A program made the position numbers and the translations under genes. Under the pieces are notes generated by a model. It was not told where the DNA came from, did not search any database, and worked only from the letters and a program-made list of their open reading frames with translations. Below, piece by piece: positions 1 through 64,000 of a DNA stretch of 64,000 nt. The number at the start of each line of letters is the position of its first letter. The first letter of the stretch is position 1. Location of the stretch: the NCBI GenBank assembly GCA_010093605.1, contig MU004188.1, positions 2,128,983 through 2,192,982 of the forward strand. The letters run 5' to 3'. This DNA comes from Lophium mytilinum. Lineage: Eukaryota > Ascomycota > Dothideomycetes > Mytilinidiales > Mytilinidiaceae.

Positions 1-185
1 AAGAAGCTAAATTGGACTTCGCTTAATATAAGCTAACAAGTGAGCGCACGGACCTTAGGCGCTCAGGTGAAATGGAATGACTACCTTCTCGAACGCCAAA
101 GTCTGGTGGGAGAGTTGTATACAGAAACAAAGTGTTCTAGAATGCTCAAGGCAGGCCATGAAACTTATTGTAGCTACGTTTCTTG

Positions 186-250
186 CTCGACACTACTCGA
201 TGCTTTTTCCAGTTCGAGCAGTCAAAGCATCCCTTAAGACAAACGAAAGG
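186..250 (-). pseudogene. MYND-finger relic at left edge
   Basis: Read on the minus strand, this short stretch gives a Cys-x3-Cys pair followed eight residues later by a Trp-Lys-Lys-His, the pattern of the second half of a MYND finger (C-x3-C-x7-H-x3-C). There is one extra residue and the last Cys is Ser. No first half of a finger and no upstream exon can be made out between 1 and 290. I read it as the remains of one more copy of the MYND array that follows, possibly continuing outside the window. The match is short, so chance resemblance remains possible. Confidence 0.25.
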
Positions 251-317
251 AGCAAACAAAGGCAAGAGTAAGGATGAAACTCAAGCCATGCCCTAGCATA
301 GCGACGTCCTATGCTGC

Positions 318-1105
318 TCATCTGGGTAAGAGCCTGATGGCATTATTGCCGCCGACAAAAAGGTAAGTGGCAGGCGACTCTTGCGTACCCTCTTCAACCT
401 TTTCCCCAGGGCTAATCTGTCTCGTTCCAGCCTTCGACTCTTCCGACCGTTCGCAAAGAGGCTTGTGCTTCTTCCAGCCAGCCCGCTGGCACACCTTTGA
501 GCAGTGCTGGATCCATGCGCAATTGCCACAGACGGACAAGCAGCCCGCCGAACCACACTGGCTGCATCCATCCTGGTGCCGAGGTCGCTCAGGGAAGTAC
601 GTAGTAGGCTTCCATCCTTCGGGGACAAGTTATTTGAGAACTGTACCAAACGTTAGCTAGCGTCCTCAACGCCACGGCCATATCCACCTACGATCTGCTA
701 CGTTCTCTCCACGAGCCTTCTTCATAATCGACTCAACAATGAAATCCATGGAATCTGCCAGGCCCTTGTAGTTGATAGCTTTGACTTCTGATCCCTCCTC
801 GATGAACTTGTATTTGCCGTTGTTTCTGCTCCAGTTGGCGGGGGACACGGTATCTGTGACCGGCTTTCCGAGCTCGTTTGCCTGGCGCTGGAGCTCCGCG
901 GCGCGGAAGGCGGCGTTAGTGGTTCTGTGCATTCTCCAGAAATTGTGCTCGCTGTGAGAAGTGTTAAGACAGTCGAACATAAGCTCTTCGAAAGCCTAGG
1001 GCTCATCTTCCGAATGGCCCTCGCAGATTCTGCTCCACTTGTCCGTCTCCTCGCCTCGGTCGACGAAGGCGATCATGGGTTCGCTCAGATCCGACAAGGT
1101 TGCCG
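318..1105 (-). pseudogene. MYND-finger paralogue 1, probably decayed
   Basis: The N-terminal part (about 1105 to 665) carries the family core FRAAELQRQANELGKPVTDT, which aligns with the same region of paralogue 2. An in-frame TAG near position 998 separates it from an upstream coding-like stretch (about 1105-1001) that also matches the family. The C-terminal exon (about 625-318) encodes WKPTTYFPE and then a complete MYND finger: CSQC, CGNC, CSKVC and WKKHKPLC supply all the expected ligands. A TAA lies just before that exon in the same frame, so the intron must end downstream of it, and I could not find a fully convincing acceptor. The gene may begin at the ATG at 980, or be a pseudogene with an intact finger. 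MYND fingers bind proline-rich peptides in partner proteins. Confidence 0.6.
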
Positions 1106-1632
1106 TATTAGTGGTTATGTGTAAGGGTAGAGCTGCCGGAATCCTTTGACGGCAGTCAGCTCGCTGGGGTGTCGATCTGTGGGAAGGAAGATCTTGAGCT
1201 GAAGATTGGGTCGAGGAACCTTCATATGGCCGAGCAAGTCACGTCATGACCTGATTGCTCTTGCAACAGGCAAGTAAAGTAGCTGAAGCTCATCGGCAAT
1301 CCACATCCTTCTAGACGCTAGAACTATGCGTGTAGGGATATTTCTGGGCTATGCAGCTTGTCTTTACAATTATTACTCGCGTTCGCGTGAAAATAACGAA
1401 ATGGAAATAGGACATGAACCGCCATCGGCTATTACGAGCGCATGCCGGATACACATGCAAGAAGCTGCCTCTAAATGCGTAAGTACTCTGACTCCGCTGT
1501 GCGATAATGAAAGTCAAAGTGATAATGCGTCTGCCTGTTGCCTCAACAGCGAGGCATCTAAGGAAAAGCTAATGCAATCATATAGCTACAATAACTCAGC
1601 TAAAAGGAAGCCATGCTGCAACGAACGCTCGT

Positions 1633-2364
1633 TCAAGCCTCGTTCTGAAGTCCCCTGAATATCTCGATACGCTTACAGAGTTCTTTGTGACCATCTGCAT
1701 CACCTTGCTTACAAGCTTCTGAGCAGTACTGCATAGTGAGACAGCCGGCACATTTGAAGAGCCTCTTCTTCGACATGCACTTGCCGCAAAGCTGCTGGCG
1801 TGGACGCCTCGTGGGATAGTACGTCACAGGCTTCCAGCAAGATTGATTCTCCGGTGCATCTGCGTCTCAAGCTCGAGTCAGCCCATCCATCCAGATAGCA
1901 AAGGCAATTAAAGAATTACCTAGCTCACGTTCCGGCCACCACACCGAAACGTTCCACCAGACTAGTATGCCATGCTCACTAGGCTCGTAGAACGCCTTCG
2001 AATTCTCATCTTCGTTCAGCAGCTCACATGCTTTCTCGACAGCCATTGTGTCGTATGTGACATTACCACTACCAGTCAAAGGTGGATCCGCGATGATTGC
2101 TGTGTCAGGCCCTGTGGTGGTCACTGGAATTCCTACCTCGTCTGCGAGCTTCTGGAGACGGTATGCGCGGAAACGGGGATGTTTCTCGGCTTCTTCCCAG
2201 ATGACGTGAGAGGGATGGGAGGGGTCATGGCGACTTTGGATCAGCTCCGTGATGGCGGCACTGGGTTGCTGGAGTAGGTGGCCATATGTCTTGGGGACTT
2301 TGCCTTGTTGGTAGGCGAGGAGGAAGGCGTGGTAGGAATCTGACTTTGATGGGGGGTCCGCCAT
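1633..2364 (-). CDS. MYND zinc-finger protein (paralogue 2)
   Basis: Two exons, 2364-1920 and 1859-1633, encode 223 residues. The 60-nt intron has donor G|GTAATT and acceptor CAG and is phase 1 (it splits an Asp codon). Exon 1 holds the family's N-terminal region with FRAYRLQKLADEVGIPVTTT. Exon 2 begins WKPVTYYP and then carries a MYND finger with ligands CGKC, CAGC, YCSEAC and GHKELC. The start ATG at 2364 is the first in frame. The protein lacks any SET domain, so it is not a SMYD methyltransferase. It is most likely a protein-protein adaptor of unknown partner. It lies in a same-strand tandem array with paralogues on both sides. Confidence 0.85.
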
Positions 2365-2659
2365 GGTTGCTAAGAGAGGGAGGAGGTGGAGTGGTGACCG
2401 TTGTGGGGGGGTGGAACTTAAGTGACGGGGTCAGGAAGACGAAGAGAAGAATCCAAAAGAAGCTTAAGTAGACTTCGATGCACACTTGCTTTGGTGAATG
2501 GACGAGAGACGGGAGTGATCACATGGTCTGCTGTCTTAGGATTTGTAATTGGCAAGGAATCTTAAATCTCGCCCGGAGAATAATGTCTCCTTTCCAAAAG
2601 TCAAAACTTCTAGGACCCCAGGAGAACCCCGCATAGTAGCAGCCTACTATGTACAAAGC

Positions 2660-3394
2660 TCACTGATGAATTCTGATAGCCACAATATGCTCGCACAGGG
2701 GCCGGTGCTTCGCCAAGTCCGCCCTCTGGCAATGGATGGAGCAATAGGCTACGGAGGCGCAGCCGTAGCACATATAGTCTAGCACGCTCGGGTTCCGGCA
2801 TGTAGGGCATAGGAAGTTCGGTTGACAGTAGGCCGGATAATAAGTCTTTGGTATGATGCCTAGTTCGGACACGACTATTCTTGTTAGCTGCATCCTCGTT
2901 ATAGCGCCAAGCAGCTTCAATGTACGCAAAGCTCATCCACTCTTGGCCAATCAACGGTCCAATAAAGGAGACCCTGGTCTTGCAATCATAGCGAGTCCCG
3001 TCAGGTAACCCCCAGAAGAAGCGTTCAGGCCGTTGGAAAACTCACGGTTTGAAGGAGGATAGCTGACGGCTCCATGTGCGGTGCGGAAGGTGATGCACTT
3101 TCCAACATCTCTAGTCTCCCGGAGAACGAAAAAGTGACGCGGAACGACGTCGGTAATAGGATAGCCCTCGTGATTGGCGACGATCTGCATTTGTGCTGGG
3201 CGAAAGAGAAGGCTTGTTTGGTTGTCTCTCAGGAACTGGTACCAGTGGTCCACGGTCAACCTCTCGCGCGCGGCCATGACAAGCCTGTTGAACTCCGCCG
3301 GAGATAAGGCTACGAGCTCATCGGGGGCGCTTCCACGCAAACAGAGGAAACGGGTGATGGTTTCGGGGTCGTTGGGGTCGGCTTTCGGAGCCAT
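2660..3394 (-). CDS. MYND zinc-finger protein (paralogue 3)
   Basis: Exon 1 (3394-3046) starts at MAPKADPNDPET. Exon 2 (2874-2660) follows a long 171-nt intron with donor C|GTGAGT, a GCTAACA branch site and acceptor TAG, again phase 1. The joined protein is 187 residues. The N-terminal region keeps the family's Phe-Arg-Pro-Ala...Ile-Pro-Ile-Thr-Asp core. The finger uses CPTC, CYGC, YCSIHC and KHRPLC, so all zinc ligands are present, but the usual Trp before the His is replaced by Leu. The exon-2 opening again reads a Tyr-Tyr-Pro motif. An upstream in-frame Met at 3559 exists, but the shorter start matches the paralogues better. Confidence 0.8.
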
Positions 3395-3949
3395 GATGAT
3401 GGCGTTTGAGGGCCGTCGGCTCCTTGTGTAGGTGTGGAGGTTGCCAGAAGATCTGAGAAAGTGCGGGCTGAAATGTAGAGAGCGCGGTGCACGGACTCGT
3501 GGTTGATATGAGGTGAAGTTGGGGACCATCGTCATCCCAGCTCTGGCAGCGACATTCACCTGACCAGTAATTCACAGAATCAAAAGCAGTGCATTGCTAC
3601 TGAAGAATTGCTACGGCAGGTAGCAGGCTATGTGGAGAATGCCCTCTGAAGCCTGAGAACTTAACATCTCGAGAACCACCCATGAATCTCGGTAGTTGCG
3701 GCCACCATGCTGGTGTCTGTCTACCACATCGCTGTCGTAAGCGCCCCGCCGAAAAGCCATGCCCCATCCGCTGTTAGACACCCTCCACCCGCAAACCCCC
3801 GGCAAGGAAAAGACAAGTGTGACGTGTGGGTAGTGAAGCAACAGAGTGAGTGCTTGAACAAATACGTACCAATCAAAGACAGTTTCCAGGATCCGGCACA
3901 GCATCGACAGTGTCCGAGGTCGCATTCCCATCCTTGTCGTTCTCCGCCT

Positions 3950-4644
3950 TCACTTCTCCTTTGCCTTCATCGCCTTCCTCTGGGCAGACACAGCACGACA
4001 AGTCTTCTTGTGACGTCCCCAATGCTCCTTCTGACAGTCCACCGAGCAGTACTTAACGCACGAGCAGCCGGTGCAGAGGCGGGCACCTTCTGGTTTCTCA
4101 CAGACGCGGCAGAATTGACGAGGTTCGGGGAAGTAGATAGCTGGGTGCCACTTCGGATCTTGAGCGTCGACTAGGCATGTCGACACGAGTTAGAATTTCA
4201 AGAGTTTCGCATGAGTTTGTCCCGCTATATTGTACGCTCACCGGGCTTGGGTAAGGCGACTCTGAATGTCCCTGAAAGGAACTGCACAGAGCAGCTTCGG
4301 TCCAAACCCTCGTTGCCCATATCCAAGACCCAGCGCTCGAAGTGCTCTGGAGGGATCTCATCGATAACAACCTTCTCCAAGATATTGGCGAGGAGCTGTA
4401 ACTTGCGGGCGCGGAATTCGTCGATGGGAACGTTTCCTCTGTGGTTCCATGACGGGTGAGACGGGGTCGTGGCTTCGTCGATAAGTGTGTGCAAGATGTC
4501 GAAAAGTTCTTTGGGATGGCGGCTGGTCATCTCTGCAAAGTTGCTTGCGTCATCCTTGCCGTCCTCGTTAGGCTTATCGCTAAGACTGTATCGGATGTGC
4601 GTGTTCGAGCCAGGATGCGGGATGGTCCATGTTGGTGACGCCAT
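3950..4644 (-). CDS. MYND zinc-finger protein (paralogue 4)
   Basis: Exons 4644-4242 and 4170-3950 give 207 residues. The intron (donor G|GTGAGC, acceptor CCTAG) is phase 1. N-terminal motifs are HPSWNHRGN and FRARKLQLLANI, followed by a pair of acidic-prolyl residues (DEIPPEH) shared with paralogue 5. Exon 2 starts DAQDPKWHPAIYFPEP, then the finger: CRVC, CTGC, YCSVDC, WGRHKKTC. It ends in a short Lys-rich tail (KAMKAKEK). This copy and paralogue 5 are the closest pair in the array by eye. Function beyond peptide binding is unknown. Confidence 0.87.
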
Positions 4645-5085
4645 GACGATAAGGTTGGTGACTGGCGTTCCGTGTCAGTGGGTTTGTGGTGTTGTTGTAT
4701 CAGGCAACAACAAGAAGTTCGAGAGGGACCGCGTTGTTATTGCTTAGTCACACTCGCGCGTGGTCAATTTTCCCGTCTATCCCACCATAGAAACAGGTAG
4801 AATGTCGCCGAAGGAAAATGCAGCTTCGTGAACATGATCGCTGTATTGGCTCGCCTGGCGACCTCTTATAATATGGGGCTGGTATGCTATGCTGATACTA
4901 ACACTTCATACCCACAAAGACTTCTTTATTGGTTATGTTACTTCACGGGGACATATCATGCATCTCTCTTTATTTCATTGCCTAGAGTCTAGCACTTCTC
5001 TACCCGTAATTGAGCCCACATTGCCACTATCTCCAGGTCAAAATTGATAGACTTGGCCGCCATTCTTCGACACCGCCTAGCCGCC

Positions 5086-5797
5086 CTAGATAACCGTCTT
5101 CTCAACCTTCGAAGCTGTCTTGTAGCTATTTGGAATCGAGCTCGCATCCAAGATCTCCTCTGTCACATAACCATTAGCTTTCAGCCCTGCAATGTGTCGA
5201 CACGCGTCCTTGTGATCTTTCCAGTCGACCCTCTGGCATTCCTTTGAGCAGTATAACACAGACGAGCAGCCGGTGCACAAGCGCAGGCCTAGCGATGATT
5301 TGCAGATAGGACAGAATGGCTCAGGCTCAGGGTAGTAGATAGCAGGCTTCCAATTCGGGTCCTGAGGCGTAACTACACCATAGTTAGCTCCATCCCTGCA
5401 ACGTTTCCATAATCGCGACAAGCCGCTACATCTACTCACCAAGGTTCTTCGCCGTAACAAGGAGATCCAAGTTGCCGACCTCCACAGCACATCGGCAGCC
5501 AATTTGCTCCGGGGGAATTGTATCAATGATGGTTATGGAACGGTTCGCGATAGACTGGAACTTCTCGGCTCGGAACTGCGCGTCTGATTTGTCCCCTTTC
5601 AACGCGCGGCATGGGTGTTTTGGGTTGACGACTTCTGCGAAGAGACTGAGGAATGCTTCGGTAGTGGCTTTGTTGTTTTCCGGGAAGAGCTTCTGGTGCT
5701 CGTTGTATACGACCACGGTTTCGGAGCCGGTCTCGGGGTGCTCGAAGATCAAAGTTGGGTGATCGAAAATCGAAGCTAGGGGATCTGCAGGAGGCAT
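5086..5797 (-). CDS. MYND zinc-finger protein (paralogue 5)
   Basis: Exons 5797-5440 and 5372-5086 encode 214 residues. Donor G|GTGAGT and acceptor GTGTAG flank a 67-nt phase-1 intron. The N-terminal exon has FRAEKFQSIANRS and DTIPPEQ. The second exon opens TPQDPNWKPAIYYPEP and carries CPIC, CTGC, YCSKEC and WKDHKDAC, a complete MYND finger, then a 40-residue tail not seen in the others. A CACGTGAC E-box lies about 135 bp upstream of the start. The intergenic gap to paralogue 6 is only 150 bp. Confidence 0.87.
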
Positions 5798-5931
5798 GGC
5801 GAGAGCTTTAAGAGAGTTGCTTGCTGGTATGACGATAGGAACTCAAGAGCTTGGTGCAGTGGTGGATTGCTTAGACCTATCGGCGGAGGAACCCGACTAC
5901 GCGGTTTATTAGCCGAGCGAGTTTAGCCGAG

Positions 5932-5939
5932 CACGTGAC
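5932..5939. promoter_or_regulatory. CACGTGAC E-box upstream of paralogue 5
   Basis: A CACGTGAC core sits 135 bp before the paralogue-5 start, in the short gap between paralogues 5 and 6. The same core recurs before several other genes in the window. In fungi this core is bound by bHLH factors (for example Cbf1/Pho4-type). Occupancy here is inference. Confidence 0.3.
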
Positions 5940-5947
5940 TCTCATGC

Positions 5948-6343
5948 TCATGCAGGTGAGGGAAGCTGTGAGTGGTCGAGTAAGTACTCACTACGTGGTT
6001 TTGGAACAATGGTGAAGAGCCCTCCTCCAATCAGCAGCTCGCACTCCATCTCGTAGCATGTCGGGTGTACGCGGTCGATGATAGGAAAGTTCGACTGGGT
6101 GGAAATTTCCTGAAGCGTGTCGGCGCGGAATTGCTCTACGGATTTGTTGCCCCTTAGGAGCCAGGAGGGGTGCCCTTGGTTGAAGACTGCTTCGAACATC
6201 GAAGTGAAGGCATGGAGAGCAGGACCTTGGCCCCTCTTGATGAAGTCCTCGTATTCTTTTGTGTCTATCTCATCTTCACCCCAGCTGATCGTGGACAAAG
6301 CGCCGGTCTCTGGGTAGTAGGCGTTCCAGGTTGGTTGTGGCAT
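5948..6343 (-). CDS. MYND-family paralogue 6, N-terminal exon only
   Basis: The start at 6343 opens a 131-residue frame that matches the N-terminal exon of paralogues 2-5: HPSWLLRGNKSVEQFRAD, then DRVHPTCYEMECELLIGGG. A good phase-1 donor (A|GTGAGT at 5991) sits exactly where the other copies splice, but no MYND exon follows before paralogue 5. Unspliced, it ends 14 codons later (SEYLLDHSQLPSPA). Either it is a truncated copy, or its donor is used with the acceptor of paralogue 5 at 5372, which would skip that gene's first exon and stay in frame (213 codons). See findings. Confidence 0.7.
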   Translation of the reverse strand: MPQPTWNAYYPETGALSTISWGEDEIDTKEYEDFIKRGQGPALHAFTSMFEAVFNQGHPSWLLRGNKSVEQFRADTLQEISTQSNFPIIDRVHPTCYEMECELLIGGGLFTIVPKPRSEYLLDHSQLPSPA

Positions 6344-7099
6344 CGTGGTTGAGGTAGAGGAAGGGAGATTCTTTGCAGATGTGGTTGGGGTTTTAGTGTT
6401 TGGATCTGGAGGAAATGGCAGGAAGTGGAAGGGTCTGGAAACGCTGTCAGTTATATTATATATAGTAAGGCACGCACAAACTGCGTGATAGTGAATGATC
6501 AGCTCGTGGTACACCGTGACATCTGTGCGCCACAATCTCTTTGCCCTTTGGCCTGCAGGAGTATCCAATCCATTAGCTATATCTCCGCAACCAACGCTTC
6601 TCTCTAAATTCTGACGCGGTAGAAAGTTTCGCGCCGATCTTACCTTTTCCTGAGCCAGCGAATAGATCCGCAACCCCCGTTGTTGAATTTACACGAATTA
6701 ATTTGTATTGCGATGTGATGTCGCTCTGTGCTCGACACTTATCTGTGCCGAGACCGCCAAAAGAGGTAAGAAGCTCGGACCAAGAACGAGGGGCAGGGTG
6801 GAGGAGAGAGAACAGCTATCTAGGTCGTCATGGAGCAAACATCGATCTTTGCTCGCGTATTCTAGAACTTCTTAAGCCTCAGAATTGCTTCATCTTGTGC
6901 ACGGACACAGAATTTATTGTTGCAATACTCAAAGTGTGTATACGAATCAAGTGTATACGAATGAACAAAATTTATAGTCTAGCAGTTGCGCATCCTAGCA
7001 ACAGATACCAAACCTCCAGCGCTTTCGAGTTCCGTACTGGTTCTCGTCAGGCCCATGAACCTTTGGACTTGAGACCGGTATGGCCACGTTTCTCAGATC
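6344..7099. other. Intergenic, nothing recognised
   Basis: No supportable reading frame. It contains the presumed promoter of paralogue 6 (a TATATATAG stretch near 6455) and AT-richer sequence around 6690-6970. No repeat or RNA gene was seen. Confidence 0.5.
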
Positions 7100-7444
7100 T
7101 CAAGATCCCATACCCTCCTCGGTCACTTTCCCATTCGCCGAAGCTGTATCGCCAGTCTCCTGCGCGGCCTTCTCCTTCTCATCACCCCCGAGATCTACTT
7201 CTTCTGGTGCCACCTAAAGACACATAGGCGTTGTGGTCGGAGAATGTGATACTTTCGTGTATCGGCTATAGTTGGATCTGTATTTGCTGTGCCAGTTCCC
7301 GGTCACGCGCGTGCGGGAATCATGCGGCCTTAGATGGAGCTCTTCGGGCGGAGGTTGGTCTTCAATTAGGTTAGGGAGGATAGCAGCGGGCCGCGTCGTT
7401 GCGAGCAAGGTCGACGGTGTTTCGTGTGTGATATCTGTATCCAT
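7100..7444 (-). CDS. Small unknown protein, two exons (tentative)
   Basis: Exon 1 (7444-7253) and exon 2 (7213-7100) would encode 101 residues. Exon 1 is Pro/Arg-rich with ILPNLIEDQPPPEE and a basic Tyr-rich end (SKYRSNYSRYTK). Exon 2 is acidic and ends in EEGMGS. The proposed intron (GTATCA...TTTAG, phase 0) is only 39 nt, unusually short, so the boundary is uncertain. The strong change of codon and amino-acid bias between the two frames is what makes me believe exon 2 is coding. A longer 5' end beginning at an upstream ATG near 7598 is possible. I do not recognise a family. Confidence 0.4.
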
Positions 7445-8065
7445 CTATGATTTTGCACTGTTGGTGTTGTCAATGTCTCTGGCGTATTGCGGATGGAAAG
7501 CGGTTTCTACGGCTGCTTCCTTTGTGAACAAGCTGCTCGCTCGCCTTCGGAGAGCGCAGTGAATTTCCGAGTTTTATGGTGGTCATGGTCCAAGGTTATC
7601 GGGCAGACATGTGAACAGTTGAAGATGATCTTTAGGGGCATCTAAGTGGACTGCCTTGACGATGGCTTGGATGAAATGGAAGTAGAGACGATTGTTGCGG
7701 AGAGGTAAGGGGTGAGTGTTGACTGGGGATCACTTAGGGTATCAATAACGGCACCACAAAAGCACGGCGGCAAGACTAAGCTCCACATGGGAAGTTTTCG
7801 AAAATGCTTCAATCCGCATGAATACTGCCCCTGGCTACCGGTCAGAGCACTAAAGCACCTTACGCCATGCCAAAAGGTTTTATTCAAGAATCTATTCAAG
7901 ACTACTGTGACAGTACCTCCCATTACCCATTTCATCATCTCCATAGTTGATGACTGCTTCACTACACTGTCATACACAAACTCCCACAGCTCCCCCTGCC
8001 ATTACCTCAAACTCAGAAACCCTTCCAAACCCCAAAGCATTTAACCCTTTTCCGCACTCTGTCAC
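7445..8065. other. Intergenic
   Basis: No convincing gene, apart from a possible 5' exon of the small gene to the left (7598-7480, minus). The region near 7990-8060 should hold the 3' end of the transcript of the next gene. Confidence 0.4.
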
Positions 8066-9559
8066 TCACAAATCCTCTGAATCCTCATCCTCTTTGATAT
8101 TCCGAACTCCCTTCGCAGCTGATTTCCGGATCTCCTTCAGCTCCTTCCAGTCATTCATCCTGCCACTGACACTCTTAACAGTGCGCTGGCGATCGGGAAA
8201 TCGCTCATTGAACCTCCTCGTCAATGCCGGACCTACCATGCCCGGATCATCGGTGACAAGCTTGAGGAGATAAGCACGCTCTATGTCAGTATATTTACCA
8301 TCCGTCGCGTTAGGAGGCTTGACGCAGGCGCGGGCAGGGCGCTTAGGACGGGTTCCCTGGGCTTTGGCGTTTGGCTCGGGCGAGGAATCAGTTGGAGTGA
8401 TTGCAGGAGTGGGATTTTGCACCACCGCGAGTCTCGAAGATCGCTGACGGGGAGCCGGCACGGCGACGGTCGGTGGGTCTTCTGTGGTGTTGGTGCTCAT
8501 CCTCTTGCGCTTCTTGCTGTTGGTGGGCTTGGATGAGGATTCGATGGCGGGTGGGTCGGTGTCCTCTTTTTTGCCGCGCTTCTTGCTCTTGCCGGAGGTA
8601 TGCGGAGCTTCTGTGGTTGGAGGTGCCGGAACGACAGTATCGATCTGAGGAGTCGCCGCGGTTGAGAGTGCGGGAGAGACAATACTGGATTGTGGTGGCT
8701 CCACGGTCAGGCTCGCAACGTCAGAAGTGGGCTCTGGGGAATCTGTGCCTGGAACTGCTAGAGCGGTGGTCGCAGAAACGGATAGTGCAGCGAACGCGGC
8801 GGCAAAGTGAGTTCGCCAAGTAACTTGATCGAGCACCCAGCCAACTTCTGCTTCGGAGCGGCAGGGGACTTCCTCTGAAACGAAGTCGGGAGGGTTGTGT
8901 ATTCCCATCCTCTCGCCTGCGCAGTAGAAGTTGAACGCTATGGTTATGTCGGAGTCGCTCCAGACATTCTGTGCCCAGAACTCGAAGACTCTGTTGGCCT
9001 CAGCCTGCGTGAAGGGCACGATTGGAATCAAGTGTTCCGAATTGTTGATTCCCACATCCAGGAGAGTAGTCGGCAGATCCCTAGGCATCGGGATGGGGAT
9101 GGTCTTCAGAGAATTGTTTTGTCCTCCACTGCCCTCTTGGTTTTCGGATTCATTTTTTGCGTCAGACACTACCGGCCCAACACCCCATGTCATGACCTCG
9201 GACTCTGGAATGGTATCTTCGGGGCGTATTTGCTGCGCGAGAACTCCCGCTTCGGCTTGCTCTACAGGACCAACGTTGCCGGATCTAACAAATTTTTCGA
9301 TGTTGGGAGCGATCCACGCGCCATAATCTTCTCCTATTGCAGTCGGAGAAAAGCTAAACGGTTCTTCGGTACCCTGCATGTTTTGGGTCTCGATGGCAGG
9401 TTCCAGACTGGAATGGGTATCCTGTGGCTGTGGTGTTGTGCTGTCTGGGGAGTCGCGTGGTAGTGTTTTTCGGTGCGATGACGACGCGGAAGAAATCGAG
9501 GAAGAGCCGCGCATTTTAACCCCTAGGTCCGGGTCGAGAGAGTGAAGGGCGAGGTCCAT
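8066..9559 (-). CDS. Disordered nuclear protein with C-terminal Myb/SANT-like domain
   Basis: Single open frame of 497 residues. The first ~410 residues are low-complexity (Ser/Thr/Pro, with basic clusters GKSKKRGKKE and NSKKRKRMS that look like nuclear localisation signals). One ordered island around 170-265 contains FWAQNVWSDSDITIAFNFY. The C-terminal 80 residues (YTDIERAYLLKLVTDD... then RRFNERFPDRQRTVKSVSGR) have the helix spacing of the Myb/SANT-like domains common in fungal proteins. A DNA- or chromatin-related role is inferred, with no named orthologue. A CACGTGA element lies about 100 bp upstream of the start. Confidence 0.75.
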   Translation of the reverse strand: MDLALHSLDPDLGVKMRGSSSISSASSSHRKTLPRDSPDSTTPQPQDTHSSLEPAIETQNMQGTEEPFSFSPTAIGEDYGAWIAPNIEKFVRSGNVGPVEQAEAGVLAQQIRPEDTIPESEVMTWGVGPVVSDAKNESENQEGSGGQNNSLKTIPIPMPRDLPTTLLDVGINNSEHLIPIVPFTQAEANRVFEFWAQNVWSDSDITIAFNFYCAGERMGIHNPPDFVSEEVPCRSEAEVGWVLDQVTWRTHFAAAFAALSVSATTALAVPGTDSPEPTSDVASLTVEPPQSSIVSPALSTAATPQIDTVVPAPPTTEAPHTSGKSKKRGKKEDTDPPAIESSSKPTNSKKRKRMSTNTTEDPPTVAVPAPRQRSSRLAVVQNPTPAITPTDSSPEPNAKAQGTRPKRPARACVKPPNATDGKYTDIERAYLLKLVTDDPGMVGPALTRRFNERFPDRQRTVKSVSGRMNDWKELKEIRKSAAKGVRNIKEDEDSEDL

Positions 9560-9657
9560 GATGTGAATGTATTCGAAGGTGGTGGATTATGGTCGAGTGG
9601 CAGATGTGTTTCCCGCGCGGAGTTTCGAGATTTATCTCAATAGGAGCACAACAAACC

Positions 9658-10196
9658 TCACGTGATCAGTATAGTCAATCCTTCTTTGCACTCCTGGAAA
9701 TCCACCACAACAAACGGCCGCCCATTCTCCACGTTCCGACGTAGGGTTTCTATCATCTGGAAATGATGCAAGAGATTGAAGCTCCGAAAGTCAAGTTACC
9801 TTTGGGTTGACCGATTCCACATAACAAGACAGAGTCGTCGTCGTGTGTGCTATATTCGATAATCATGATGAGGCTATGGAGGAGAAGAGGTCTGAGGGAA
9901 GGTAAGGCTATGTACAAGAGGTGACGTGCATTTGCAGTAAATCTCGGCGGTACTCTCTAACAACCGGCGGACTGTCAGCTGGGATGCTTCTGATAGCGGT
10001 GTTAAGTAAACAGAACTCAAAGCCATGCAACAGCATTCCGTCCGACTATACCTCACTTCCCATACCAAGGCTTTGCTAACGCTTTGCGCTTTTCGTTTGT
10101 TACAGCGGGGAGAATCCTGTCCAGCTTCCTGATTTCTACCGGGGCGATGAAGCCCGAGGCTACGTAGATTAGCCCACCTCTGAGGTTGGTGATCAT
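9658..10196 (-). CDS. Small three-exon protein of unknown function
   Basis: Not visible as one open frame. Exon 1 10196-10057 begins MITNLRGGLIYVASGF; exon 2 9954-9800 contains LPSLRPLLLHSLIMIIEYS and SVLLCGIGQPK; exon 3 9749-9658 has ENGRPFVVVDFQECKEG. All phases agree and the joined product is 128 residues. Intron 1 has donor GTGAGG and a CTGAC branch site. Intron 2 (50 nt) ends GATAG, with an alternative CAG six bases earlier that gives a less protein-like end. An upstream frame (10426-10199) might contribute a further exon, but I could not join it. Hydrophobic stretches suggest a compact globular or membrane-associated protein. Confidence 0.5.
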
Positions 10197-10717
10197 GTAG
10201 CATCAAGGGCCTCGCGGAAGGCGCTTGCAGGATCCTTGGTTACTACTTGGAACGCTTCGGTGGGCTGACAAACGTCCTTAAGCTGAGTGAGGTTTAACGC
10301 AGCGGAATGTGAGAGTAAGCTTTTTTTAGTCTCTAGGGCGTGTCTATAGGGTGTCGTGGGATATGAATTCCAGGAAGAGAGAGTTGAGATGAAAGGCTGT
10401 GGTTGGTTTTCGACGCGTGACGTCATGAAATAAGCGAGACGCGCTAAGTCTCGCGGTCACCTGATCTACCAGGCGAAATCTGTAACACGAGAGCAAGAAC
10501 AGTGAATTGATTTTGTCCTAGATTGGTGGTATCGAATTCCCTTTCCTGACCGAAAGAACGCAATCCATCTGGCTTTGTATTGCAGACCCGCTTAAATTGC
10601 CCATAGCGATTATCCACATCACACCGTAATTTCTTCCCCGTCTTCTCTCCGCAAGACCTTCGTCAACAACACCCACCATCAACGCGCATCAACCTCCCTA
10701 CCCCACGCAGACCCTTC
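10197..10717. other. Divergent promoter region
   Basis: Lies between the minus-strand small gene and the plus-strand 2EXR-like gene. The 120 bp before 10718 is pyrimidine-rich and A-poor, as in many fungal 5' leaders. A minus-strand open stretch at 10426-10199 is recorded under the previous gene. Confidence 0.4.
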
Positions 10718-12106
10718 ATGCCTCTCCCGAAGTGGTCACAGTCACTGCGGAGTGATGACTCTCGCATCAGCTTCTTGGACTTAGCCCTCGAGCTTCGCGA
10801 GCAAATCTACGAAGCCATGCTCGTGGTACCTGTAATCTACCCACCAACGGATGAATACCCCTGGGCACCTAAGCCAAACCTCAACATCCTCGCAGTGTGC
10901 CGTCAGACGCGCGCTGAAGCCAGCAAGGTGTTTGCCACCCGCAACATCTTTACCACAGGCGGTAAGCTCATAGGCTGCGCTGGGAAAGATCGGTTCGAAG
11001 CCGTTGTTGAGAATCTGGGGTACATTTCCGAAACCGTTCAAGCGCGATGGGTAGAAAATGTCGCGTTTCTAAAGTTTGTTGTGGATTTCAGATGGGTGGC
11101 TCCGTCGGCGAAGCTGACTCGTCCGTGGATCGGAAAAACCGGCACTTTCATCCAGGAGACCTTCCCGGCAATTAAAAAGGTCACATTTATCTTGTACTGC
11201 CCTAACCAAGCTTGGTTTTACGCCCTTGCCCCGAAGAAAACCGGTGGAGATTTCTACGACGACCTCTCTTCGGATGACTACTCTGATCTCTCGAACGAAG
11301 ACCTAGTTGGCGACCCACACTGGCCCCAGTTCAGCTCCCAATACAACGGGTCCGAAAACTCTAGCTCAGACAATACAGAAGACCTGAACAGCTACATGGT
11401 TGGTATGGGTCGTCTTCTATTCGATGATGCGGAAGCGCCATGTGACCTTACGGACTCAGACAGCGAGGAGGACTCAGGCTCAGGCAGCGAGGAGGACTCA
11501 AGCTCAGCTAGTGAGGAGGACTCAAGTTCAGACAGCGAGGAGGGCTCAATCTCAGATCCAGAGGTTTCAAAGCCAGCTTCGAGCAGCGTGGAGGATACGA
11601 CACTCATCGGAAAGGAATGGGACAACTCGACGTCAGGCTTGGGCGAGAACGTATGGGAGTCAGATCGTTCCAGCTCTACTTCTAGCTCAAGTTCTAGCTC
11701 AGAATCATCATCAGAATCGGACTCCGACTCGGACGCAGCGGCAATCAACCTCCTAGCTTACCAAATGCTGACCAGTGGCCTCGGAACCGCTTTCAGCGAC
11801 CTGGACTCCGACTCGGACTCAGAGGAATTGGAAATGCCAGTCATATACGGAGACGATGATCTCGACTTTGCCGACATACCGGTACCCAAAGAGCTCGACG
11901 ACGATGCGAAGGCCGTCATTCACGAGGAGATTCTGAAACACTGGAAGACCGAGCTGGGTTTCGATATGGGTATCCCAACATGGGCAGAGTTTGAGTTTGT
12001 GCCCCGCTATATCAACGAAGGTCGGCACAGAGCACCCCGTATCGTGGTAGATATGGCGGAGATCTGGAAGGAGGTGAAGGCAGATCGAGATGCTGCCGGT
12101 AAGTAA
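10718..12106 (+). CDS. 2EXR/F-box-like protein with acidic Ser-rich insert
   Basis: Intronless frame of 462 residues. Residues ~18-75 have the fungal 2EXR/F-box-like pattern: FLDLALELREQIYEAML, then ILAVCRQTRAEASKVFA. Residues ~240-385 are dominated by Ser, Asp and Glu, with near-repeats of a 10-residue block (SEEDSSSxSE) between about 11460 and 11550 and a poly-Ser run near 11690. The C-terminal 80 residues are again ordered (HWKTELGFDMGIPTWAEFEF). This family is large in ascomycetes and mostly uncharacterised. F-box-like members may act as substrate adaptors, but that is unproven here. Confidence 0.8.
   Translation: MPLPKWSQSLRSDDSRISFLDLALELREQIYEAMLVVPVIYPPTDEYPWAPKPNLNILAVCRQTRAEASKVFATRNIFTTGGKLIGCAGKDRFEAVVENLGYISETVQARWVENVAFLKFVVDFRWVAPSAKLTRPWIGKTGTFIQETFPAIKKVTFILYCPNQAWFYALAPKKTGGDFYDDLSSDDYSDLSNEDLVGDPHWPQFSSQYNGSENSSSDNTEDLNSYMVGMGRLLFDDAEAPCDLTDSDSEEDSGSGSEEDSSSASEEDSSSDSEEGSISDPEVSKPASSSVEDTTLIGKEWDNSTSGLGENVWESDRSSSTSSSSSSSESSSESDSDSDAAAINLLAYQMLTSGLGTAFSDLDSDSDSEELEMPVIYGDDDLDFADIPVPKELDDDAKAVIHEEILKHWKTELGFDMGIPTWAEFEFVPRYINEGRHRAPRIVVDMAEIWKEVKADRDAAGK
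11458..11560 (+). repeat. Imperfect 30-bp coding repeat (Ser/Asp/Glu)
   Basis: Three to four copies of a unit close to CAGCGAGGAGGACTCAAGCT, about 30 bp apart, encode acidic serine blocks inside the 2EXR-like protein. Length variation by slippage is likely. Confidence 0.6.
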
Positions 12107-13551
12107 GTGATGCAGCGCTGCCTGAGGGTTTTGCAAAGATGCAGCTTTCTCTGGGCATTCTGCGGGGATAAAAGCTGCTGGAACCGCAGATAGGCTGAAG
12201 GGGCCAAGTTATTTCCGGTCTTAGATGTAAAATACCAACTCGAAGGTGTCTTCAATACCTGGTGAAAAAGTGGAGTGTATCTTTTTGCATCTCTTACTAC
12301 TCCCCTATCGTGTGCGAGGATATTAGACGCAACGCCTGCGATTCCACCCAAACCACTTGAAGGACTTGACCAAAAATAGATCGCTGAGGCTCAGGAAGGG
12401 TAGCCATTTCTAGGCTTTCGTCCAACAGCTATTAGTCGGAGCCTTGTTTTCTCTTATATCTACCTACCCCAATTTTTCGTCCCTGTATAATGTAAAATTC
12501 CACAGTCGCAATCACCGACTCCACGAATTACTCGCTGTGTTTTCATCGTTAAACCTCCCAAAAACGAGTATATATCAGGCACCTTCTTGGTATAATCTTT
12601 CCTGTAGTTGAAGACGCTGGATGATCTTTTTGTCAGATTGTCGATGCTTTCCTTTTCGCTCGCGAGTAATGGATTGCGGGATCCATGCGTAGGGATTGCA
12701 AATGCAGAGCAGATTTCATTGGAAGGCTGATTAGGCTATAATTGACGTCCTGAGTGCGGAGGATGGACAGGAGTTGGGCGGGATAGCAATTGTGCTACTC
12801 CTGTCTTCATGTATGAACTGTGAGCTTATAGCTCAAGTTTCGTTGTTACCTAGCCTTATAGTCTGATCTCCAGAAGCTAATGTGTTATCGATAGTGGGGC
12901 AATAGAGTGCTTTGTAGGGCGGCTCCCTGATCAAGAACCCGACCGAGACAGAATTCGGGTCGTGATAGGGCATTAGGCACCCGCATTGTGCATATCAATT
13001 GAAGGCGATGACCCGCCGAGGCTGTGTACATCATGCATGAGACTTTCTGCGTTGGCAAGGTGAGAGGAGATTTTCGGGTACGATGAGGTTCTAGCCCGCA
13101 ACAGTTCGCCCAATCAGGTTCAATCATTCTTCAGCCTTGCTGCAGCTACCTCGGATTGGACTTTTGCCTGACTTTTCAGGATATGGCAGAACCTCAGCCT
13201 GGTGACTTACCCCTCCTTCGGCGATCATTGCTCCGAAGTGGTGTTATCGTCGATTCTCTATTGGTCGCCCTTTTAATGCCACAATGGGCAGCAATGCACT
13301 GAATCCAGGCCATCCATGCATGATGGGAAAGAAAGCGAGTTTCGGCACCTGAGGCTGTGTTTCTCATGCCTAGTTTCGGTGTGCGTTTCTGTATTATGGG
13401 CTCCGCCAAAGGCTCGTTACAAAAGCGCTTCCGATGGGTTTTCGTGAGGCTGAACCACTAGAAATTCGTACCCAGGTGAGTCGTATATTTTCATTCGCGT
13501 GAAGATTTTACGGAGTTGATATTGGTTGCTACCCTCTACTTTTCGCCATCT
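12107..13551. other. Intergenic, 1.4 kb
   Basis: Convergent gap between the 2EXR-like gene and the coiled-coil gene. No frame here shows coding character on either strand, and I saw no repeat. It is AT-rich around 12440-12600. Confidence 0.5.
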
Positions 13552-15000
13552 CTATGACTCTGCGGGGAAAATTTCGCATGGCACGATACTGCGCTTCGAA
13601 GTCATGTCATGGCGGCCGTCCCCGATTCTCTGAAGTCCCGGAACGACTACGACATCAACCGTATAAACAGTCCCTTTGTTGTAATCGCCATCCTCGCAAT
13701 CGTGATAGCTCTCTCCAATTTCCACCTTTTCTCCGATCGCGGGGAGCAAAAGCTGCAATTGCGCAGTGTGCACCCCGAATTGTATGGCAATTTGACTAGT
13801 CACGTGGACCATTTCGTGAACTTGTTCTTCCACCTCTTTTCGCAGTCCATTACCGGATAACTTTGCTATTCCTAATAGAACGGCGTTTACGCGATCCGCA
13901 GCTATTTGGGTATTCTCGGCGCTGAATTGGGCGAGAAGGCTTTCTGAGTGCGAGAGGGTGCCATCAGCTGCCAGGGCCTCGTTGATAGTCTGAAAAGTCG
14001 CAGATCGCCAAGTGTTTGCAATCCTGTCGTTTCGAAGAAGTGCGAATATATCATCACTCGTAGCTATTTCAGTGTTAGGAAGTTGAGGTAATGAGGCAGG
14101 GGTTTCGGAAATGATCTTACCTTTTCGATTCTTCATGTCAAATAACTCTCGCCAGGTGAAGTACACCTTCATGAGCTCTCCGGGTACCTTCTCCGGGCCA
14201 AAGACACCAAAGCCAAACGGGATAGAAAAGAATTGCTCCTGTAATATCTTCCATATTGCGCTTTTTAGGAGATAATGACCTTTCCCACTCCCCACGCGCG
14301 CGATGAAGTTCGTCGGATCAAGCCGAGACCCAACTGCACGACTATCTGGTATTCGAAATTCCTTGTTCCGGGGGGATGTGGTCGAGTCAATCAACTGACG
14401 TAACTCACTGAACTTATACTTCAGTTTGTCATCTGGCCAGGCGCCGTTATCATTCTGGCTGGTTAGGAGCTGACCCACGAGCCTTCTTTCTTGGTCCTCG
14501 TGGTACATCTTCCTTTCTTTCTCCTTCTGCTCGCATTCTGATCTCAGTTGGGCCGCTTCTAGCTCGTGCTGGTCCTGTATACTCCTCACTGTTTGAATAT
14601 GCTCTATATTCGTCAGAGCAATCATGTCCTCATATCCAGCCTGCATTTTGCTACTCTCCAGACTCATCTGCTGAATGGTGGATTCCGCATGCTGCAGCTG
14701 CCCATCTCTTTCTTGGAGTTGAGCTTGCGTCTGTTGGAGTCTGTTTTTAAGCTCTTCAATCTGACTTAAGGAACTCCTGTATGCCCGCTCATAATCGTCT
14801 AGAGAATGCTCCACTACCCTTTTGTCGTTCAAGACCTTCCGTCCCCAGTTGAAAACGCCGTTAAGGGTTTTGTCTCGCTGACCCAAAATCCCAGTTGGCG
14901 CGTCGACCTCCCGGAGAAAACCTTCGATGCGAGTCTCAAAAGCCTTACGGACAGAAGACGCCGTTTCTTCGGGCTTCTGTAGCTTGGAGAATAACGTCAT
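13552..15000 (-). CDS. Coiled-coil protein paired with Hsp70-like gene
   Basis: A continuous 482-codon frame, but the segment 14120-14064 is a perfect 57-nt intron (GTAAGA...CTAAC...TAG, length divisible by three), so the spliced product is probably 463 residues. Residues ~78-180 form a long coiled coil rich in Gln and Glu. The region after it (SRLDPTNFIARVGSGKGHYL, FGFGVFGPEKVPGELMKVYF) looks globular and resembles no domain I can name. It is divergently transcribed from the Hsp70-like ATPase gene across 552 bp, an arrangement that allows shared control. A chaperone-partner role is only a suggestion from position. Confidence 0.75.
   Translation of the reverse strand: MTLFSKLQKPEETASSVRKAFETRIEGFLREVDAPTGILGQRDKTLNGVFNWGRKVLNDKRVVEHSLDDYERAYRSSLSQIEELKNRLQQTQAQLQERDGQLQHAESTIQQMSLESSKMQAGYEDMIALTNIEHIQTVRSIQDQHELEAAQLRSECEQKEKERKMYHEDQERRLVGQLLTSQNDNGAWPDDKLKYKFSELRQLIDSTTSPRNKEFRIPDSRAVGSRLDPTNFIARVGSGKGHYLLKSAIWKILQEQFFSIPFGFGVFGPEKVPGELMKVYFTWRELFDMKNRKGKIISETPASLPQLPNTEIATSDDIFALLRNDRIANTWRSATFQTINEALAADGTLSHSESLLAQFSAENTQIAADRVNAVLLGIAKLSGNGLRKEVEEQVHEMVHVTSQIAIQFGVHTAQLQLLLPAIGEKVEIGESYHDCEDGDYNKGTVYTVDVVVVPGLQRIGDGRHDMTSKRSIVPCEIFPAES
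14064..14120 (-). other. In-frame 57-nt intron
   Basis: Donor GTAAGA, branch CCTAACAC and acceptor TAG lie in order within an uninterrupted frame. Removal joins RK to ATSDD without a shift. Retention would add 19 residues, so both isoforms are translatable. Confidence 0.6.
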
Positions 15001-15468
15001 TTTCGTTAAGGCGTATGGCGTCGTGACCTGGGGACGAGATCGACCGAGACTGTTAGCCTAGCCGTAGCGAGACGCGTTCAAGAACATTTGAAGCGGTAAC
15101 AATCAGAATTGAGGTCGTTGAAAAGACGCGAAGTTTTGCTGGGCCCACAGCTCTCCTCTGCGTTACAACAGACGTTGCGTAGCTTGCAACACGGGCGGAG
15201 TTATGTACACGGAAAAGATGACGATGCCTGCTGTGAGAGCTTTCTGTTTTTGCAGGTCGAAGTGGGAACGAGCGGCATTGCATTAATTGAACTTAAGCTG
15301 TCTATTCCTGTCCATTGCCGGGGTTAGGCTCCAGACTGCGCCGCGTGGGATGCCCTGAGAGGCCGATGTCAGGCATCGATAAGCGCCAGCCAAAGCGGGG
15401 TCATTGCCTTCTTTCTCCCCTTTAGGCCGCACCGACAAGGCTGAGGCTCTTACGCAGGATAGCCATAC

Positions 15469-15478
15469 GTCACGTGAC
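15469..15478. promoter_or_regulatory. GTCACGTGAC palindrome in divergent promoter
   Basis: A perfect 10-bp palindrome containing the CACGTG E-box, 75 bp upstream of the Hsp70-like start and about 470 bp from the divergent coiled-coil gene. Typical of bHLH factor sites. Binding is inferred. Confidence 0.4.
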
Positions 15479-15552
15479 AGTCTACGGACCCCATGATGCC
15501 CCACGTTTTGTTAACATTGGGAATTTCAAAATCTCATGGGCAACTCTTGATC

Positions 15553-17856
15553 ATGGCAACAGAGAACCAGGGACCGCGCCTCATCATCGGGCTAGACTAC
15601 GGTACTACGTACACAGGTAAGGACTTCCTACTTCAAGTAACCGCCTTTTGTTGTATCTGATGTTGTTGCACCAGCACTGGCATATGTAAATACCAACGGA
15701 ATCACGCCATTCACCCCTCGCGACATAATCGTGTATACTAGCTGGCCGGGAGGAGAGGAAAGAAAGGTCCCGTCGACGATCTCATACTCGGAATGCTCCT
15801 GTGGCAACCGATGCAAACAGTGGGGACACAATATTGATGACGATTCTCTTCGTATGCAATGGACAAAGCTTGAGCTAGAGCCTCGATCAGTACAGAGCGA
15901 GCTCGAGGTCCTTCGCGACTTGACCAGGGGTCTTGATCTTCCTATGAGACTTCAGCAACACCAAAGTGTATCTGCTCCGCGGCATTTGGCAAAAGATGCA
16001 GAAGACGTAGTCAGGGACTATCTTTCCAAAATAGCAAGACTGTGGTATCAAGATATCAAAGCGACGAGTACATTTGCTTTGGACCGTATTCCGGTGGACA
16101 TGGTCGTTACGCATCCCGTTGTGAGCCCCCTATCATCAACAAAGGTGTGATCGTGGTCTTATAGAGTTGAGCAGGGCTGGTCCTACGAGGCTATGAATAG
16201 AACGTTTCGCGCCATTACTAGCGCCTTTCGAAAGGGTATGTATAAGACTCTACGGCACATCTATTTTTCGACGGAACCCGAAGCGTGTGCTCTTAACACA
16301 GTTCAAGAACTTTTGGCGGCAGATCCGCATTCTCTAGTCGAGGTAACGTGAGCTTTTCCGGATACTATAATCTAATAGTAACAAGATCTTCGGTAGGGTG
16401 ATTGTTTTGTGCTCTGTGATGCTGGCGGTGGGACTGTGGTAGGTCTCCTTGTACCATAGCCTTTTTCCACTTACTGACTGGTCTACGACTTGAAGGATCT
16501 AGCATCATACAAAATCGAACAGGTGAATCCGCTGAAACTTACGGCTTGCGGAGGAGTATCTGGTACTGTACACAGAGCCTTGAGTGTTCACCTTCTAAGG
16601 CGTTTCTAGGTATGAAGTGCGGTGCAACTCAAGTTGATCGAGCTTTCCTTCAGTGGGTGCAACAAAGGCTTCAAAACAGAATATCAGAAAGGGATGTGAC
16701 GTTACCGGGGCCGCTGGTTCTCAATCCATTGGGAATACTCCTCCTGCGCCGATTCGAAGCTATCAAACGTCAGTTTGATGGTAGGAAAACTACAGACATC
16801 AATCTCCCTAGGAACCTACCCGGAGGAGGTACAGTCAAGGTGATGGGCCAGGGGCAAACCGGAATTCAGGATGGTACGATTATGCTTACAGCGTAAGATT
16901 GCGTCATATTGACTCGTCTACTAAATCATTCTGACTTGATGCAGAGATGATCTCAAAGCTTTTTTCGAACCAAGCGTGGAAGGAACAGTCAAGCTAATCA
17001 AGCAACAGGTCATGAAGATACAGCACCCTGCGGGTGGACACGCCCCTGACCAGGTTACTGTAAGATCAGACCGCGAATTCCCTTCCGCCCGCACAGCCCC
17101 GCAAACTAATAATGCGCTACCAGAATATATTCCTCGCAGGCGGATTTGCAGAGAGCCCATACCTTTTTGACGAAGTCGAACGAAGATACGCTAGCAAAGT
17201 CGATATCAAGGTATTCAGGGCCGAAGATTGGTCTGTATCTAGTTCCCACAAGACTTTTACGCGACCTAATCAATGCGATAGCTGGAGTGGCGTAGTGAAA
17301 GGTGCTGTACTGCGTGCTGGTAATCTTGGCATGCGATTAAATGTCAAGGGCACGCAATGTCCTCGACACTACGGGATCTGCATATCGCGGAATCGAGACG
17401 ACAGTCTTGATCGCATAACTTGGCTCGTTCGTAAAGGTGACTTGATCATCTCGGATACCGGTATCAAGGCTACCCTGGTCGGCCAGTGTAGAATCTCGAG
17501 CCTCGATCTCTTTCATGCGAGGCTCGCCCGGGTGGTGTTCGTAGCTACAGACATGACGAATCCTCCAGCAACCCTATCCAAACTTGATCAAGGTATATTA
17601 CTTTCTCGGGTTACTCCACGAGCTTCTGACGGGTTCGGTGTGATCTTGCCGGACTATAGCGTCTAGGAGAAGCAAATGCTAATGTTTGAATGGTGAAACA
17701 GTAATCAACGAGGTTCACTATATGAACGTGGACGACATACCGCCAGTATCGCCTCAGCAACGCTCCTTAGACGTCGAGATCCGAGTACTGCAAGATGTCA
17801 AGGTGCGGGTAAAGTGTGATACCCACACTGTAGCATCCTGCAACACAACACTATGA
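15553..17856 (+). CDS. Hsp70-like ATPase (HSPA12-type actin-fold protein)
   Basis: Nine exons: 15553-15616, 15675-16120, 16175-16342, 16397-16438, 16496-16562, 16610-16892, 16945-17059, 17124-17592, 17702-17856. Every phase agrees and the product is 602 residues. Actin/Hsp70 ATPase motifs are all present: phosphate-1 LDYGTTYT near the N-terminus, THPV and WSYEAMN, phosphate-2 LCDAGGGTVDL, and the adenosine motif FLAGGFAESPYL. The family lacks the canonical Hsp70 C-terminal lid. These fungal Hsp70-like proteins are numerous and few have known substrates. The gene seems intact. The last exon, after an intron with a run-on frame, is the least certain part. Confidence 0.88.
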
Positions 17857-19142
17857 GCTTTTCTTGGCCATCCATGGAAGTATTCGAAGGGAATCTGGGT
17901 GACAAAAGTCGTTCGGCTTTGTTCTCGTCCTTGCTTGTGTACCAGAGGCGCGACGCTTTATCTTTGGCCAAGATTCGCTAGAATGAATCTAACACAGACA
18001 CAAAACAAGGAGATCTGGATTGGCGTTATTTAGACGCCAAAGTTGGAATTTTGTGAAGGGCTTGGGAGGGTTGTGCAATGGCTTGTCCGCACCTTTTCGC
18101 AAGGACGGATCAAGCGTCTGTCGATCAACAGCCATGGATGGAGGGAGTACGGTATTGGGCAGAGATTATCCTTTTTCGCCTCTCGTGTTCCCATCTGAAA
18201 ACCATAAGTTACAGGCTCATCAGATGAGAGAGGTGAAAGCGCGAACATAGCACCAAATCACGTGCTAGAACTAAACCCGTCCCACCTCGCTTCCGAGATC
18301 TCAATCACACGCGCAGGGCGATTCCGAGTGTTGCTATGTTCTCAAAATTTACTGGCAGTGAATACGGGCTCGTATCGGATCGTAGAGTTCGCAAATCAGG
18401 CGAACCGTTCGAGGTGCATTAGGGCCTCGAGAAGAGGCAACGTACCCCGCGCCAATTCGGGCCGCAAGCCACAGAAATGACAACACAGCCTTGCAGGAAG
18501 CATTTCCGGGTCCAATATAGATGTTTAGTATATTCATTTCGCCATTTCTATTTGGGTGGCTGCATCTCATCACGAAGCTTATGCATGAATCTCCGCCCAC
18601 GCTTTCATTGGCTGCTTTCCAATCGCCGCCGGGCAAATGTCTGCAGACTCTATATTTTCCAGCCATCCAACATGCCCACCTGCCGCTATGGAAGTCTGGA
18701 ATGTTTTCGACTGCTTTGACACTGCTCCTATTCTCCCGCTGTTCGTCACTACCAAGCGATGGGACTTGATCACTTTCCTGGCAATCTAGTCGTTATCCCA
18801 AGCTTCTAGCACGACTTACGCAGCTCTAATGAGATTGGAGAGCGTACACCAACTCTACCATACACTTATATACTTGTTCAGACATCCTTCGTCGTATCTC
18901 GACTCCTACGTTCATGACTACTCCCCAATCAATCACTACTAGTCCAGAACAGCTATAAAAGTATAGTCAGCAACTCCAACATCTATAATAAAGTCTCCCA
19001 CGCTGAGCCTTGCAACTCTTGCTACCTTGTCCTCATTCGGGGCGTTGGTAGCAATACGACGAGTCTCGCCCACTCTGACATCGCCGGCCTCACCCACAGC
19101 CTATCCTTCCTAACCTCCTTCTTCGATACCGCTTTGGTCGTC
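17857..19142. other. Intergenic, 1.3 kb
   Basis: No coding signal that I trust. It contains CACGTG at 18259. The 5' leader of the next gene is pyrimidine-rich. Confidence 0.5.
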
Positions 19143-19832
19143 ATGGGTTTCCTTGAAGGGCTTATCAAGCGACCGAAGACCTCTAAACTCACCCCCGTCA
19201 TCCAAAGGACCTATAACGAGCCCCAGAAACCGCTCGCCAACCAGCCCGAGAAGCCGCCTCCGAACCCGTATTTACTAGAGCAGTACAGTACGTCGAGAGA
19301 CGTCATTTACTGCGCGCAACTGATGCGGCGAATGTACTCTCTAGATCTTTCGATTTGGGCCATGGAGGACTCTGCGCCAGAAGATATTCCGAGTCGCGAG
19401 GCGATGAAAACTTCAGCGAACGCGCTTTTGGGGGAGATACGAGACGTCGTGGAAGCGTGGCAGAGAGACATACAAGGGGGATATGGGGGAGCATGGAAGC
19501 CAGAGGAGAGAAATCTCATCGATGAGATTTCGAGGGCTGTGTTGGAGTGTCCGGCGGAGAGATATTTCGTTCCCACAGATGCGCGACCTGCGGGGACGCG
19601 GAAGTTGGGAAAGCAGAGAGGCCCCAGTGCCATGGGAAATTCTACCAATACAGGCGGAGGGAATGGGCATGCCCGTGCATCGATAGCCCTGCCTGAGCTG
19701 CATGGAGATACCCGACCGGTAGTGGAACTGGAGGCTCAGTCATTGCGGTCGTCTAGGCGAGCTCAGATCTTCCGTTCTCTTCGCAACCCCTTGGAAAATC
19801 CATCCACTTTGCGCACGACTCAGGCTACCTAG
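19143..19832 (+). CDS. Hypothetical protein, 229 residues
   Basis: Start chosen at the ATG at 19143 (MGFLEGLIKRPKTSK); there is no earlier ATG in frame nearby. The first 50 residues are Pro/Lys-rich. Residues ~50-145 are helical with conserved-looking Trp and Tyr positions (YCAQLMRRMYSLDLSIWAME, then LLGEIRDVVEAWQRDI). The tail is low-complexity with Gly/Asn and Arg-Ser. No domain recognised. Single exon, no close paralogue in the window. Confidence 0.6.
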   Translation: MGFLEGLIKRPKTSKLTPVIQRTYNEPQKPLANQPEKPPPNPYLLEQYSTSRDVIYCAQLMRRMYSLDLSIWAMEDSAPEDIPSREAMKTSANALLGEIRDVVEAWQRDIQGGYGGAWKPEERNLIDEISRAVLECPAERYFVPTDARPAGTRKLGKQRGPSAMGNSTNTGGGNGHARASIALPELHGDTRPVVELEAQSLRSSRRAQIFRSLRNPLENPSTLRTTQAT

Positions 19833-22442
19833 GAGCTCGTACGTAGCAAGTGAGCAGCAGCTTGAAAGGGGACGCCATTGGATTCAACTAATCCTCATTC
19901 TCGGCCAAATCGAGTTGTCGATTACTGTGTTAACTCTGGCGGCTAACAACCTCGCGCGGGCCAACAAATGAATGGAGGTAGACGCTTCATTAATACCTTT
20001 GTTCACACCTGAGTCGCCCTTGTACCTCCTATGCAACTCTGGGTGCTTATTACGTATCCCACCTAGTGAACCGTGACTATCATACGATCTTCGACGAGGA
20101 TGCGGTACAGCCTAGACAGCAAGGAAAACCAAGAGGCACCTCAATGACTATTGATCAATGCAAAACTTTTGGTTTCCTGAGTTTGATGGCTATCCTACGA
20201 GCTAAGCAGGGAGGCCAGGAACTCACCCTGGGAAATCGATCGGTGACTCGCTCGGTAAAAAGGTTCTCGCGATTCAAATCGGCGCAGTCATGTAAAGGAT
20301 GACGGAGCGAAGGGAAAAGAGATACGGGATACAATAATGAATGGGTCCTGCTAGTACGGTGGTCACGTGGTCGCGAAAGAAGGGACGGAAGAAGCTTGGA
20401 CCCACGCCTATCCCCACCTCATCCCACCACGCCCCATCATGAAAATACTGTACGCGAAGATGGCGTCGATTATTCAAAAAACCTATGCCGGAAGGATCTC
20501 CTGTACAGAATTTAGTGTGGTCTCGAAGTCATCTACCAGGATCCAGTTCTGAAAGATTCCGGTAAGCAGGCTCAAAGAGCACTCCCCCACGCTGGACATG
20601 GAAAGGTGGCACATTCAGAAAGTAACCTATTTCGTACGTTTGTTTGTACACTCGCTTGCCTCTGCTTGAACTAACTTACGTTCCGAATGGTCCGAAAGTA
20701 CTGGTTTCCATCTCGTTTACATTTTCGAAATTGGCTTCAAGCCCGCATGCAGCGGGGCCGAAATGTACGCAATGCATCATGCTTGCTAAGTATGCTAGCT
20801 ATTGCATTATCGATGCTCCTCCGATGGTTCGTAGGCATGTCGCTCGAAACCAGCAGCTACGCCTTGTATTCTGAAATGCATCCGTATCGTGGTCTTCTTA
20901 CGCACGCCTAGCGAAAATTAGTAAACTGGCCATGTATGTAACGCAATTGAGTAGCGATCATCTCCTTCTGCTCCAGAAAGATCCGCTAACGTACAGTGTC
21001 TTTTATTTCGTGAACTCATTACGCTAGCCTATTAGTGACAGGCCGTAGGTCTGGGCATGCTGGTTCACCCCTGCTTGGGGTATCCCACCAAATTTTCGAG
21101 CTTCCAAAGGCGACGTCGAGTTTCAAGGAGGGCATATTAGGATGCCTCTTGACCATCTCTACCAGCCAGGCTACCCCCTACAATGGTGTGGGGTAAACAA
21201 GACTCAAGCTTCTTCAGTCGAACATGCGACATTAAATGTAGTGGCTAAGGCAATGAGAATGGGACTACCTTTAAATACGTTGGTCGCCAACTAGCTGAGC
21301 TGTCCCCTATAGTGGCATCGAGTGAGTATTATCGAAGCTGAGTAGTGACAAATCCGGGAGCCCAGACTTGTGGTCTAGCACTGTACTTAAACAACTTTTG
21401 CGAGGGTATTAGCTACGATATCACTACTGAGTTCGTAGTGATATTCATTATGTTTCCACTCTCATAAATACTAGCAGCATTATACAGTGTTGACAACAAA
21501 TCAATAGAGCAAATGCCAATCATCACGTTTCTATACATCGATCAACTTCATCTCCACTATCACCGTTGACACGCCGACAGCGAAGCTCCTTCCAGTCACG
21601 AGACTCTCATTATTGCTCCAGGATGTGCTAACGGGAGATGGCAGTCTCTTCGGCCTCGGCTTCCTATTGGCTAGAATCAAGAGTCACGCTCATTTCACGG
21701 GATACGGTCCGTGCGGCGAACCCATCCGGGTATAAATGTTGGATTATGACAATCACCCACAGCAATCAATGCTAGTAGCAAACAGGGTCGCTCCATGTAC
21801 ATAAAATAGCGTCCCAACTCAATATCAGATGCTACGGCCTGCAATTAACAATAAAGAACCCTTCTTCGACGGCCCAAATCTGGACCTCGACAACAATCTC
21901 GACAACATTCTTGATCTCTCTTCGACCTTTCTTTCTCGTCTCCCTAGAATCATCTCTCTTCCCAAGTCAGTCTCTCTACTCCCCAGCTTGTATCATCCAC
22001 TTTCTCTTCCCTCGATTACATCATCCGCTTCCTTTTTCCACTTCCCCGCCCTTACATCTTCCCTCACACCATTCACTACTAACCCAACCCCACCGTTTAC
22101 ATATCCCACTGCCATTCTATTCCAGCTAAACATTCCCTAGTCACTGCGATCCCTAAGGCACTTCATCCTCCCCCATCACGATACCGGTCAACACACATCC
22201 ACAACGTACTCGGCATCCTTCCACAGTATCACATCAACATGAGAGGTTGTCTAGCTCCTCCCACACTACCATGTACCGTATGAGGTCCTCCAGTATGTTA
22301 TTAGAGATCGGAAAAGTGCAACGTTAACGCAAATCATAGCTTGGCGGCCCACCTCATACAGCGTCGAACGGACTGCAATTCCACGTCCGACTGAGCCTGA
22401 TCTTCACTCTTCACGTTGCGCCACCACGGATCAAGAGCCACG
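19833..22442. other. Intergenic, 2.6 kb
   Basis: Frames here are short and lack codon bias. It contains CACGTG at 20364, a perfect 10-bp hairpin at 21418-21444 and a TATAAAT sequence near 21732, which may be the distal promoter of gene A. A pyrimidine-rich tract spans 21900-22130. Confidence 0.5.
21418..21444. other. Perfect 10-bp stem, 7-nt loop
   Basis: ATATCACTAC, seven bases, then its exact complement. It lies in an empty intergenic stretch and could be a protein site or an RNA hairpin. A chance origin cannot be excluded. Confidence 0.4.
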
Positions 22443-24336
22443 ATGTCTCAACTCCTCATGGATCATCAGGATTCCGCTCAAAAGCATACAGCGCCTTCAA
22501 GAAAGCGAGTAAGTTGTGACTATGACTGCCTTTACCTACTATAGTGCTGACCATATCTAGAAGATTAAGGACCTTCAAGGCTGTTCGGACTGCCCTCATT
22601 GCTTTAGAGTAGGATTCAAGATTCTAGACGCCTTACGCCAGCACGTTCTGGGCCACCCAGGAATGGACAATGGCTGCAGAGACAAGTTTGCTACGGCTCG
22701 TGCACCACATCAACGACCACTCCTCATTCCAACTCGCTCTTCAGCCCGGTCGCAATCTAGTGCCTCGTCGGATAATTTAGTCTATAGGGTATTCCGTACT
22801 CCATACAATAACGGCATACTCCCGGCTCAAGCGTCCCCCGCGCAACCTCCGCCGAAGCGAATTCAAGTCGGGTTATATCCTAGCTAATTAGTGGACTCAC
22901 CTTTAGCTCTGGTCCCTACTGAGCACAAGGAGGCGTATAGGTCTGCGGCTAGCGATGGGGCCGTGCCACGCTCTGTTTCAGAGTCCTCCGCCCGCTTTGT
23001 AGATACACCAGCGAAGATGGAGCCGAAGTGTTTGGAACGTGTTTTAGTAGCCTTGCATGAGAAGACTGCTAATCTACCTTCATCTACTTCCGCGTTAGAG
23101 TGTTTAGACTGTCTTTCTGCAGACATCCCTCGGGATTCTACTGATCTACATCTATCTACGTCTGCCTCTGGGAGTGCTACAGGTGATACACTGGGTGGTC
23201 GCGGTAAGTCCCTTCAAAAACGAGCTCCTCCTCGTCAAGTCTCCACGCAAGCTCCGCCGATGCGAAACCACGTCGGGCCCTCTTATGGCTAATCTGTGAA
23301 CCTACCTTCAGCTTCGGTCCCTACTCAACTCGAGGAGGCGTATTGGTCTGCGGATAGTAAGGGCGTCGTGCCACGCACCGTATTAGAATCATCCGCCCGC
23401 CTTGGAGGAGATACACCGGCGAACATGGGAACAGAGTGTCTCGTCCGTGCTTTAGCAGGGGAGCCTGCTGATCTACCTCCAGATATCTCTTTATCGGCAC
23501 GTTTGGTCGGTGTTCCAGCAGCCATCCCTCGGGAGCCTGCCGGTCTACCTCCATCTGCGCCTGCATCTGGGAATGCTAAAGGTAATACATAGAGAGGCCG
23601 TGGTGGGGTCCTACGCGGGGACGCTAGGCAAGCAGCGCCTCCATTTCACAACACGGCGCCGCTGCGGTACGTTGAGCAGTTCCTTTCAGCTGGGCGATTC
23701 AACGAGACTATCCAGCAGCAGTTCCTTCGCGAGCCTGAAACCATTTCGGAACTTCGCCGTCGACTAACTCTGAACATGACGCCCGCAAATCGCATGATCC
23801 TGCTCGTCGTGAATTCAGCAAGAGACTACAGCGCCAGGAGCTCTCAACATCAAGAAGATGTGGCTTCCCAGATTGTGCGATGGATAGTCAGTTCGGGCAC
23901 GGACGCATTCTCTTGTCAGTACTTAGAAGCCCTTGCAACATTCGACGACTTAGTAGTAGCATTGGCAAGACACCTCGAGGGCCGACTGCTGCACTCCTCC
24001 AACCCCCGGTTGCTGAACAATGAGATAAATGTGTTGATTGCAGGCCGTAGCGTCTGATATTAGGTGGAAGGCTAGCTAATATACAGGAACGGACCAAAGT
24101 TTGCTACCGTGATTGCTTGTTGTGGTGATTGTCTTAATCCAACAAAATGGATTTGTGCGCGAGTACGGACCACGACTCTACTGGGATACGATGGACGCGC
24201 TCTACAACGCCGGCTATGGTCTGGCTCGCTCTGGTACTCTTCTCCACCACGCCGATGATGACCCCGTTGATCGTAAGTGACTTCGTCTTTAGATCTAGAA
24301 GATGCTAACAAATAGCCAGAGACAGACAAGGAATAA
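22443..24336 (+). CDS. Helical-domain gene A: C2H2-like finger, duplicated exon, family domain
   Basis: Seven exons by my reading: 22443-22508, 22561-22795, 22907-23203, 23312-23581, 23633-24030, 24164-24272, 24320-24336. Phases agree and give 463 residues. Stop codons at 22885, 23290 and 23590 all fall in introns. Residues ~30-60 contain DCPHCF...LRQHVLGH and GCRDKF, a C2H2-like finger shared in outline with gene B. Exons 3 and 4 are tandem duplicates of Pro/Ser-rich sequence. The C-terminus (~325-450) is the family helical domain: IVRWIVSS, FDDLVVALARHLE, DTMDALYN. The exon 5/6 junction is the weakest: frame continuity (FVREYGP) extends 5' of the AG I used. First member of the array; role unknown. 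Confidence 0.6.
22796..23632 (+). repeat. Tandem duplication of exon plus intron in gene A
   Basis: Two consecutive units of about 400 bp, each an exon (297 and 270 nt, both phase 1-1) with its preceding intron. Matching landmarks in each are VPTEHKEAY / VPTQLEEAY, SESSARFVDTPAKM / LESSARLGGDTPANM and STSASGSATGDT / SAPASGNAKGNT. The introns match too, including GCTAAT branch sites and T-rich acceptors. Confidence 0.7.
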
Positions 24337-25378
24337 CGGGAGTAGCAGAAACGGGTTTGCTGATCAAGTGTCTGGTATCGGTCGTCTTGGAGGTGGTAGG
24401 AATTAGAGGCTGTCAGGGAGTAGCGGTGAAGGCTACGGCAGGCACGTGTTCTCTCTTGTATATAGCCTTACCTCCTCCAGACCTCTTCTCTCCTACATCA
24501 ATTATCATTCATCCAATACATCACGTACACGGCCTATAGCTTCTTATTCCGTGACAAAAACTCTGTTTGGGAGCATTGTCCGTCTCGCTTATGCTTTGCA
24601 AGTCAAGCCGTTATGTTTGTACAGGTGAAGCCCAGCCTTCTCCAATCCACTGTACCTACGCACCGGCGCACTTGTTGGGACAACCATCCGATAAACCTTG
24701 ATAAACGTCTTTTCTTCCTCTGTCTTCCCATCTGAATAAGCGGACACCTTGCAGCGTGCTAGCGAAGTCTGACTTCCCAAGGACAGATGTTCCCGCATTT
24801 TAGCGCCATGTAGAAGCTCAAAACATTAGGCCCGGTACCAGATCGCACTGCGCGTTCCTCCTAAACGTCAATGGTACTAGACTAACAAAAGCATCCATTC
24901 CTGCGTCTTGCTATGGACAGTCGAAGAGCCTATGCTAGCAACCAAACTTTGTAGCAATCAATCTGGCGTCTTATCAAACATTTCAGCGTGTGAGTTTTGG
25001 GTCCTCGAAAATCAAACGTCTTCCACCTCTGAGCAAACTGTCCACTGCTGTTTCTACTTCTTTGGAGATCTTGCTAGATAGTTGACTGCACAGCCGGGGC
25101 ACGTCTGTGCTGATAGTCACCACATGCCAGCTGTAGGACATCAGTACTTCTATATACCAGTAATTACCAGCCTTAATACAGCTCGACGATAATCAGCGTT
25201 ATTAACGGTTGGTGATGTTCATCTCTTTCCACTAGACATGCTGTTAATCCAGCTTTTCGAAGCCAATACGTAGGATATTGAACTCTAACGCGCTCAAATG
25301 CGGCTTCTTATTGGCTTCCTCTTTCATTACGTTCAGCTCACGAGGCATACCCTGAGCGTCACCCCCCAGGGAAAGAGT

Positions 25379-25387
25379 ATAAAAAGC
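25379..25387 (+). promoter_or_regulatory. TATA box, distal to gene B
   Basis: TATAAAAAG on the plus strand, about 840 bp before the gene B start codon. With a spliced, long leader this distance is acceptable. The transcription start itself is not determined. Confidence 0.4.
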
Positions 25388-26142
25388 TACCGCTTAGCTC
25401 TAAAGTTCTGAGCTCGTTCATCAAGATCTTCTCGACAACAATATCCTACGTCTCCTGTCAGCCCGTTCTTTCTCTACGAATTTTCTCTCTTTCATGTCCC
25501 TGCGTATCTTGATTGTCCTTCCTTGCCACACACGCCTTTCACTGTTGGAGTGTTATAATATCGTTTATTTTCCGGTCCCCCTGATCTTAGGTAGGGCGTG
25601 CTTTTTCATCTAACATTCACTATCTGCCTAACTACTGGCCCCGCGTACCTAGCAGCGGGCAAGCTTCGGCTCGCGACGGCTCCTTTCTGGGCTAGCGCCT
25701 TGGCGACATTTTGGGCAACCAACATAAATACACCTCACCTCACCTTGCCCTCGACAAGCTTCTTCCTCCACACTCTCTTTACCCTCACCACCCTCCCCTC
25801 TGCTCTATTCCCTCCTCGTACCACTCCATCTGTCAGTGCCCTATTGCAACCTAGGTAGTATCCTCCCCCCTTTCACTAACCTCGCACTCAGACCAAAACA
25901 CCCACCCTCGACCCCGACAAAACCCGACAGGCACAACACACCCCTACCTAGGATCTTGGCTTGTACTTTACCTCACCTCTGGACTTCGTAAGTTTACCCT
26001 CGCCGATGCAGGTCCCAGACGCGTCGATATCAAGTCAGTCCTCTCACTGACGTAGATCGAAGCGACCCATCATACGAGTCGCGACAACGAAGCGGCACCT
26101 GCACACTCTTCTCTTCTCGGTTCACTTGATTCTCGCCATCTT

Positions 26143-26218
26143 GTAAGTCTGTCCTTGCCGCTGCCGCAGTCTCACGAGCGTCGCTCAGCTTGTTCCTATT
26201 GCTAACTCAAACTTGTAG
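26143..26218 (+). other. 5' UTR intron of gene B
   Basis: Donor GTAAGT, branch GCTAACT and acceptor TTGTAG lie immediately before the start codon at 26225, an ideal fungal intron of 76 nt in the leader. Confidence 0.65.
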
Positions 26219-26224
26219 ACCACG

Positions 26225-27745
26225 ATGAGTAATAACGATCGCCTACGTCGTCCCTGGAAAGGGAAGCGGCCGCCTCAACCAACAGTCAGTGAATCATTCA
26301 CTCAGCTCAGCATAGGCACTAACGCTCTCCAGGGGCAAGCAGATACTCCGGGATACTACCGGCATTACCTTTGTGGGCAGAGTTTCTCCAATCTCCAGGC
26401 AGTGGCAGACCATCATTATGGACCGCGCAATCGGAAGAGGGGCTGCCGTGACCGTTACAACGATCCTCACAATGACGCTCCGTAAGCACCTCCATCATAT
26501 GTCCAATTTGATCCCTAACTAAGCCATCATCCTCTTAGATGGCGAGACCCAACCTGCCAACGAACGGACCACTATTCACCACCTTCAAGAAATCGAGTCA
26601 ACCACGCGCGAGCCGAGCCCACCGGACGGGAACTTTTCGCGCGCCAGAACCGGAGCGAGGACGCTACATTGGCTCCGGGCACCTTCCCACCACAATGGGG
26701 GGCTAAGGCACTTGAAGGTCAGGAACGTGCGCAAGCGCAATCCGATCCCATAGTCATAGCTTGCGTCTCTGGCGTTATCCTTGGGAAGACCGGCGAAGAT
26801 GAAACAGAGCCATCGTCGTCTCATCGTTCGAGGAAGGATACTCCGCTGGGGCTCTCTGAGCTCCATGATGATCGTTCTTCGGAGGATGCAGAGAGGATGA
26901 AAGAGTCAGTGCGTTGTGGTTATCGTTCGATGGAGGATGGTCAGCCGGATCATCGTTCATCGGAGGATAACTCCGCCCGAACCCAATCGTGCTTGGGTAC
27001 TCCCAACAGGATTGCTGTGGATTCTGGAACGGCAAATATTGCAACCTCCTACGGTCATGGAGCCCGAGAAAGACCTGTTCAGGACGAGGCGAGCGCACCC
27101 GGCGGTCCCGGAGGCCGTCGGGAACCACGTCCACAGCTCCCAAGGACGGACCAGCTCTTCTTGTCGGCATCAATTCAGAGATCTGAGCTTTCGCAAATTC
27201 AGCTTACCGCCGGAGAGACCATGGAGGAACTTCAAGAGCGCTTGGCTAGATCACAACGACCCCAGGATAGGGCAGTGATTATTCTGATTCAAGTCGCCAT
27301 CTCCTTTGCTGCAAGAGGCCTCGATCAAGAGTCTAATGTCACGGATTCCATTGTCAAATGGATGGCTCCAGATATGGACGCCCTTCAGCTAGCCTACTTC
27401 AGGCTGAATCCTGGATTTGAGAACCTAGTGTTGGGATTGGCAAAACACATTGAGATCAAAATCTTCTTCTCGGATTATCCCCCGGACGTTTTTCACGACA
27501 TGCAAAAATTTGTCCGTCGTTATGGAGATCTCGGCCCTCACTTGGATGCGATGGACGACATCGTCAACACCGAAGACAACTATGTTAGCAATCATCCTCC
27601 TCGTCCCGAAGCTTGGCAATTCCCTCCTGCCCGTCCAAATGACGGTAGGAAACGAGCTCCTTCCCAACATAACAACATTCCCGGAAAGAGGGTGAAGCAG
27701 GAACCGGAGAATGAGGACCATGGCCCTGTGATCGAGATCGACTGA
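26225..27745 (+). CDS. Helical-domain gene B: finger-like N-terminus plus family domain
   Basis: Exon 1 26225-26481 and exon 2 26539-27745 (phase-2 intron, GTAAGC...CTTAG) give 487 residues. Residues ~45-80 align with the gene A finger (YLCGQSF...ADHH...GCRDRY), but the first Cys of the C2H2 is His and spacing to the last ligand is long, so zinc binding is doubtful. Residues ~115-180 are disordered, with RSSED/RSMED repeats. The helical family domain is at ~310-450: SIVKWMAPDMDALQLAYF, FENLVLGLAKHIE, FVRRYGDL, DAMDDIVN. The C-terminus has a basic patch (RKRAPSQHNNIPGKRVKQE) like a nuclear signal. Unknown function, possibly nuclear. Confidence 0.72.
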
Positions 27746-28951
27746 TTCTCCCAACCAACTCAGATTCCTTGGGCATGGTCTTACATGCAGTTTCTTTGTC
27801 TGTGTTCCAAGGCGTGGGTCTTCTCTTGTACTCTACACTCTCATGCTGTTTAAGCGTTGATCACAGCACTCTTCTGTAGCACTCTTTCCCCCACCAGATA
27901 TACGAGCCTACTACGCTCTGGTGGTGGTTTTAACGAGGTTACCGTTCCCTAGCTGAAAACTTGTCCCTGATGCATTGTGATCGTGATATGTATGCAGAAT
28001 GTGAATATTGCGTGCTGGAATAGAATACACGCTCAAAGATTCCTAGGGTGGAGGATTCGCGGCACTAGGCATAGCGGCATGTTTCCTCGCCGCGCGTGGG
28101 CTAGTTTGAGACACGGTAAAGCTTTCACAGGCAGTACGCTTACTTATTCTCCATGGGAATCAACACAAGGCTCATCAAGCCCCTGGATACTCCTAGTCTT
28201 GCACCTTTGAATCTACCCAAGCCCCACGCTTAGCAAACAATCGATACATTCCATGTGTTTCCCCATCACTCTATCAGCTGTGAGGCGCTGCTCATGAGTC
28301 TACACGGCCCTCAGGTCCTTCGCTGTGTCTGCTAGGTGAAGGGCCCGAGAATTTGGCTTTGGTGGCATTTCCGGGAACAATGAAGATGCCATCAACCGGC
28401 CAGGAGGAGTCGCGGTCTATTCGAGGTGCTAAAGAAGTTTGGGAAAAGTTCAGGAAAATCTAGCGAGTTTTGGAAGCTTGATTTGCGGCGCACGGCGTCT
28501 TTGGTGACGTTGGCTGGGGTACCAAAGCCGTGTATGTGTGCGCTAGATGCAGTTTGCTCTTCTGAGTCGACGCAAAATCGGTCGTAGTAGGAGGATAATT
28601 ACGACTGCGGATCTATTGGGGGTTAGGTTTGATTCCGTCGTTTTCTTCTCTCGTCGACGTCACTTCGGCCCGGCCTGCACATTCAATTATTGGTGGAGTG
28701 TGCCAGATGTTTTTCGCGACACGTGAGTGCTGAATCGAGGTCGGAAAGAACGTGACCGATATTGCAAAGGATTAGTTGAAGCGCTAGATTAGAGGTGGGG
28801 CTACTTAGTCAATGCTTCGAGGCGAGGTGAGTGAAATAGTGATTGAAATAGTGAAGGACGTAATATCAGTCCGAGGAAGTCGACTTCTCTACAACTCACC
28901 ACCACCACCGAACACCCAACAGCCTCATATTCTACAGGATCGTCCTTCCAG
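27746..28951. other. Intergenic, 1.2 kb
   Basis: An 8-bp inverted repeat (CCACCAGA at 27891 and TCTGGTGG at 27917) lies downstream of gene B. CACGTGAG at 28720 is 230 bp before gene C. Nothing else noted. Confidence 0.4.
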
Positions 28952-29640
28952 ATGACAACCACGTGAGTTTCTAAATCTATTGAGAGAACAGCACATGCTA
29001 ATGCTAAGGCGAAAGAAGCACCTCCACGGTGGACGGGCAGACCGAACTGCCTGGAGCTGCGCAGCGAGATTCGGCGACCCGATCTATCTATAGGGTTCCT
29101 GTCGGAGAGCCTGCCACCGACACGCTTTTCAGCAACACCTTCCAACCTGAGGATGGGGTCGAATTGCCCCGGGTCACCCTGGCCACCGATGGCGAGTCGC
29201 TTAAACGTCTCTACAACCGCCTTATGACAGACCAGTCCCCTGAAAACTGCATGTCCTACTTGATGCTATCCGTGGCATCCGACATTGCTTCTGCGGGAGA
29301 TTCGATGAGATATGTGGAGGTCCAGGCATACATCGCAAAGTGGATGCTTCCCAAGCTGAGCACAATCGAACTCGTCTACTTTGCTGCGATCAACAACTTC
29401 AACGACCTTCTGGTGGCAGTGCTTGCAAAGCTGGAAGACGAAGACGAAGAAGCCGTCGCGTTGGGCGAGATGCTTGTCTTCGTTATGAAGTTCGGTGACT
29501 ACTGGCAGAAGCACAACTTCATGAACGCGTACCGGGAATATAACGGCATAGAGGCGATCGGCGGGAACGTGCGGGCACAGTCTCGCAACGAGAATACCGG
29601 GAATGAGGGCAGTGAGAGCCAGGAGGGCAATGAGATCTAG
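28952..29640 (+). CDS. Helical-domain gene C
   Basis: A tiny first exon, 28952-28962 (ATGACAACCAC), is spliced by a 53-nt intron (GTGAGT...GCTAATGCTAAG...AAG) to 29016-29640; the phase-2 junction gives MTTTSTSTVDGQTEL and 211 residues. The family domain spans ~60-185: YIAKWMLPKLSTIELVYF, FNDLLVAVLAKLEDE, GEMLVFVMKFGDYWQKHNF. The tail is Asn/Gly/Glu-rich. No finger is present, so this is the short architecture of the family. Same strand and spacing as its neighbours. Confidence 0.78.
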
Positions 29641-30146
29641 GGAGCTGCGCGCTCAATCTACAGAAGACTGGTTTCGCGGAGCTTTGTGGAGCCGGCAATG
29701 ATGTTCGAAAGCATTGTTGGGATTTCGGGCTCTGGATTCTCTAGTGCATATCACCAGATTACGGAGTCTTTTTTTCCCACTGTGGCGGTTTCCCTTCCGG
29801 TAAGCCTAGCATATAGAAAGTCGTCAAGGCGGCTTCACCCTTGGCTCGTAACAACAATGCTTTAGATGGCACTCAGGGACATCATACTCCAGATAGGTTG
29901 CGTGTTGTGTTATGCTTACAGATCTGCGTGTACCTTTCTCCACTACTTAGTCTAGTGGATGTCCTACTCGACTTTCCGCTGCTGTCAAACTTCCTCTTTC
30001 GTATAATCAGTATACTTTTAGGGGCGTCGTCTTATTTAAGATCTCTTCTCAACTCCCGCACACCCACTATTCAATTGTGTTGTGAACACTGCGAACTCTC
30101 AACCCACACTTTGACACAACGAGTCTAACGAGCGTCAGCATCCAGA
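29641..30146. other. Intergenic
   Basis: No supportable gene. A short AT-richer frame at 29841-30128 lacks coding bias. A T-rich stretch lies near 29770. Confidence 0.4.
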
Positions 30147-30495
30147 ATGTATCGTGCAAACCACCAGACGTATGCCGATCCTGGGTATCGAACTATTCAA
30201 TGTTCGGAGCCGCTGCAGCAGGTAAGACCACGGACAGTTGCCTCAAGGGAGATTTTAACCTAAGATCCAGCAGACTTGGGAGCATCAACTTCGTGAGTGT
30301 GGAATTATATCTCTTCGCGGCGTCGGCAAGCACCATTCCACAGCCTTCAAAGGGATTGCCATGTTCGAAATCACCACGCTGCGAGTTGCCGCTACCCGAG
30401 AACAGTCTAGGAGCTTCGATGGAGAGTCCATCTTCCCTAATGAAGAAGATGTGATTCCCCCTTCTCTAACGATCTATTCATCCCAAAGCAGATGA
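30147..30495 (+). CDS. Small unknown protein between genes C and D (tentative)
   Basis: Exon 1 30147-30221 (MYRANHQTYADPGYRTIQCS) and exon 2 30271-30495, separated by a 49-nt phase-0 intron (GTAAGA...CCTAAGA...CCAG), give 99 residues, including GVGKHHSTAFKGIAMFE and FPNEEDVIPPSLTIY. A further coding-like stretch in another frame (about 30525-30689, containing RRKIWHAMADIRGHEALQEF) may be a later exon, but I could not join it cleanly. No family recognised, and no match to the helical domain of the neighbours. It could be a decaying gene inside the array. Confidence 0.35.
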
Positions 30496-31567
30496 TGCGC
30501 TGTTGGTCACGGGTCCATACCGACAGTAGATATTTAAGGCGTGACGTTCGTCGTAAGATCTGGCACGCAATGGCAGACATACGAGGTCATGAAGCTCTCC
30601 AAGAATTTCATGCCGTTCCGTTGGCGGATATGGAAGATATCCATGACATGTCTCATCATCCGGAGGCTCTACTCTTTCAGGGCGTCTGAGCTAGTCTTCA
30701 CTATGTTGACATTCACGCTGTATTTGAAGTTCTAGAGGTTCGTTGGAGTTGCCCAAGCAGTAGCAAACATGTGTGCGCAAGTTGAATTTATGTATGAAGA
30801 CACCGCGACATTACGGTGTCTCATCATTGATTTGTGGACAGTTCCAGGTCATAAGTTCAGGTATCCTGATATCTCACTAGCTAGGCCTCACCTCTGCTCC
30901 CTTGGTGCCACAGTTAGCACTATCTCTACAACGATGTGGTGCTCTAACAAGCTCGTGAGAATCTCGAGAATTGCGCAGCACGGCTAAATCTGGATATCCA
31001 TCAGCCACCGCCTGAGGTGGCCCGACAAACTTGCTAAGTGTTACAATCAGCACAGCGGAGAATTTTACATGTGCATCGAATAAATTCAAGGAGGAGCAAA
31101 GAGGTGTACACCGAAGTGTATCGCGTTGTCCTACTAGGACTCTCGATTCGCCCAGTCAACCTGGGAACGTCAAGATTTGAGACTGAAATTCCACTACGCG
31201 CTCCATCATCAAACTCCCCGATCTCCGTCCTTCTTCCACCTTCTCCTACCACACTTCTAAACTGCCGCCTTCTTACCACTCATCCTGAAACTCACATCCT
31301 CCGCAAACCACCGCCCACTATTTTGAATCGCAGCAAGCGTTCGCCTGTCTTTTCACTGTTCAGTCTCGTCCTCGATACTCTATTCCGAGCCTCGAACATT
31401 CCATTCTTCCACAGCAATCTTTTCACCGCCAAGCTGGGTCGCAACGGAAGCTCTGCTAACCCGGCCCAGCCGTCGTTTTCTCCACTCCAGTCAAGGTACG
31501 CTTGTACCTTCTTTATTCCTGAGAACCACTTCTAACGTCAGCCCACAGCATCGCATCCTCCTCTACC
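30496..31567. other. Gap before gene D with possible exon remnant and leader
   Basis: Holds the unjoined coding-like stretch at 30525-30689 noted above. From 31200 the strand is C-rich as in a 5' leader, and an intron-like segment (GTACGC...CCCACAG, about 31496-31548) precedes the gene D start. Confidence 0.4.
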
Positions 31568-32227
31568 ATGCCCATTCAGCGCCCCCGCTGGATGAGCAGC
31601 ACACCGCCCCTTCCACAAGGCACCCAGTATCCCGGCGAGGGTGAGCCGGTAGTCTTCGCCGCTCGTACCTACTCCCACCACCCCCATGGCGAGACCTTCG
31701 ACGACATCTCCTCCGACCTCAGCGAGCTCTGCCTCCGCGTCATGAACACCCCCCACAAGCTCTGGAGCTGCATGTACTACTTGCTCATCTCCGCCGCCTG
31801 TGTCCACGGCGCAAAAGGCGTGGACGAATGCGACGAGATCATCGACTACCTCAACCTCTGGCTACGGCCGATGTGCACCGGCCTCGAATGGGAATACGTT
31901 CATGAAATCCGGTATAATTTCGCAAAGTTGGTGGTGGCGATGGTGCGGAAGCTGGAGGACGAGCGAGATAGGCGCAGCGCGATGTTTGCGTTTGGCGATA
32001 TGGTGACGTTTGTCATGGGTTTCGGTGGGGTGCATCATCGGAGGAACGCTATATGGTTGCATGCGATGTATATGGATTTGCCGATTGTGGCGCCGTTTGA
32101 CGACTGTGAGTGGGAGGAGATGCACGAGGACCAGGATCAGAGCGAGACTGAGCATGACGTGCTCACGGACTATGAGGGTTTGGAGGACTATGTGGATGAA
32201 GAGGAACTGGAAGGATACATGCGGTAA
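31568..32227 (+). CDS. Helical-domain gene D
   Basis: Uninterrupted 219-residue frame from the ATG at 31568 (MPIQRPRWMSS). The family domain is at ~45-175: YLNLWLRPMCTGLEWEYV, FAKLVVAMVRKLEDE, FGDMVTFVMGFGGVHHRRN. Unlike genes C, E and F, the EML motif is altered (GDMVTFVMGFG). The C-terminal 40 residues are strongly acidic (ECEWEEMHEDQD-like composition). Codon use in the first half is C-ending and highly biased, suggesting good expression. Short architecture without finger. Confidence 0.8.
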   Translation: MPIQRPRWMSSTPPLPQGTQYPGEGEPVVFAARTYSHHPHGETFDDISSDLSELCLRVMNTPHKLWSCMYYLLISAACVHGAKGVDECDEIIDYLNLWLRPMCTGLEWEYVHEIRYNFAKLVVAMVRKLEDERDRRSAMFAFGDMVTFVMGFGGVHHRRNAIWLHAMYMDLPIVAPFDDCEWEEMHEDQDQSETEHDVLTDYEGLEDYVDEEELEGYMR

Positions 32228-32696
32228 AGAGCTGACGTGGACTGCTTGGCCCTGATGATCGGAAGGGAAGGTATCCTGAATCAGGGTGTTAATCACAGCA
32301 TAGCTTGTATCAGAGAGACAAGTGGCTTGGACTACAATGAATCAAACTCAACAGAGTCTCGCTCGTTAATTTGGCAGCGATGAGCATGCGACTATCAGTA
32401 TTCAAGACTGTTCTTTGGAAATGTCCTGAGTTCTCTGGATGACGCCAAACAGCCCTTTCGACTTGCGCCTTCCCTAGAATTCCATCGAGTGAAAGCACAG
32501 CCCACACCAGCGTTTAAAACCTTACTTCCGACCTCCATGACTTCTCACCTCCAAACACCCCAACGCCAACACCATCCATATCGTGCGCAGACTCTCTTGA
32601 GGGAAGTGCAGAGTTGACGACGCTCTGAATAAGGTCAAACGCTTCTGATAATGTTGAAACCGTAGCTAACTTGTTCGACTTTGCAGCTGTTCGGCC
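32228..32696. other. Intergenic between genes D and E
   Basis: No gene. The sequence just before 32697 ends in CTTTGCAG, so a 5' UTR intron of gene E is likely but its donor is uncertain. Confidence 0.4.
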
Positions 32697-33164
32697 ATGG
32701 AGTCCAACACGACAGAAATACCACTGGACATTGCCACTAGGGAAGCCGTCAGAGCCCTTCAAGGCCGTCTTGAGGTAGACACAACCTTCAAAGGTCGCAT
32801 GCCCTTCCACGTACTCGACACTTGTCTCAGCAACGGTCGCGCGGAACAATACACCATAGGAGATGTCACGAGGTACATCACAGACTGGATTGGCCCGAAA
32901 CTTTCCAAAGCCGGATGGGATCGGCTGATACCGGGTCTAAGAAGCACGCTACTCGTGCTCCTCGTCGCGCGAGCTATCGACAACGAGCTCGAGCAGAACG
33001 GAACCTTGGAAGATATGGTTTACGCGGAAATGTTGGCATTCGTCTTGAGGTTCGGCAACGTGGATAGGAAGAAGGTGGTCCTCTACCTTTACCTCAAGCA
33101 CCACGACATGATCGAGTCGGTGACGGAGAACAAGATAACATTCGCAGCCGACTTGGTGGGCTAA
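32697..33164 (+). CDS. Helical-domain gene E
   Basis: 155-residue single-exon frame starting MESNTTEIPLDIATREAV. The family domain fills almost the whole protein: LQGRLEVDTTFKGRMPFHV, YITDWIGPKLSKAGWDRL, LLVLLVARAIDNELEQN, YAEMLAFVLRFGNVDRKKV. FKGRM and FGNxxRK are shared with gene F, its closest neighbour in sequence and position, suggesting a recent tandem duplication. Diverged ~100-bp repeat units lie 270 bp downstream. Confidence 0.8.
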   Translation: MESNTTEIPLDIATREAVRALQGRLEVDTTFKGRMPFHVLDTCLSNGRAEQYTIGDVTRYITDWIGPKLSKAGWDRLIPGLRSTLLVLLVARAIDNELEQNGTLEDMVYAEMLAFVLRFGNVDRKKVVLYLYLKHHDMIESVTENKITFAADLVG

Positions 33165-34025
33165 GAAGGCGACTAGTTGTCCATATTTCACTAGGCTATG
33201 TGCGTATGAGGTTCGTCGAGGGGACAAACTTGATCCATCCGTCTTCCCTTCGCTTCTGAATAGCACTTCAATCAAACTGCTTTGCTGCAACGACTTACTC
33301 TGCTCTTGGCACGTGACACTTCAAAACTTCGTCTTTTTGGCATGAGCGCTGAGTCAGGTTCACAGTCCTAGGCCTCAAGTCTGGGCACACAGACTCATTA
33401 CAGCTTGGCTCCATCTTACCCACTAAATACCACCGCTAGGGGTAGCCTAGCTGCTGAGTAGGCAATCAGTCAAGAGGCAGTCTAATATACACTGCTGGAA
33501 GCTTGACATTGACCTTGAGTTTGAGAGTCCCTGTGGGGGCATCTCAAGCAGTGGCGTACTAGTGTGCCTAGATTTGTGGCCTTTCACTGTACCTTACGCG
33601 CGTTTCATGTCCTCTCAGGAGCACCTAAAGGACACAGTAGACGATCAACTTCACTCTTGCATTCTGTCTTGTTTACATAGGCCTGATATGCCTCTCCTTG
33701 GTACACTTCCGTGAATATCCAAGATGGAGATGAAATTGAGATCAATCTGTGAAGGCAGACGTGCCGAACAATGTCACCGATCCAATGTTCACCTGACTTA
33801 CTCGGGTAATGGTGCACGGGCCTAGGCCGCCTACTTGGGACGCGTCGCGGACTTCTTCAGCTCAACTCTCCACTCCTCAGCTTCAAACCTCACTCACCAC
33901 AAGCAAGACCACAAAGGTCGCGCCACAGACTACAAAAAGGCACTCAAGCTCGCTCTGAGGTAAGCTCTCACCCACACCCCATATAGGAGAACATTTTCCA
34001 ATGCGGCCTCTAGTCCTAACAAAAC
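33165..34025. other. Intergenic with repeat units
   Basis: Contains CACGTGAC at 33310 and one or two diverged units of the 107-bp repeat (33428-33550). A GTAAGC donor near 33960 may start a 5' UTR intron of gene F. Confidence 0.5.
33428..33550. repeat. Outlying diverged unit(s) of the 107-bp repeat
   Basis: Shares with the array at 34.7-35.2 kb the order: CCACYGYAAGG-like start, TCA-G-CAAACGG-like middle, then TTGACATTG and GAGTTTTG-like end, before a second CTGTRRGG start. Similarity is visible by eye but far from identical. Confidence 0.4.
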
Positions 34026-34502
34026 ATGCCGTCTAAAATCGCCAAAGCGCCGAAACCAGCCCTCCCCGACACCATTTCGGCCCTCAACGATCGCCTCTGG
34101 GATGACTTAACATTCCAAGGCCGCATGATGCACGTCACCATCGCCTCCGCGTATGACTTCAAGGCAACTCTGCCGGAGCACGAGGACGAAGTCAACGCCC
34201 GTATGAGGTCTTGGATCATTGCACGATACTTCCCCAAGCTAAATGCACTCGAGATAGCGGTGCTCCAGTCAACCAGTCAGAATCTTGGTGCCGCGCTGTG
34301 GGCTACGCTCAAAGACGCCTTCAAGCAGTCGCCGTTGGAAGAAGATGTCATCTTTACCGAAATGTTGGCATTCGTGATGAAGTTCGGAAACGACACGCAG
34401 AGGAAGTCGATGCTATACATGTACACCGTCAACCAAGGCCTGGAGGGTTGCTTCACGCGGAAGATGAGGGAGAAATACATGAAGGTTACGAATGTGGTCT
34501 GA
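34026..34502 (+). CDS. Helical-domain gene F
   Basis: 158-residue single-exon frame from MPSKIAKAPKPALPD. Family motifs: LNDRLWDDLTFQGRMMHV, YFPKLNALEIAVLQ, FTEMLAFVMKFGNDTQRKSM. Compared with gene E, the W-x2-PKL motif appears as RYFPKL. It ends in a basic tail (TRKMREKYMKVTNVV). Last member of the left block; immediately 3' lies the tandem repeat array. Confidence 0.8.
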   Translation: MPSKIAKAPKPALPDTISALNDRLWDDLTFQGRMMHVTIASAYDFKATLPEHEDEVNARMRSWIIARYFPKLNALEIAVLQSTSQNLGAALWATLKDAFKQSPLEEDVIFTEMLAFVMKFGNDTQRKSMLYMYTVNQGLEGCFTRKMREKYMKVTNVV

Positions 34503-34682
34503 GTGGCGCCAGGCGTGTGAGATGGAGGGGCAGTACGAAGTATGAACAGTCGAGATGTTAATGAAGGAGAATTCTGTACTCTCAGCTAGTAGTTGCAATC
34601 GACCGACTCAACTACGAACATTATCTCATGCTTGCACTGTGACTAGAACTCGTGAGATTCGTGGACCTCTCTTGCTGTCTAG

Positions 34683-35205
34683 ATGCCACTGTTAGGAGTA
34701 CCTCAAGTAGCACGCCTTCACTCAGCAAAATGGCAGCTCTGATATGTATCTAGAGTTTTCCTACCTCAATACCAGTGTAAGGAGTACCCCAGCCAGCGCA
34801 TCTCCAACAAGGCAAACGAAAGCCTCATAACTACTGTATAGATTCTGACATTGACTTCGGGGTTTTGCTTAACTGATGCCACTGTATGAAGTACTACAGC
34901 GAGCATATCTTCAGCTAGTCAAACGGTAGGCCTATATCCGCTGCATAGAGTAAGATATTGTAACTAAAGTTTTGTATTGTCGATACCACTGTATGGGGCT
35001 GGCCGGCACGTCTGGAGTCGGTCAAACTAGAGCCCTGATATTGTATTTAGAGTCTTTCTATCTCGACGCCACTGTAAGGAGCACCCCAGCCAGTAAGTCA
35101 TCAGCCGGTCAAACGGTAGCGCTATATCTATTGCGTAGAATTTGACATTGTTTTCAGAGTTTTGAAATATTCATACCACTGTAAGGGGTACTCCAGTGGA
35201 TGGAG
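34683..35205. repeat. Tandem array of ~107-bp units, six copies
   Basis: Unit starts (CCACTGTA or close) occur at 34686, 34772, 34879, 34986, 35069 and 35176, giving spacings of 86, 107, 107, 83 and 107. Each unit has CCACTGTAAGGAGTACCCCA, then CAGCCGGTCAAACGG-like, a TATATC...GCGTAGA stretch, TTGACATTG and AGAGTTTTG. The two short units lack about 22 bp. Related single units appear at 33.4, 51.7 and 57.2 kb. It encodes nothing. Confidence 0.75.
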
Positions 35206-35619
35206 AATTGGAGCGACAAAATATGTGAGGAATTTAGAGGATTCAGATGGTTGTGACGCGATGAATGGATCCCGATGAGGTTGAGATAGAAGTAAGTCAC
35301 GTCAGCACCCGCTAGCGCCGGAACCAGTCTAGCGTTTCGCCTCAACTTTGCTCCGCCTCAACCTCATCCCTTCATCATCTCAGCCCCTCGTCCGCGAATG
35401 AAGATGAGAATACGACCATCGCATGCAGTCATCCGTCATTTTTCTCTCGGCGCCGCGCTTTATGCTTCCTATTTCATCTCCAGCTGACGCCTGCTTATAG
35501 ATCGACGTCGCGGCGCTTCGGGGGCCTCCAGTCGAGATGTCTAAAAGCTAGAGCATTCGGAACATCGCTTTCTCATACTTATCACTTTTTTAATTTGATT
35601 TACGCACTTTTCCATCATC
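35206..35619. other. Promoter region of the Zn2Cys6 gene
   Basis: No frame. Pyrimidine-rich and T-rich immediately before the start codon at 35620. Confidence 0.4.
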
Positions 35620-37662
35620 ATGATCATCCAGTCGGGTCGGGTTCTGACACCTCGACCAACCCAAAAACGTTCCCGGGCAATTTACCAATGCACCGAGTGC
35701 CGCCAGCGCAAGATACGGTGTAGCAAGTCCTGTCCTCGGCCTTGTTCAACGTGTGTGCAGTTCTCCCGGACCTGCATATATACATCTCAGACCACTGGCA
35801 GCAAGAACTCCAGCGCCCCGAGTACTGATAGCTCGCCATCTGAAGCGATTTGCGCTCCGGAATCGGTGTACCCAGCAGAGGCTCCATTTGCGGCCTCTCC
35901 GGATGTTTCATCTATTGCATCTACCGGAGATACATGTTCTTCACGTCCTGCTCTCAATGATGTATGCCTCCAGCTGGGGAAGCTCAGCATCACCGAGCGG
36001 ATTGGGGGTATATTGCGACCGGACATGGTCAGGATATTGGACGGCATCCTCTCCAAAGGAGCAACACCGCATGCTGGTGAACTCCAATTCCCAAACTGGA
36101 ATCCAGTTTGCACCCCGCTGGTGGCTTGGTTCAAGCCTCTTCCTTTGGTTTCCCTCATTCGTTCAGGCCCGACGATCGGCGAGGAAACCCCGTACTTTCC
36201 CACGCGCGCAGAATGCGACATTCTCACACACCAGTACTTCTTAGCAGTCGATCCTATCTCGCATCTGCTCTATAGATCTTCGTTCGAACTTCAGGTCAAC
36301 GAAGTTTTCGAGAATCTCCATCAGCCAGGTCTTATCGCGGCGAAGACTTTGATCTTGGCGGTATGCTTTGCTGCCGCAACTAGCATGCCGTTTCTTCAAG
36401 TTCAATTGAAGCTCACGATGTCGAAACCCGCTTTGGTAAGTAAGCTGATTGCAGCCACCGAGTCATATCTACAGACTGGAGATGTCTTAAGTTCCTCCGA
36501 GATGACTATGCTACAGGCCGTATGCGTTTATCTTGTCAGGGCCCCGATCACGAAACAATCAGGATGAGGCTAACTTATACAGATGCCCCAATGCCGTGCG
36601 GAGATATCTCGGTCACATTCCGTCTTCGTCGGAGCGCTTATCCGCTCAGCGCAGATTGCCGGCCTCGATCAACTATCGACAGGAAGTAGTCCCGAGCAGA
36701 TTCAATTAAGACGACTAGTGTGGCATCAGCTCGCATTCTACGATCTTAGAACAGCCGAGGCCCAGGGTCCGAGTCCGATGCTCGCCCCATATACTGGGGA
36801 GATGCAGTATCCTGTGAACATATCTGATAAAGATCTAAACGTTGTACTGGACTTATCCCCGAACTTCGAATTTACCCAGGCCACCTTCTCGTTGATTCGA
36901 TACGAATGTTACGACATCCATAGACAGATCTTTCGCGACCGCGAGAGAATGAGACGAGGGCAGGTGGGGTTTTTAGACGTTTTGAAGTCTATTGACCGAA
37001 GACGGCTTTACATTGAAAACACCTATTTGCAATTTCTAGACGAAGGGGTACCAGTGCAAAAATGCGCCAAGATGGTTGCTAGGCTGCTGCTTGCCCGATG
37101 CAAGACCATGACAATCCACGAGCAGGTCCTGAAGCACGGTGATCGCATACTACGCGAAAGGTGAGGCAGATGGATTTACTCTCTTTCCCTGACACTAACC
37201 CTTTTCAGGTTCGTTCAATGCGCTTTGACAATAATCGAAAGCGGAGCGCTGCTCGAGACAGATCCAGACCTGGCAACATGGGCGTGGTATGCTGGGGCGT
37301 ATCAGCAATACCACAGTCTACTCGCTCTTATCGTGGACCTTTACCAAGAACCAGATATGGCAGACCGTGAAAGGATTCTTGCCATGGCGGACCATGTCTT
37401 TGGAAGCTCGGAGGCCATGAGTAGCCACGAACGATGCGGCATGGTAATACGAACCATCAGAGACAAGCTAGAGGTACTATTAACCTCACGAGGTTTCAGC
37501 AATGTTACCGAACCGCTGGCGATGGGGCTTGTGGATGATTCGCAATCTCCTTTATCGGAGCAATTGGCTTGGGGGGAGGGCACCTTCGCTGGAGACGACC
37601 AATTCGCGGAATACCTTGACAGCATCGATTTTAGCAATTCGTGGTGGCAGCTATCGTCCTGA
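35620..37662 (+). CDS. Zn2Cys6 fungal transcription factor
   Basis: Exon 1 begins MIIQSGRVL and ends at 36519 or 36534; exon 2 36583-37160; exon 3 37209-37662. Either first donor (GTATGC, or GTCAGG 15 nt later) keeps frame, giving 643 or 648 residues; alignment to family spacing favours the later one. Residues ~24-52 hold the binuclear cluster CTECRQRKIRC then CSTCVQFSRTC, spaced as in GAL4-type proteins. The middle region (TRAECDILTHQYFLAVDPIS, MLQAVCVYL, LIRSAQIAGLDQ, VWHQLAFYDLRTAEAQG) is the fungal-specific transcription factor domain. It may control neighbouring genes such as the glyoxalase-like gene, but this is conjecture. Confidence 0.9.
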
Positions 37663-38477
37663 TATCACCAGAACTCACTTAGTTTCCCGCCTCATCTTGG
37701 GATTAGCGTCTCAGATATATAACCTCTCGTCAGTTTCACAGCGCGCAACGCAGCGTGAGGGTACAGCCATGCGCACTTGCAGATGCACCCCCGAGTTCAG
37801 AAATCACAGTCCCGAAGACATTACCCGCAAGATCCACAACAAATCACAATCATAACTCTTCCTGCACCCTCTTCAAGATAAAACGGATGCGCTAATACAG
37901 TCGGGACGTATTTAGGCGTTTCAGGAAATTCCAGGATGGCCAGGGCAGATCGCATTGGATCCTCGATTTTGGATATCTAGGGCGCGTCTGCAAGCGAACA
38001 TCAACCTTCAATCCGGTTCCGGGATGATCGCCGCTACAATAGAATTCCAGTGGTTGAAGAAAGTGTTGCATGCGATGCAATCGAGCTCTTAGCGTCTTGG
38101 AGACCGGGGCGTTGGGGGAGATATTCAGAATTCACGCAGGGAAAAGGCAGTCTTTGACGTCGATCCTGTCCACTCCTTTCGGCCGCTCGTAAAGTTTTGG
38201 CGAATCGTACGCTCGCGTTATCGGCCGGTAAGACGCCAAGCAAGCTAACCGGTAAGGCTGATGGGGCTGAGACGACGCCGCACGTGACTTTCGGTCCGAA
38301 AAACCAGCGAGCCGTCTATCTTCATTATATATATAAAGTACTACGACGGGCTGTATGTCCTCTCTTTTACCGCAACTCATTGTGTTCATCGTAAAGACGC
38401 CAAGTCTCTGTAACTAGACGCCCCTCATCATTCTGCGCACTCATTTTCAATCGCCTTCAATCCCACCTTTCGCCACC
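37663..38477. other. Intergenic, with promoter of the VOC gene
   Basis: No gene seen. Contains CACGTGAC at 38281 and a TATATATATAAA box at 38326. Confidence 0.5.
38326..38337 (+). promoter_or_regulatory. TATA box of the VOC/glyoxalase gene
   Basis: TATATATATAAA, 140 bp upstream of the start at 38478, with CACGTGAC 45 bp further upstream. A plausible core promoter. Confidence 0.5.
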
Positions 38478-39188
38478 ATGATCCCCCCCTTTTCAACTCT
38501 CCTCAGTCTACTGGGTACCTTCTCTGCTCTTTTTGCTCTATCCTTTTCTTGCGTCCCGCCCCAGGCTCGCGGCCAATCTCCTGTCACCATCGGCACAGAC
38601 GGCCCCGCCGATCCCGCAACCGTCGGCTTCAACCTCAACCATATCGCCATCCAGATCAGCAACATCACCGCCAGCCGCAAGTTCTATGGCGAGGTCCTAG
38701 GCCTGCGCCATATCTTCACCTTTGAAGCCTCCGAAGATTTCGCGGTCGTGTACATGGGGCATGCACAAGGCGGGCGGAACGGAACCGGATATCAGACTGG
38801 AGCAGAGATGGCGCGGGACCAATGGAACTCGGAGGGATTGCTTGAGCTTGTTTGGTCGAGCGTGAGTATCTGGAATTGTAGTCTGTTTCTTTGGCTCAAG
38901 CGCTAACGATATCGGTAGCAAAACAAACATATCGATTCCGCTGTCTTTGGCATGTCGCATCTCGGCCTCGTTGTGCCGGATATCCAGGCTTTCCAGGATC
39001 GGCTCCTTGCGCTGAAGATTCCGGTCGAGAAGAAGATCGGTGAGTTGCCGAAGAAGGACTTTGGTCTTTATTTTGGCTTGCATGGGGAGAACCCGGTTTT
39101 GCCGCCGGCGTTGAAGCAGCCGATTTCGGGGTTTGTGTTTGTGAGGGACCCGGATGGGTATTTGATTGAGGTGCAGGTGCAGCAGTAA
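38478..39188 (+). CDS. Glyoxalase I-like VOC protein with secretory leader
   Basis: Exons 38478-38861 and 38919-39188 (57-nt phase-0 intron) give 217 residues. Residues 1-32 are a hydrophobic leader (LLGTFSALFALSFSC), so entry to the secretory pathway is likely. The rest is one two-module VOC domain: NHIAIQISN...FYGEVLGL, LLELVWSS, then HLGLVVPDIQAF and DPDGYLIEVQ. His of NHIAI, Glu of LELVW, His of SHLGL and Glu of LIEVQ match the four metal ligands of lactoylglutathione lyases. Cytosolic glyoxalase I has no leader, so substrate and location may differ. Methylglyoxal detoxification is the nearest known activity. Confidence 0.85.
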
Positions 39189-39557
39189 GGAGCGCCATTG
39201 CAGTTTTAAGCATTGAGGTGTAACGGGGGACTGAGAATGTCGAAGCTGTTCGAATAAGTTCTCTCTGCCCTGATGGCTTTCCAAGGTAGTCGCATATCGA
39301 CACAGTTGATCCATCGCCTTGCATTTAGCATATCCATACTATTTTGACTTTCTTAAAATAATTTCTCGATACTTTCATTGTCAACATCCTAAGTACTTGA
39401 CTTCCAGATCCGTGCGAGGCGAGCTAATCAGATGCTCGCTTCCAATTTGTTTTGTTTTCTCCTAGCAGGCTCACGTAGTCACGCGAATGCGAAGCTCTTC
39501 ACGCTTTGCAGGTTCCGCGCTACCTCATCACCACCTCCCAGCCTATGCAACCTTACT

Positions 39558-40580
39558 ATGGCAGGGCCTAGTAGCAGCTTCAGTCCCACTGGCGAGACTT
39601 CTTTGAGATCGCCTGCGCCAATAATCACCGAACCTAATGCCGACTCCCCTTGCACTCTCTGGGCCCTGGGTCTCAGCGAATACCTCAGAGTCCTCCGCGA
39701 CAACGGGTTCTGGGACGTAGATACACTTCTGGAAATCACCGACGATGACATGACTGAGCTCGGATTCAATCTGGGTCATCAGCGCATCATGCAGCGGGAG
39801 ACTGCCGCCGCGGCATTGCAGGAGAAAAAGTCTCGCATCAAGCCCGAGAGCATGGCGCTCGGATACCTATCTCGCATACTCAACGACCTTTTTCTCTACA
39901 GATACAAAGCAACTCTCGAAAACAATGAATTTCACAACTGGCCCACCGTTCTCGAGATCACGGAGGGCGATCTCAAGCAGCTGGGGTTCAAGATTGGGCA
40001 CCGGCGCCTCTTGCAGCGGGAGATTGCGATTGCGCGCGGTCGGTCTGGCCAAGGTGCGATGGAGTCTAAACAACTTAGGAGAGAGTCTTGTGGCAACGAC
40101 GATTCGGTGAGTAAGTCAGCGGACAAGGTGTCTTCTATTTCACTGGATATCGACTTCTAACAAGGCGATTCCCAAGACCTCAACTCCTGTTCGTTCGCGT
40201 ATCGTCTCTTCGCCCAACAAGGACTCAGAATTCCTAAACTGCTGTTAAAAAGGCTCCACAAGTTCAACGATACCAAGACAGATACTTGTAACAAATTCCT
40301 TTGCCAGTATGGACTAAGTCCTACTGAAGAAACGCAACAGCTTTTCTGGATGTTTGAGGCATCGAAGGTCCAGCGGGTTCGAAACTGCCGGCGAACTCTG
40401 GAAGCCAAAAATACCGATAGAGACGGTATCCTAACAGATACGAACAGATTAGCTTTACAAGATATGCTTTACACAGTCTTCAGGATCGATCGGTCCGGGG
40501 ACAACATTGACGGCGGTAATGTAGATGGATCTCGCGCCTGCAAAATCAGCTCCGAGATGGGTCTTCACCCGCAGAAATAG
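39558..40580 (+). CDS. SAM-array gene 1: two SAM domains plus helical tail
   Basis: Exon 1 39558-40110 and exon 2 40165-40580 (donor A|GTAAGT, branch TTCTAAC, acceptor CAAG, phase 1) encode 322 residues. The upstream in-frame ATG at 39432 is less likely, because the paralogues start just before the SAM. The two SAM domains are GLSEYLRVLRDNGF...ITDDDMTELGFNLGHQRI (~30-85) and YRYKATLENNEF...ITEGDLKQLGFKIGHRRL (~105-160). Exon 2 has FLCQYGLSP and QLFWMFEASKVQRVRN, matching the second exon of other members. SAM domains mediate protein oligomerisation or RNA binding. Partners unknown. Confidence 0.8.
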
Positions 40581-41037
40581 ATGCATGCAGCAAATAGGGC
40601 AGACTTATGAACCACCACGGAACGCAGGCCTTTGGAAATACTGTATGAAGCTGTATTTATCCTCTCTAGTAGCTCGTGTGCCATCAATTCATCACTGTCT
40701 CGGGTGACTCTGAGGTCAACCAGTGCATATATTGTCTGACATCATGCTATTCTCACTCTTTGAATCTTGAAAATATTTGGAAGGACTTCACTTGGGCATT
40801 CTTGGTGACCATTATGAGGGGTTTTGGGCGTAACTGTGACAGACCTTGATTTTCCATCCTGAGCAAGAGCTCGCTCAACGAGCCCTAGTTGGGACCATTT
40901 CCTTTACGGACAACAGTTATCAATCAACCAACAAGCTTGGCTAGCACGCCGCTGACCGTTCCTCCTCACTTCCGTATATATATAGTCTTCCACCTCAACT
41001 TCTCCTCCACCAACTTTACAACCACCAACTCTTCATC
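40581..41037. other. Intergenic with TATA box
   Basis: No gene. TATATATA at 40975-40984 precedes SAM-array gene 2 by about 55 bp. Confidence 0.5.
40975..40984 (+). promoter_or_regulatory. TATA box of SAM-array gene 2
   Basis: GTATATATAT-type sequence followed by a pyrimidine-rich leader and the start codon at 41038. Spacing suits a short 5' UTR. Confidence 0.5.
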
Positions 41038-42003
41038 ATGATGGAGCTCAAGCCTATCCTCGAGTGCTTTGGGCTCGAAGCATATCACGACGTGCTCATC
41101 AGCAACGGATTCGAGCAATGGGAGACGGTTCTTGAGATCACAGAAGAAGACTTGAACGCGCTGGAGTTCAAGCGTGGACACCGCCGTCTGCTGCAGCTCG
41201 AGATCGCTCACTACCGCGAACATCCGATTGAAGCAGCGAAGGAAGCCGGAGAAGGATCTGGGAAAAAGCGCAAAGCGAATTCTCAAGGCAAGTACGCTAC
41301 AAATCGAACGACGTATCTGTGCTAATTTCAGGTACTACCAGGCGGACCTGCTGCAAAGGTTGTCAAGAGGCCAGCTGGTGGATCGGAGCAGGTAGATGCG
41401 CTAGGTATGCCATCATTAACTCTTCGTCCTTGCTCTACTCACTCTAAATATAGGCCAGCCTATTGCCAAAGCCATACAGAAGGCTTTCCAGGGACCCACC
41501 AATGCTAGCGGCGATGATGATTCAGGTAAGCAGCTTCAGTAGCATTTGTTCGTTGGCTTATGTACTCACCAAAACAACGCTTAGATCATCAAGCCCATAT
41601 GGCGCTGAGGACTCTTTTCATTCAAGCCCGCAAGACAGGAAAGAAAGAGTTCGAAAAGTTCATCAGCTATGCCGATCTCATTCCCAACTACAAGGTTCGC
41701 CAGTTCTTCTGGTTCTGCAAGGGCGCTGAAATGCGAAAGAACTCCAGCGACCACGAACTCGACCGTATCTGGAAGGCTGTAAGGGCCTTGATGGAGGAGG
41801 TGGGTTCGATCAGGGAGCCAACCATTGGCGACCTAGAAGATCAATGGGATAGGTACCGATACGCCACGGGTATGCGAGAAGCAGTCAATAAAATCCTAGG
41901 CGGCAATGAGGAGAAAGAGGAGGAACTGTCCAAAGATTTGAATCTCGATATTACTGACTATATCGGTGACGACTCGCCCACAGACGTCGGATACGGATGG
42001 TGA
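41038..42003 (+). CDS. SAM-array gene 2
   Basis: Exons 41038-41287, 41342-41404, 41454-41525 and 41585-42003; all introns are phase 1 and the product is 267 residues. The first intron is best read as GC-AG (AAG|GCAAGT...ACCAG), because normal GT choices break the linker. The SAM domain is at ~5-58: LECFGLEAYHDVLISNGF, ITEEDLNALEFKRGHRRLL. The linker is basic. The C-terminal module has FEKFISYADLIPNYKVRQFF and a final helix GMREAVNKILGG. The first codon could be either of two adjacent ATGs (41038 or 41041). A TATA box lies 55 bp upstream. Confidence 0.8.
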
Positions 42004-42571
42004 GAAGAGGTGGTCAGTCTGAAGGTAGAGTGCACGTGGCCTCAGCTTCGAGCTAGTTCCGGTTTCCTCAACTTGCGTTTAAGCGTTGGAGAGAGGTTTT
42101 GATGGGCCTAGGAGAGTGGAGTCGAAGACTCGAAAGGCCTGGAGTTGACTCAGCGAGCTATCATTATGCAGCTATGCTCACATCTTAGCATCTACCAAAG
42201 ACCATCAGTTGTTCCCCGATCTTTCCATCTATGTGCGAGATCTTTCTGCCGGGTTTAGATCCGTTTCCTCAACATTTTTTCTTATTCCTGTAAATACCGG
42301 GGCAAAGGTGTAAAATCAGATTGCCGCCGCTGAATGTGGCTCGATACCTCTTAAAAAGGTAAGCAGCATCCATTCTGATTGATCAGAAGTCCCAGCGGCC
42401 TAGGGTAGCGCCATCCAGCACTGGTAAAGTCACTGGACGATAGCAAAACATCATTGGCACGGAGAAACAGCTTCTCTGCCATATTGCCTGCCTGGCACGA
42501 GACGCGTCTCAAATTGCTCCAGTGCCCACTTCTTGTCTTTCGAACAGCCGTCCAACGACATTCAAGTCACC

Positions 42572-42690
42572 ATGGCAGACCTCGCATCCATCCTCGAGTA
42601 GCTCGGCCTGGAGAAATGCCATGAAACGCTGATCAGCAACGGCTTCGAGACCTAGCGCTGATTTCTCTTGATTACAGAAACCGTTTTGAA
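42572..42690 (+). pseudogene. Dead SAM-array copy (3)
   Basis: Starts like the live copies (MADLASILE) and continues LGLEKCHETLISNGFET, the first half of a SAM domain. It has a TAG after residue 9 and two more stops just after the SNGFET motif, then loses similarity after LLITE. No second exon can be recognised downstream, though 42690-42935 is open without family features. A clear pseudogene of the tandem array. Confidence 0.75.
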
Positions 42691-43695
42691 GATAGTTGAG
42701 TGTCGAAGTCAGTCACTGCTGCATGGTGCAGGATGAGATTGCCGTCTATCGCAGAGTCGAAGGAAGTGCGCTTCTAGATGTGCAGAACGCCTACTATCCG
42801 AGTCGATGTAGATACCTGAGCGTCTTGATATTTGATGCTCACAGCCGTGTAGGGCGAAGACTAAGCCTTGGAACTTTCGCTCTTCAAGCTTACGCCGGCC
42901 AAAGCCGTCCCATCCCCCACGTTTCGATGTAAGGCATCACGAGACTCTTCGGCCCTGAGCAGCGAAACTTCGAGCATTCCCTCCATCACCAGTACCTTCG
43001 ATCAAAGGAGTCGGCACACGAGATCTTTTGGATGACGCAGGCGGTGAAGCTAGCAAGGATTCGTGACTCTAGAGGAATTAAAGGTAGGAGTGTGTAGAGT
43101 ATGCTCAGAGGGTTTACGCATTGGGCCTTATATGCACCATTTTCGTCCAATAAATGATATAGCTAGCTGCACCGGGTATGCAGAAGTCCACTAGTACTCA
43201 CGAAACGCATGTGAAAGAGCCAACCAAAACTTACGTGATCACCACGCCCTTCATTAGTAACAATGCGGCTTGGTCACTATGTTTATGCCTTCTTGTCACG
43301 CTCCGTGGTGTGTTTACCACTTTGCAGAACCAGAACAAAGGACGGTCTAACTCGGATACTCTTTATTGCATATAAAGTCTGCTGAGCATGGTCCAAGGCA
43401 CTCTAGCATGGCTTGAAACTCCAAATGGGAATGTCAAATCCTCAGGGGCGTATATCAGAGGGCTACTCGAGTGATCGATTTCAGACCACCAACAAAGGTC
43501 TAGAGTACTTGAAGAGACGGTGCCCCATGTCGGTGCCAACACTTCATTTCTTCTTCGCCTCCGAGACCCAGCCACGCGAGTCGTGGGAGTCATTACTTTG
43601 TCCCACTCCCTATAGTAGCGCCTCACTTCACCAACGAGTCCCTCTCTCTTCACAACATCACCCTCGAGCGGTCCGACATCTTCCACGACTACACC
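42691..43695. other. Degenerate 3' part of copy 3 and intergenic DNA
   Basis: No functional frame. The segment 42695-42935 is open but unlike the second exon of the array. The remainder is featureless apart from the leader of gene 4, which is C-rich before 43696. Confidence 0.4.
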
Positions 43696-44253
43696 ATGGC
43701 GAACCTCGCATCCAAGCTCCAGGGCTTGGGACTGGAGAGATACCACGTTGCTTTCGTCGAGAACGGTTTCGAAAATTGGAGCACCCTGAGCAAGATCACG
43801 GATGACGATCTCAAAGAGCTCGGCGTCAAGATGGGCCATCGCCGTATCCTGCAGCATGAGATCGCCGCGGAACGCAACAAGGCTGCCGAGGAGCTCTCAA
43901 GCCTACAAAACGGCGGCGCGCTAGGTAAGTGCATCATAATTGAGCCTTGAGCTGTTTTCACTGACAACTTCCAAGACGAAACTCTCGGCTTTAGAGAGTA
44001 TACGCGCCGTTTTCTCGCTGAACACGTTCGAGTCGTTCCAGAGGATCGACTTGACATCCTTGACTCTGAAGAAGGCAACTGGCAAGACTTCCTTGGCAAA
44101 TACGGTCTCTGTCCTTCCCTACAAGTCTGCAAGTTGTTCTGGGAGGGACGGGTGAATACCTATGTTGCGGAGAGGAATTCCACTGGTGGGCTGATCAATC
44201 AATCCGCGAGAACGTTCTACCTATTCCTCAAGGTAACTCCTCAAATGTCTTGA
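43696..44253 (+). CDS. SAM-array gene 4
   Basis: Exon 1 43696-43924 (MANLASKLQGLGLERYHVAF...) and exon 2 43976-44253 (51-nt phase-1 intron, GTAAGT...ACTGAC...CCAAG) give 168 residues. The SAM is at ~3-55: LGLERYHVAFVENGFENW, ITDDDLKELGVKMGHRRI. Exon 2 encodes FREYTRRFLAEHVRVV, FLGKYGLCPSLQVCKLFWEG and RTFYLFLK. The frame ends soon after a GTAACT site (44233), so a further exon may have been lost or missed. Compared with the longer paralogues it lacks the last GxxxGQLD helix. Confidence 0.75.
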
Positions 44254-44951
44254 AGGCTTTCATCAATCCGCCGTCGGTGGACTACTGAGCTCGAACGGAC
44301 ATGAGACTATGTTAGCTGGAGACTGGCTTCGATGTGCAGGCCTGATTCACACGAGTACCAGCAACAAAACTCGGGCCGTTCTGGAGATGAAATAAGGCAG
44401 TATCTGGAGTCTCTGCAATCGTCAACACACGAGATGACAGCTGGGGAGAGGCGGGATAGAGCACTATCAAGTTACGATCGAAACACAATATCAAACTTTT
44501 GATCGTGTAAATGGATGTGTAACGGAGAAACCCAATAACCGTGTGTCTCAGACTATTGGAGATACTTTGACTGAGGCTGTTCTGTTCCCCTCGATACATG
44601 ATGTTTGGGTGTGTCTGGAGAATGTGGACGAAACGAAATCTTTCGAATTCTTTCCAAAGAACGCCCATCCCCATTCTTATTGGTTTACATTGATGTCGCT
44701 TTCCACAACAAGGACCTGGCCGACTGCTTTACGTTTAACTACCCTTTGGGAGCACGTAGTTGTAAACTAGACTGGTGAGTGAACACAATAGTCCTTTCAG
44801 CTGGCATTCACCACCTTTCTTCGTCCACTTAGCCGGTTGTACCCTTTTCCCAACGCACTGTCCCGTTCCTTGAAGGTTTCTGCATCCTCATCGTAACTAA
44901 CCGTCTATTGCCCTCTCTTTCATCGCACCCAAACAACGAGCTCCACTCATC
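44254..44951. other. Intergenic between SAM genes 4 and 5
   Basis: No supported gene on either strand. Possibly the 3' remnant of gene 4. Confidence 0.4.
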
Positions 44952-45972
44952 ATGGACTTTCTCACGTACACCCTCGAGAGGCTTGGCCTCGAAGAGTACC
45001 ATAATGCATTCGCCGAACACGATGTCGACACCCGAGAGAAGTACCTAACGCTCGAGGACGTGAGTTTGAGGGAGTTAGGAGTCAAGCCGGAACATCGCCA
45101 AAGACTGATGGACGACATCGAAAACCTTCAGGCTGCGGGCGACTGTACTTGCTGTGCCACTCCGGTCGGATCTCACGCTGCTCTGGCTACTCCGCTAACG
45201 AGTATGTTGTTGCATAATCTTTCCATTTCACCGTCTCAGCCGCTGACATCATTACAGCAGACTTCGACGCCGAACTCGAGAAGCTTGGCCTGGGAGAGTG
45301 CAAGGACGTCTTGCGTGAGAATGGGATTGTGGACTGGGAGACAGTCAAGGAGCTTGCAGAGAAAGACCTGAAAGAGCTGGGGATTAAGGTAGGCTATCGC
45401 CGCATCCTGCAGCGTGAGATTGCTACGCGCCGCCCCTCTAGCAGAGAGGAAGAGATCATTCTGGGTCATCGCATCCGAGTTCCTCCTCCGGTTGTGCAGG
45501 TGGGGACACGTAAACTCAGCGACGCCATCAAAGGCAAGCTCACTAGTCTCCTCATCTCTTTGATTATGGACATTAACAACTTTTTATAGCGGAGAGGTTG
45601 GTCGACATCGCGGTCGACAATTTCAGGGCCATGCGCCACCCCATGAGCACCGAGAGTCGTAAATACACCAGCTTCCTTCGACGTCACCCTCCCCCGCCTT
45701 TGATCGAATCTTACCTACTACTCCGTATCCTGAAAGTATACGTCTCTCGTCAAGACCGCCCACAAGAGAACAAAGCCCTCTGCAGCGCTTTCGACCGCGT
45801 CAAGACCCTCGCCATCGACTGGAAGATTGGTCGAATCAACACAATGGACCCCTACAAAGTGGGCCACTTTCTTGGCGAGCTTCACGCGACTCTCTGGACG
45901 ATTGGGGAAAACCGCGACGCCAGCAGAGTTGAGTTTGCGGTTCAGCAGTATATTGGTACCTACACTTTATGA
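44952..45972 (+). CDS. SAM-array gene 5: two SAM domains
   Basis: Exons 44952-45201, 45258-45533 and 45590-45972, all phase-1 junctions, encode 302 residues. The first SAM (~3-58) has LGLEEYHNAFAEHDV and LEDVSLRELGVKPEHRQRL; the second (~85-140) has LGLGECKDVLRENGIVDW and LAEKDLKELGIKVGYRRIL. The second intron reads AAAG|GCAAGC...TTTATAG and is best explained as a GC-AG intron; the alternative GTCTCC donor is poor. The C-terminal module: YTSFLRRHPPPPLIESYLLL, RILKVYVSR, VGHFLGELHATLW. Likely a protein-interaction scaffold; function unknown. Confidence 0.8.
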
Positions 45973-46507
45973 TAAATTGGGGAAGTAGCCTCCGAGCTGG
46001 ACTGAAAGCGGTTGTGGTGCGCCTTAGCAAGGGATGGCAGTCAGAGAGGTTCGGAGACGGAGAATGGTGTTCGGGTTGAGATGAGTAGATGAGGAGTCGC
46101 ATGATCGACTCATTGAATTTCTCTGGAGATATTGAGATAATTGGATTATGGTGTGATCAATGTATCCGCTAGTTCTTTGCCATTGGAAGACCAAACGATG
46201 CTCTAATATGATTCCCTCGTGATATCGTCCCTAAGTTGTTGATAGAGGGCTTCTCTAGGAGTTTGCCATGATTCTAGACTCGTAGAGAGGCACAAAGCTG
46301 TATGATTTCTAGATCGCACCTTGACGCTAAGCCTTCAGAGCTGTCACTACCCTTTGCAGCCATTCACCTCCTTCAAGCCAGCCACGAATAGCCGGGTGCA
46401 TGCGCCATCCTACCCGACTAGGCGGGAGTGTTTCCGTCGAAAGAAAAGTCTTCCTCTGACATCACTTTCACCCACCATCTTCGAACAAAGTTGGGTCTCA
46501 AGCGACG
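45973..46507. other. Intergenic
   Basis: Nothing recognised. A C-rich leader precedes the next SAM gene. Confidence 0.4.
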
Positions 46508-47278
46508 ATGGCGGACCTCACTGCCACTCTCAGACGCCTCGGTCTGGCGGAATATCATGACACTTTCATGCGAAATGGGGTCGCAGACTGGGATACAGTG
46601 GGTATGCTCACCGAGGAAGATTTGAAGGAACTCGGAGTGAAGCTTGGTCATCGCCGTATCCTCCAGCGCGCAGCTACAGACACCCACTCTCACGAAGCAT
46701 CTCGTAAGCCATCTGAGGAAGAAGACACCAATTCGAACACTTGCAGTAAGTGTGTGAGAGTGAGAGAAATGTCCACTACTTTGATGACTAACATCTCTTA
46801 AGGCGAATACCCTACTAAGTCTACGCGTCCGATCCAGGCGTCAGATCATAGCTGTAGGCTTTCTCAGGCCATGGACAACTACTTCGGGCTCATTCTCTCG
46901 AAAGACACTTCGGAACGCCGGAAGTTCGATAACTTTCTGAGTCTCGCGCCGCATCCAACCTTAATCTCGACCTTTCATCTACGCGAAATCCTACTAAAGT
47001 ACACCAAAGACTACGTCCTTAGCGAAGTCTTGATCGACGGTCACCTTTCGGATGGGATGATCGACATTCTCAGGGAGACAAACGTCTTTACAGATGCTTA
47101 CGACTTTCCCCGCGCCACTAGTAGATCATTCTCCGTTGGTTATGTTCAAGGCCAGCTCGACGCAGTCTTGGCAGCTATATCACCCGACCCCACGAGGCTC
47201 GAAGAAGATTTGGAGGATGCGACGATGTCTATGCTAGAAGACTTCGACAGTCCTTCAGCGGAAGATACGGAGGATTAG
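46508..47278 (+). CDS. SAM-array gene 6
   Basis: Exons 46508-46745 and 46803-47278, phase-1 intron with GTAAGT donor and CTAAC branch, give 237 residues. The SAM is at ~3-56: LRRLGLAEYHDTFMRNGVADW, LTEEDLKELGVKLGHRRI. A linker of ~35 residues follows, then the helical module FDNFLSLAPHPTLISTFHLR, ILLKYTKD, SVGYVQGQLDAVLAAI. It ends in an acidic tail (SPSAEDTED). The most regular member of the array and a good reference for the family. Confidence 0.85.
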
Positions 47279-47749
47279 TGTGTAGCAAGACTATGACGCT
47301 CTGATGCTGGCAAGGTCTCGATCTCTGACCAGCGGCGCATGTGCGAGCTTTGGGAAGGCATGCTAGCAGAATGGTACTACGTAGGAAACGGCGAAGTGAC
47401 TATCACACCGAAACTTTTTCCTCACATTCTAGTGCTTTCCCCTTAATCATCACCACGTTGACATTGAGTAGAATTTCAAATTCAGGTCAACTATACCCCC
47501 TTTTGCTCCCCGCCAAAAAATTTATATTCGGGAGTGCGACACGCTGGAGACAATGCAGAGTAGTCTGGACTATCTGATTCCAAGTGACTGAATAAGGTGA
47601 GCATGCCATTCTCCAGTGCCACTCGTCAGACTACAAGAGCTACTATTCACCTCCGTTGCCATGCCACAGGGAAACAAACAGATTTCCAGAACAACTCATT
47701 TTGAATTCCACCTCACAGCATCGCTTGACGACAAAGTGCTCAAATCACC
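47279..47749. other. Intergenic
   Basis: No gene. The sequence near 47690-47749 resembles other leaders of the array (TCACCATGGC at the start). Confidence 0.4.
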
Positions 47750-48525
47750 ATGGCAGACATCAGCGCCTTCTTTTCGTGCCTGGCCTTGTCTAGGGGAGCT
47801 GATCCCAGGCACAGCTACATCCCAAATGGTTGGAAACTGTGGGAGAACGCAACCCACCTCACGACCGACGATCTGTCCAAGCTCGGGTTCTACCTTGGTC
47901 ACAAACACATCCTGGAGAGGGTCATCGCGTCGCAACCTGACAATTCCATTGATCGTTCTTTAATTGCTGTGTTCGATAGTATGTCTATCAGAGACAGAGG
48001 TGGGTATTCTGCACACTTCTCCAGGTTTATTTAGTGATCACTGACGAGGCTTCAGCACATCCGAGAACCCGGGCCTTAAATTTCACCGTATCCAACGTCA
48101 AAATCGCCATGATCGAGTACTTCAAGGCCCTCCTCCAGCCCGAGAATCAAGCCGATACTCAAGACAGTCGAGAAATGTATGAGGAATATCAGAGCTTCCT
48201 CAGCCAGGATCCAGATCTTGCGCTGATAGAGACGTATCACCTCCGCCGCGTCTTGAAGAGATTCTTGTCTAGACATATCGATGTCGATACACTAGACTCC
48301 GACGAAGTCTGGAGCCGGATCGAGGTGGTACTTTGCCAAATAGACGTCACAGCTTCGTTATATAGGCGCGGTACGGAATATGAGCTGGATGAGAGGGCTG
48401 AGGCGTATGATAGCGGCTACATCGACGGCCAGCTAGACACACTTCTAGAATTTCTCAGCGATGATCCTTATAGCGTTCGGCTCGGTATTTCGCAGATGTG
48501 GCAGGGCAGGGATGTGGATGGCTAG
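47750..48525 (+). CDS. SAM-array gene 7, diverged SAM
   Basis: Exons 47750-47999 and 48056-48525 (phase-1 intron GTGGGT...ACTGAC...TTCAG) give 239 residues. The SAM region keeps WENATHLTTDDLSKLGFYLGHKHIL but its first helix is replaced (FFSCLALSRGADPRHSYI), so folding as a SAM is uncertain. The C-terminal module is well conserved: YQSFLSQDPDLALIETYHLR, VLKRFLSRH, SGYIDGQLDTLLEFLS. Selection may now act mainly on the second module. Last member of the array. Confidence 0.78.
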
Positions 48526-49123
48526 CTATAGGGACGTCGTCGTTGCGGAGAAGCGAACTATAAAGTGCCGCGGGCAAGTCAGCTACTAGACATGGAGGGG
48601 AGTTTGGGGGCGGTATCATGCGCCGATTTGGACGTTGGCGACCAGATCGGAGTTATTTAGGCATGCTGGCTCCTCTGTGTCTTCCCGCCTGCTAGACTCA
48701 GTCATTCTTCAATCAACTAGGTTGATATGGCGCTGTATAATGCAAGTGAGCATCTTGTAGCTTTCATCTGTGTGACTTGTTAGATCATGTATCAAAGTTC
48801 GCGTCTACGCGCAATCTCACGAATATTTCGAGCGGCCAAAGCAGTATCATTGCGCAGGTGGAAGCTTCACGAGTTAGTAGTGGTATATCCCTTAGGACCA
48901 TCTCAGGCAAAACAACTCGCTAGCATGGGCCTCACTTCGTTTGCCTAATCCGCGCGGACGTGGCCGCCACGCCAAGGAATCAGCGCCACCTTTCACAACT
49001 ATCCGTGACGTCGCTTTAGTCATCTGCACTAGCCACGGCCACACACCATGTTTTCACTTCCGGCAGCCACGATCAAGTCTTTCCTCTTCACTCCAACCTC
49101 TCAGTTCACCCCACACTGTCGCG
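48526..49123. other. Intergenic
   Basis: No gene. An open stretch from 48941 runs into gene G, but has no ATG before 49124 and is probably leader. Confidence 0.4.
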
Positions 49124-49978
49124 ATGGGGCCGCCAGTGCAGCATTCATCCACCGAGGCAGCAGACGACGGAGGAGGAAAGGAGGAAAGCAACAACAATGA
49201 AAAGACTGCCGACAAGAAGACGGAGGATGACCAGGTCATGGACGACAAGACCAATGACGGGGGAGATTCGAACAATGTACCGGTAGAGGACCTGTACGCC
49301 ATTTCGCTCACCGTTGCCGACCTTGAGAACCCATTCATCCACAAGCTGCAGAACTTTCGTCAATCTCTATCCAATCATTCCATTCTAGAGGGAATGGCAG
49401 AGCACTATGTTCAAGAGCATAAAGACATGCTTGCCCGGCTTCACACTGTCTTAAACCTTCACCCAGCGCAGGTCCTATGTGACTGTAGACCCAACCAAGG
49501 CGAAATCATCCAGGAGACTCGCGGGAAGGTCGTAACTGGTACCACAAAACATGTTGAGACCTTTCGTCATGCAAACGAAACTCTTAAGGAACTCCGCATT
49601 CGCCTACGTCAAGACCCCACCAACGACCAGAAAGTGCTCAGCATATTCGTTGACGCCATGCTGTACGGCCTTGACTTGGGAACGATTTCCCGATATACAT
49701 TCGAGAAGGATGTGCTAGCGCTGGCTGCCAAAGGCCCGATTCTCCCAAATTTGGACGCAATCAGTTTCAGATACTTGTGTTCAATCACTACGGCGGAGGA
49801 TCTGCTTGTGGCTGTTGTCAAGCTGCTAGAAAGCATTCTGACCCATTATCGGCTCTGCTCGTTTTGCCGGGCCCTTATCCATCACTGCGTACAGAAGGGC
49901 ATTTCGGCTGCAGGTTCACGTTACCATCTGAAGGTGTTCCAGAGTCTTTCTGAGCATGTCGATGCCAGAGACTTCTAA
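49124..49978 (+). CDS. Helical-domain gene G
   Basis: 284-residue single-exon frame starting MGPPVQHSSTEAADD. Residues 1-60 are Glu/Asp/Lys-rich and disordered. Residues 60-140 are helical (ADLENPFIHKLQNFRQSL, YVQEHKDMLARLHTVL). The family domain spans ~145-275: ANETLKELRIRLRQDP, FEKDVLALAAKGPILPNLDA, ISFRYLCSITTAEDLLVAVV, KLLESIL. It lacks the EMLxFVxxFG motif of genes C, E and F but matches in the LLVAVVKLLE helix. It lies beyond the SAM array, 14.6 kb from gene F, and has a longer N-terminus. Confidence 0.72.
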   Translation: MGPPVQHSSTEAADDGGGKEESNNNEKTADKKTEDDQVMDDKTNDGGDSNNVPVEDLYAISLTVADLENPFIHKLQNFRQSLSNHSILEGMAEHYVQEHKDMLARLHTVLNLHPAQVLCDCRPNQGEIIQETRGKVVTGTTKHVETFRHANETLKELRIRLRQDPTNDQKVLSIFVDAMLYGLDLGTISRYTFEKDVLALAAKGPILPNLDAISFRYLCSITTAEDLLVAVVKLLESILTHYRLCSFCRALIHHCVQKGISAAGSRYHLKVFQSLSEHVDARDF

Positions 49979-50601
49979 GACGGGGGGACGGTATGAAAAG
50001 TCCATTTGGGCTAAGATGAAGGGCGTGGTCTCATGGGAATTTCGGGAGATAGAACTACAACACTACTGAAAATCCTTCTATATTATGCCCTAAACATGTT
50101 GCGGCATGACGTGAAATTTGATACTATCTAATCATACCTACGGTTCTTCAACAACTCACAAAGCTTAGCACACATGTTCTGGTTGCTGCCTTCGATGTTT
50201 CTGGCTAATTCACGTGAAGGTGATCCGGTTATCGAGTCTCGAATTTGGAGTGGAATTAGCACTCAAAACACTCTGCGTTAGCCTGTAATGTTCATAAGGG
50301 TTGATTTGTCACTCCAGAACACCCAGTGCTGTTGAATCGTAGGCCGTAGCCCCTGACCATCAATAGAACGTGGCATTACATACTTGAGCCGCCTGTTTGA
50401 TACTAGCAATGGTTGCTATAGGTGATTGTCATAATCGGACAATGAAGCGCGTGGCTACGTACGAAAGGATCCCCGTGACGGACTACCTGAATGTACGCAC
50501 TTAATCGTCGACATTAGCTATATATGTCGCCCAACCGTTTGCGACATTCCCCATCACCTTTGACTCATCACGCTGACCGCAGAAACCTGTACATTGCGAT
50601 C
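49979..50601. other. Intergenic
   Basis: No frame of interest. AT-rich around 50050-50150. Confidence 0.4.
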
Positions 50602-51383
50602 ATGTCCCAGGACAGAGCACTGAACCGTGCGGCGAACATTAAAACTGAGGAAGGATACGAAAGAGGTAGTGATGGAGTAGACGGCGGAGGGGAGTCCCTG
50701 ACCGAATCTCCCCACAAACTCCATCCCCACAACGAATGCCCCGCCTGCGTCCGCTGTTGCAACCGCTCTGAACATCCCACCCAATATCTCCTACTCCGAT
50801 CGTCTCTCCCAAGTCGTCGAAAGCCACACGGTAGGGCGCCAGGATAGCCTTAAACGCCTGATTGAACGAGAATTAAGCTTTGGTCTCGAATCCGTATAAA
50901 AACCTGCCGATTTTGACCAGCGCTTGCGCACGGAGGCAAACAGGGTCAAGCGCGGCATCAGCTTCTGCAACGCAAATGAGAGCTTGGACGAGCTACGAAG
51001 CCGCCTCCACCACGATTCAGGAACTGGAAGCAAGATGTTCAGCATTGCCATCGACGCTAATGTACAACGCTAACAAAGGTCCTGCGGCTCGCTCGCACTT
51101 CGAAGAGCGCATTCTAGAGTACATGTCCTACCAGACGACATTGACTACGCTATCCTTTAGATACCTCTGCTCTTGCAAGACGCTCGAGGAACTGATCATG
51201 TGGCTTGTCAAGTTCTTCGAAAGCGAAATTATCCGGAACCCGAACAGGAAAGGGTGGAACTGTCGGCATATAAGATCTATTGTGAATCAATGGGGCACTG
51301 CTGACCACAAGATGGCGTTTCAACCGCTCTGGGATGCCTGGGCTTGGGTAGTTGATATGGATGTCCACACGGGGTATGAGTAG
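50602..51383 (+). pseudogene. Helical-domain gene H, broken copy of gene G
   Basis: Three consecutive stretches in different frames match successive parts of gene G: an N-terminal disordered start (MSQDRALNRAANIKTEE), then NISYSDRLSQVVE...LIERELSFGLES followed by a TAA near 50899, then CNANESLDELRSRLHHD. After a further frame change near 51060 come SHFEERILEYM, LSFRYLCSCKTLEELIMWLV and KFFESEI. No intron of acceptable size explains the shifts. At least three lesions make it a pseudogene, unless the assembly is wrong. The last 110 residues are well preserved, so inactivation may be recent. Confidence 0.65.
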
Positions 51384-52407
51384 GTATGCGGCGTATAGAC
51401 TTCCTACCCATTTACCGAAGAGAGCAGCTTTAAGAGAGGTGGTGCAAATCAAGGGATTCTGTGTAGCAAATGCTCCTTGGCAAATATTGGCGGTTTATCC
51501 CTAGATTCTGTAGGGAGAGTGCTGGGTATCTTATATCCATGTTTGTAGTCTACATAATACCAGGGACTGTTCCAAAGCTTACACAACCCTACTACCATTG
51601 CTCTGAGCTCTATGATAGTTTGCTGTGTTGATGCCGATGGAAGTCTTGCGCGTTAGCCTCCGAAGACTCGTCCGACACAGTGCTAGGTCATGGGTCTAGC
51701 TAGGTAAATGGATATACAACGGCCTTAGCTTCGTCCTTACCATTTCGATACACCATAAGGAGCGCCCCAGGGAATATTCCTTCGGCCAGACTCAACGTGG
51801 TCTAGTCTCTACTGAGCTGACCTTTGCATCGCAATTCAAGCTCCCAAAATATTTCACCAGACCCCAAGCCTTTGCAAAAAGTGTCCAGAAGTACGTCTTC
51901 GTATGTTCCATTTTTAAGTCATAATGCAGGCTTACGAATATAGCACCACTCCAGCTACTCTCGCATCAACACTGTAAGATGAGCCTTCGCTAATATAGAT
52001 TCATTACTCAAAAGGTAGTCCATCATGCACTGCACTAACCTTTACATGATGTCTGCAGCTCCTAGAGCCAGGCGGGGTACCCGAAACAGTTGCAAGGAGT
52101 GCCCAAACTTAGGCCTTGGTACTGTACAAGGTGCAACTGACTATGGCAGACGTACCCGCCAAAGCTTAAGCAAGCATTCATGCCTCCCTGGCAATACCGC
52201 CGAGCCGCTAACAGAGTCGGTCCTTTCCCCACCGGCTAGCTTACCAGCTACCAGTAGCGTTCCCACGCCATGCCACCTAAATGTGACGACGTCCCATCTG
52301 AGGTCTACATCTCCGACCAACCTTTCAGTACAAAAAGGACAGGTCATTCGTTCTCTTCGGGTTCCTATGTTCTGGGCGGCGGTGTCTTTTATCTCATAGC
52401 GTTCATA
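51384..52407. other. Intergenic with stray repeat unit
   Basis: No gene. Holds a unit related to the 107-bp repeat at 51740-51805. Confidence 0.5.
51740..51805. repeat. Single diverged unit of the 107-bp repeat
   Basis: GATACACCATAAGGAGCGCC followed by CAG, then TTCGGCCAGACTCAACG, matches GACGCCACTGTAAGGAGCAC and CAGCCGGTCAAACGG of the array at 35.07 kb. Located 3' of pseudogene H, as the main array is 3' of gene F. Confidence 0.5.
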
Positions 52408-53277
52408 ATGACTCCAAGCATCCACCTCACAACTTTCGAAGCGAACTCTGCAGAAGATCAGGAAAAGGTATGCAACCTCACGCGCATTCTCTATATTCCG
52501 CATAATGATCTACTTGAAACGTGACAACCCCACATAACATCAGCCCAGGTCATCACCATTCTAACACCCCTGCAACCACACGCCGCATCAGCCGGGCTGT
52601 CTAAATTCTGCGTCTGCATCCCCGATGACCCCGCGGATGCTACTACCGTGCTTTTGATCGAAGAGTAAATTTACCCCTTCTTCGTCCTTCCCCAGTCTAT
52701 CGGCCGATTTTCTCAGGCCTCTCCATCCCGCCGTCAACGGATCTCACCTCTCTCACACGCCCCTTCTAGAATCCCAACCTCGTTAACCTCTGCCTGGGCG
52801 TTGGACGGCTACAACCCGTCAAACCTAACGATCCACTCTGTCCTCGAAACCTTATCCACCATCAAATCCACCCAAAAGCTTCTACCTGGCGTCTCCTTCC
52901 ACCGCCCCTCCCTCACGGCCGCATCTGCGGAGGACCTCTTCATTGTCACAGCTATGTTCGGATTCCATTCTGGGACCGCGCTTAAGGCTTTAAGAGGTTG
53001 GAGAGAGTTTGTGAAGTACTGTGAGGAGGAAGAAAGGGATGTGCTGGGATATTATGTTGCGGCTGCGGAAGCCGGAATCGGGGGGACGGGAGGAGACGGG
53101 GGTGAAGAGGAGGGAGAGGAGATTAGAACCCTGGAGATCTATGCGAGTAAGAAGTTCGTGTATGAGACACATCTGAAGAGTCCGGCAGTGGCTAGGAATC
53201 AAGAGCAAAATGGGGCGTGGAGGGATGGGAGGACGGGCGTGGGGAGATGGAGGATAGTTGGGGGATCTTTAGGGTAA
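52408..53277 (+). CDS. Putative dimeric alpha/beta-barrel (ABM-like) protein
   Basis: Exons 52408-52467, 52549-52664 and 52770-53277 with consistent phases (0 and 2) give 227 residues. Motifs: MTPSIHLTTFEANS, a beta-strand/helix pattern VITILTPLQPHAASAGLSKF, ATTVLLIEE, and near the end ASKKFVYETHLKSPAV, which resembles the Glu/Tyr...His...SPAV segment seen in antibiotic-biosynthesis-monooxygenase-like proteins of fungi. A Gly/Glu-rich loop (~185-205) interrupts the C-terminal module. Family assignment is by motif only. The catalytic role, if any, is unknown. Confidence 0.6.
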
Positions 53278-54019
53278 TGTGGATCGGCAAATGGACGACG
53301 AGAGGCTGAGGATGGAGGTTGTAATTAGGGTAGGTTCAGTGCAGATTCCGGCCTCACTGCTCTCTCCGGTTGTTTCTTGGTCGTGACGAAGAAGGGGGAT
53401 AGGAATAGGGGAGGCTTGGCAAGTTGGATATCTGTCTCTGATGCCGGGAAGCCATACTCCAATTTTCCCAACGCTGAACTTCTAAGGATGAAATTGCGGT
53501 TGACCACGGCTCCATTCGGAGAACCTTCTGGACATGCGGGGGTAAGAGGACCGGCGGCAGCTCCAGTGCTTGGCGACAAGTCGAGCGCGCCAGCTTCGAT
53601 CCGTATCAGTGAATTCAACATCGAAATGTCGCACATAAAACAGCGCTGCCCGGCTCCCAACCTGCCTCTCTTCTACACCAGCTTTTTTCCTACAACCACT
53701 ACAGAAAGCAACCGCCAATATCCAACTGCCCAGCCAAAGCATCTTGCAACTGCCAAACACACCTGCATCCAGCTTGAGCATTCGATCACCCGCATCTCCA
53801 GCCACTTCCCCAGCTCCGCCTGTCTCCAGACAAAGCTTGACCTAGCTCTCCAGCAGCGAACCACCACCTCCCAAAAAAACTCTCCAACCTCGTAAGTTGC
53901 CTTCTCTCGTCGTCGCTGCATTGCGGCGTCCTTCCATATACCTCCTCGAAACACCATTCCCTATACGCGAAAGCTAACGCCTCCACCATTAGATCTCCAG
54001 GCCCATTTCACCCCCAAGA
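53278..54019. other. Intergenic, both-strand-open segment and leader intron
   Basis: The stretch 53340-53650 is open in one plus and one minus frame and is GC-rich without obvious codon bias; it may be the leader of the following gene. A leader intron is at 53892-53992. Confidence 0.4.
53892..53992 (+). other. 5' UTR intron of the 812-residue gene
   Basis: Donor GTAAGT, branch AGCTAACG and acceptor TTAG lie 27 bp upstream of the start codon at 54020, with C-rich sequence either side. Confidence 0.6.
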
Positions 54020-56458
54020 ATGTCTCTCTCTTCCATTCTCAGCCGCTTCCCTCCCCGTATGTCTGCGTCGCAGGCTGCCCTCGCCCGCCGCCAGGAGAAG
54101 GCCATCACCCAAGGCCGCTCGCCCACTCCTCCATCCGAAGCGTCTTCCCGTACTATGAGCGCCCGCTCATCTGCTAGCAATAGGGATGTCTCGCGCGCGC
54201 CGTCTGTGGACTCGATCTACTCGTCCACCCCGCGCGCAGACTCCCCTGCCACCAATCACCTGGTCCCTGGATCCCCATCTGTACACAAGGCGAACGCCCG
54301 CTCCCCCTCTGCAGACACGCTGTATGGGTCTGCTTCGGAAGGTTTCACCCCCCGCCAACCTAGCCGCGAGTCCAGCATGGGGGCGATCATCAACCACGCC
54401 TCTCGCTACCGCGGTGTCCATCTCCAAGACAATCGTGGAGTGGAAGAGTACGTTCACTATGGCAAGGAAGATGAGTTTACCCCGACTACGTACCCGGCCT
54501 CCGACGTAGGCTTCGATGATGTCTTCGATGCACACTACATACGCTCTACGTCCGAAGTCTCCAGTACCAATGATAGTATTGGAAGTGATGAGAGCGACGG
54601 AGAATACCATGACGAAGACATGTACGGGCTCCACCATCATCTGGACAATCGAGTTGAGGGTCGTCGCAACTGGTGCGAGCCCCATACCGATAAATGCAGC
54701 ACCCCCTCGGAGCGCGGCCACAGTGGCCACCAGACTCCCCCATTCGACCTCCATGCTCTGGATCACCACCAGACCCCACCATTCGATGCCCATGGTCTTG
54801 GCCTGAACGGTAGTCAGACTCCTCCACCGCGCTCACCCGAGTTTGTTCCGTACAGACGGGTGATGTCTTCGCCATACAACGGCTTGAACGAGGATAGCCC
54901 TCCGCTGCGGTCGCCCGAGTTCGTCCCATACAGGCGCGCGCTGTCTCCGCGATACAACGGCTTGGGCGACGACGGCCCTTCACTGCGCTCGCCTGAGTTC
55001 GTCCCTTACAAGCGTGTGCTACCTCCGCACTACAACAGCTTGGCCGAGGACCGTTTCGAGACTCGTCCACCGGGCTCGCCCGAGTTCATCCCTTACAGGC
55101 GGGTGATCTCTCGCTATAACAGCTTGGACTCGGACGGTTTCGAGACAGACCATGCGTACGACGCGTCCGGCGAAGACGACGATCGTAGCATGACTGGAAT
55201 GGACGGCGAGGAGGTGCGGGAGACGATCGAACCGTATACTGTCCGTGCCTACCCTCGTGGTCCTCATCCGCAGGAACACCTTCTCAGGACTGCTTCGCCA
55301 GATTACCGCCATGATAGCCGGGTTCAGTGGTCTCCTCTGGATCGAGAGGATACTCATCCGGGTTTGACGCCTCGACGTAACTCTCCGGAGATAATCGATC
55401 TGCGAACCCCATCGCCAGAACCGTTCGCACGTAGCCAGGATCTGAAGCGCAGCCACCGGGAGCTCTCATCTTCGACTACTTCATCCGCTGGTGTCGCTAT
55501 CAAGCGGCCCTGCGATCGATTTGCGGCATTCCCTAATTCGCCCTCGCCGCCTCTCTATGTTCGAAGCCCCATATCGCAGCCATCTACGCCTCCACGCGGT
55601 TTGAAGCGCTCCGCCCCCCAGGATGAGAACGGCCCTTCAGATCGTCGCGATAGTCCCGACCATCTGACTCCCGAATACCGCCCTAATAAGCGCCCCCGCT
55701 ACTCACCTGTTCCTCCACAGGCGCAACAGCAGCGCGCTAGTCTCCACTCTCCGTTCCAGACGCCCCAGCGGAAGACTCACCGCGAGTGGATCGACCTGAC
55801 CTCTCCCTCTCCCTCCCCTCGCCGCTCCATCGCAGACAGCTCCATGTGGAGCTATTCACCACGACGCGCTCTTCGGCCCACCCCCTCGCCTCCTCGAGAG
55901 ATGACCCCGCGCACTCGCGCCCAGTACCCGTCACACCACTCCTCGGAGGCTAGCTCAAGCAGCTCTCCGGACTGGAGGGGTATCCGCGTCCCGCAGCCCA
56001 ACGCCAGCTTTCTAGACCGCCTCGGCAACGAGCTGGAAGAGATGCGCGGCGAGCTTACCGGCGAGATTGATTTCCTCTACGACCAACAGGGCGAGCTTGT
56101 GGACCATATCGGCCGCATCCAGTACCAAGCGCGTGACATGCATCAGGCTCTGAGCGATTTGTACCAGAATACGAGCACGGAGGTCATTCCGAACCTGAAC
56201 GCAGCCGGAGATAAGACCCGCGAATTGGAGGGCGAATTGGTGGATATGCGTCGGGCTATGGACGCTATGCGAGGTAAGATGAATACCATGAGGGGTGAGA
56301 TGTATGCAATGAGGGGAGATCTGAGGGAATTGAATGCGGAGAACGAAGAGTTGAACGAGGAGGTGAGGTATTACATGGAGCGCGACCTGCACACTAAGCG
56401 CGTGGTTGCGCAGCAGGTCTTCGGTGTGCAGATGGAGGATGATGACGAAGAGTTGTAG
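54020..56458 (+). CDS. 812-residue Ser/Pro-rich protein with 26-residue repeats and C-terminal coiled coil
   Basis: Single exon. Residues 1-270 are disordered, Ser/Arg-rich, with repeated THQTPPFD-like blocks (~240-270). Four copies of a SPEFVPYRR-headed repeat start at 54833, 54911, 54989 and 55076 (residues 272-375; 26, 26 and 29 residues apart). A long basic Pro/Ser region follows, with KRSAPQDEN and NKRPRYSP, likely nuclear signals. Residues ~665-795 form a heptad-rich coiled coil with MRGxMxxMRG repeats. Such a build is typical of scaffold or structural proteins. No homologue recognised. The C-rich coding strand suggests strong codon bias. Confidence 0.8.
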   Translation: MSLSSILSRFPPRMSASQAALARRQEKAITQGRSPTPPSEASSRTMSARSSASNRDVSRAPSVDSIYSSTPRADSPATNHLVPGSPSVHKANARSPSADTLYGSASEGFTPRQPSRESSMGAIINHASRYRGVHLQDNRGVEEYVHYGKEDEFTPTTYPASDVGFDDVFDAHYIRSTSEVSSTNDSIGSDESDGEYHDEDMYGLHHHLDNRVEGRRNWCEPHTDKCSTPSERGHSGHQTPPFDLHALDHHQTPPFDAHGLGLNGSQTPPPRSPEFVPYRRVMSSPYNGLNEDSPPLRSPEFVPYRRALSPRYNGLGDDGPSLRSPEFVPYKRVLPPHYNSLAEDRFETRPPGSPEFIPYRRVISRYNSLDSDGFETDHAYDASGEDDDRSMTGMDGEEVRETIEPYTVRAYPRGPHPQEHLLRTASPDYRHDSRVQWSPLDREDTHPGLTPRRNSPEIIDLRTPSPEPFARSQDLKRSHRELSSSTTSSAGVAIKRPCDRFAAFPNSPSPPLYVRSPISQPSTPPRGLKRSAPQDENGPSDRRDSPDHLTPEYRPNKRPRYSPVPPQAQQQRASLHSPFQTPQRKTHREWIDLTSPSPSPRRSIADSSMWSYSPRRALRPTPSPPREMTPRTRAQYPSHHSSEASSSSSPDWRGIRVPQPNASFLDRLGNELEEMRGELTGEIDFLYDQQGELVDHIGRIQYQARDMHQALSDLYQNTSTEVIPNLNAAGDKTRELEGELVDMRRAMDAMRGKMNTMRGEMYAMRGDLRELNAENEELNEEVRYYMERDLHTKRVVAQQVFGVQMEDDDEEL
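54833..55135 (+). repeat. Coding 78-bp tandem repeat (26 residues)
   Basis: Units begin with the codons for SPEFVPY or SPEFIPY at 54833, 54911, 54989 and 55076. Each continues RR/KR, a variable PPHYN or SPRYN step and an acidic end. Spacings are 78, 78 and 87 bp. Confidence 0.85.
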
Positions 56459-57930
56459 GGAGTGGGTGTTAGAGAGTGGCATGGTGAGAGGGGGTGAGAT
56501 TGAAGGTGACTTTTCTGATCCTCTTCAGGGTCTTTTCACGACTTTTCCTTTTATTTTCTGGTATGTTTCGAGGATGGATTGACCCCACGTTGGCTTTCCA
56601 CACCTTGTCAGGTTTCTTCTCAAGGCTTTTCCCTTGTTCTTCTGGGATGGCACGAGGATGGATTCGCCCCACGATGGCTTTCCACACCTTGTTGGGGTTC
56701 TTTTCACGGCCTTTGCTATGGTGTTCTGGCTCTACTTCGGCGAAGGGTCGAGGTGACGGAGCTTTGCAGACCTACATGGGGTCTTGCACGAATTTCCTTT
56801 CTTTCTGGGGATATAGCGAGGATGGATTGACCTGGCGACGTCTTTCCACACCTTGTTCAGGGGCTTCTAATCACTTTTCCTATGTTTGCTGTTTTGTGGG
56901 CGTTCCTGTTTCAGTCTTTCACCTCCTTCATGTGCTTGCGGTCTTTTGCCTCCTAAGGAGGTAAAATCCTTCATGCATTTGCGGTCTTTTGCCGCCATGA
57001 TCAGCTTGCTGTCTTTCGTCTCTTTTATGCGCTTGCGGACTAGTTTGCGATGTTTCTACTATAGCTTAAAATACTTGGATTACTCACTACGCTTCTGATC
57101 TTGTATGTGACGTGAAGGAGTGACTTTGGGGCAGGACGTGAAGACGTGCTCAGGCTAGTTTGAAGGCGCGTTTGATGTATTTTGGATGAGGGCTTCGAAT
57201 CGGACTCCGTGAAGTAGGGTTTGGTCAGATGGATGCCGCTGTCAGAGGTGCCCCAGCGAGAGCTAGGCGTTTGGGGTGCAAGTCGGGTCCTGAGCAGTGT
57301 AAATCAGACGCCTCACTTCCACCATACTCGAAAAGCTGAAAGGCTCCAGGATACATGTACCCAGACTGCTTTTGGTGGTTGAATTCGAAGCACATGAATC
57401 AGAAAGCGAGAACTACTCAGTTTCCACGATGCTTGAAGACCCGACGGTATTCCGAGAGGACGGCGGGAGCTAATTTCTCATCGCAAATCTAGAGGCGCCT
57501 ATTCCCCTGTTCCACCTTAAGAGTCCATATCACCTCAAGTACCTTTGAAAGGTGCATCTTATCATATCAAGTTAGGATGGCGATAGAAGAGTGAAGGTGT
57601 TGCAATGGTGGACGAGATGACGTCTGAACTCGGCCCCCACTGTCCCGAGGGCTCCGAGCTTCCTCTCTTAGCCTCGCGCCGCACCCGAGTTCAACACCAT
57701 GACAAGCTATACCACAACCATCACAACCATGTAGCCTCGTACCGGCCGATAGCACCCGCTGCAGCATGCTCCGTCTGCAGCCCAGGCACACTAACCCGCA
57801 GCGGGGAAACGGGGAGCAGAAAGATGACAGCCAGATAGATCGCCATACAAAATGAGCATTGTATATATTCTTGCTGACCGCGTTACTGATCCTCACAGCG
57901 TAGGGCCTCAATTGCACCCTATCCACCACG
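56459..57930. repeat. Repeat-rich intergenic region: 84-bp and 43-bp repeats
   Basis: AGGATGGATT recurs at 56571, 56655 and 56819, and CTTTCCACACCTTGT at 56594, 56678 and 56842: an 84-bp unit with one diverged copy in the 164-bp interval. 84 is divisible by three and both strands stay open. On the minus strand it reads as a repeat with VGxIHPRxIPE. Further on, CTTCATG...GCGGTCTTTTGCC recurs at 56926 and 56969 (43 bp). A unit like the 107-bp repeat is at 57225-57260. No gene supported between 57270 and 57930. Confidence 0.7.
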
Positions 57931-59058
57931 ATGAAGCTCTCCGCCCTTCTCCCGCTCCTCCCCGCCGTCGCTGCGATCCCCTTTCCTCCTCCAACGGGCC
58001 CATACGGCGTAGGCATCACTCAGCATGTCTTCAACCACACGACGCCCAACGACCCCGTCGCCTTCGCCGTCAATCCCTCCAATGGCACTGGCCACCTCCT
58101 CACGACCATATACTATCCAACGCTTCAGCTGCCTACTCCGCTAAATACCACCGCGCCCTACCTCGACCCTACGACCGCCGCTGTTTGGGGCGACCCGCTC
58201 CTCTTCCCCAAAGGCGCGCTCGAGACCATTACAACATGGACACAATGGCAGGCCCCGACCCTCAAATCCTCCACCGGCCTACCCACTATAATATTCAGCC
58301 CCGGCGGCGGCGAGAACGCGATAATGTACAGCTACTTGACAACCGCGCTCGCGTCGAACGGCTACACGGTGCTCGCGCTGGACCACCCGGGCGAGGCACC
58401 GTACGTGCAGTTCCCGTACGGCGACGGCGGATACTACGGGATCGACATCACAGCCACTTGGAACCGCACCCTCATGACTGATGTCTACAAGATGCGCATC
58501 TCAGACGCGCAGGCCATAATCCACAAACTCTTCCCGCCGCTCGTCGAGACCTACAAAGCGCCCTTCAATACAACCCACTTCGTGATGATGGGGCACTCGA
58601 TTGGCGGGGCGGCCGCAGCCGGTGCAATGGAGCTCGAGCCCTCCATCATCGGCGGCGTCAACCTCGACGGCGGCTTCTTCCCCGAGGCCTCGCTGCCGGA
58701 CGTTAAGCGCCCGTTCTTGCTGATGGCGGGCAGCGAGCATACGCCCGCCATTGACCCAACGTGGTCGCCGTTTTCGAAGAACCAGAGCGGGTATTGGCAG
58801 TGGGTTAATATTACGGGAACGGCGCACCAGGATTACAGCGATCTGGCGGACTGGGTGGATTTGCTGGATATGCGCAATAAGACAGCGATACCTGGCAGCT
58901 TTGGTACCATATGGGCGCCGCGGATGGACTTTTTGGTCAACACGTTTGTGGAGGCGTTGCTGGATTTGGTCCTGGGTGTAAGGCAGCATGTGCTCGACGG
59001 CCCGAGTCCGAAGTACCCGGAGGTGGTGTTTGTTAACGGGAGTAAGAAGGGCTACTAA
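57931..59058 (+). CDS. Secreted PAF-acetylhydrolase-like alpha/beta hydrolase
   Basis: 375-residue single-exon frame. The start at 57931 gives a clean signal peptide (MKLSALLPLLPAVAA). The nucleophile elbow GHSIGG places Ser at 223; Asp246 in NLDGGFF and His299 in TAHQDYSD complete the expected triad. The oxyanion region FSPGGG is also present, and many N-x-S/T sites fit an extracellular enzyme. The closest described activity is that of platelet-activating-factor acetylhydrolase-like esterases, which hydrolyse short acyl esters of phospholipids. Substrate in this fungus unknown. An upstream ATG at 57852 is in a different frame and not used. Confidence 0.85.
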   Translation: MKLSALLPLLPAVAAIPFPPPTGPYGVGITQHVFNHTTPNDPVAFAVNPSNGTGHLLTTIYYPTLQLPTPLNTTAPYLDPTTAAVWGDPLLFPKGALETITTWTQWQAPTLKSSTGLPTIIFSPGGGENAIMYSYLTTALASNGYTVLALDHPGEAPYVQFPYGDGGYYGIDITATWNRTLMTDVYKMRISDAQAIIHKLFPPLVETYKAPFNTTHFVMMGHSIGGAAAAGAMELEPSIIGGVNLDGGFFPEASLPDVKRPFLLMAGSEHTPAIDPTWSPFSKNQSGYWQWVNITGTAHQDYSDLADWVDLLDMRNKTAIPGSFGTIWAPRMDFLVNTFVEALLDLVLGVRQHVLDGPSPKYPEVVFVNGSKKGY

Positions 59059-59138
59059 AGTGCCGGGTGGCCTGTATATAGTAGGTAGGCATTTCAAGCT
59101 GCATTGCAGTACGGTTTTCGCAATTAAGGAATTCCAGT

Positions 59139-59144
59139 CACGTG
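59139..59144. promoter_or_regulatory. CACGTG E-box 3' of the esterase
   Basis: GTCACGTGCG, 340 bp before the epimerase-like gene. The same core is found in other promoters of the window. Weak evidence for a site. Confidence 0.25.
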
Positions 59145-59484
59145 CGTCCACTCTCACACATATCGCTATTTAAAGACGCGAAGTCACGATGGCGCTCCCT
59201 CATACCCTAGTTCTTGGCATTCGGCTTTTTTAAGCTCTACGGTAAGACTCAATCCTCACTCAGTCAGGATCGTGAAAGAAACGTCTAGTATCCAATCGGA
59301 CGTCATGTTTCGGAAACCGCCGGAATATGGAAACGTCTATATTCAGTGTTCATACTCTACTTCTCTATTCATGCGTCCCATCTTCTTCCTATAGTAACAG
59401 GCCTCTTCACCTACATCGCAATTGCTCCCTCCCAAAAAAAACGACATCTCCCAAACCACCCTCTTTTACCTTCAGTCTCCCCTC

Positions 59485-60682
59485 ATGTCGGCAATCCCAA
59501 TTCCCCACATCTTTCTCCTTGGCGCCACCGGCTACCTAGGCGGCTCTATTCTTTCCTCCCTCCTCCCCAAGCTCACTACATCTCCTCCTAGCTACACAAT
59601 CTCCGCCCTCGTCCGGTCTCCTGAAAAATCAAAATGGCTGGACTCTCACAACATCCACCCGGTCCTCGGTTCGCTAGACGACATCGCACTCATAGAAGAC
59701 GAAGCGAGTAAATCGGATGTGTTAATAAACACCGCAGACTCGGACCACCTCCCCTCCGCACGCGCTGCCGTCGCTGGTCTCACGCGTCGGTATAACAGGA
59801 CGCAAAAGAAACCGCTGTATCTACATACGAGGTATGCTCATCCTAGGAAAGAGCTATACCCTTCAAGCATCAAGTTCGAGAAGAGCCCTAACATGTGCAA
59901 ATAGCGGCACAGGCATCCTCATCTCCCCCACCACGACCCCCGGCATCCCCGACTCCAAAATCTGGCACGACGACGACGAAACCGGGCTCTCATCCATCCC
60001 CCCCACGCATCTTCACCGCGAGACTGACTTGTTCCTGCTGCATCCGTCACATGAGGAGAAAATACAGATCGTAGTGGTGGCACCCAGCGCGATCTACGGC
60101 CTCGGCCTCGGTCCAGAGGGCTTCGCGAACTCCTTCAGCGTGCAAATACCCTGGCTCGTCTCCAACGCGCTGAAGCTGGGGAAGATGCATATGATCGGCA
60201 GGGGCGAGAATTGGAGCTGTCAGGTTCATGTCGCTGACCTCGTGGGGTTCTATGTTCGCTTGCTTGACCTCTACGTCGCCGCCCCTAGCACCGTGACGAG
60301 CCCGGACATTCCAAGGGGGTATCTCTTCTCCGTCCCCGCAGGCTCGGGCGGCGAGGTTCAGATGCGTGAGCTCGTTGCTGCGCTCGCGAAAGTTATGGCG
60401 GCACAGGAGTTGCTGGAGAGCGCAGAGGTCGTGGAGGTGGAGCCGAGTGATGATGGGTTGAATGCGGTGTTTGGGGGAACGGCGGGGAAATGGTTAGTCG
60501 GGGGCAATTGTCGGGCGAGGGGGGTGAGGGCCGTTGGGACGGGGTGGGTTGCGAGAGAGGCGGGGGTGTTGGATGAAAGGGGGCTATGGGATGTTGTGGA
60601 GAGGGTGGCGGCGGCGGTTAAGGAGGGGACGTATAGGGGCTTTGGGGAGGGGAGGAGGAGTGAGGGAAGGTATAAGGATTGA
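59485..60682 (+). CDS. NAD(P)-binding epimerase/reductase-like protein
   Basis: Exon 1 59485-59831 and exon 2 59905-60682 (73-nt phase-2 intron, GTATGC...CCTAACA...ATAG) give 374 residues. IFLLGATGYLGGSIL at ~8-22 is the glycine-rich Rossmann motif; ALVRSPEKSKWL and a VLGSLDD strand follow, as in NmrA/epimerase-type proteins. Later: VVAPSAIYGLGLGP and VHVADLVGFYVRLL, typical of extended short-chain dehydrogenases acting on nucleotide sugars or similar. The classic YxxxK is not evident. The C-terminus is Gly/Arg-rich. Cofactor binding is likely; substrate unknown. Confidence 0.85.
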
Positions 60683-61747
60683 TGGGGATCTGGAAAGAGA
60701 TGGGAGGGGTGAGGTAGGTTACAGCATACTGCTGTTCGAAGCAATTGCTTTGATTGAAGTCACTGGAGGTCTGGAAGTATTCGGTGCGCGTGGTCTTCTT
60801 TGCGCAGTTGGGCATACGGCTCCCCTGAGCAAGGATACGAGGAGAATTCAAGGGGCGACAGATCGAACGAGTGAAAGAGCCTCTAGGGTAGGGGTGCGTA
60901 GGGTGTCTTGGGGTACACATAAGGAGAAGTCAGCGAACGGTGCAGTTCTTGAAAGGAGTTCGTTGACGTACAAAACGGAAATGTGTCACGTACAGCTTGA
61001 GACAGATAAATACCCCGCCTACAATAATACAGGACTCAGTCGGGCAAGTCTTGGCAGTGCACAAAAGGTGTGGAAGGCAGAGAAGGCTGCGTCCAAAATT
61101 GTAGTCGATTTAACGAGGGAGGGGTTGAGGTTCCGGTTAAACTGGCTACAATTTTGGTGGCAGTCTCTCCGTCCTCCACATCTTTTGCGCACTGCCAAGA
61201 CTTGCCAAAAGCAGTATTTGATCACGTGTGGCTCTACCGCAAAGCAGAGTACATGGCCACCAGATGGCCTTTGTCTACTTCTGGGCCCTAATAGTCTTTG
61301 ATATGTATTAGACCTTCAAGGATTCAAATGCCCTCATACCTACATGTAAGAATAGGGAGGTTTGGCACGGCTCCCTTTACGTCTGTGCTGGGCAACCTCC
61401 ATCATCATCCATCATCGTTCGTCCATTATAGTTGTCATCTTATTCAGATAGGAACCTCATTCTACATGTAGCACCGTAACCTTACGCAGACTGAGGTAGC
61501 AGCACATGCGCGAAGTTGCAGACGTCACCAGCTGCGTTATCATGGACTAGTGCTGATGCTTGCCATAATTCGATCGAATTACCTTTGTAACAGCTCTCTG
61601 CGCTTGTAGATCACAGTAACTCTGAGCACTAGCTGCAGTCCAGGATCTTAGACCTTCCGTCTCATAAGCTGGAGATTTCGCAGCAGATTCAGGCCTTCCT
61701 ACAACTGCGAGATCAGCAAGAACTACATCCACCAGAAACCGATCGTC
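60683..61747. other. Intergenic, contains fold-back repeat
   Basis: No trusted gene. Contains the 72-bp inverted repeat at 61043-61206 and CACGTG at 61223. The sequence around 61740 leads directly into the YrdC gene. Confidence 0.5.
61043..61206. repeat. Inverted repeat, 72-bp arms, 21-bp loop
   Basis: Left arm 61043-61114 and right arm 61136-61206 are complementary at roughly 60 of 72 positions, including exact blocks GGCAAGTCTTGGCAGT and CCAAAATTGTAG. The loop is 21 bp. It resembles a fold-back element or MITE remnant; no clear target duplication was seen. A transcript would form a long hairpin. Confidence 0.75.
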
Positions 61748-62497
61748 ATGGCCCTAGACGAAGCCTATCTCCATAAGATCATTCCAAAGCCCGGGAGTCT
61801 ACCGAATGTCAAATCCGATGCCTCTCGTGCTTTCGAAGTCCTCAAAGCAGGTGGCGTTGTCATCGCGCCTACAGAAGTGGGCTACGGACTTCTAGCCTCC
61901 TCCACCGAAGCTGTCCAGAAAGCATTCGCTGCGAAAAAGCGCAAACCCGGACATGCTCAAGGCGTGATCGGCACCTACCAGCTCCATCGAGAGCTACATC
62001 TTCTCGACGAGAAGCGATTTGAGATAACTCGGGTCCTCACGCATGATTTGGACATGTCTTTTGGCGTCGTCGCTCCGTTCCGAGCGGACCACCCGCGTCT
62101 GCGGCAGCTCACCCCGGAAACGTTAGCGAACTGTACCAAGAACGACACGCTTGGCATGTTCGTTGGAGGCGGCTCTTTTCTCTTCGAGCTAGGGAGACTC
62201 AACGACGACGATGGCCAGATAATGCTCGGCTCCAGCGCCAACATCTCCGGCCAGGGCCAGAAATTTCGCGTCGAAGACATTGAGGACGAGATCAAAGAAG
62301 CGGCAGATCTGATCGTGGACTACGGCTTGCAACGGTATTACACATATGGTCGCGCGTCTATCAATTTCGATTTTGGTAATATGAAGGTGCTGAGGATGGG
62401 ATCTTGCTACGAGCTCTTCAGAGAACGGATGGCTAAGTTTTGGGGCGTTGAGTTGCCGGAAGACCCTGATTACAAGACCAGTTCGAAAGAAGAATGA
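61748..62497 (+). CDS. YrdC/Sua5-domain protein
   Basis: 249-residue single-exon frame starting MALDEAYLHKII. The YrdC fold is recognisable: AFEVLKAGGVVIAPTEVGYG at ~30-50, AAKKRKPGHAQGVIG, and the conserved SSANISG at ~155-162. Sua5 makes threonylcarbamoyl-AMP for tRNA t6A, but this protein lacks the extra C-terminal Sua5 domain. The basic motif differs (KKRKPGHAQG), so it is probably a paralogue with another role rather than the housekeeping enzyme. It sits tail to tail with the MFS gene, 34 bp apart, which is too close for separate terminators to be clear. Confidence 0.8.
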   Translation: MALDEAYLHKIIPKPGSLPNVKSDASRAFEVLKAGGVVIAPTEVGYGLLASSTEAVQKAFAAKKRKPGHAQGVIGTYQLHRELHLLDEKRFEITRVLTHDLDMSFGVVAPFRADHPRLRQLTPETLANCTKNDTLGMFVGGGSFLFELGRLNDDDGQIMLGSSANISGQGQKFRVEDIEDEIKEAADLIVDYGLQRYYTYGRASINFDFGNMKVLRMGSCYELFRERMAKFWGVELPEDPDYKTSSKEE

Positions 62498-62531
62498 ATG
62501 ATTTACTCCTCTTCTATTCTTCCGCTCACTT

Positions 62532-64000
62532 TCAAGCAGTCTCCTGCGCTTTTGGTCTTCTACTATGCAAAAAGTGCAATAACAGCGTCTCAATAATGGC
62601 TAAGCCTCCGAACAATATCAAGATCTGGTACCCGTACTGGTATTTCGGTGCGTCATACGTTGGGAACAGTGCCACTGGAACCTTGTCAATCTCTACACTC
62701 CAATATCGAGGATGGGGAAGCTTACGGGGGAGCCAGGATGAGAAACAGTACGTGAAGATATTGCCCGTGGCGACCAAAAGCTGTCTCAAATTCGGATCGC
62801 CGGCGCTCAGTTCATGGCCCCAGCCCTACATTCAGTCAGCGAGGGCATCAATACCTACAGGGAGTCCACTAACGATGACAATAGGCTGGGCGGCTGCTCC
62901 GACATATGACAGATAGAATGCGAAGAACTTGGCTCCCTTGGAGATGTCCCATACCGAAAGCAGAATGTTAGAAATCATGACCAGGACTTGAATTGTAACG
63001 ATAGCCGGCCATCGATGCCCGGTACGGTCCGCAACTATACCAAAGGCAAAGGCAGCTACCACGCTGATAGCGCTGCCCGCAGTGGGCAAGGTGTTGATGT
63101 GCACGACGCTATACTTTTCGGCTTTGAGCCATAGGTTGAAGTAATTTGTTCCTGAGCCAGCTTGAGCCACCATTCTAGGATACCTTTAGTGACTGCGCAT
63201 TCAAAAGTCAAAACATAACCTACAGGTACGGCAAGATGAACGCCCACAGCCGCCAGTTGGTGTATACACCCTTGATGACTCGCAGGGTCAGCTTTTCCGG
63301 ACCTTTGCGTCCCAACTTCTCGATTCTTTCGACACCATACTTTTTGTCCTACACAACTTATCAGCATCGAGCAGTTCGTTTCAAAAGCGTGGGAACTTAC
63401 GTCTTCACTCCAGTAAAATGCTTTCGTGGTGTGTGGGAGGTCAGGTATCGCAAATATGCCCCAGATGGCAATCGGGAATGAAATAACTCCGTCGAAGATG
63501 AACAGCCACCTCCAACCTGCCAGCCCCAATCTGCCATTCAGGCCTTTGTATAGCGCTGCCTGCAAGTAGCCACTAAACATGGATGCGATTGCACTCGTCT
63601 GCTCAAAGATGGCGACTCTCTTCGTCAGTTGCGTTGGTCCGTACCAACCTCCCAGCAACGCCGCATACCCGGGAAATGAGCACGCTTCAGCAAGACCGAC
63701 GAAAAATCGCAAAACGTAGAGGGTCTTGACGTCTTTGGCTCCGGCCATAGCCATCACCAGGGCAGTCCAGACTATTTCACAGCTCGGGATCCATATGGAG
63801 GGGCGGACGTATTTGAGCTGGATCATTTGGGAGGGGATGGTGCCGATGATGATACCGATGTTGAAGTAAGTGTTTAGCCAATTGCGTTCGTTCCCGTAGA
63901 GTTTGAGGTCCTCTTTCATGCCGCTGACGAATGCATTGGTATAGTTGGTTTGATCGAGGTACTTGATGAAGTAACCAAGGCAGATGTATGAGCTGCGGCG
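62532..64000 (-). CDS. MFS transporter, Liz1/Dal5-type (5' end outside window)
   Basis: Five exons seen: >64000-63401, 63348-63224, 63174-62874, 62825-62726 and 62674-62532, all phases consistent; 422 residues of the C-terminal part. The first exon begins in frame with KYLDQTNYTNAFVSGMKEDL, the signature after TM1 of the anion:cation symporter family that includes pantothenate (Liz1), nicotinate (Tna1) and allantoate (Dal5) carriers. LYGNERNWLNTYFNIG, FPGYAALLGGWYGP and the repeated hydrophobic spans fit 12 TM helices. Only the first ~50 residues are missing. Cargo cannot be fixed from sequence. Confidence 0.88.

What the first reader, a model, noticed from the sequence alone, without database searches (positions are those of the whole stretch)
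22443..34502. An uncharacterised helical domain expanded in tandem (genes A-F), with three architectures
Six same-strand genes share a ~130-residue pattern: [IV]xxW[IL]xPKL, then ExxxLxxxxxxL[LV]xAVxxLE, then EMLAFVMKFGN or a relaxed form of it, and a final helix. A and B add a C2H2-like N-terminus; C-F are minimal; G and H (49-51 kb) carry another N-terminus. I know no family with this combination. This is the best candidate for an undescribed system. Motifs were aligned by eye.
Basis: partly seen in the sequence, partly recalled or inferred. Interest (0 to 1): 0.85.

Follow-up and report, generated by a model that had tools for sequence, protein, structure and literature searches.

The report
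Undescribed seven-helix fungal gene family
A fungal chromosome end carries eight related genes or gene remnants for a small, seven-helix protein domain that matched no catalogued family searched; the family is real, but its function is still a guess.

Summary
The family is real. Profiles built without one member recovered the held-out member at rank 1 for 9 of 9 members (E 1.5e-10 to 3.3e-23) in 2,701 ORFs; 20 shuffled-sequence profiles reached 0.24 at best. Genes A-H (22.4-51.4 kb) belong, as do three copies on contig C2, one apparently broken: 11, a lower bound. The literal motifs are overstated: motif 2 occurs in 0 of 9 members. A is broken: a 113-bp solo terminal repeat with a 5-bp target duplication lies inside its domain; H has a frame break. 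The best Pfam match is E 0.068, below cut-off. AlphaFold gives C a seven-helix domain (pLDDT 86.4) and E the same plan (73.5). Foldseek finds no significant neighbour. CARD-type structures head all three lists by probability, among rows shown, but every sequence test for CARD fails. The cluster lies 59-88 kb from a telomere. An unrelated SAM-gene array sits between F and G, another tandem family at the window's left end, and a HET-domain gene 29 kb beyond H. Most likely: lineage-restricted intracellular interaction modules. Function, location in the cell and lineage restriction are inferred, not shown.

The parts
22443..24031 (+). Gene A: C2H2-like N-terminus (by eye), a 104-nt segment repeated at 399-nt spacing, three in-frame stops (introns or decay), seven-helix domain up to about the start of helix 6; broken by the repeat at 24032
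21737..21850 (-). Solo short terminal repeat 0.6 kb upstream of A, 5-bp target duplication ATAAA
24032..24144 (+). Solo short terminal repeat inside A, 5-bp target duplication AAATG
24146..24277 (+). Flank beyond the repeat; read on its own, one of its frames aligns to family profile positions 112-135, weakly (1.6 bits, E 0.035 in a set of three; the other two frames score 0.7 and -0.9)
26225..27745 (+). Gene B: two exons (26225-26481, 26539-27745; intron placed by eye), 487 aa, degenerate zinc-finger-like N-terminus (by eye), domain about 27203-27604, basic stretch near the C-terminus
28952..29640 (+). Gene C: short first exon 28952-28962, then 29016-29640 (intron by eye), 211 aa; domain 29161-29580 modelled at pLDDT 86.4
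31568..32227 (+). Gene D: single exon, 219 aa, acidic tail
32697..33164 (+). Gene E: single exon, 155 aa, domain only; modelled at pLDDT 73.5
34026..34502 (+). Gene F: single exon, 158 aa, domain only
49124..49978 (+). Gene G: 284 aa, other N-terminal part plus the domain
50602..51383 (+). Gene H: other N-terminal part plus the domain, with a frame break about 51050-51105 (short intron or decay)
39393..48525 (+). Neighbouring, unrelated tandem array of SAM-domain genes, several with a shared C-terminal helical-looking region

Best explanation
A probably lineage-restricted multigene family of small fungal proteins built on one undescribed seven-helix domain. The proteins are probably intracellular and non-enzymatic: they act as protein-protein interaction (adaptor or assembly) modules, and added N-terminal parts (zinc-finger-like in A and B, another in G and H) direct some members to other partners. 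The genes arose by local duplication in a subtelomere, diverged strongly, and some copies are decaying (A cut by a small retroelement-like repeat, H with a frame break). Shown: the homology, the place near a telomere, the broken copy. Predicted: the fold. Inferred: the interaction role, the location inside the cell, the lineage restriction, and any link to self/non-self recognition or development.
For: Homology. Fold: seven helices at pLDDT 86.4 for C, and the same plan at 73.5 for E. No enzyme family reached significance. The columns that stay alike are mostly hydrophobic or structural, without an evident catalytic set (by eye). N-termini are not hydrophobic: the highest 11-residue mean in the first 35 residues is 0.65 among 8 family sequences (A and H as N-terminal pieces), against 2.37 and 2.40 in two open frames of families often secreted. 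Place: C8:2151425-2180365 of 2239608, and the contig ends in TTAGGG repeats. Two further tandem families in and beside the window; HET-domain gene 29 kb beyond H.
Against: No expression, interaction or phenotype data. The lack of catalytic residues was judged by eye on 7-8 divergent sequences, and one arginine is invariant in the seven-sequence alignment. The family was sought in one genome only, so its taxonomic range is unknown. Decayed copies (A, H, C2 about 26.8 kb) would also fit genes with little function. 0 of 6 inner branches of the gene tree are strongly supported.
Confidence: 0.5

Rival explanations
1. A fungal CARD-like death-fold adaptor: six of the seven helices form a death fold, and the proteins assemble by homotypic contacts in a signalling or cell-death complex, perhaps with the neighbouring SAM-domain proteins.
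For: By Foldseek probability, CARD-type entries come first in three of three searches, among the rows shown. C against PDB (50 of 136 rows shown): 6jcc 0.35 (a designed protein named D_1CY5_M1; that 1CY5 is the Apaf-1 CARD is recalled), 6bzh RIG-I CARDs 0.15, 4p4h RIG-I/MAVS CARDs 0.14, others shown <=0.11. C against BFVD (50 of 174 shown): Q66677 'CARD domain-containing' 0.51. E against PDB (all 46 shown): 5wvc_E 'CARD-CARD disk' 0.21, 8xqk_A Apaf 0.16, next 0.08. The fourth helix is short, as helix 3 of CARDs is (CARD anatomy recalled).
Against: The Foldseek E-values of these hits are 0.77 to 4.1, and no hit of any kind is better than 0.64. TM-scores to entries named CARD are 0.44 at best; the next two BFVD hits by probability (0.41, 0.23) are not named CARD. 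Ordered by E-value the PDB lists are headed by other folds. Pfam's CARD model finds nothing in this cluster at E<=10; its one hit in the genome is on C12 and below cut-off. Profile comparison with 13 typed CARDs gives probability 0.3% or less and does not beat rotated or reversed controls: 25 of 50 controls reach the local score, 13 of 50 the global one. Seven helices are predicted, not six.
Confidence: 0.1
2. A family of nuclear regulators: zinc-finger-like N-termini (A, B) bind DNA and the helical domain recruits partners; minimal members compete as dominant-negative forms.
For: A has a C-x2-C...H-x3-H-like segment, and B has a basic stretch near its C-terminus (read by eye).
Against: Pfam finds no zinc finger in either N-terminal piece; B lacks ligands by eye; A is broken; C-F have no such part.
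Confidence: 0.15
3. Orphan or decaying gene family without a selected role, kept going by duplication and subtelomeric turnover.
For: A is cut by a repeat and H has a frame break; a third, apparently broken copy lies on C2. In Neurospora a section heading on lineage-specific genes says knockout phenotypes suggested that few play essential roles (PMC10684091, outline).
Against: B-G keep open frames with coding statistics and one profile at 25-31% identity to C, which suggests purifying selection; that was not measured.
Confidence: 0.15
4. A domain domesticated from, or carried by, mobile elements.
For: Copies of one short terminal repeat lie 0.6 kb upstream of A, inside A, between G and H (partial) and about 0.5 kb behind the C2:504 kb copy, although only 40 copies were scored in 43.18 Mb (43 candidates, a lower bound).
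Against: The two copies at A each have their own target duplication, so each looks like a separate later insertion and not a carrier; the copy at C2:504 kb shows no target duplication. No transposase, gag or phage match for the domain. The nearness was counted after it was seen, and repeats may be denser in such regions.
Confidence: 0.07

Closest known systems
Lineage-specific subtelomeric gene clusters of Neurospora crassa (PMC10684091; abstract and sections 8 and 13 read)
   Same: Genes mostly without known domains near telomeres, paralogues side by side, HET-domain genes in the same clusters
   Different: That study reports no enriched known domain among them; here one predicted fold defines the family. 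Species, lineage restriction, expression and phenotypes are unknown here
CARD / death-fold domains (Apaf-1, RIG-I)
   Same: All-helical, similar size; highest-probability structure hits among rows shown
   Different: Extra helix, no sequence or profile match, structure scores not significant
SAM domain family (PF00536)
   Same: Neighbouring tandem array of helical-domain genes
   Different: A-H do not match SAM; the C-terminal regions of the SAM genes do not match A-H (hhalign probability 0.1%)

Membership tests
CARD / death fold | Sequence profile match to CARD | tested here: not met
   0 of 8 members match CARD in a Pfam scan at E<=10 (HMMER filters on); PF00619 in the own genome gives 1 hit, on C12, below cut-off; hhalign not above controls
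CARD / death fold | Six-helix antiparallel bundle with short helix 3 | tested here: inconclusive
   Seven helices predicted; CARD-type hits lead by probability, but E>=0.77 and TM<=0.44 for those named CARD; helix order could not be compared
CARD / death fold | Homotypic assembly | not testable with these tools
   Needs purified protein
SAM domain | PF00536 match | tested here: not met
   No SAM hit in A-H; met by the neighbouring array
C2H2 zinc finger (N-terminus of A and B) | Pfam zinc-finger match | tested here: not met
   0 families at E<=1 for both N-terminal pieces; the pattern in A is only by eye
HET-domain incompatibility genes | PF06985 in A-H | tested here: not met
   one HET gene lies at L056:6257-8224
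Secreted effector | N-terminal signal peptide | tested here: not met
   No hydrophobic N-terminus in 8 of 8 family sequences (A and H as N-terminal pieces) by a hydropathy scan with two controls; no dedicated predictor was run and start codons are my own choice
Lineage-specific subtelomeric gene family | Paralogues clustered near a telomere | tested here: met
   8 copies within 29 kb, 59-88 kb from TTAGGG repeats
Lineage-specific subtelomeric gene family | Absent outside the lineage | not testable with these tools
   No other fungal genomes held

The most novel reading that the evidence does not exclude
The domain is a fungal, CARD-like death-fold adaptor that has diversified in tandem beside a tandem array of SAM-domain proteins, forming a subtelomeric repertoire of helical assembly modules used in self/non-self recognition or regulated cell death.
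Probability: 0.07. Interest if true: 0.85.

Novelty: new member of a known kind. Interest (0 to 1): 0.42.

Why it matters
It gives a defined, modelled domain to a cluster of genes that would otherwise stay 'hypothetical', and a simple way to test whether such subtelomeric orphan genes work as interaction modules. If the weak CARD likeness held up, it would put death-fold-type adaptors in fungi; in the passages read, death folds are described as adaptor domains of animal NLRs, and fungal signalling through amyloid motifs, with some enzymatic effector domains (PMC5485727, passages).

Tried and rejected
CARD homology by sequence: rejected. Relation between A-H and the C-terminal regions of the SAM genes: rejected. 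Phage families: none. tRNA and Rfam features in the window: none (ARAGORN; Rfam gathering thresholds). Gene tree: 0 of 6 inner branches strongly supported and long branches meet, so the idea that adjacent genes are sister pairs rests on pairwise scores only. Weak own-genome hits on C15 and C8:1899303 were looked at with the family profile and gave nothing at E<=1 (L038, L053, L047); weak hits on C3 and C13 were not followed. Papers on fungal death folds: searches; nothing seen in their listings, or in passages of PMC5485727, PMC8195603, PMC9342958, PMC11138114 and PMC12133306, describes one; that is no proof of absence. Two searches on subtelomeric tandem or SAM genes brought the Neurospora paper; search 88 and passages of PMC3562529 served the repeat question. 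A note says 8 of 17 SAM hits lie in the window; the recount is 7 of 17.

Full report
What was given. Six same-strand genes A-F at 22.4-34.5 kb were said to share an undescribed helical domain, with relatives G and H at 49-51 kb. The window lies on contig C8 (2128983-2192982 of 2239608) of a 43.18-Mb genome in 24 contigs; the contig ends in TTAGGG repeats, so the gene cluster is 59-88 kb from a telomere. Zn(2)-Cys(6), HET and fungal-specific transcription factor genes near by point to a filamentous ascomycete (inference); the species was not identified.

The family is real. phmmer without filters, on 10 sequences, links A-F through many pairs (C-D 5.5e-13, E-F 1.1e-12, A-B 1.6e-16, B-C 1.1e-11) and links G and H to them through A and C; E and F do not match G or H pairwise. 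In a leave-one-out test with nine members (A-G and two copies on contig C2), the held-out member came first among non-training ORFs in 9 of 9 cases (E 1.5e-10 to 3.3e-23; 2,701 ORFs); the next hits listed were pieces of H and of an apparently broken copy on C2. Twenty profiles of residue-shuffled members reached 0.24 at best.

Copies. Own-genome searches with C, F, B, G, the C2:30.8 kb copy, the C2:504 kb copy and E, and the family profile on the fetched stretches, give 8 copies in this cluster, one at C2:30795-31661, one at C2:504351-504737 and an apparently broken one near C2:26801-27280. The tool says that counts of large families are lower bounds, and the whole genome could not be searched with the profile. 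Identity to C is 17-31%.

Gene anatomy. C-F are small; E and F are little more than the domain. B is a two-exon gene of 487 aa and C has a short first exon (introns by eye). Coding statistics favour the right frame in B, C, D, E, F, G and the C-terminal part of H; in A they are weak in the domain and do not favour the frame in its N-terminal and middle parts. No N-terminus is hydrophobic in a simple scan.

Gene A is broken. A 113-bp repeat at 24032-24144, with TGTT...AACA ends and AAATG on both sides, sits inside the last part of the domain; an inverted copy at 21737-21850 has ATAAA on both sides. The flank beyond the repeat, read alone, aligns to the family profile at positions 112-135, the expected place, but only weakly: 1.6 bits, against 0.7 and -0.9 for the other two frames. 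Elsewhere the same repeat occurs singly (L063) or as direct pairs 529-548 bp apart with a shared 5-bp target duplication (L061, L062); a copy behind the C2:504 kb gene shows none. This looks like a very small non-autonomous LTR-type element (TRIM-like); primer-binding site and internal parts were not analysed. 40 copies were scored of 43 candidates genome-wide.

Structure. AlphaFold2 on an alignment of eight window sequences gives C a seven-helix domain, pLDDT 86.4, pTM 0.79. E, on seven sequences, gives the same seven-helix order plus a short C-terminal helix, pLDDT 73.5. Foldseek finds 0 matches at E<=0.001 in PDB and in the viral library. Ordered by probability, CARD-type entries lead each list among the rows shown, but all values are weak; ordered by E-value the two PDB lists begin with helical-bundle proteins such as bacterioferritins (C) and membrane proteins (E) at TM about 0.2. 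Sequence tests of the CARD idea are negative. I therefore keep CARD likeness as a lead, not as a classification.

Surroundings. Between F and G lies a second tandem array: SAM-domain genes, several with a shared C-terminal region; 7 of the 17 PF00536 matches in the genome (E<=1) lie here. The C-terminal regions show no relation to A-H. A third tandem family lies at the left end of the window and beyond, in L051: 10 ORFs match its profile at E<=1, of which three built the profile, four score 8e-7 to 2e-4 and three are weak (0.003-0.06). A HET-domain gene lies at C8:2209156-2211123, 29 kb from H. Only selected frames of the flanks were scanned with Pfam, and one HET gene in about 140 kb is not strong evidence of a link.

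Interpretation. The best-supported reading is a subtelomeric, non-secreted interaction-module family, probably restricted to a lineage. The mechanism is inference: an all-helical domain without evident catalytic residues (judged by eye; one arginine is invariant), varied N-terminal parts, strong divergence with a kept fold. Neurospora offers a precedent for the genomic setting: lineage-specific genes aggregate near telomeres, paralogues are often clustered together, and HET-domain genes share the clusters (PMC10684091, abstract and sections 8, 13). What the proteins do is not shown here.

Noticed in passing
window 39393-48525: Tandem array of SAM-domain genes (7 PF00536 hits, one open frame with two SAM domains); several share a C-terminal region unrelated to A-H.
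   Followed up: partly
window 669-6688 (minus strand) and L051:4476-9999: Third tandem family of short orphan genes with a motif like HPS..W...FRA..LQ; 10 ORFs at E<=1, three of them training members and three weak.
   Followed up: partly
window 21737-21850, 24032-24144, 50392-50441 (partial); L061, L062, L063, L048:2368-2480: Very small LTR-like element: 113-bp terminal repeats, elements of 642 and 661 bp, 5-bp target duplications at five of six places checked; copies near several family members.
   Followed up: partly
window about 24410-24556: Another dispersed repeat of about 147 bp with TGTCA...TGACA ends; about 30 of the 45 rows are matches to it.
   Followed up: no
L056:6257-8224 (minus strand): HET-domain gene (Pfam E 2.5e-24) between the cluster and the telomere.
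   Followed up: no
window 17064-17666: Open frame that by eye resembles the C-terminal part of HSPA12-like Hsp70 relatives (recalled); no Pfam hit at 0.001.
   Followed up: no
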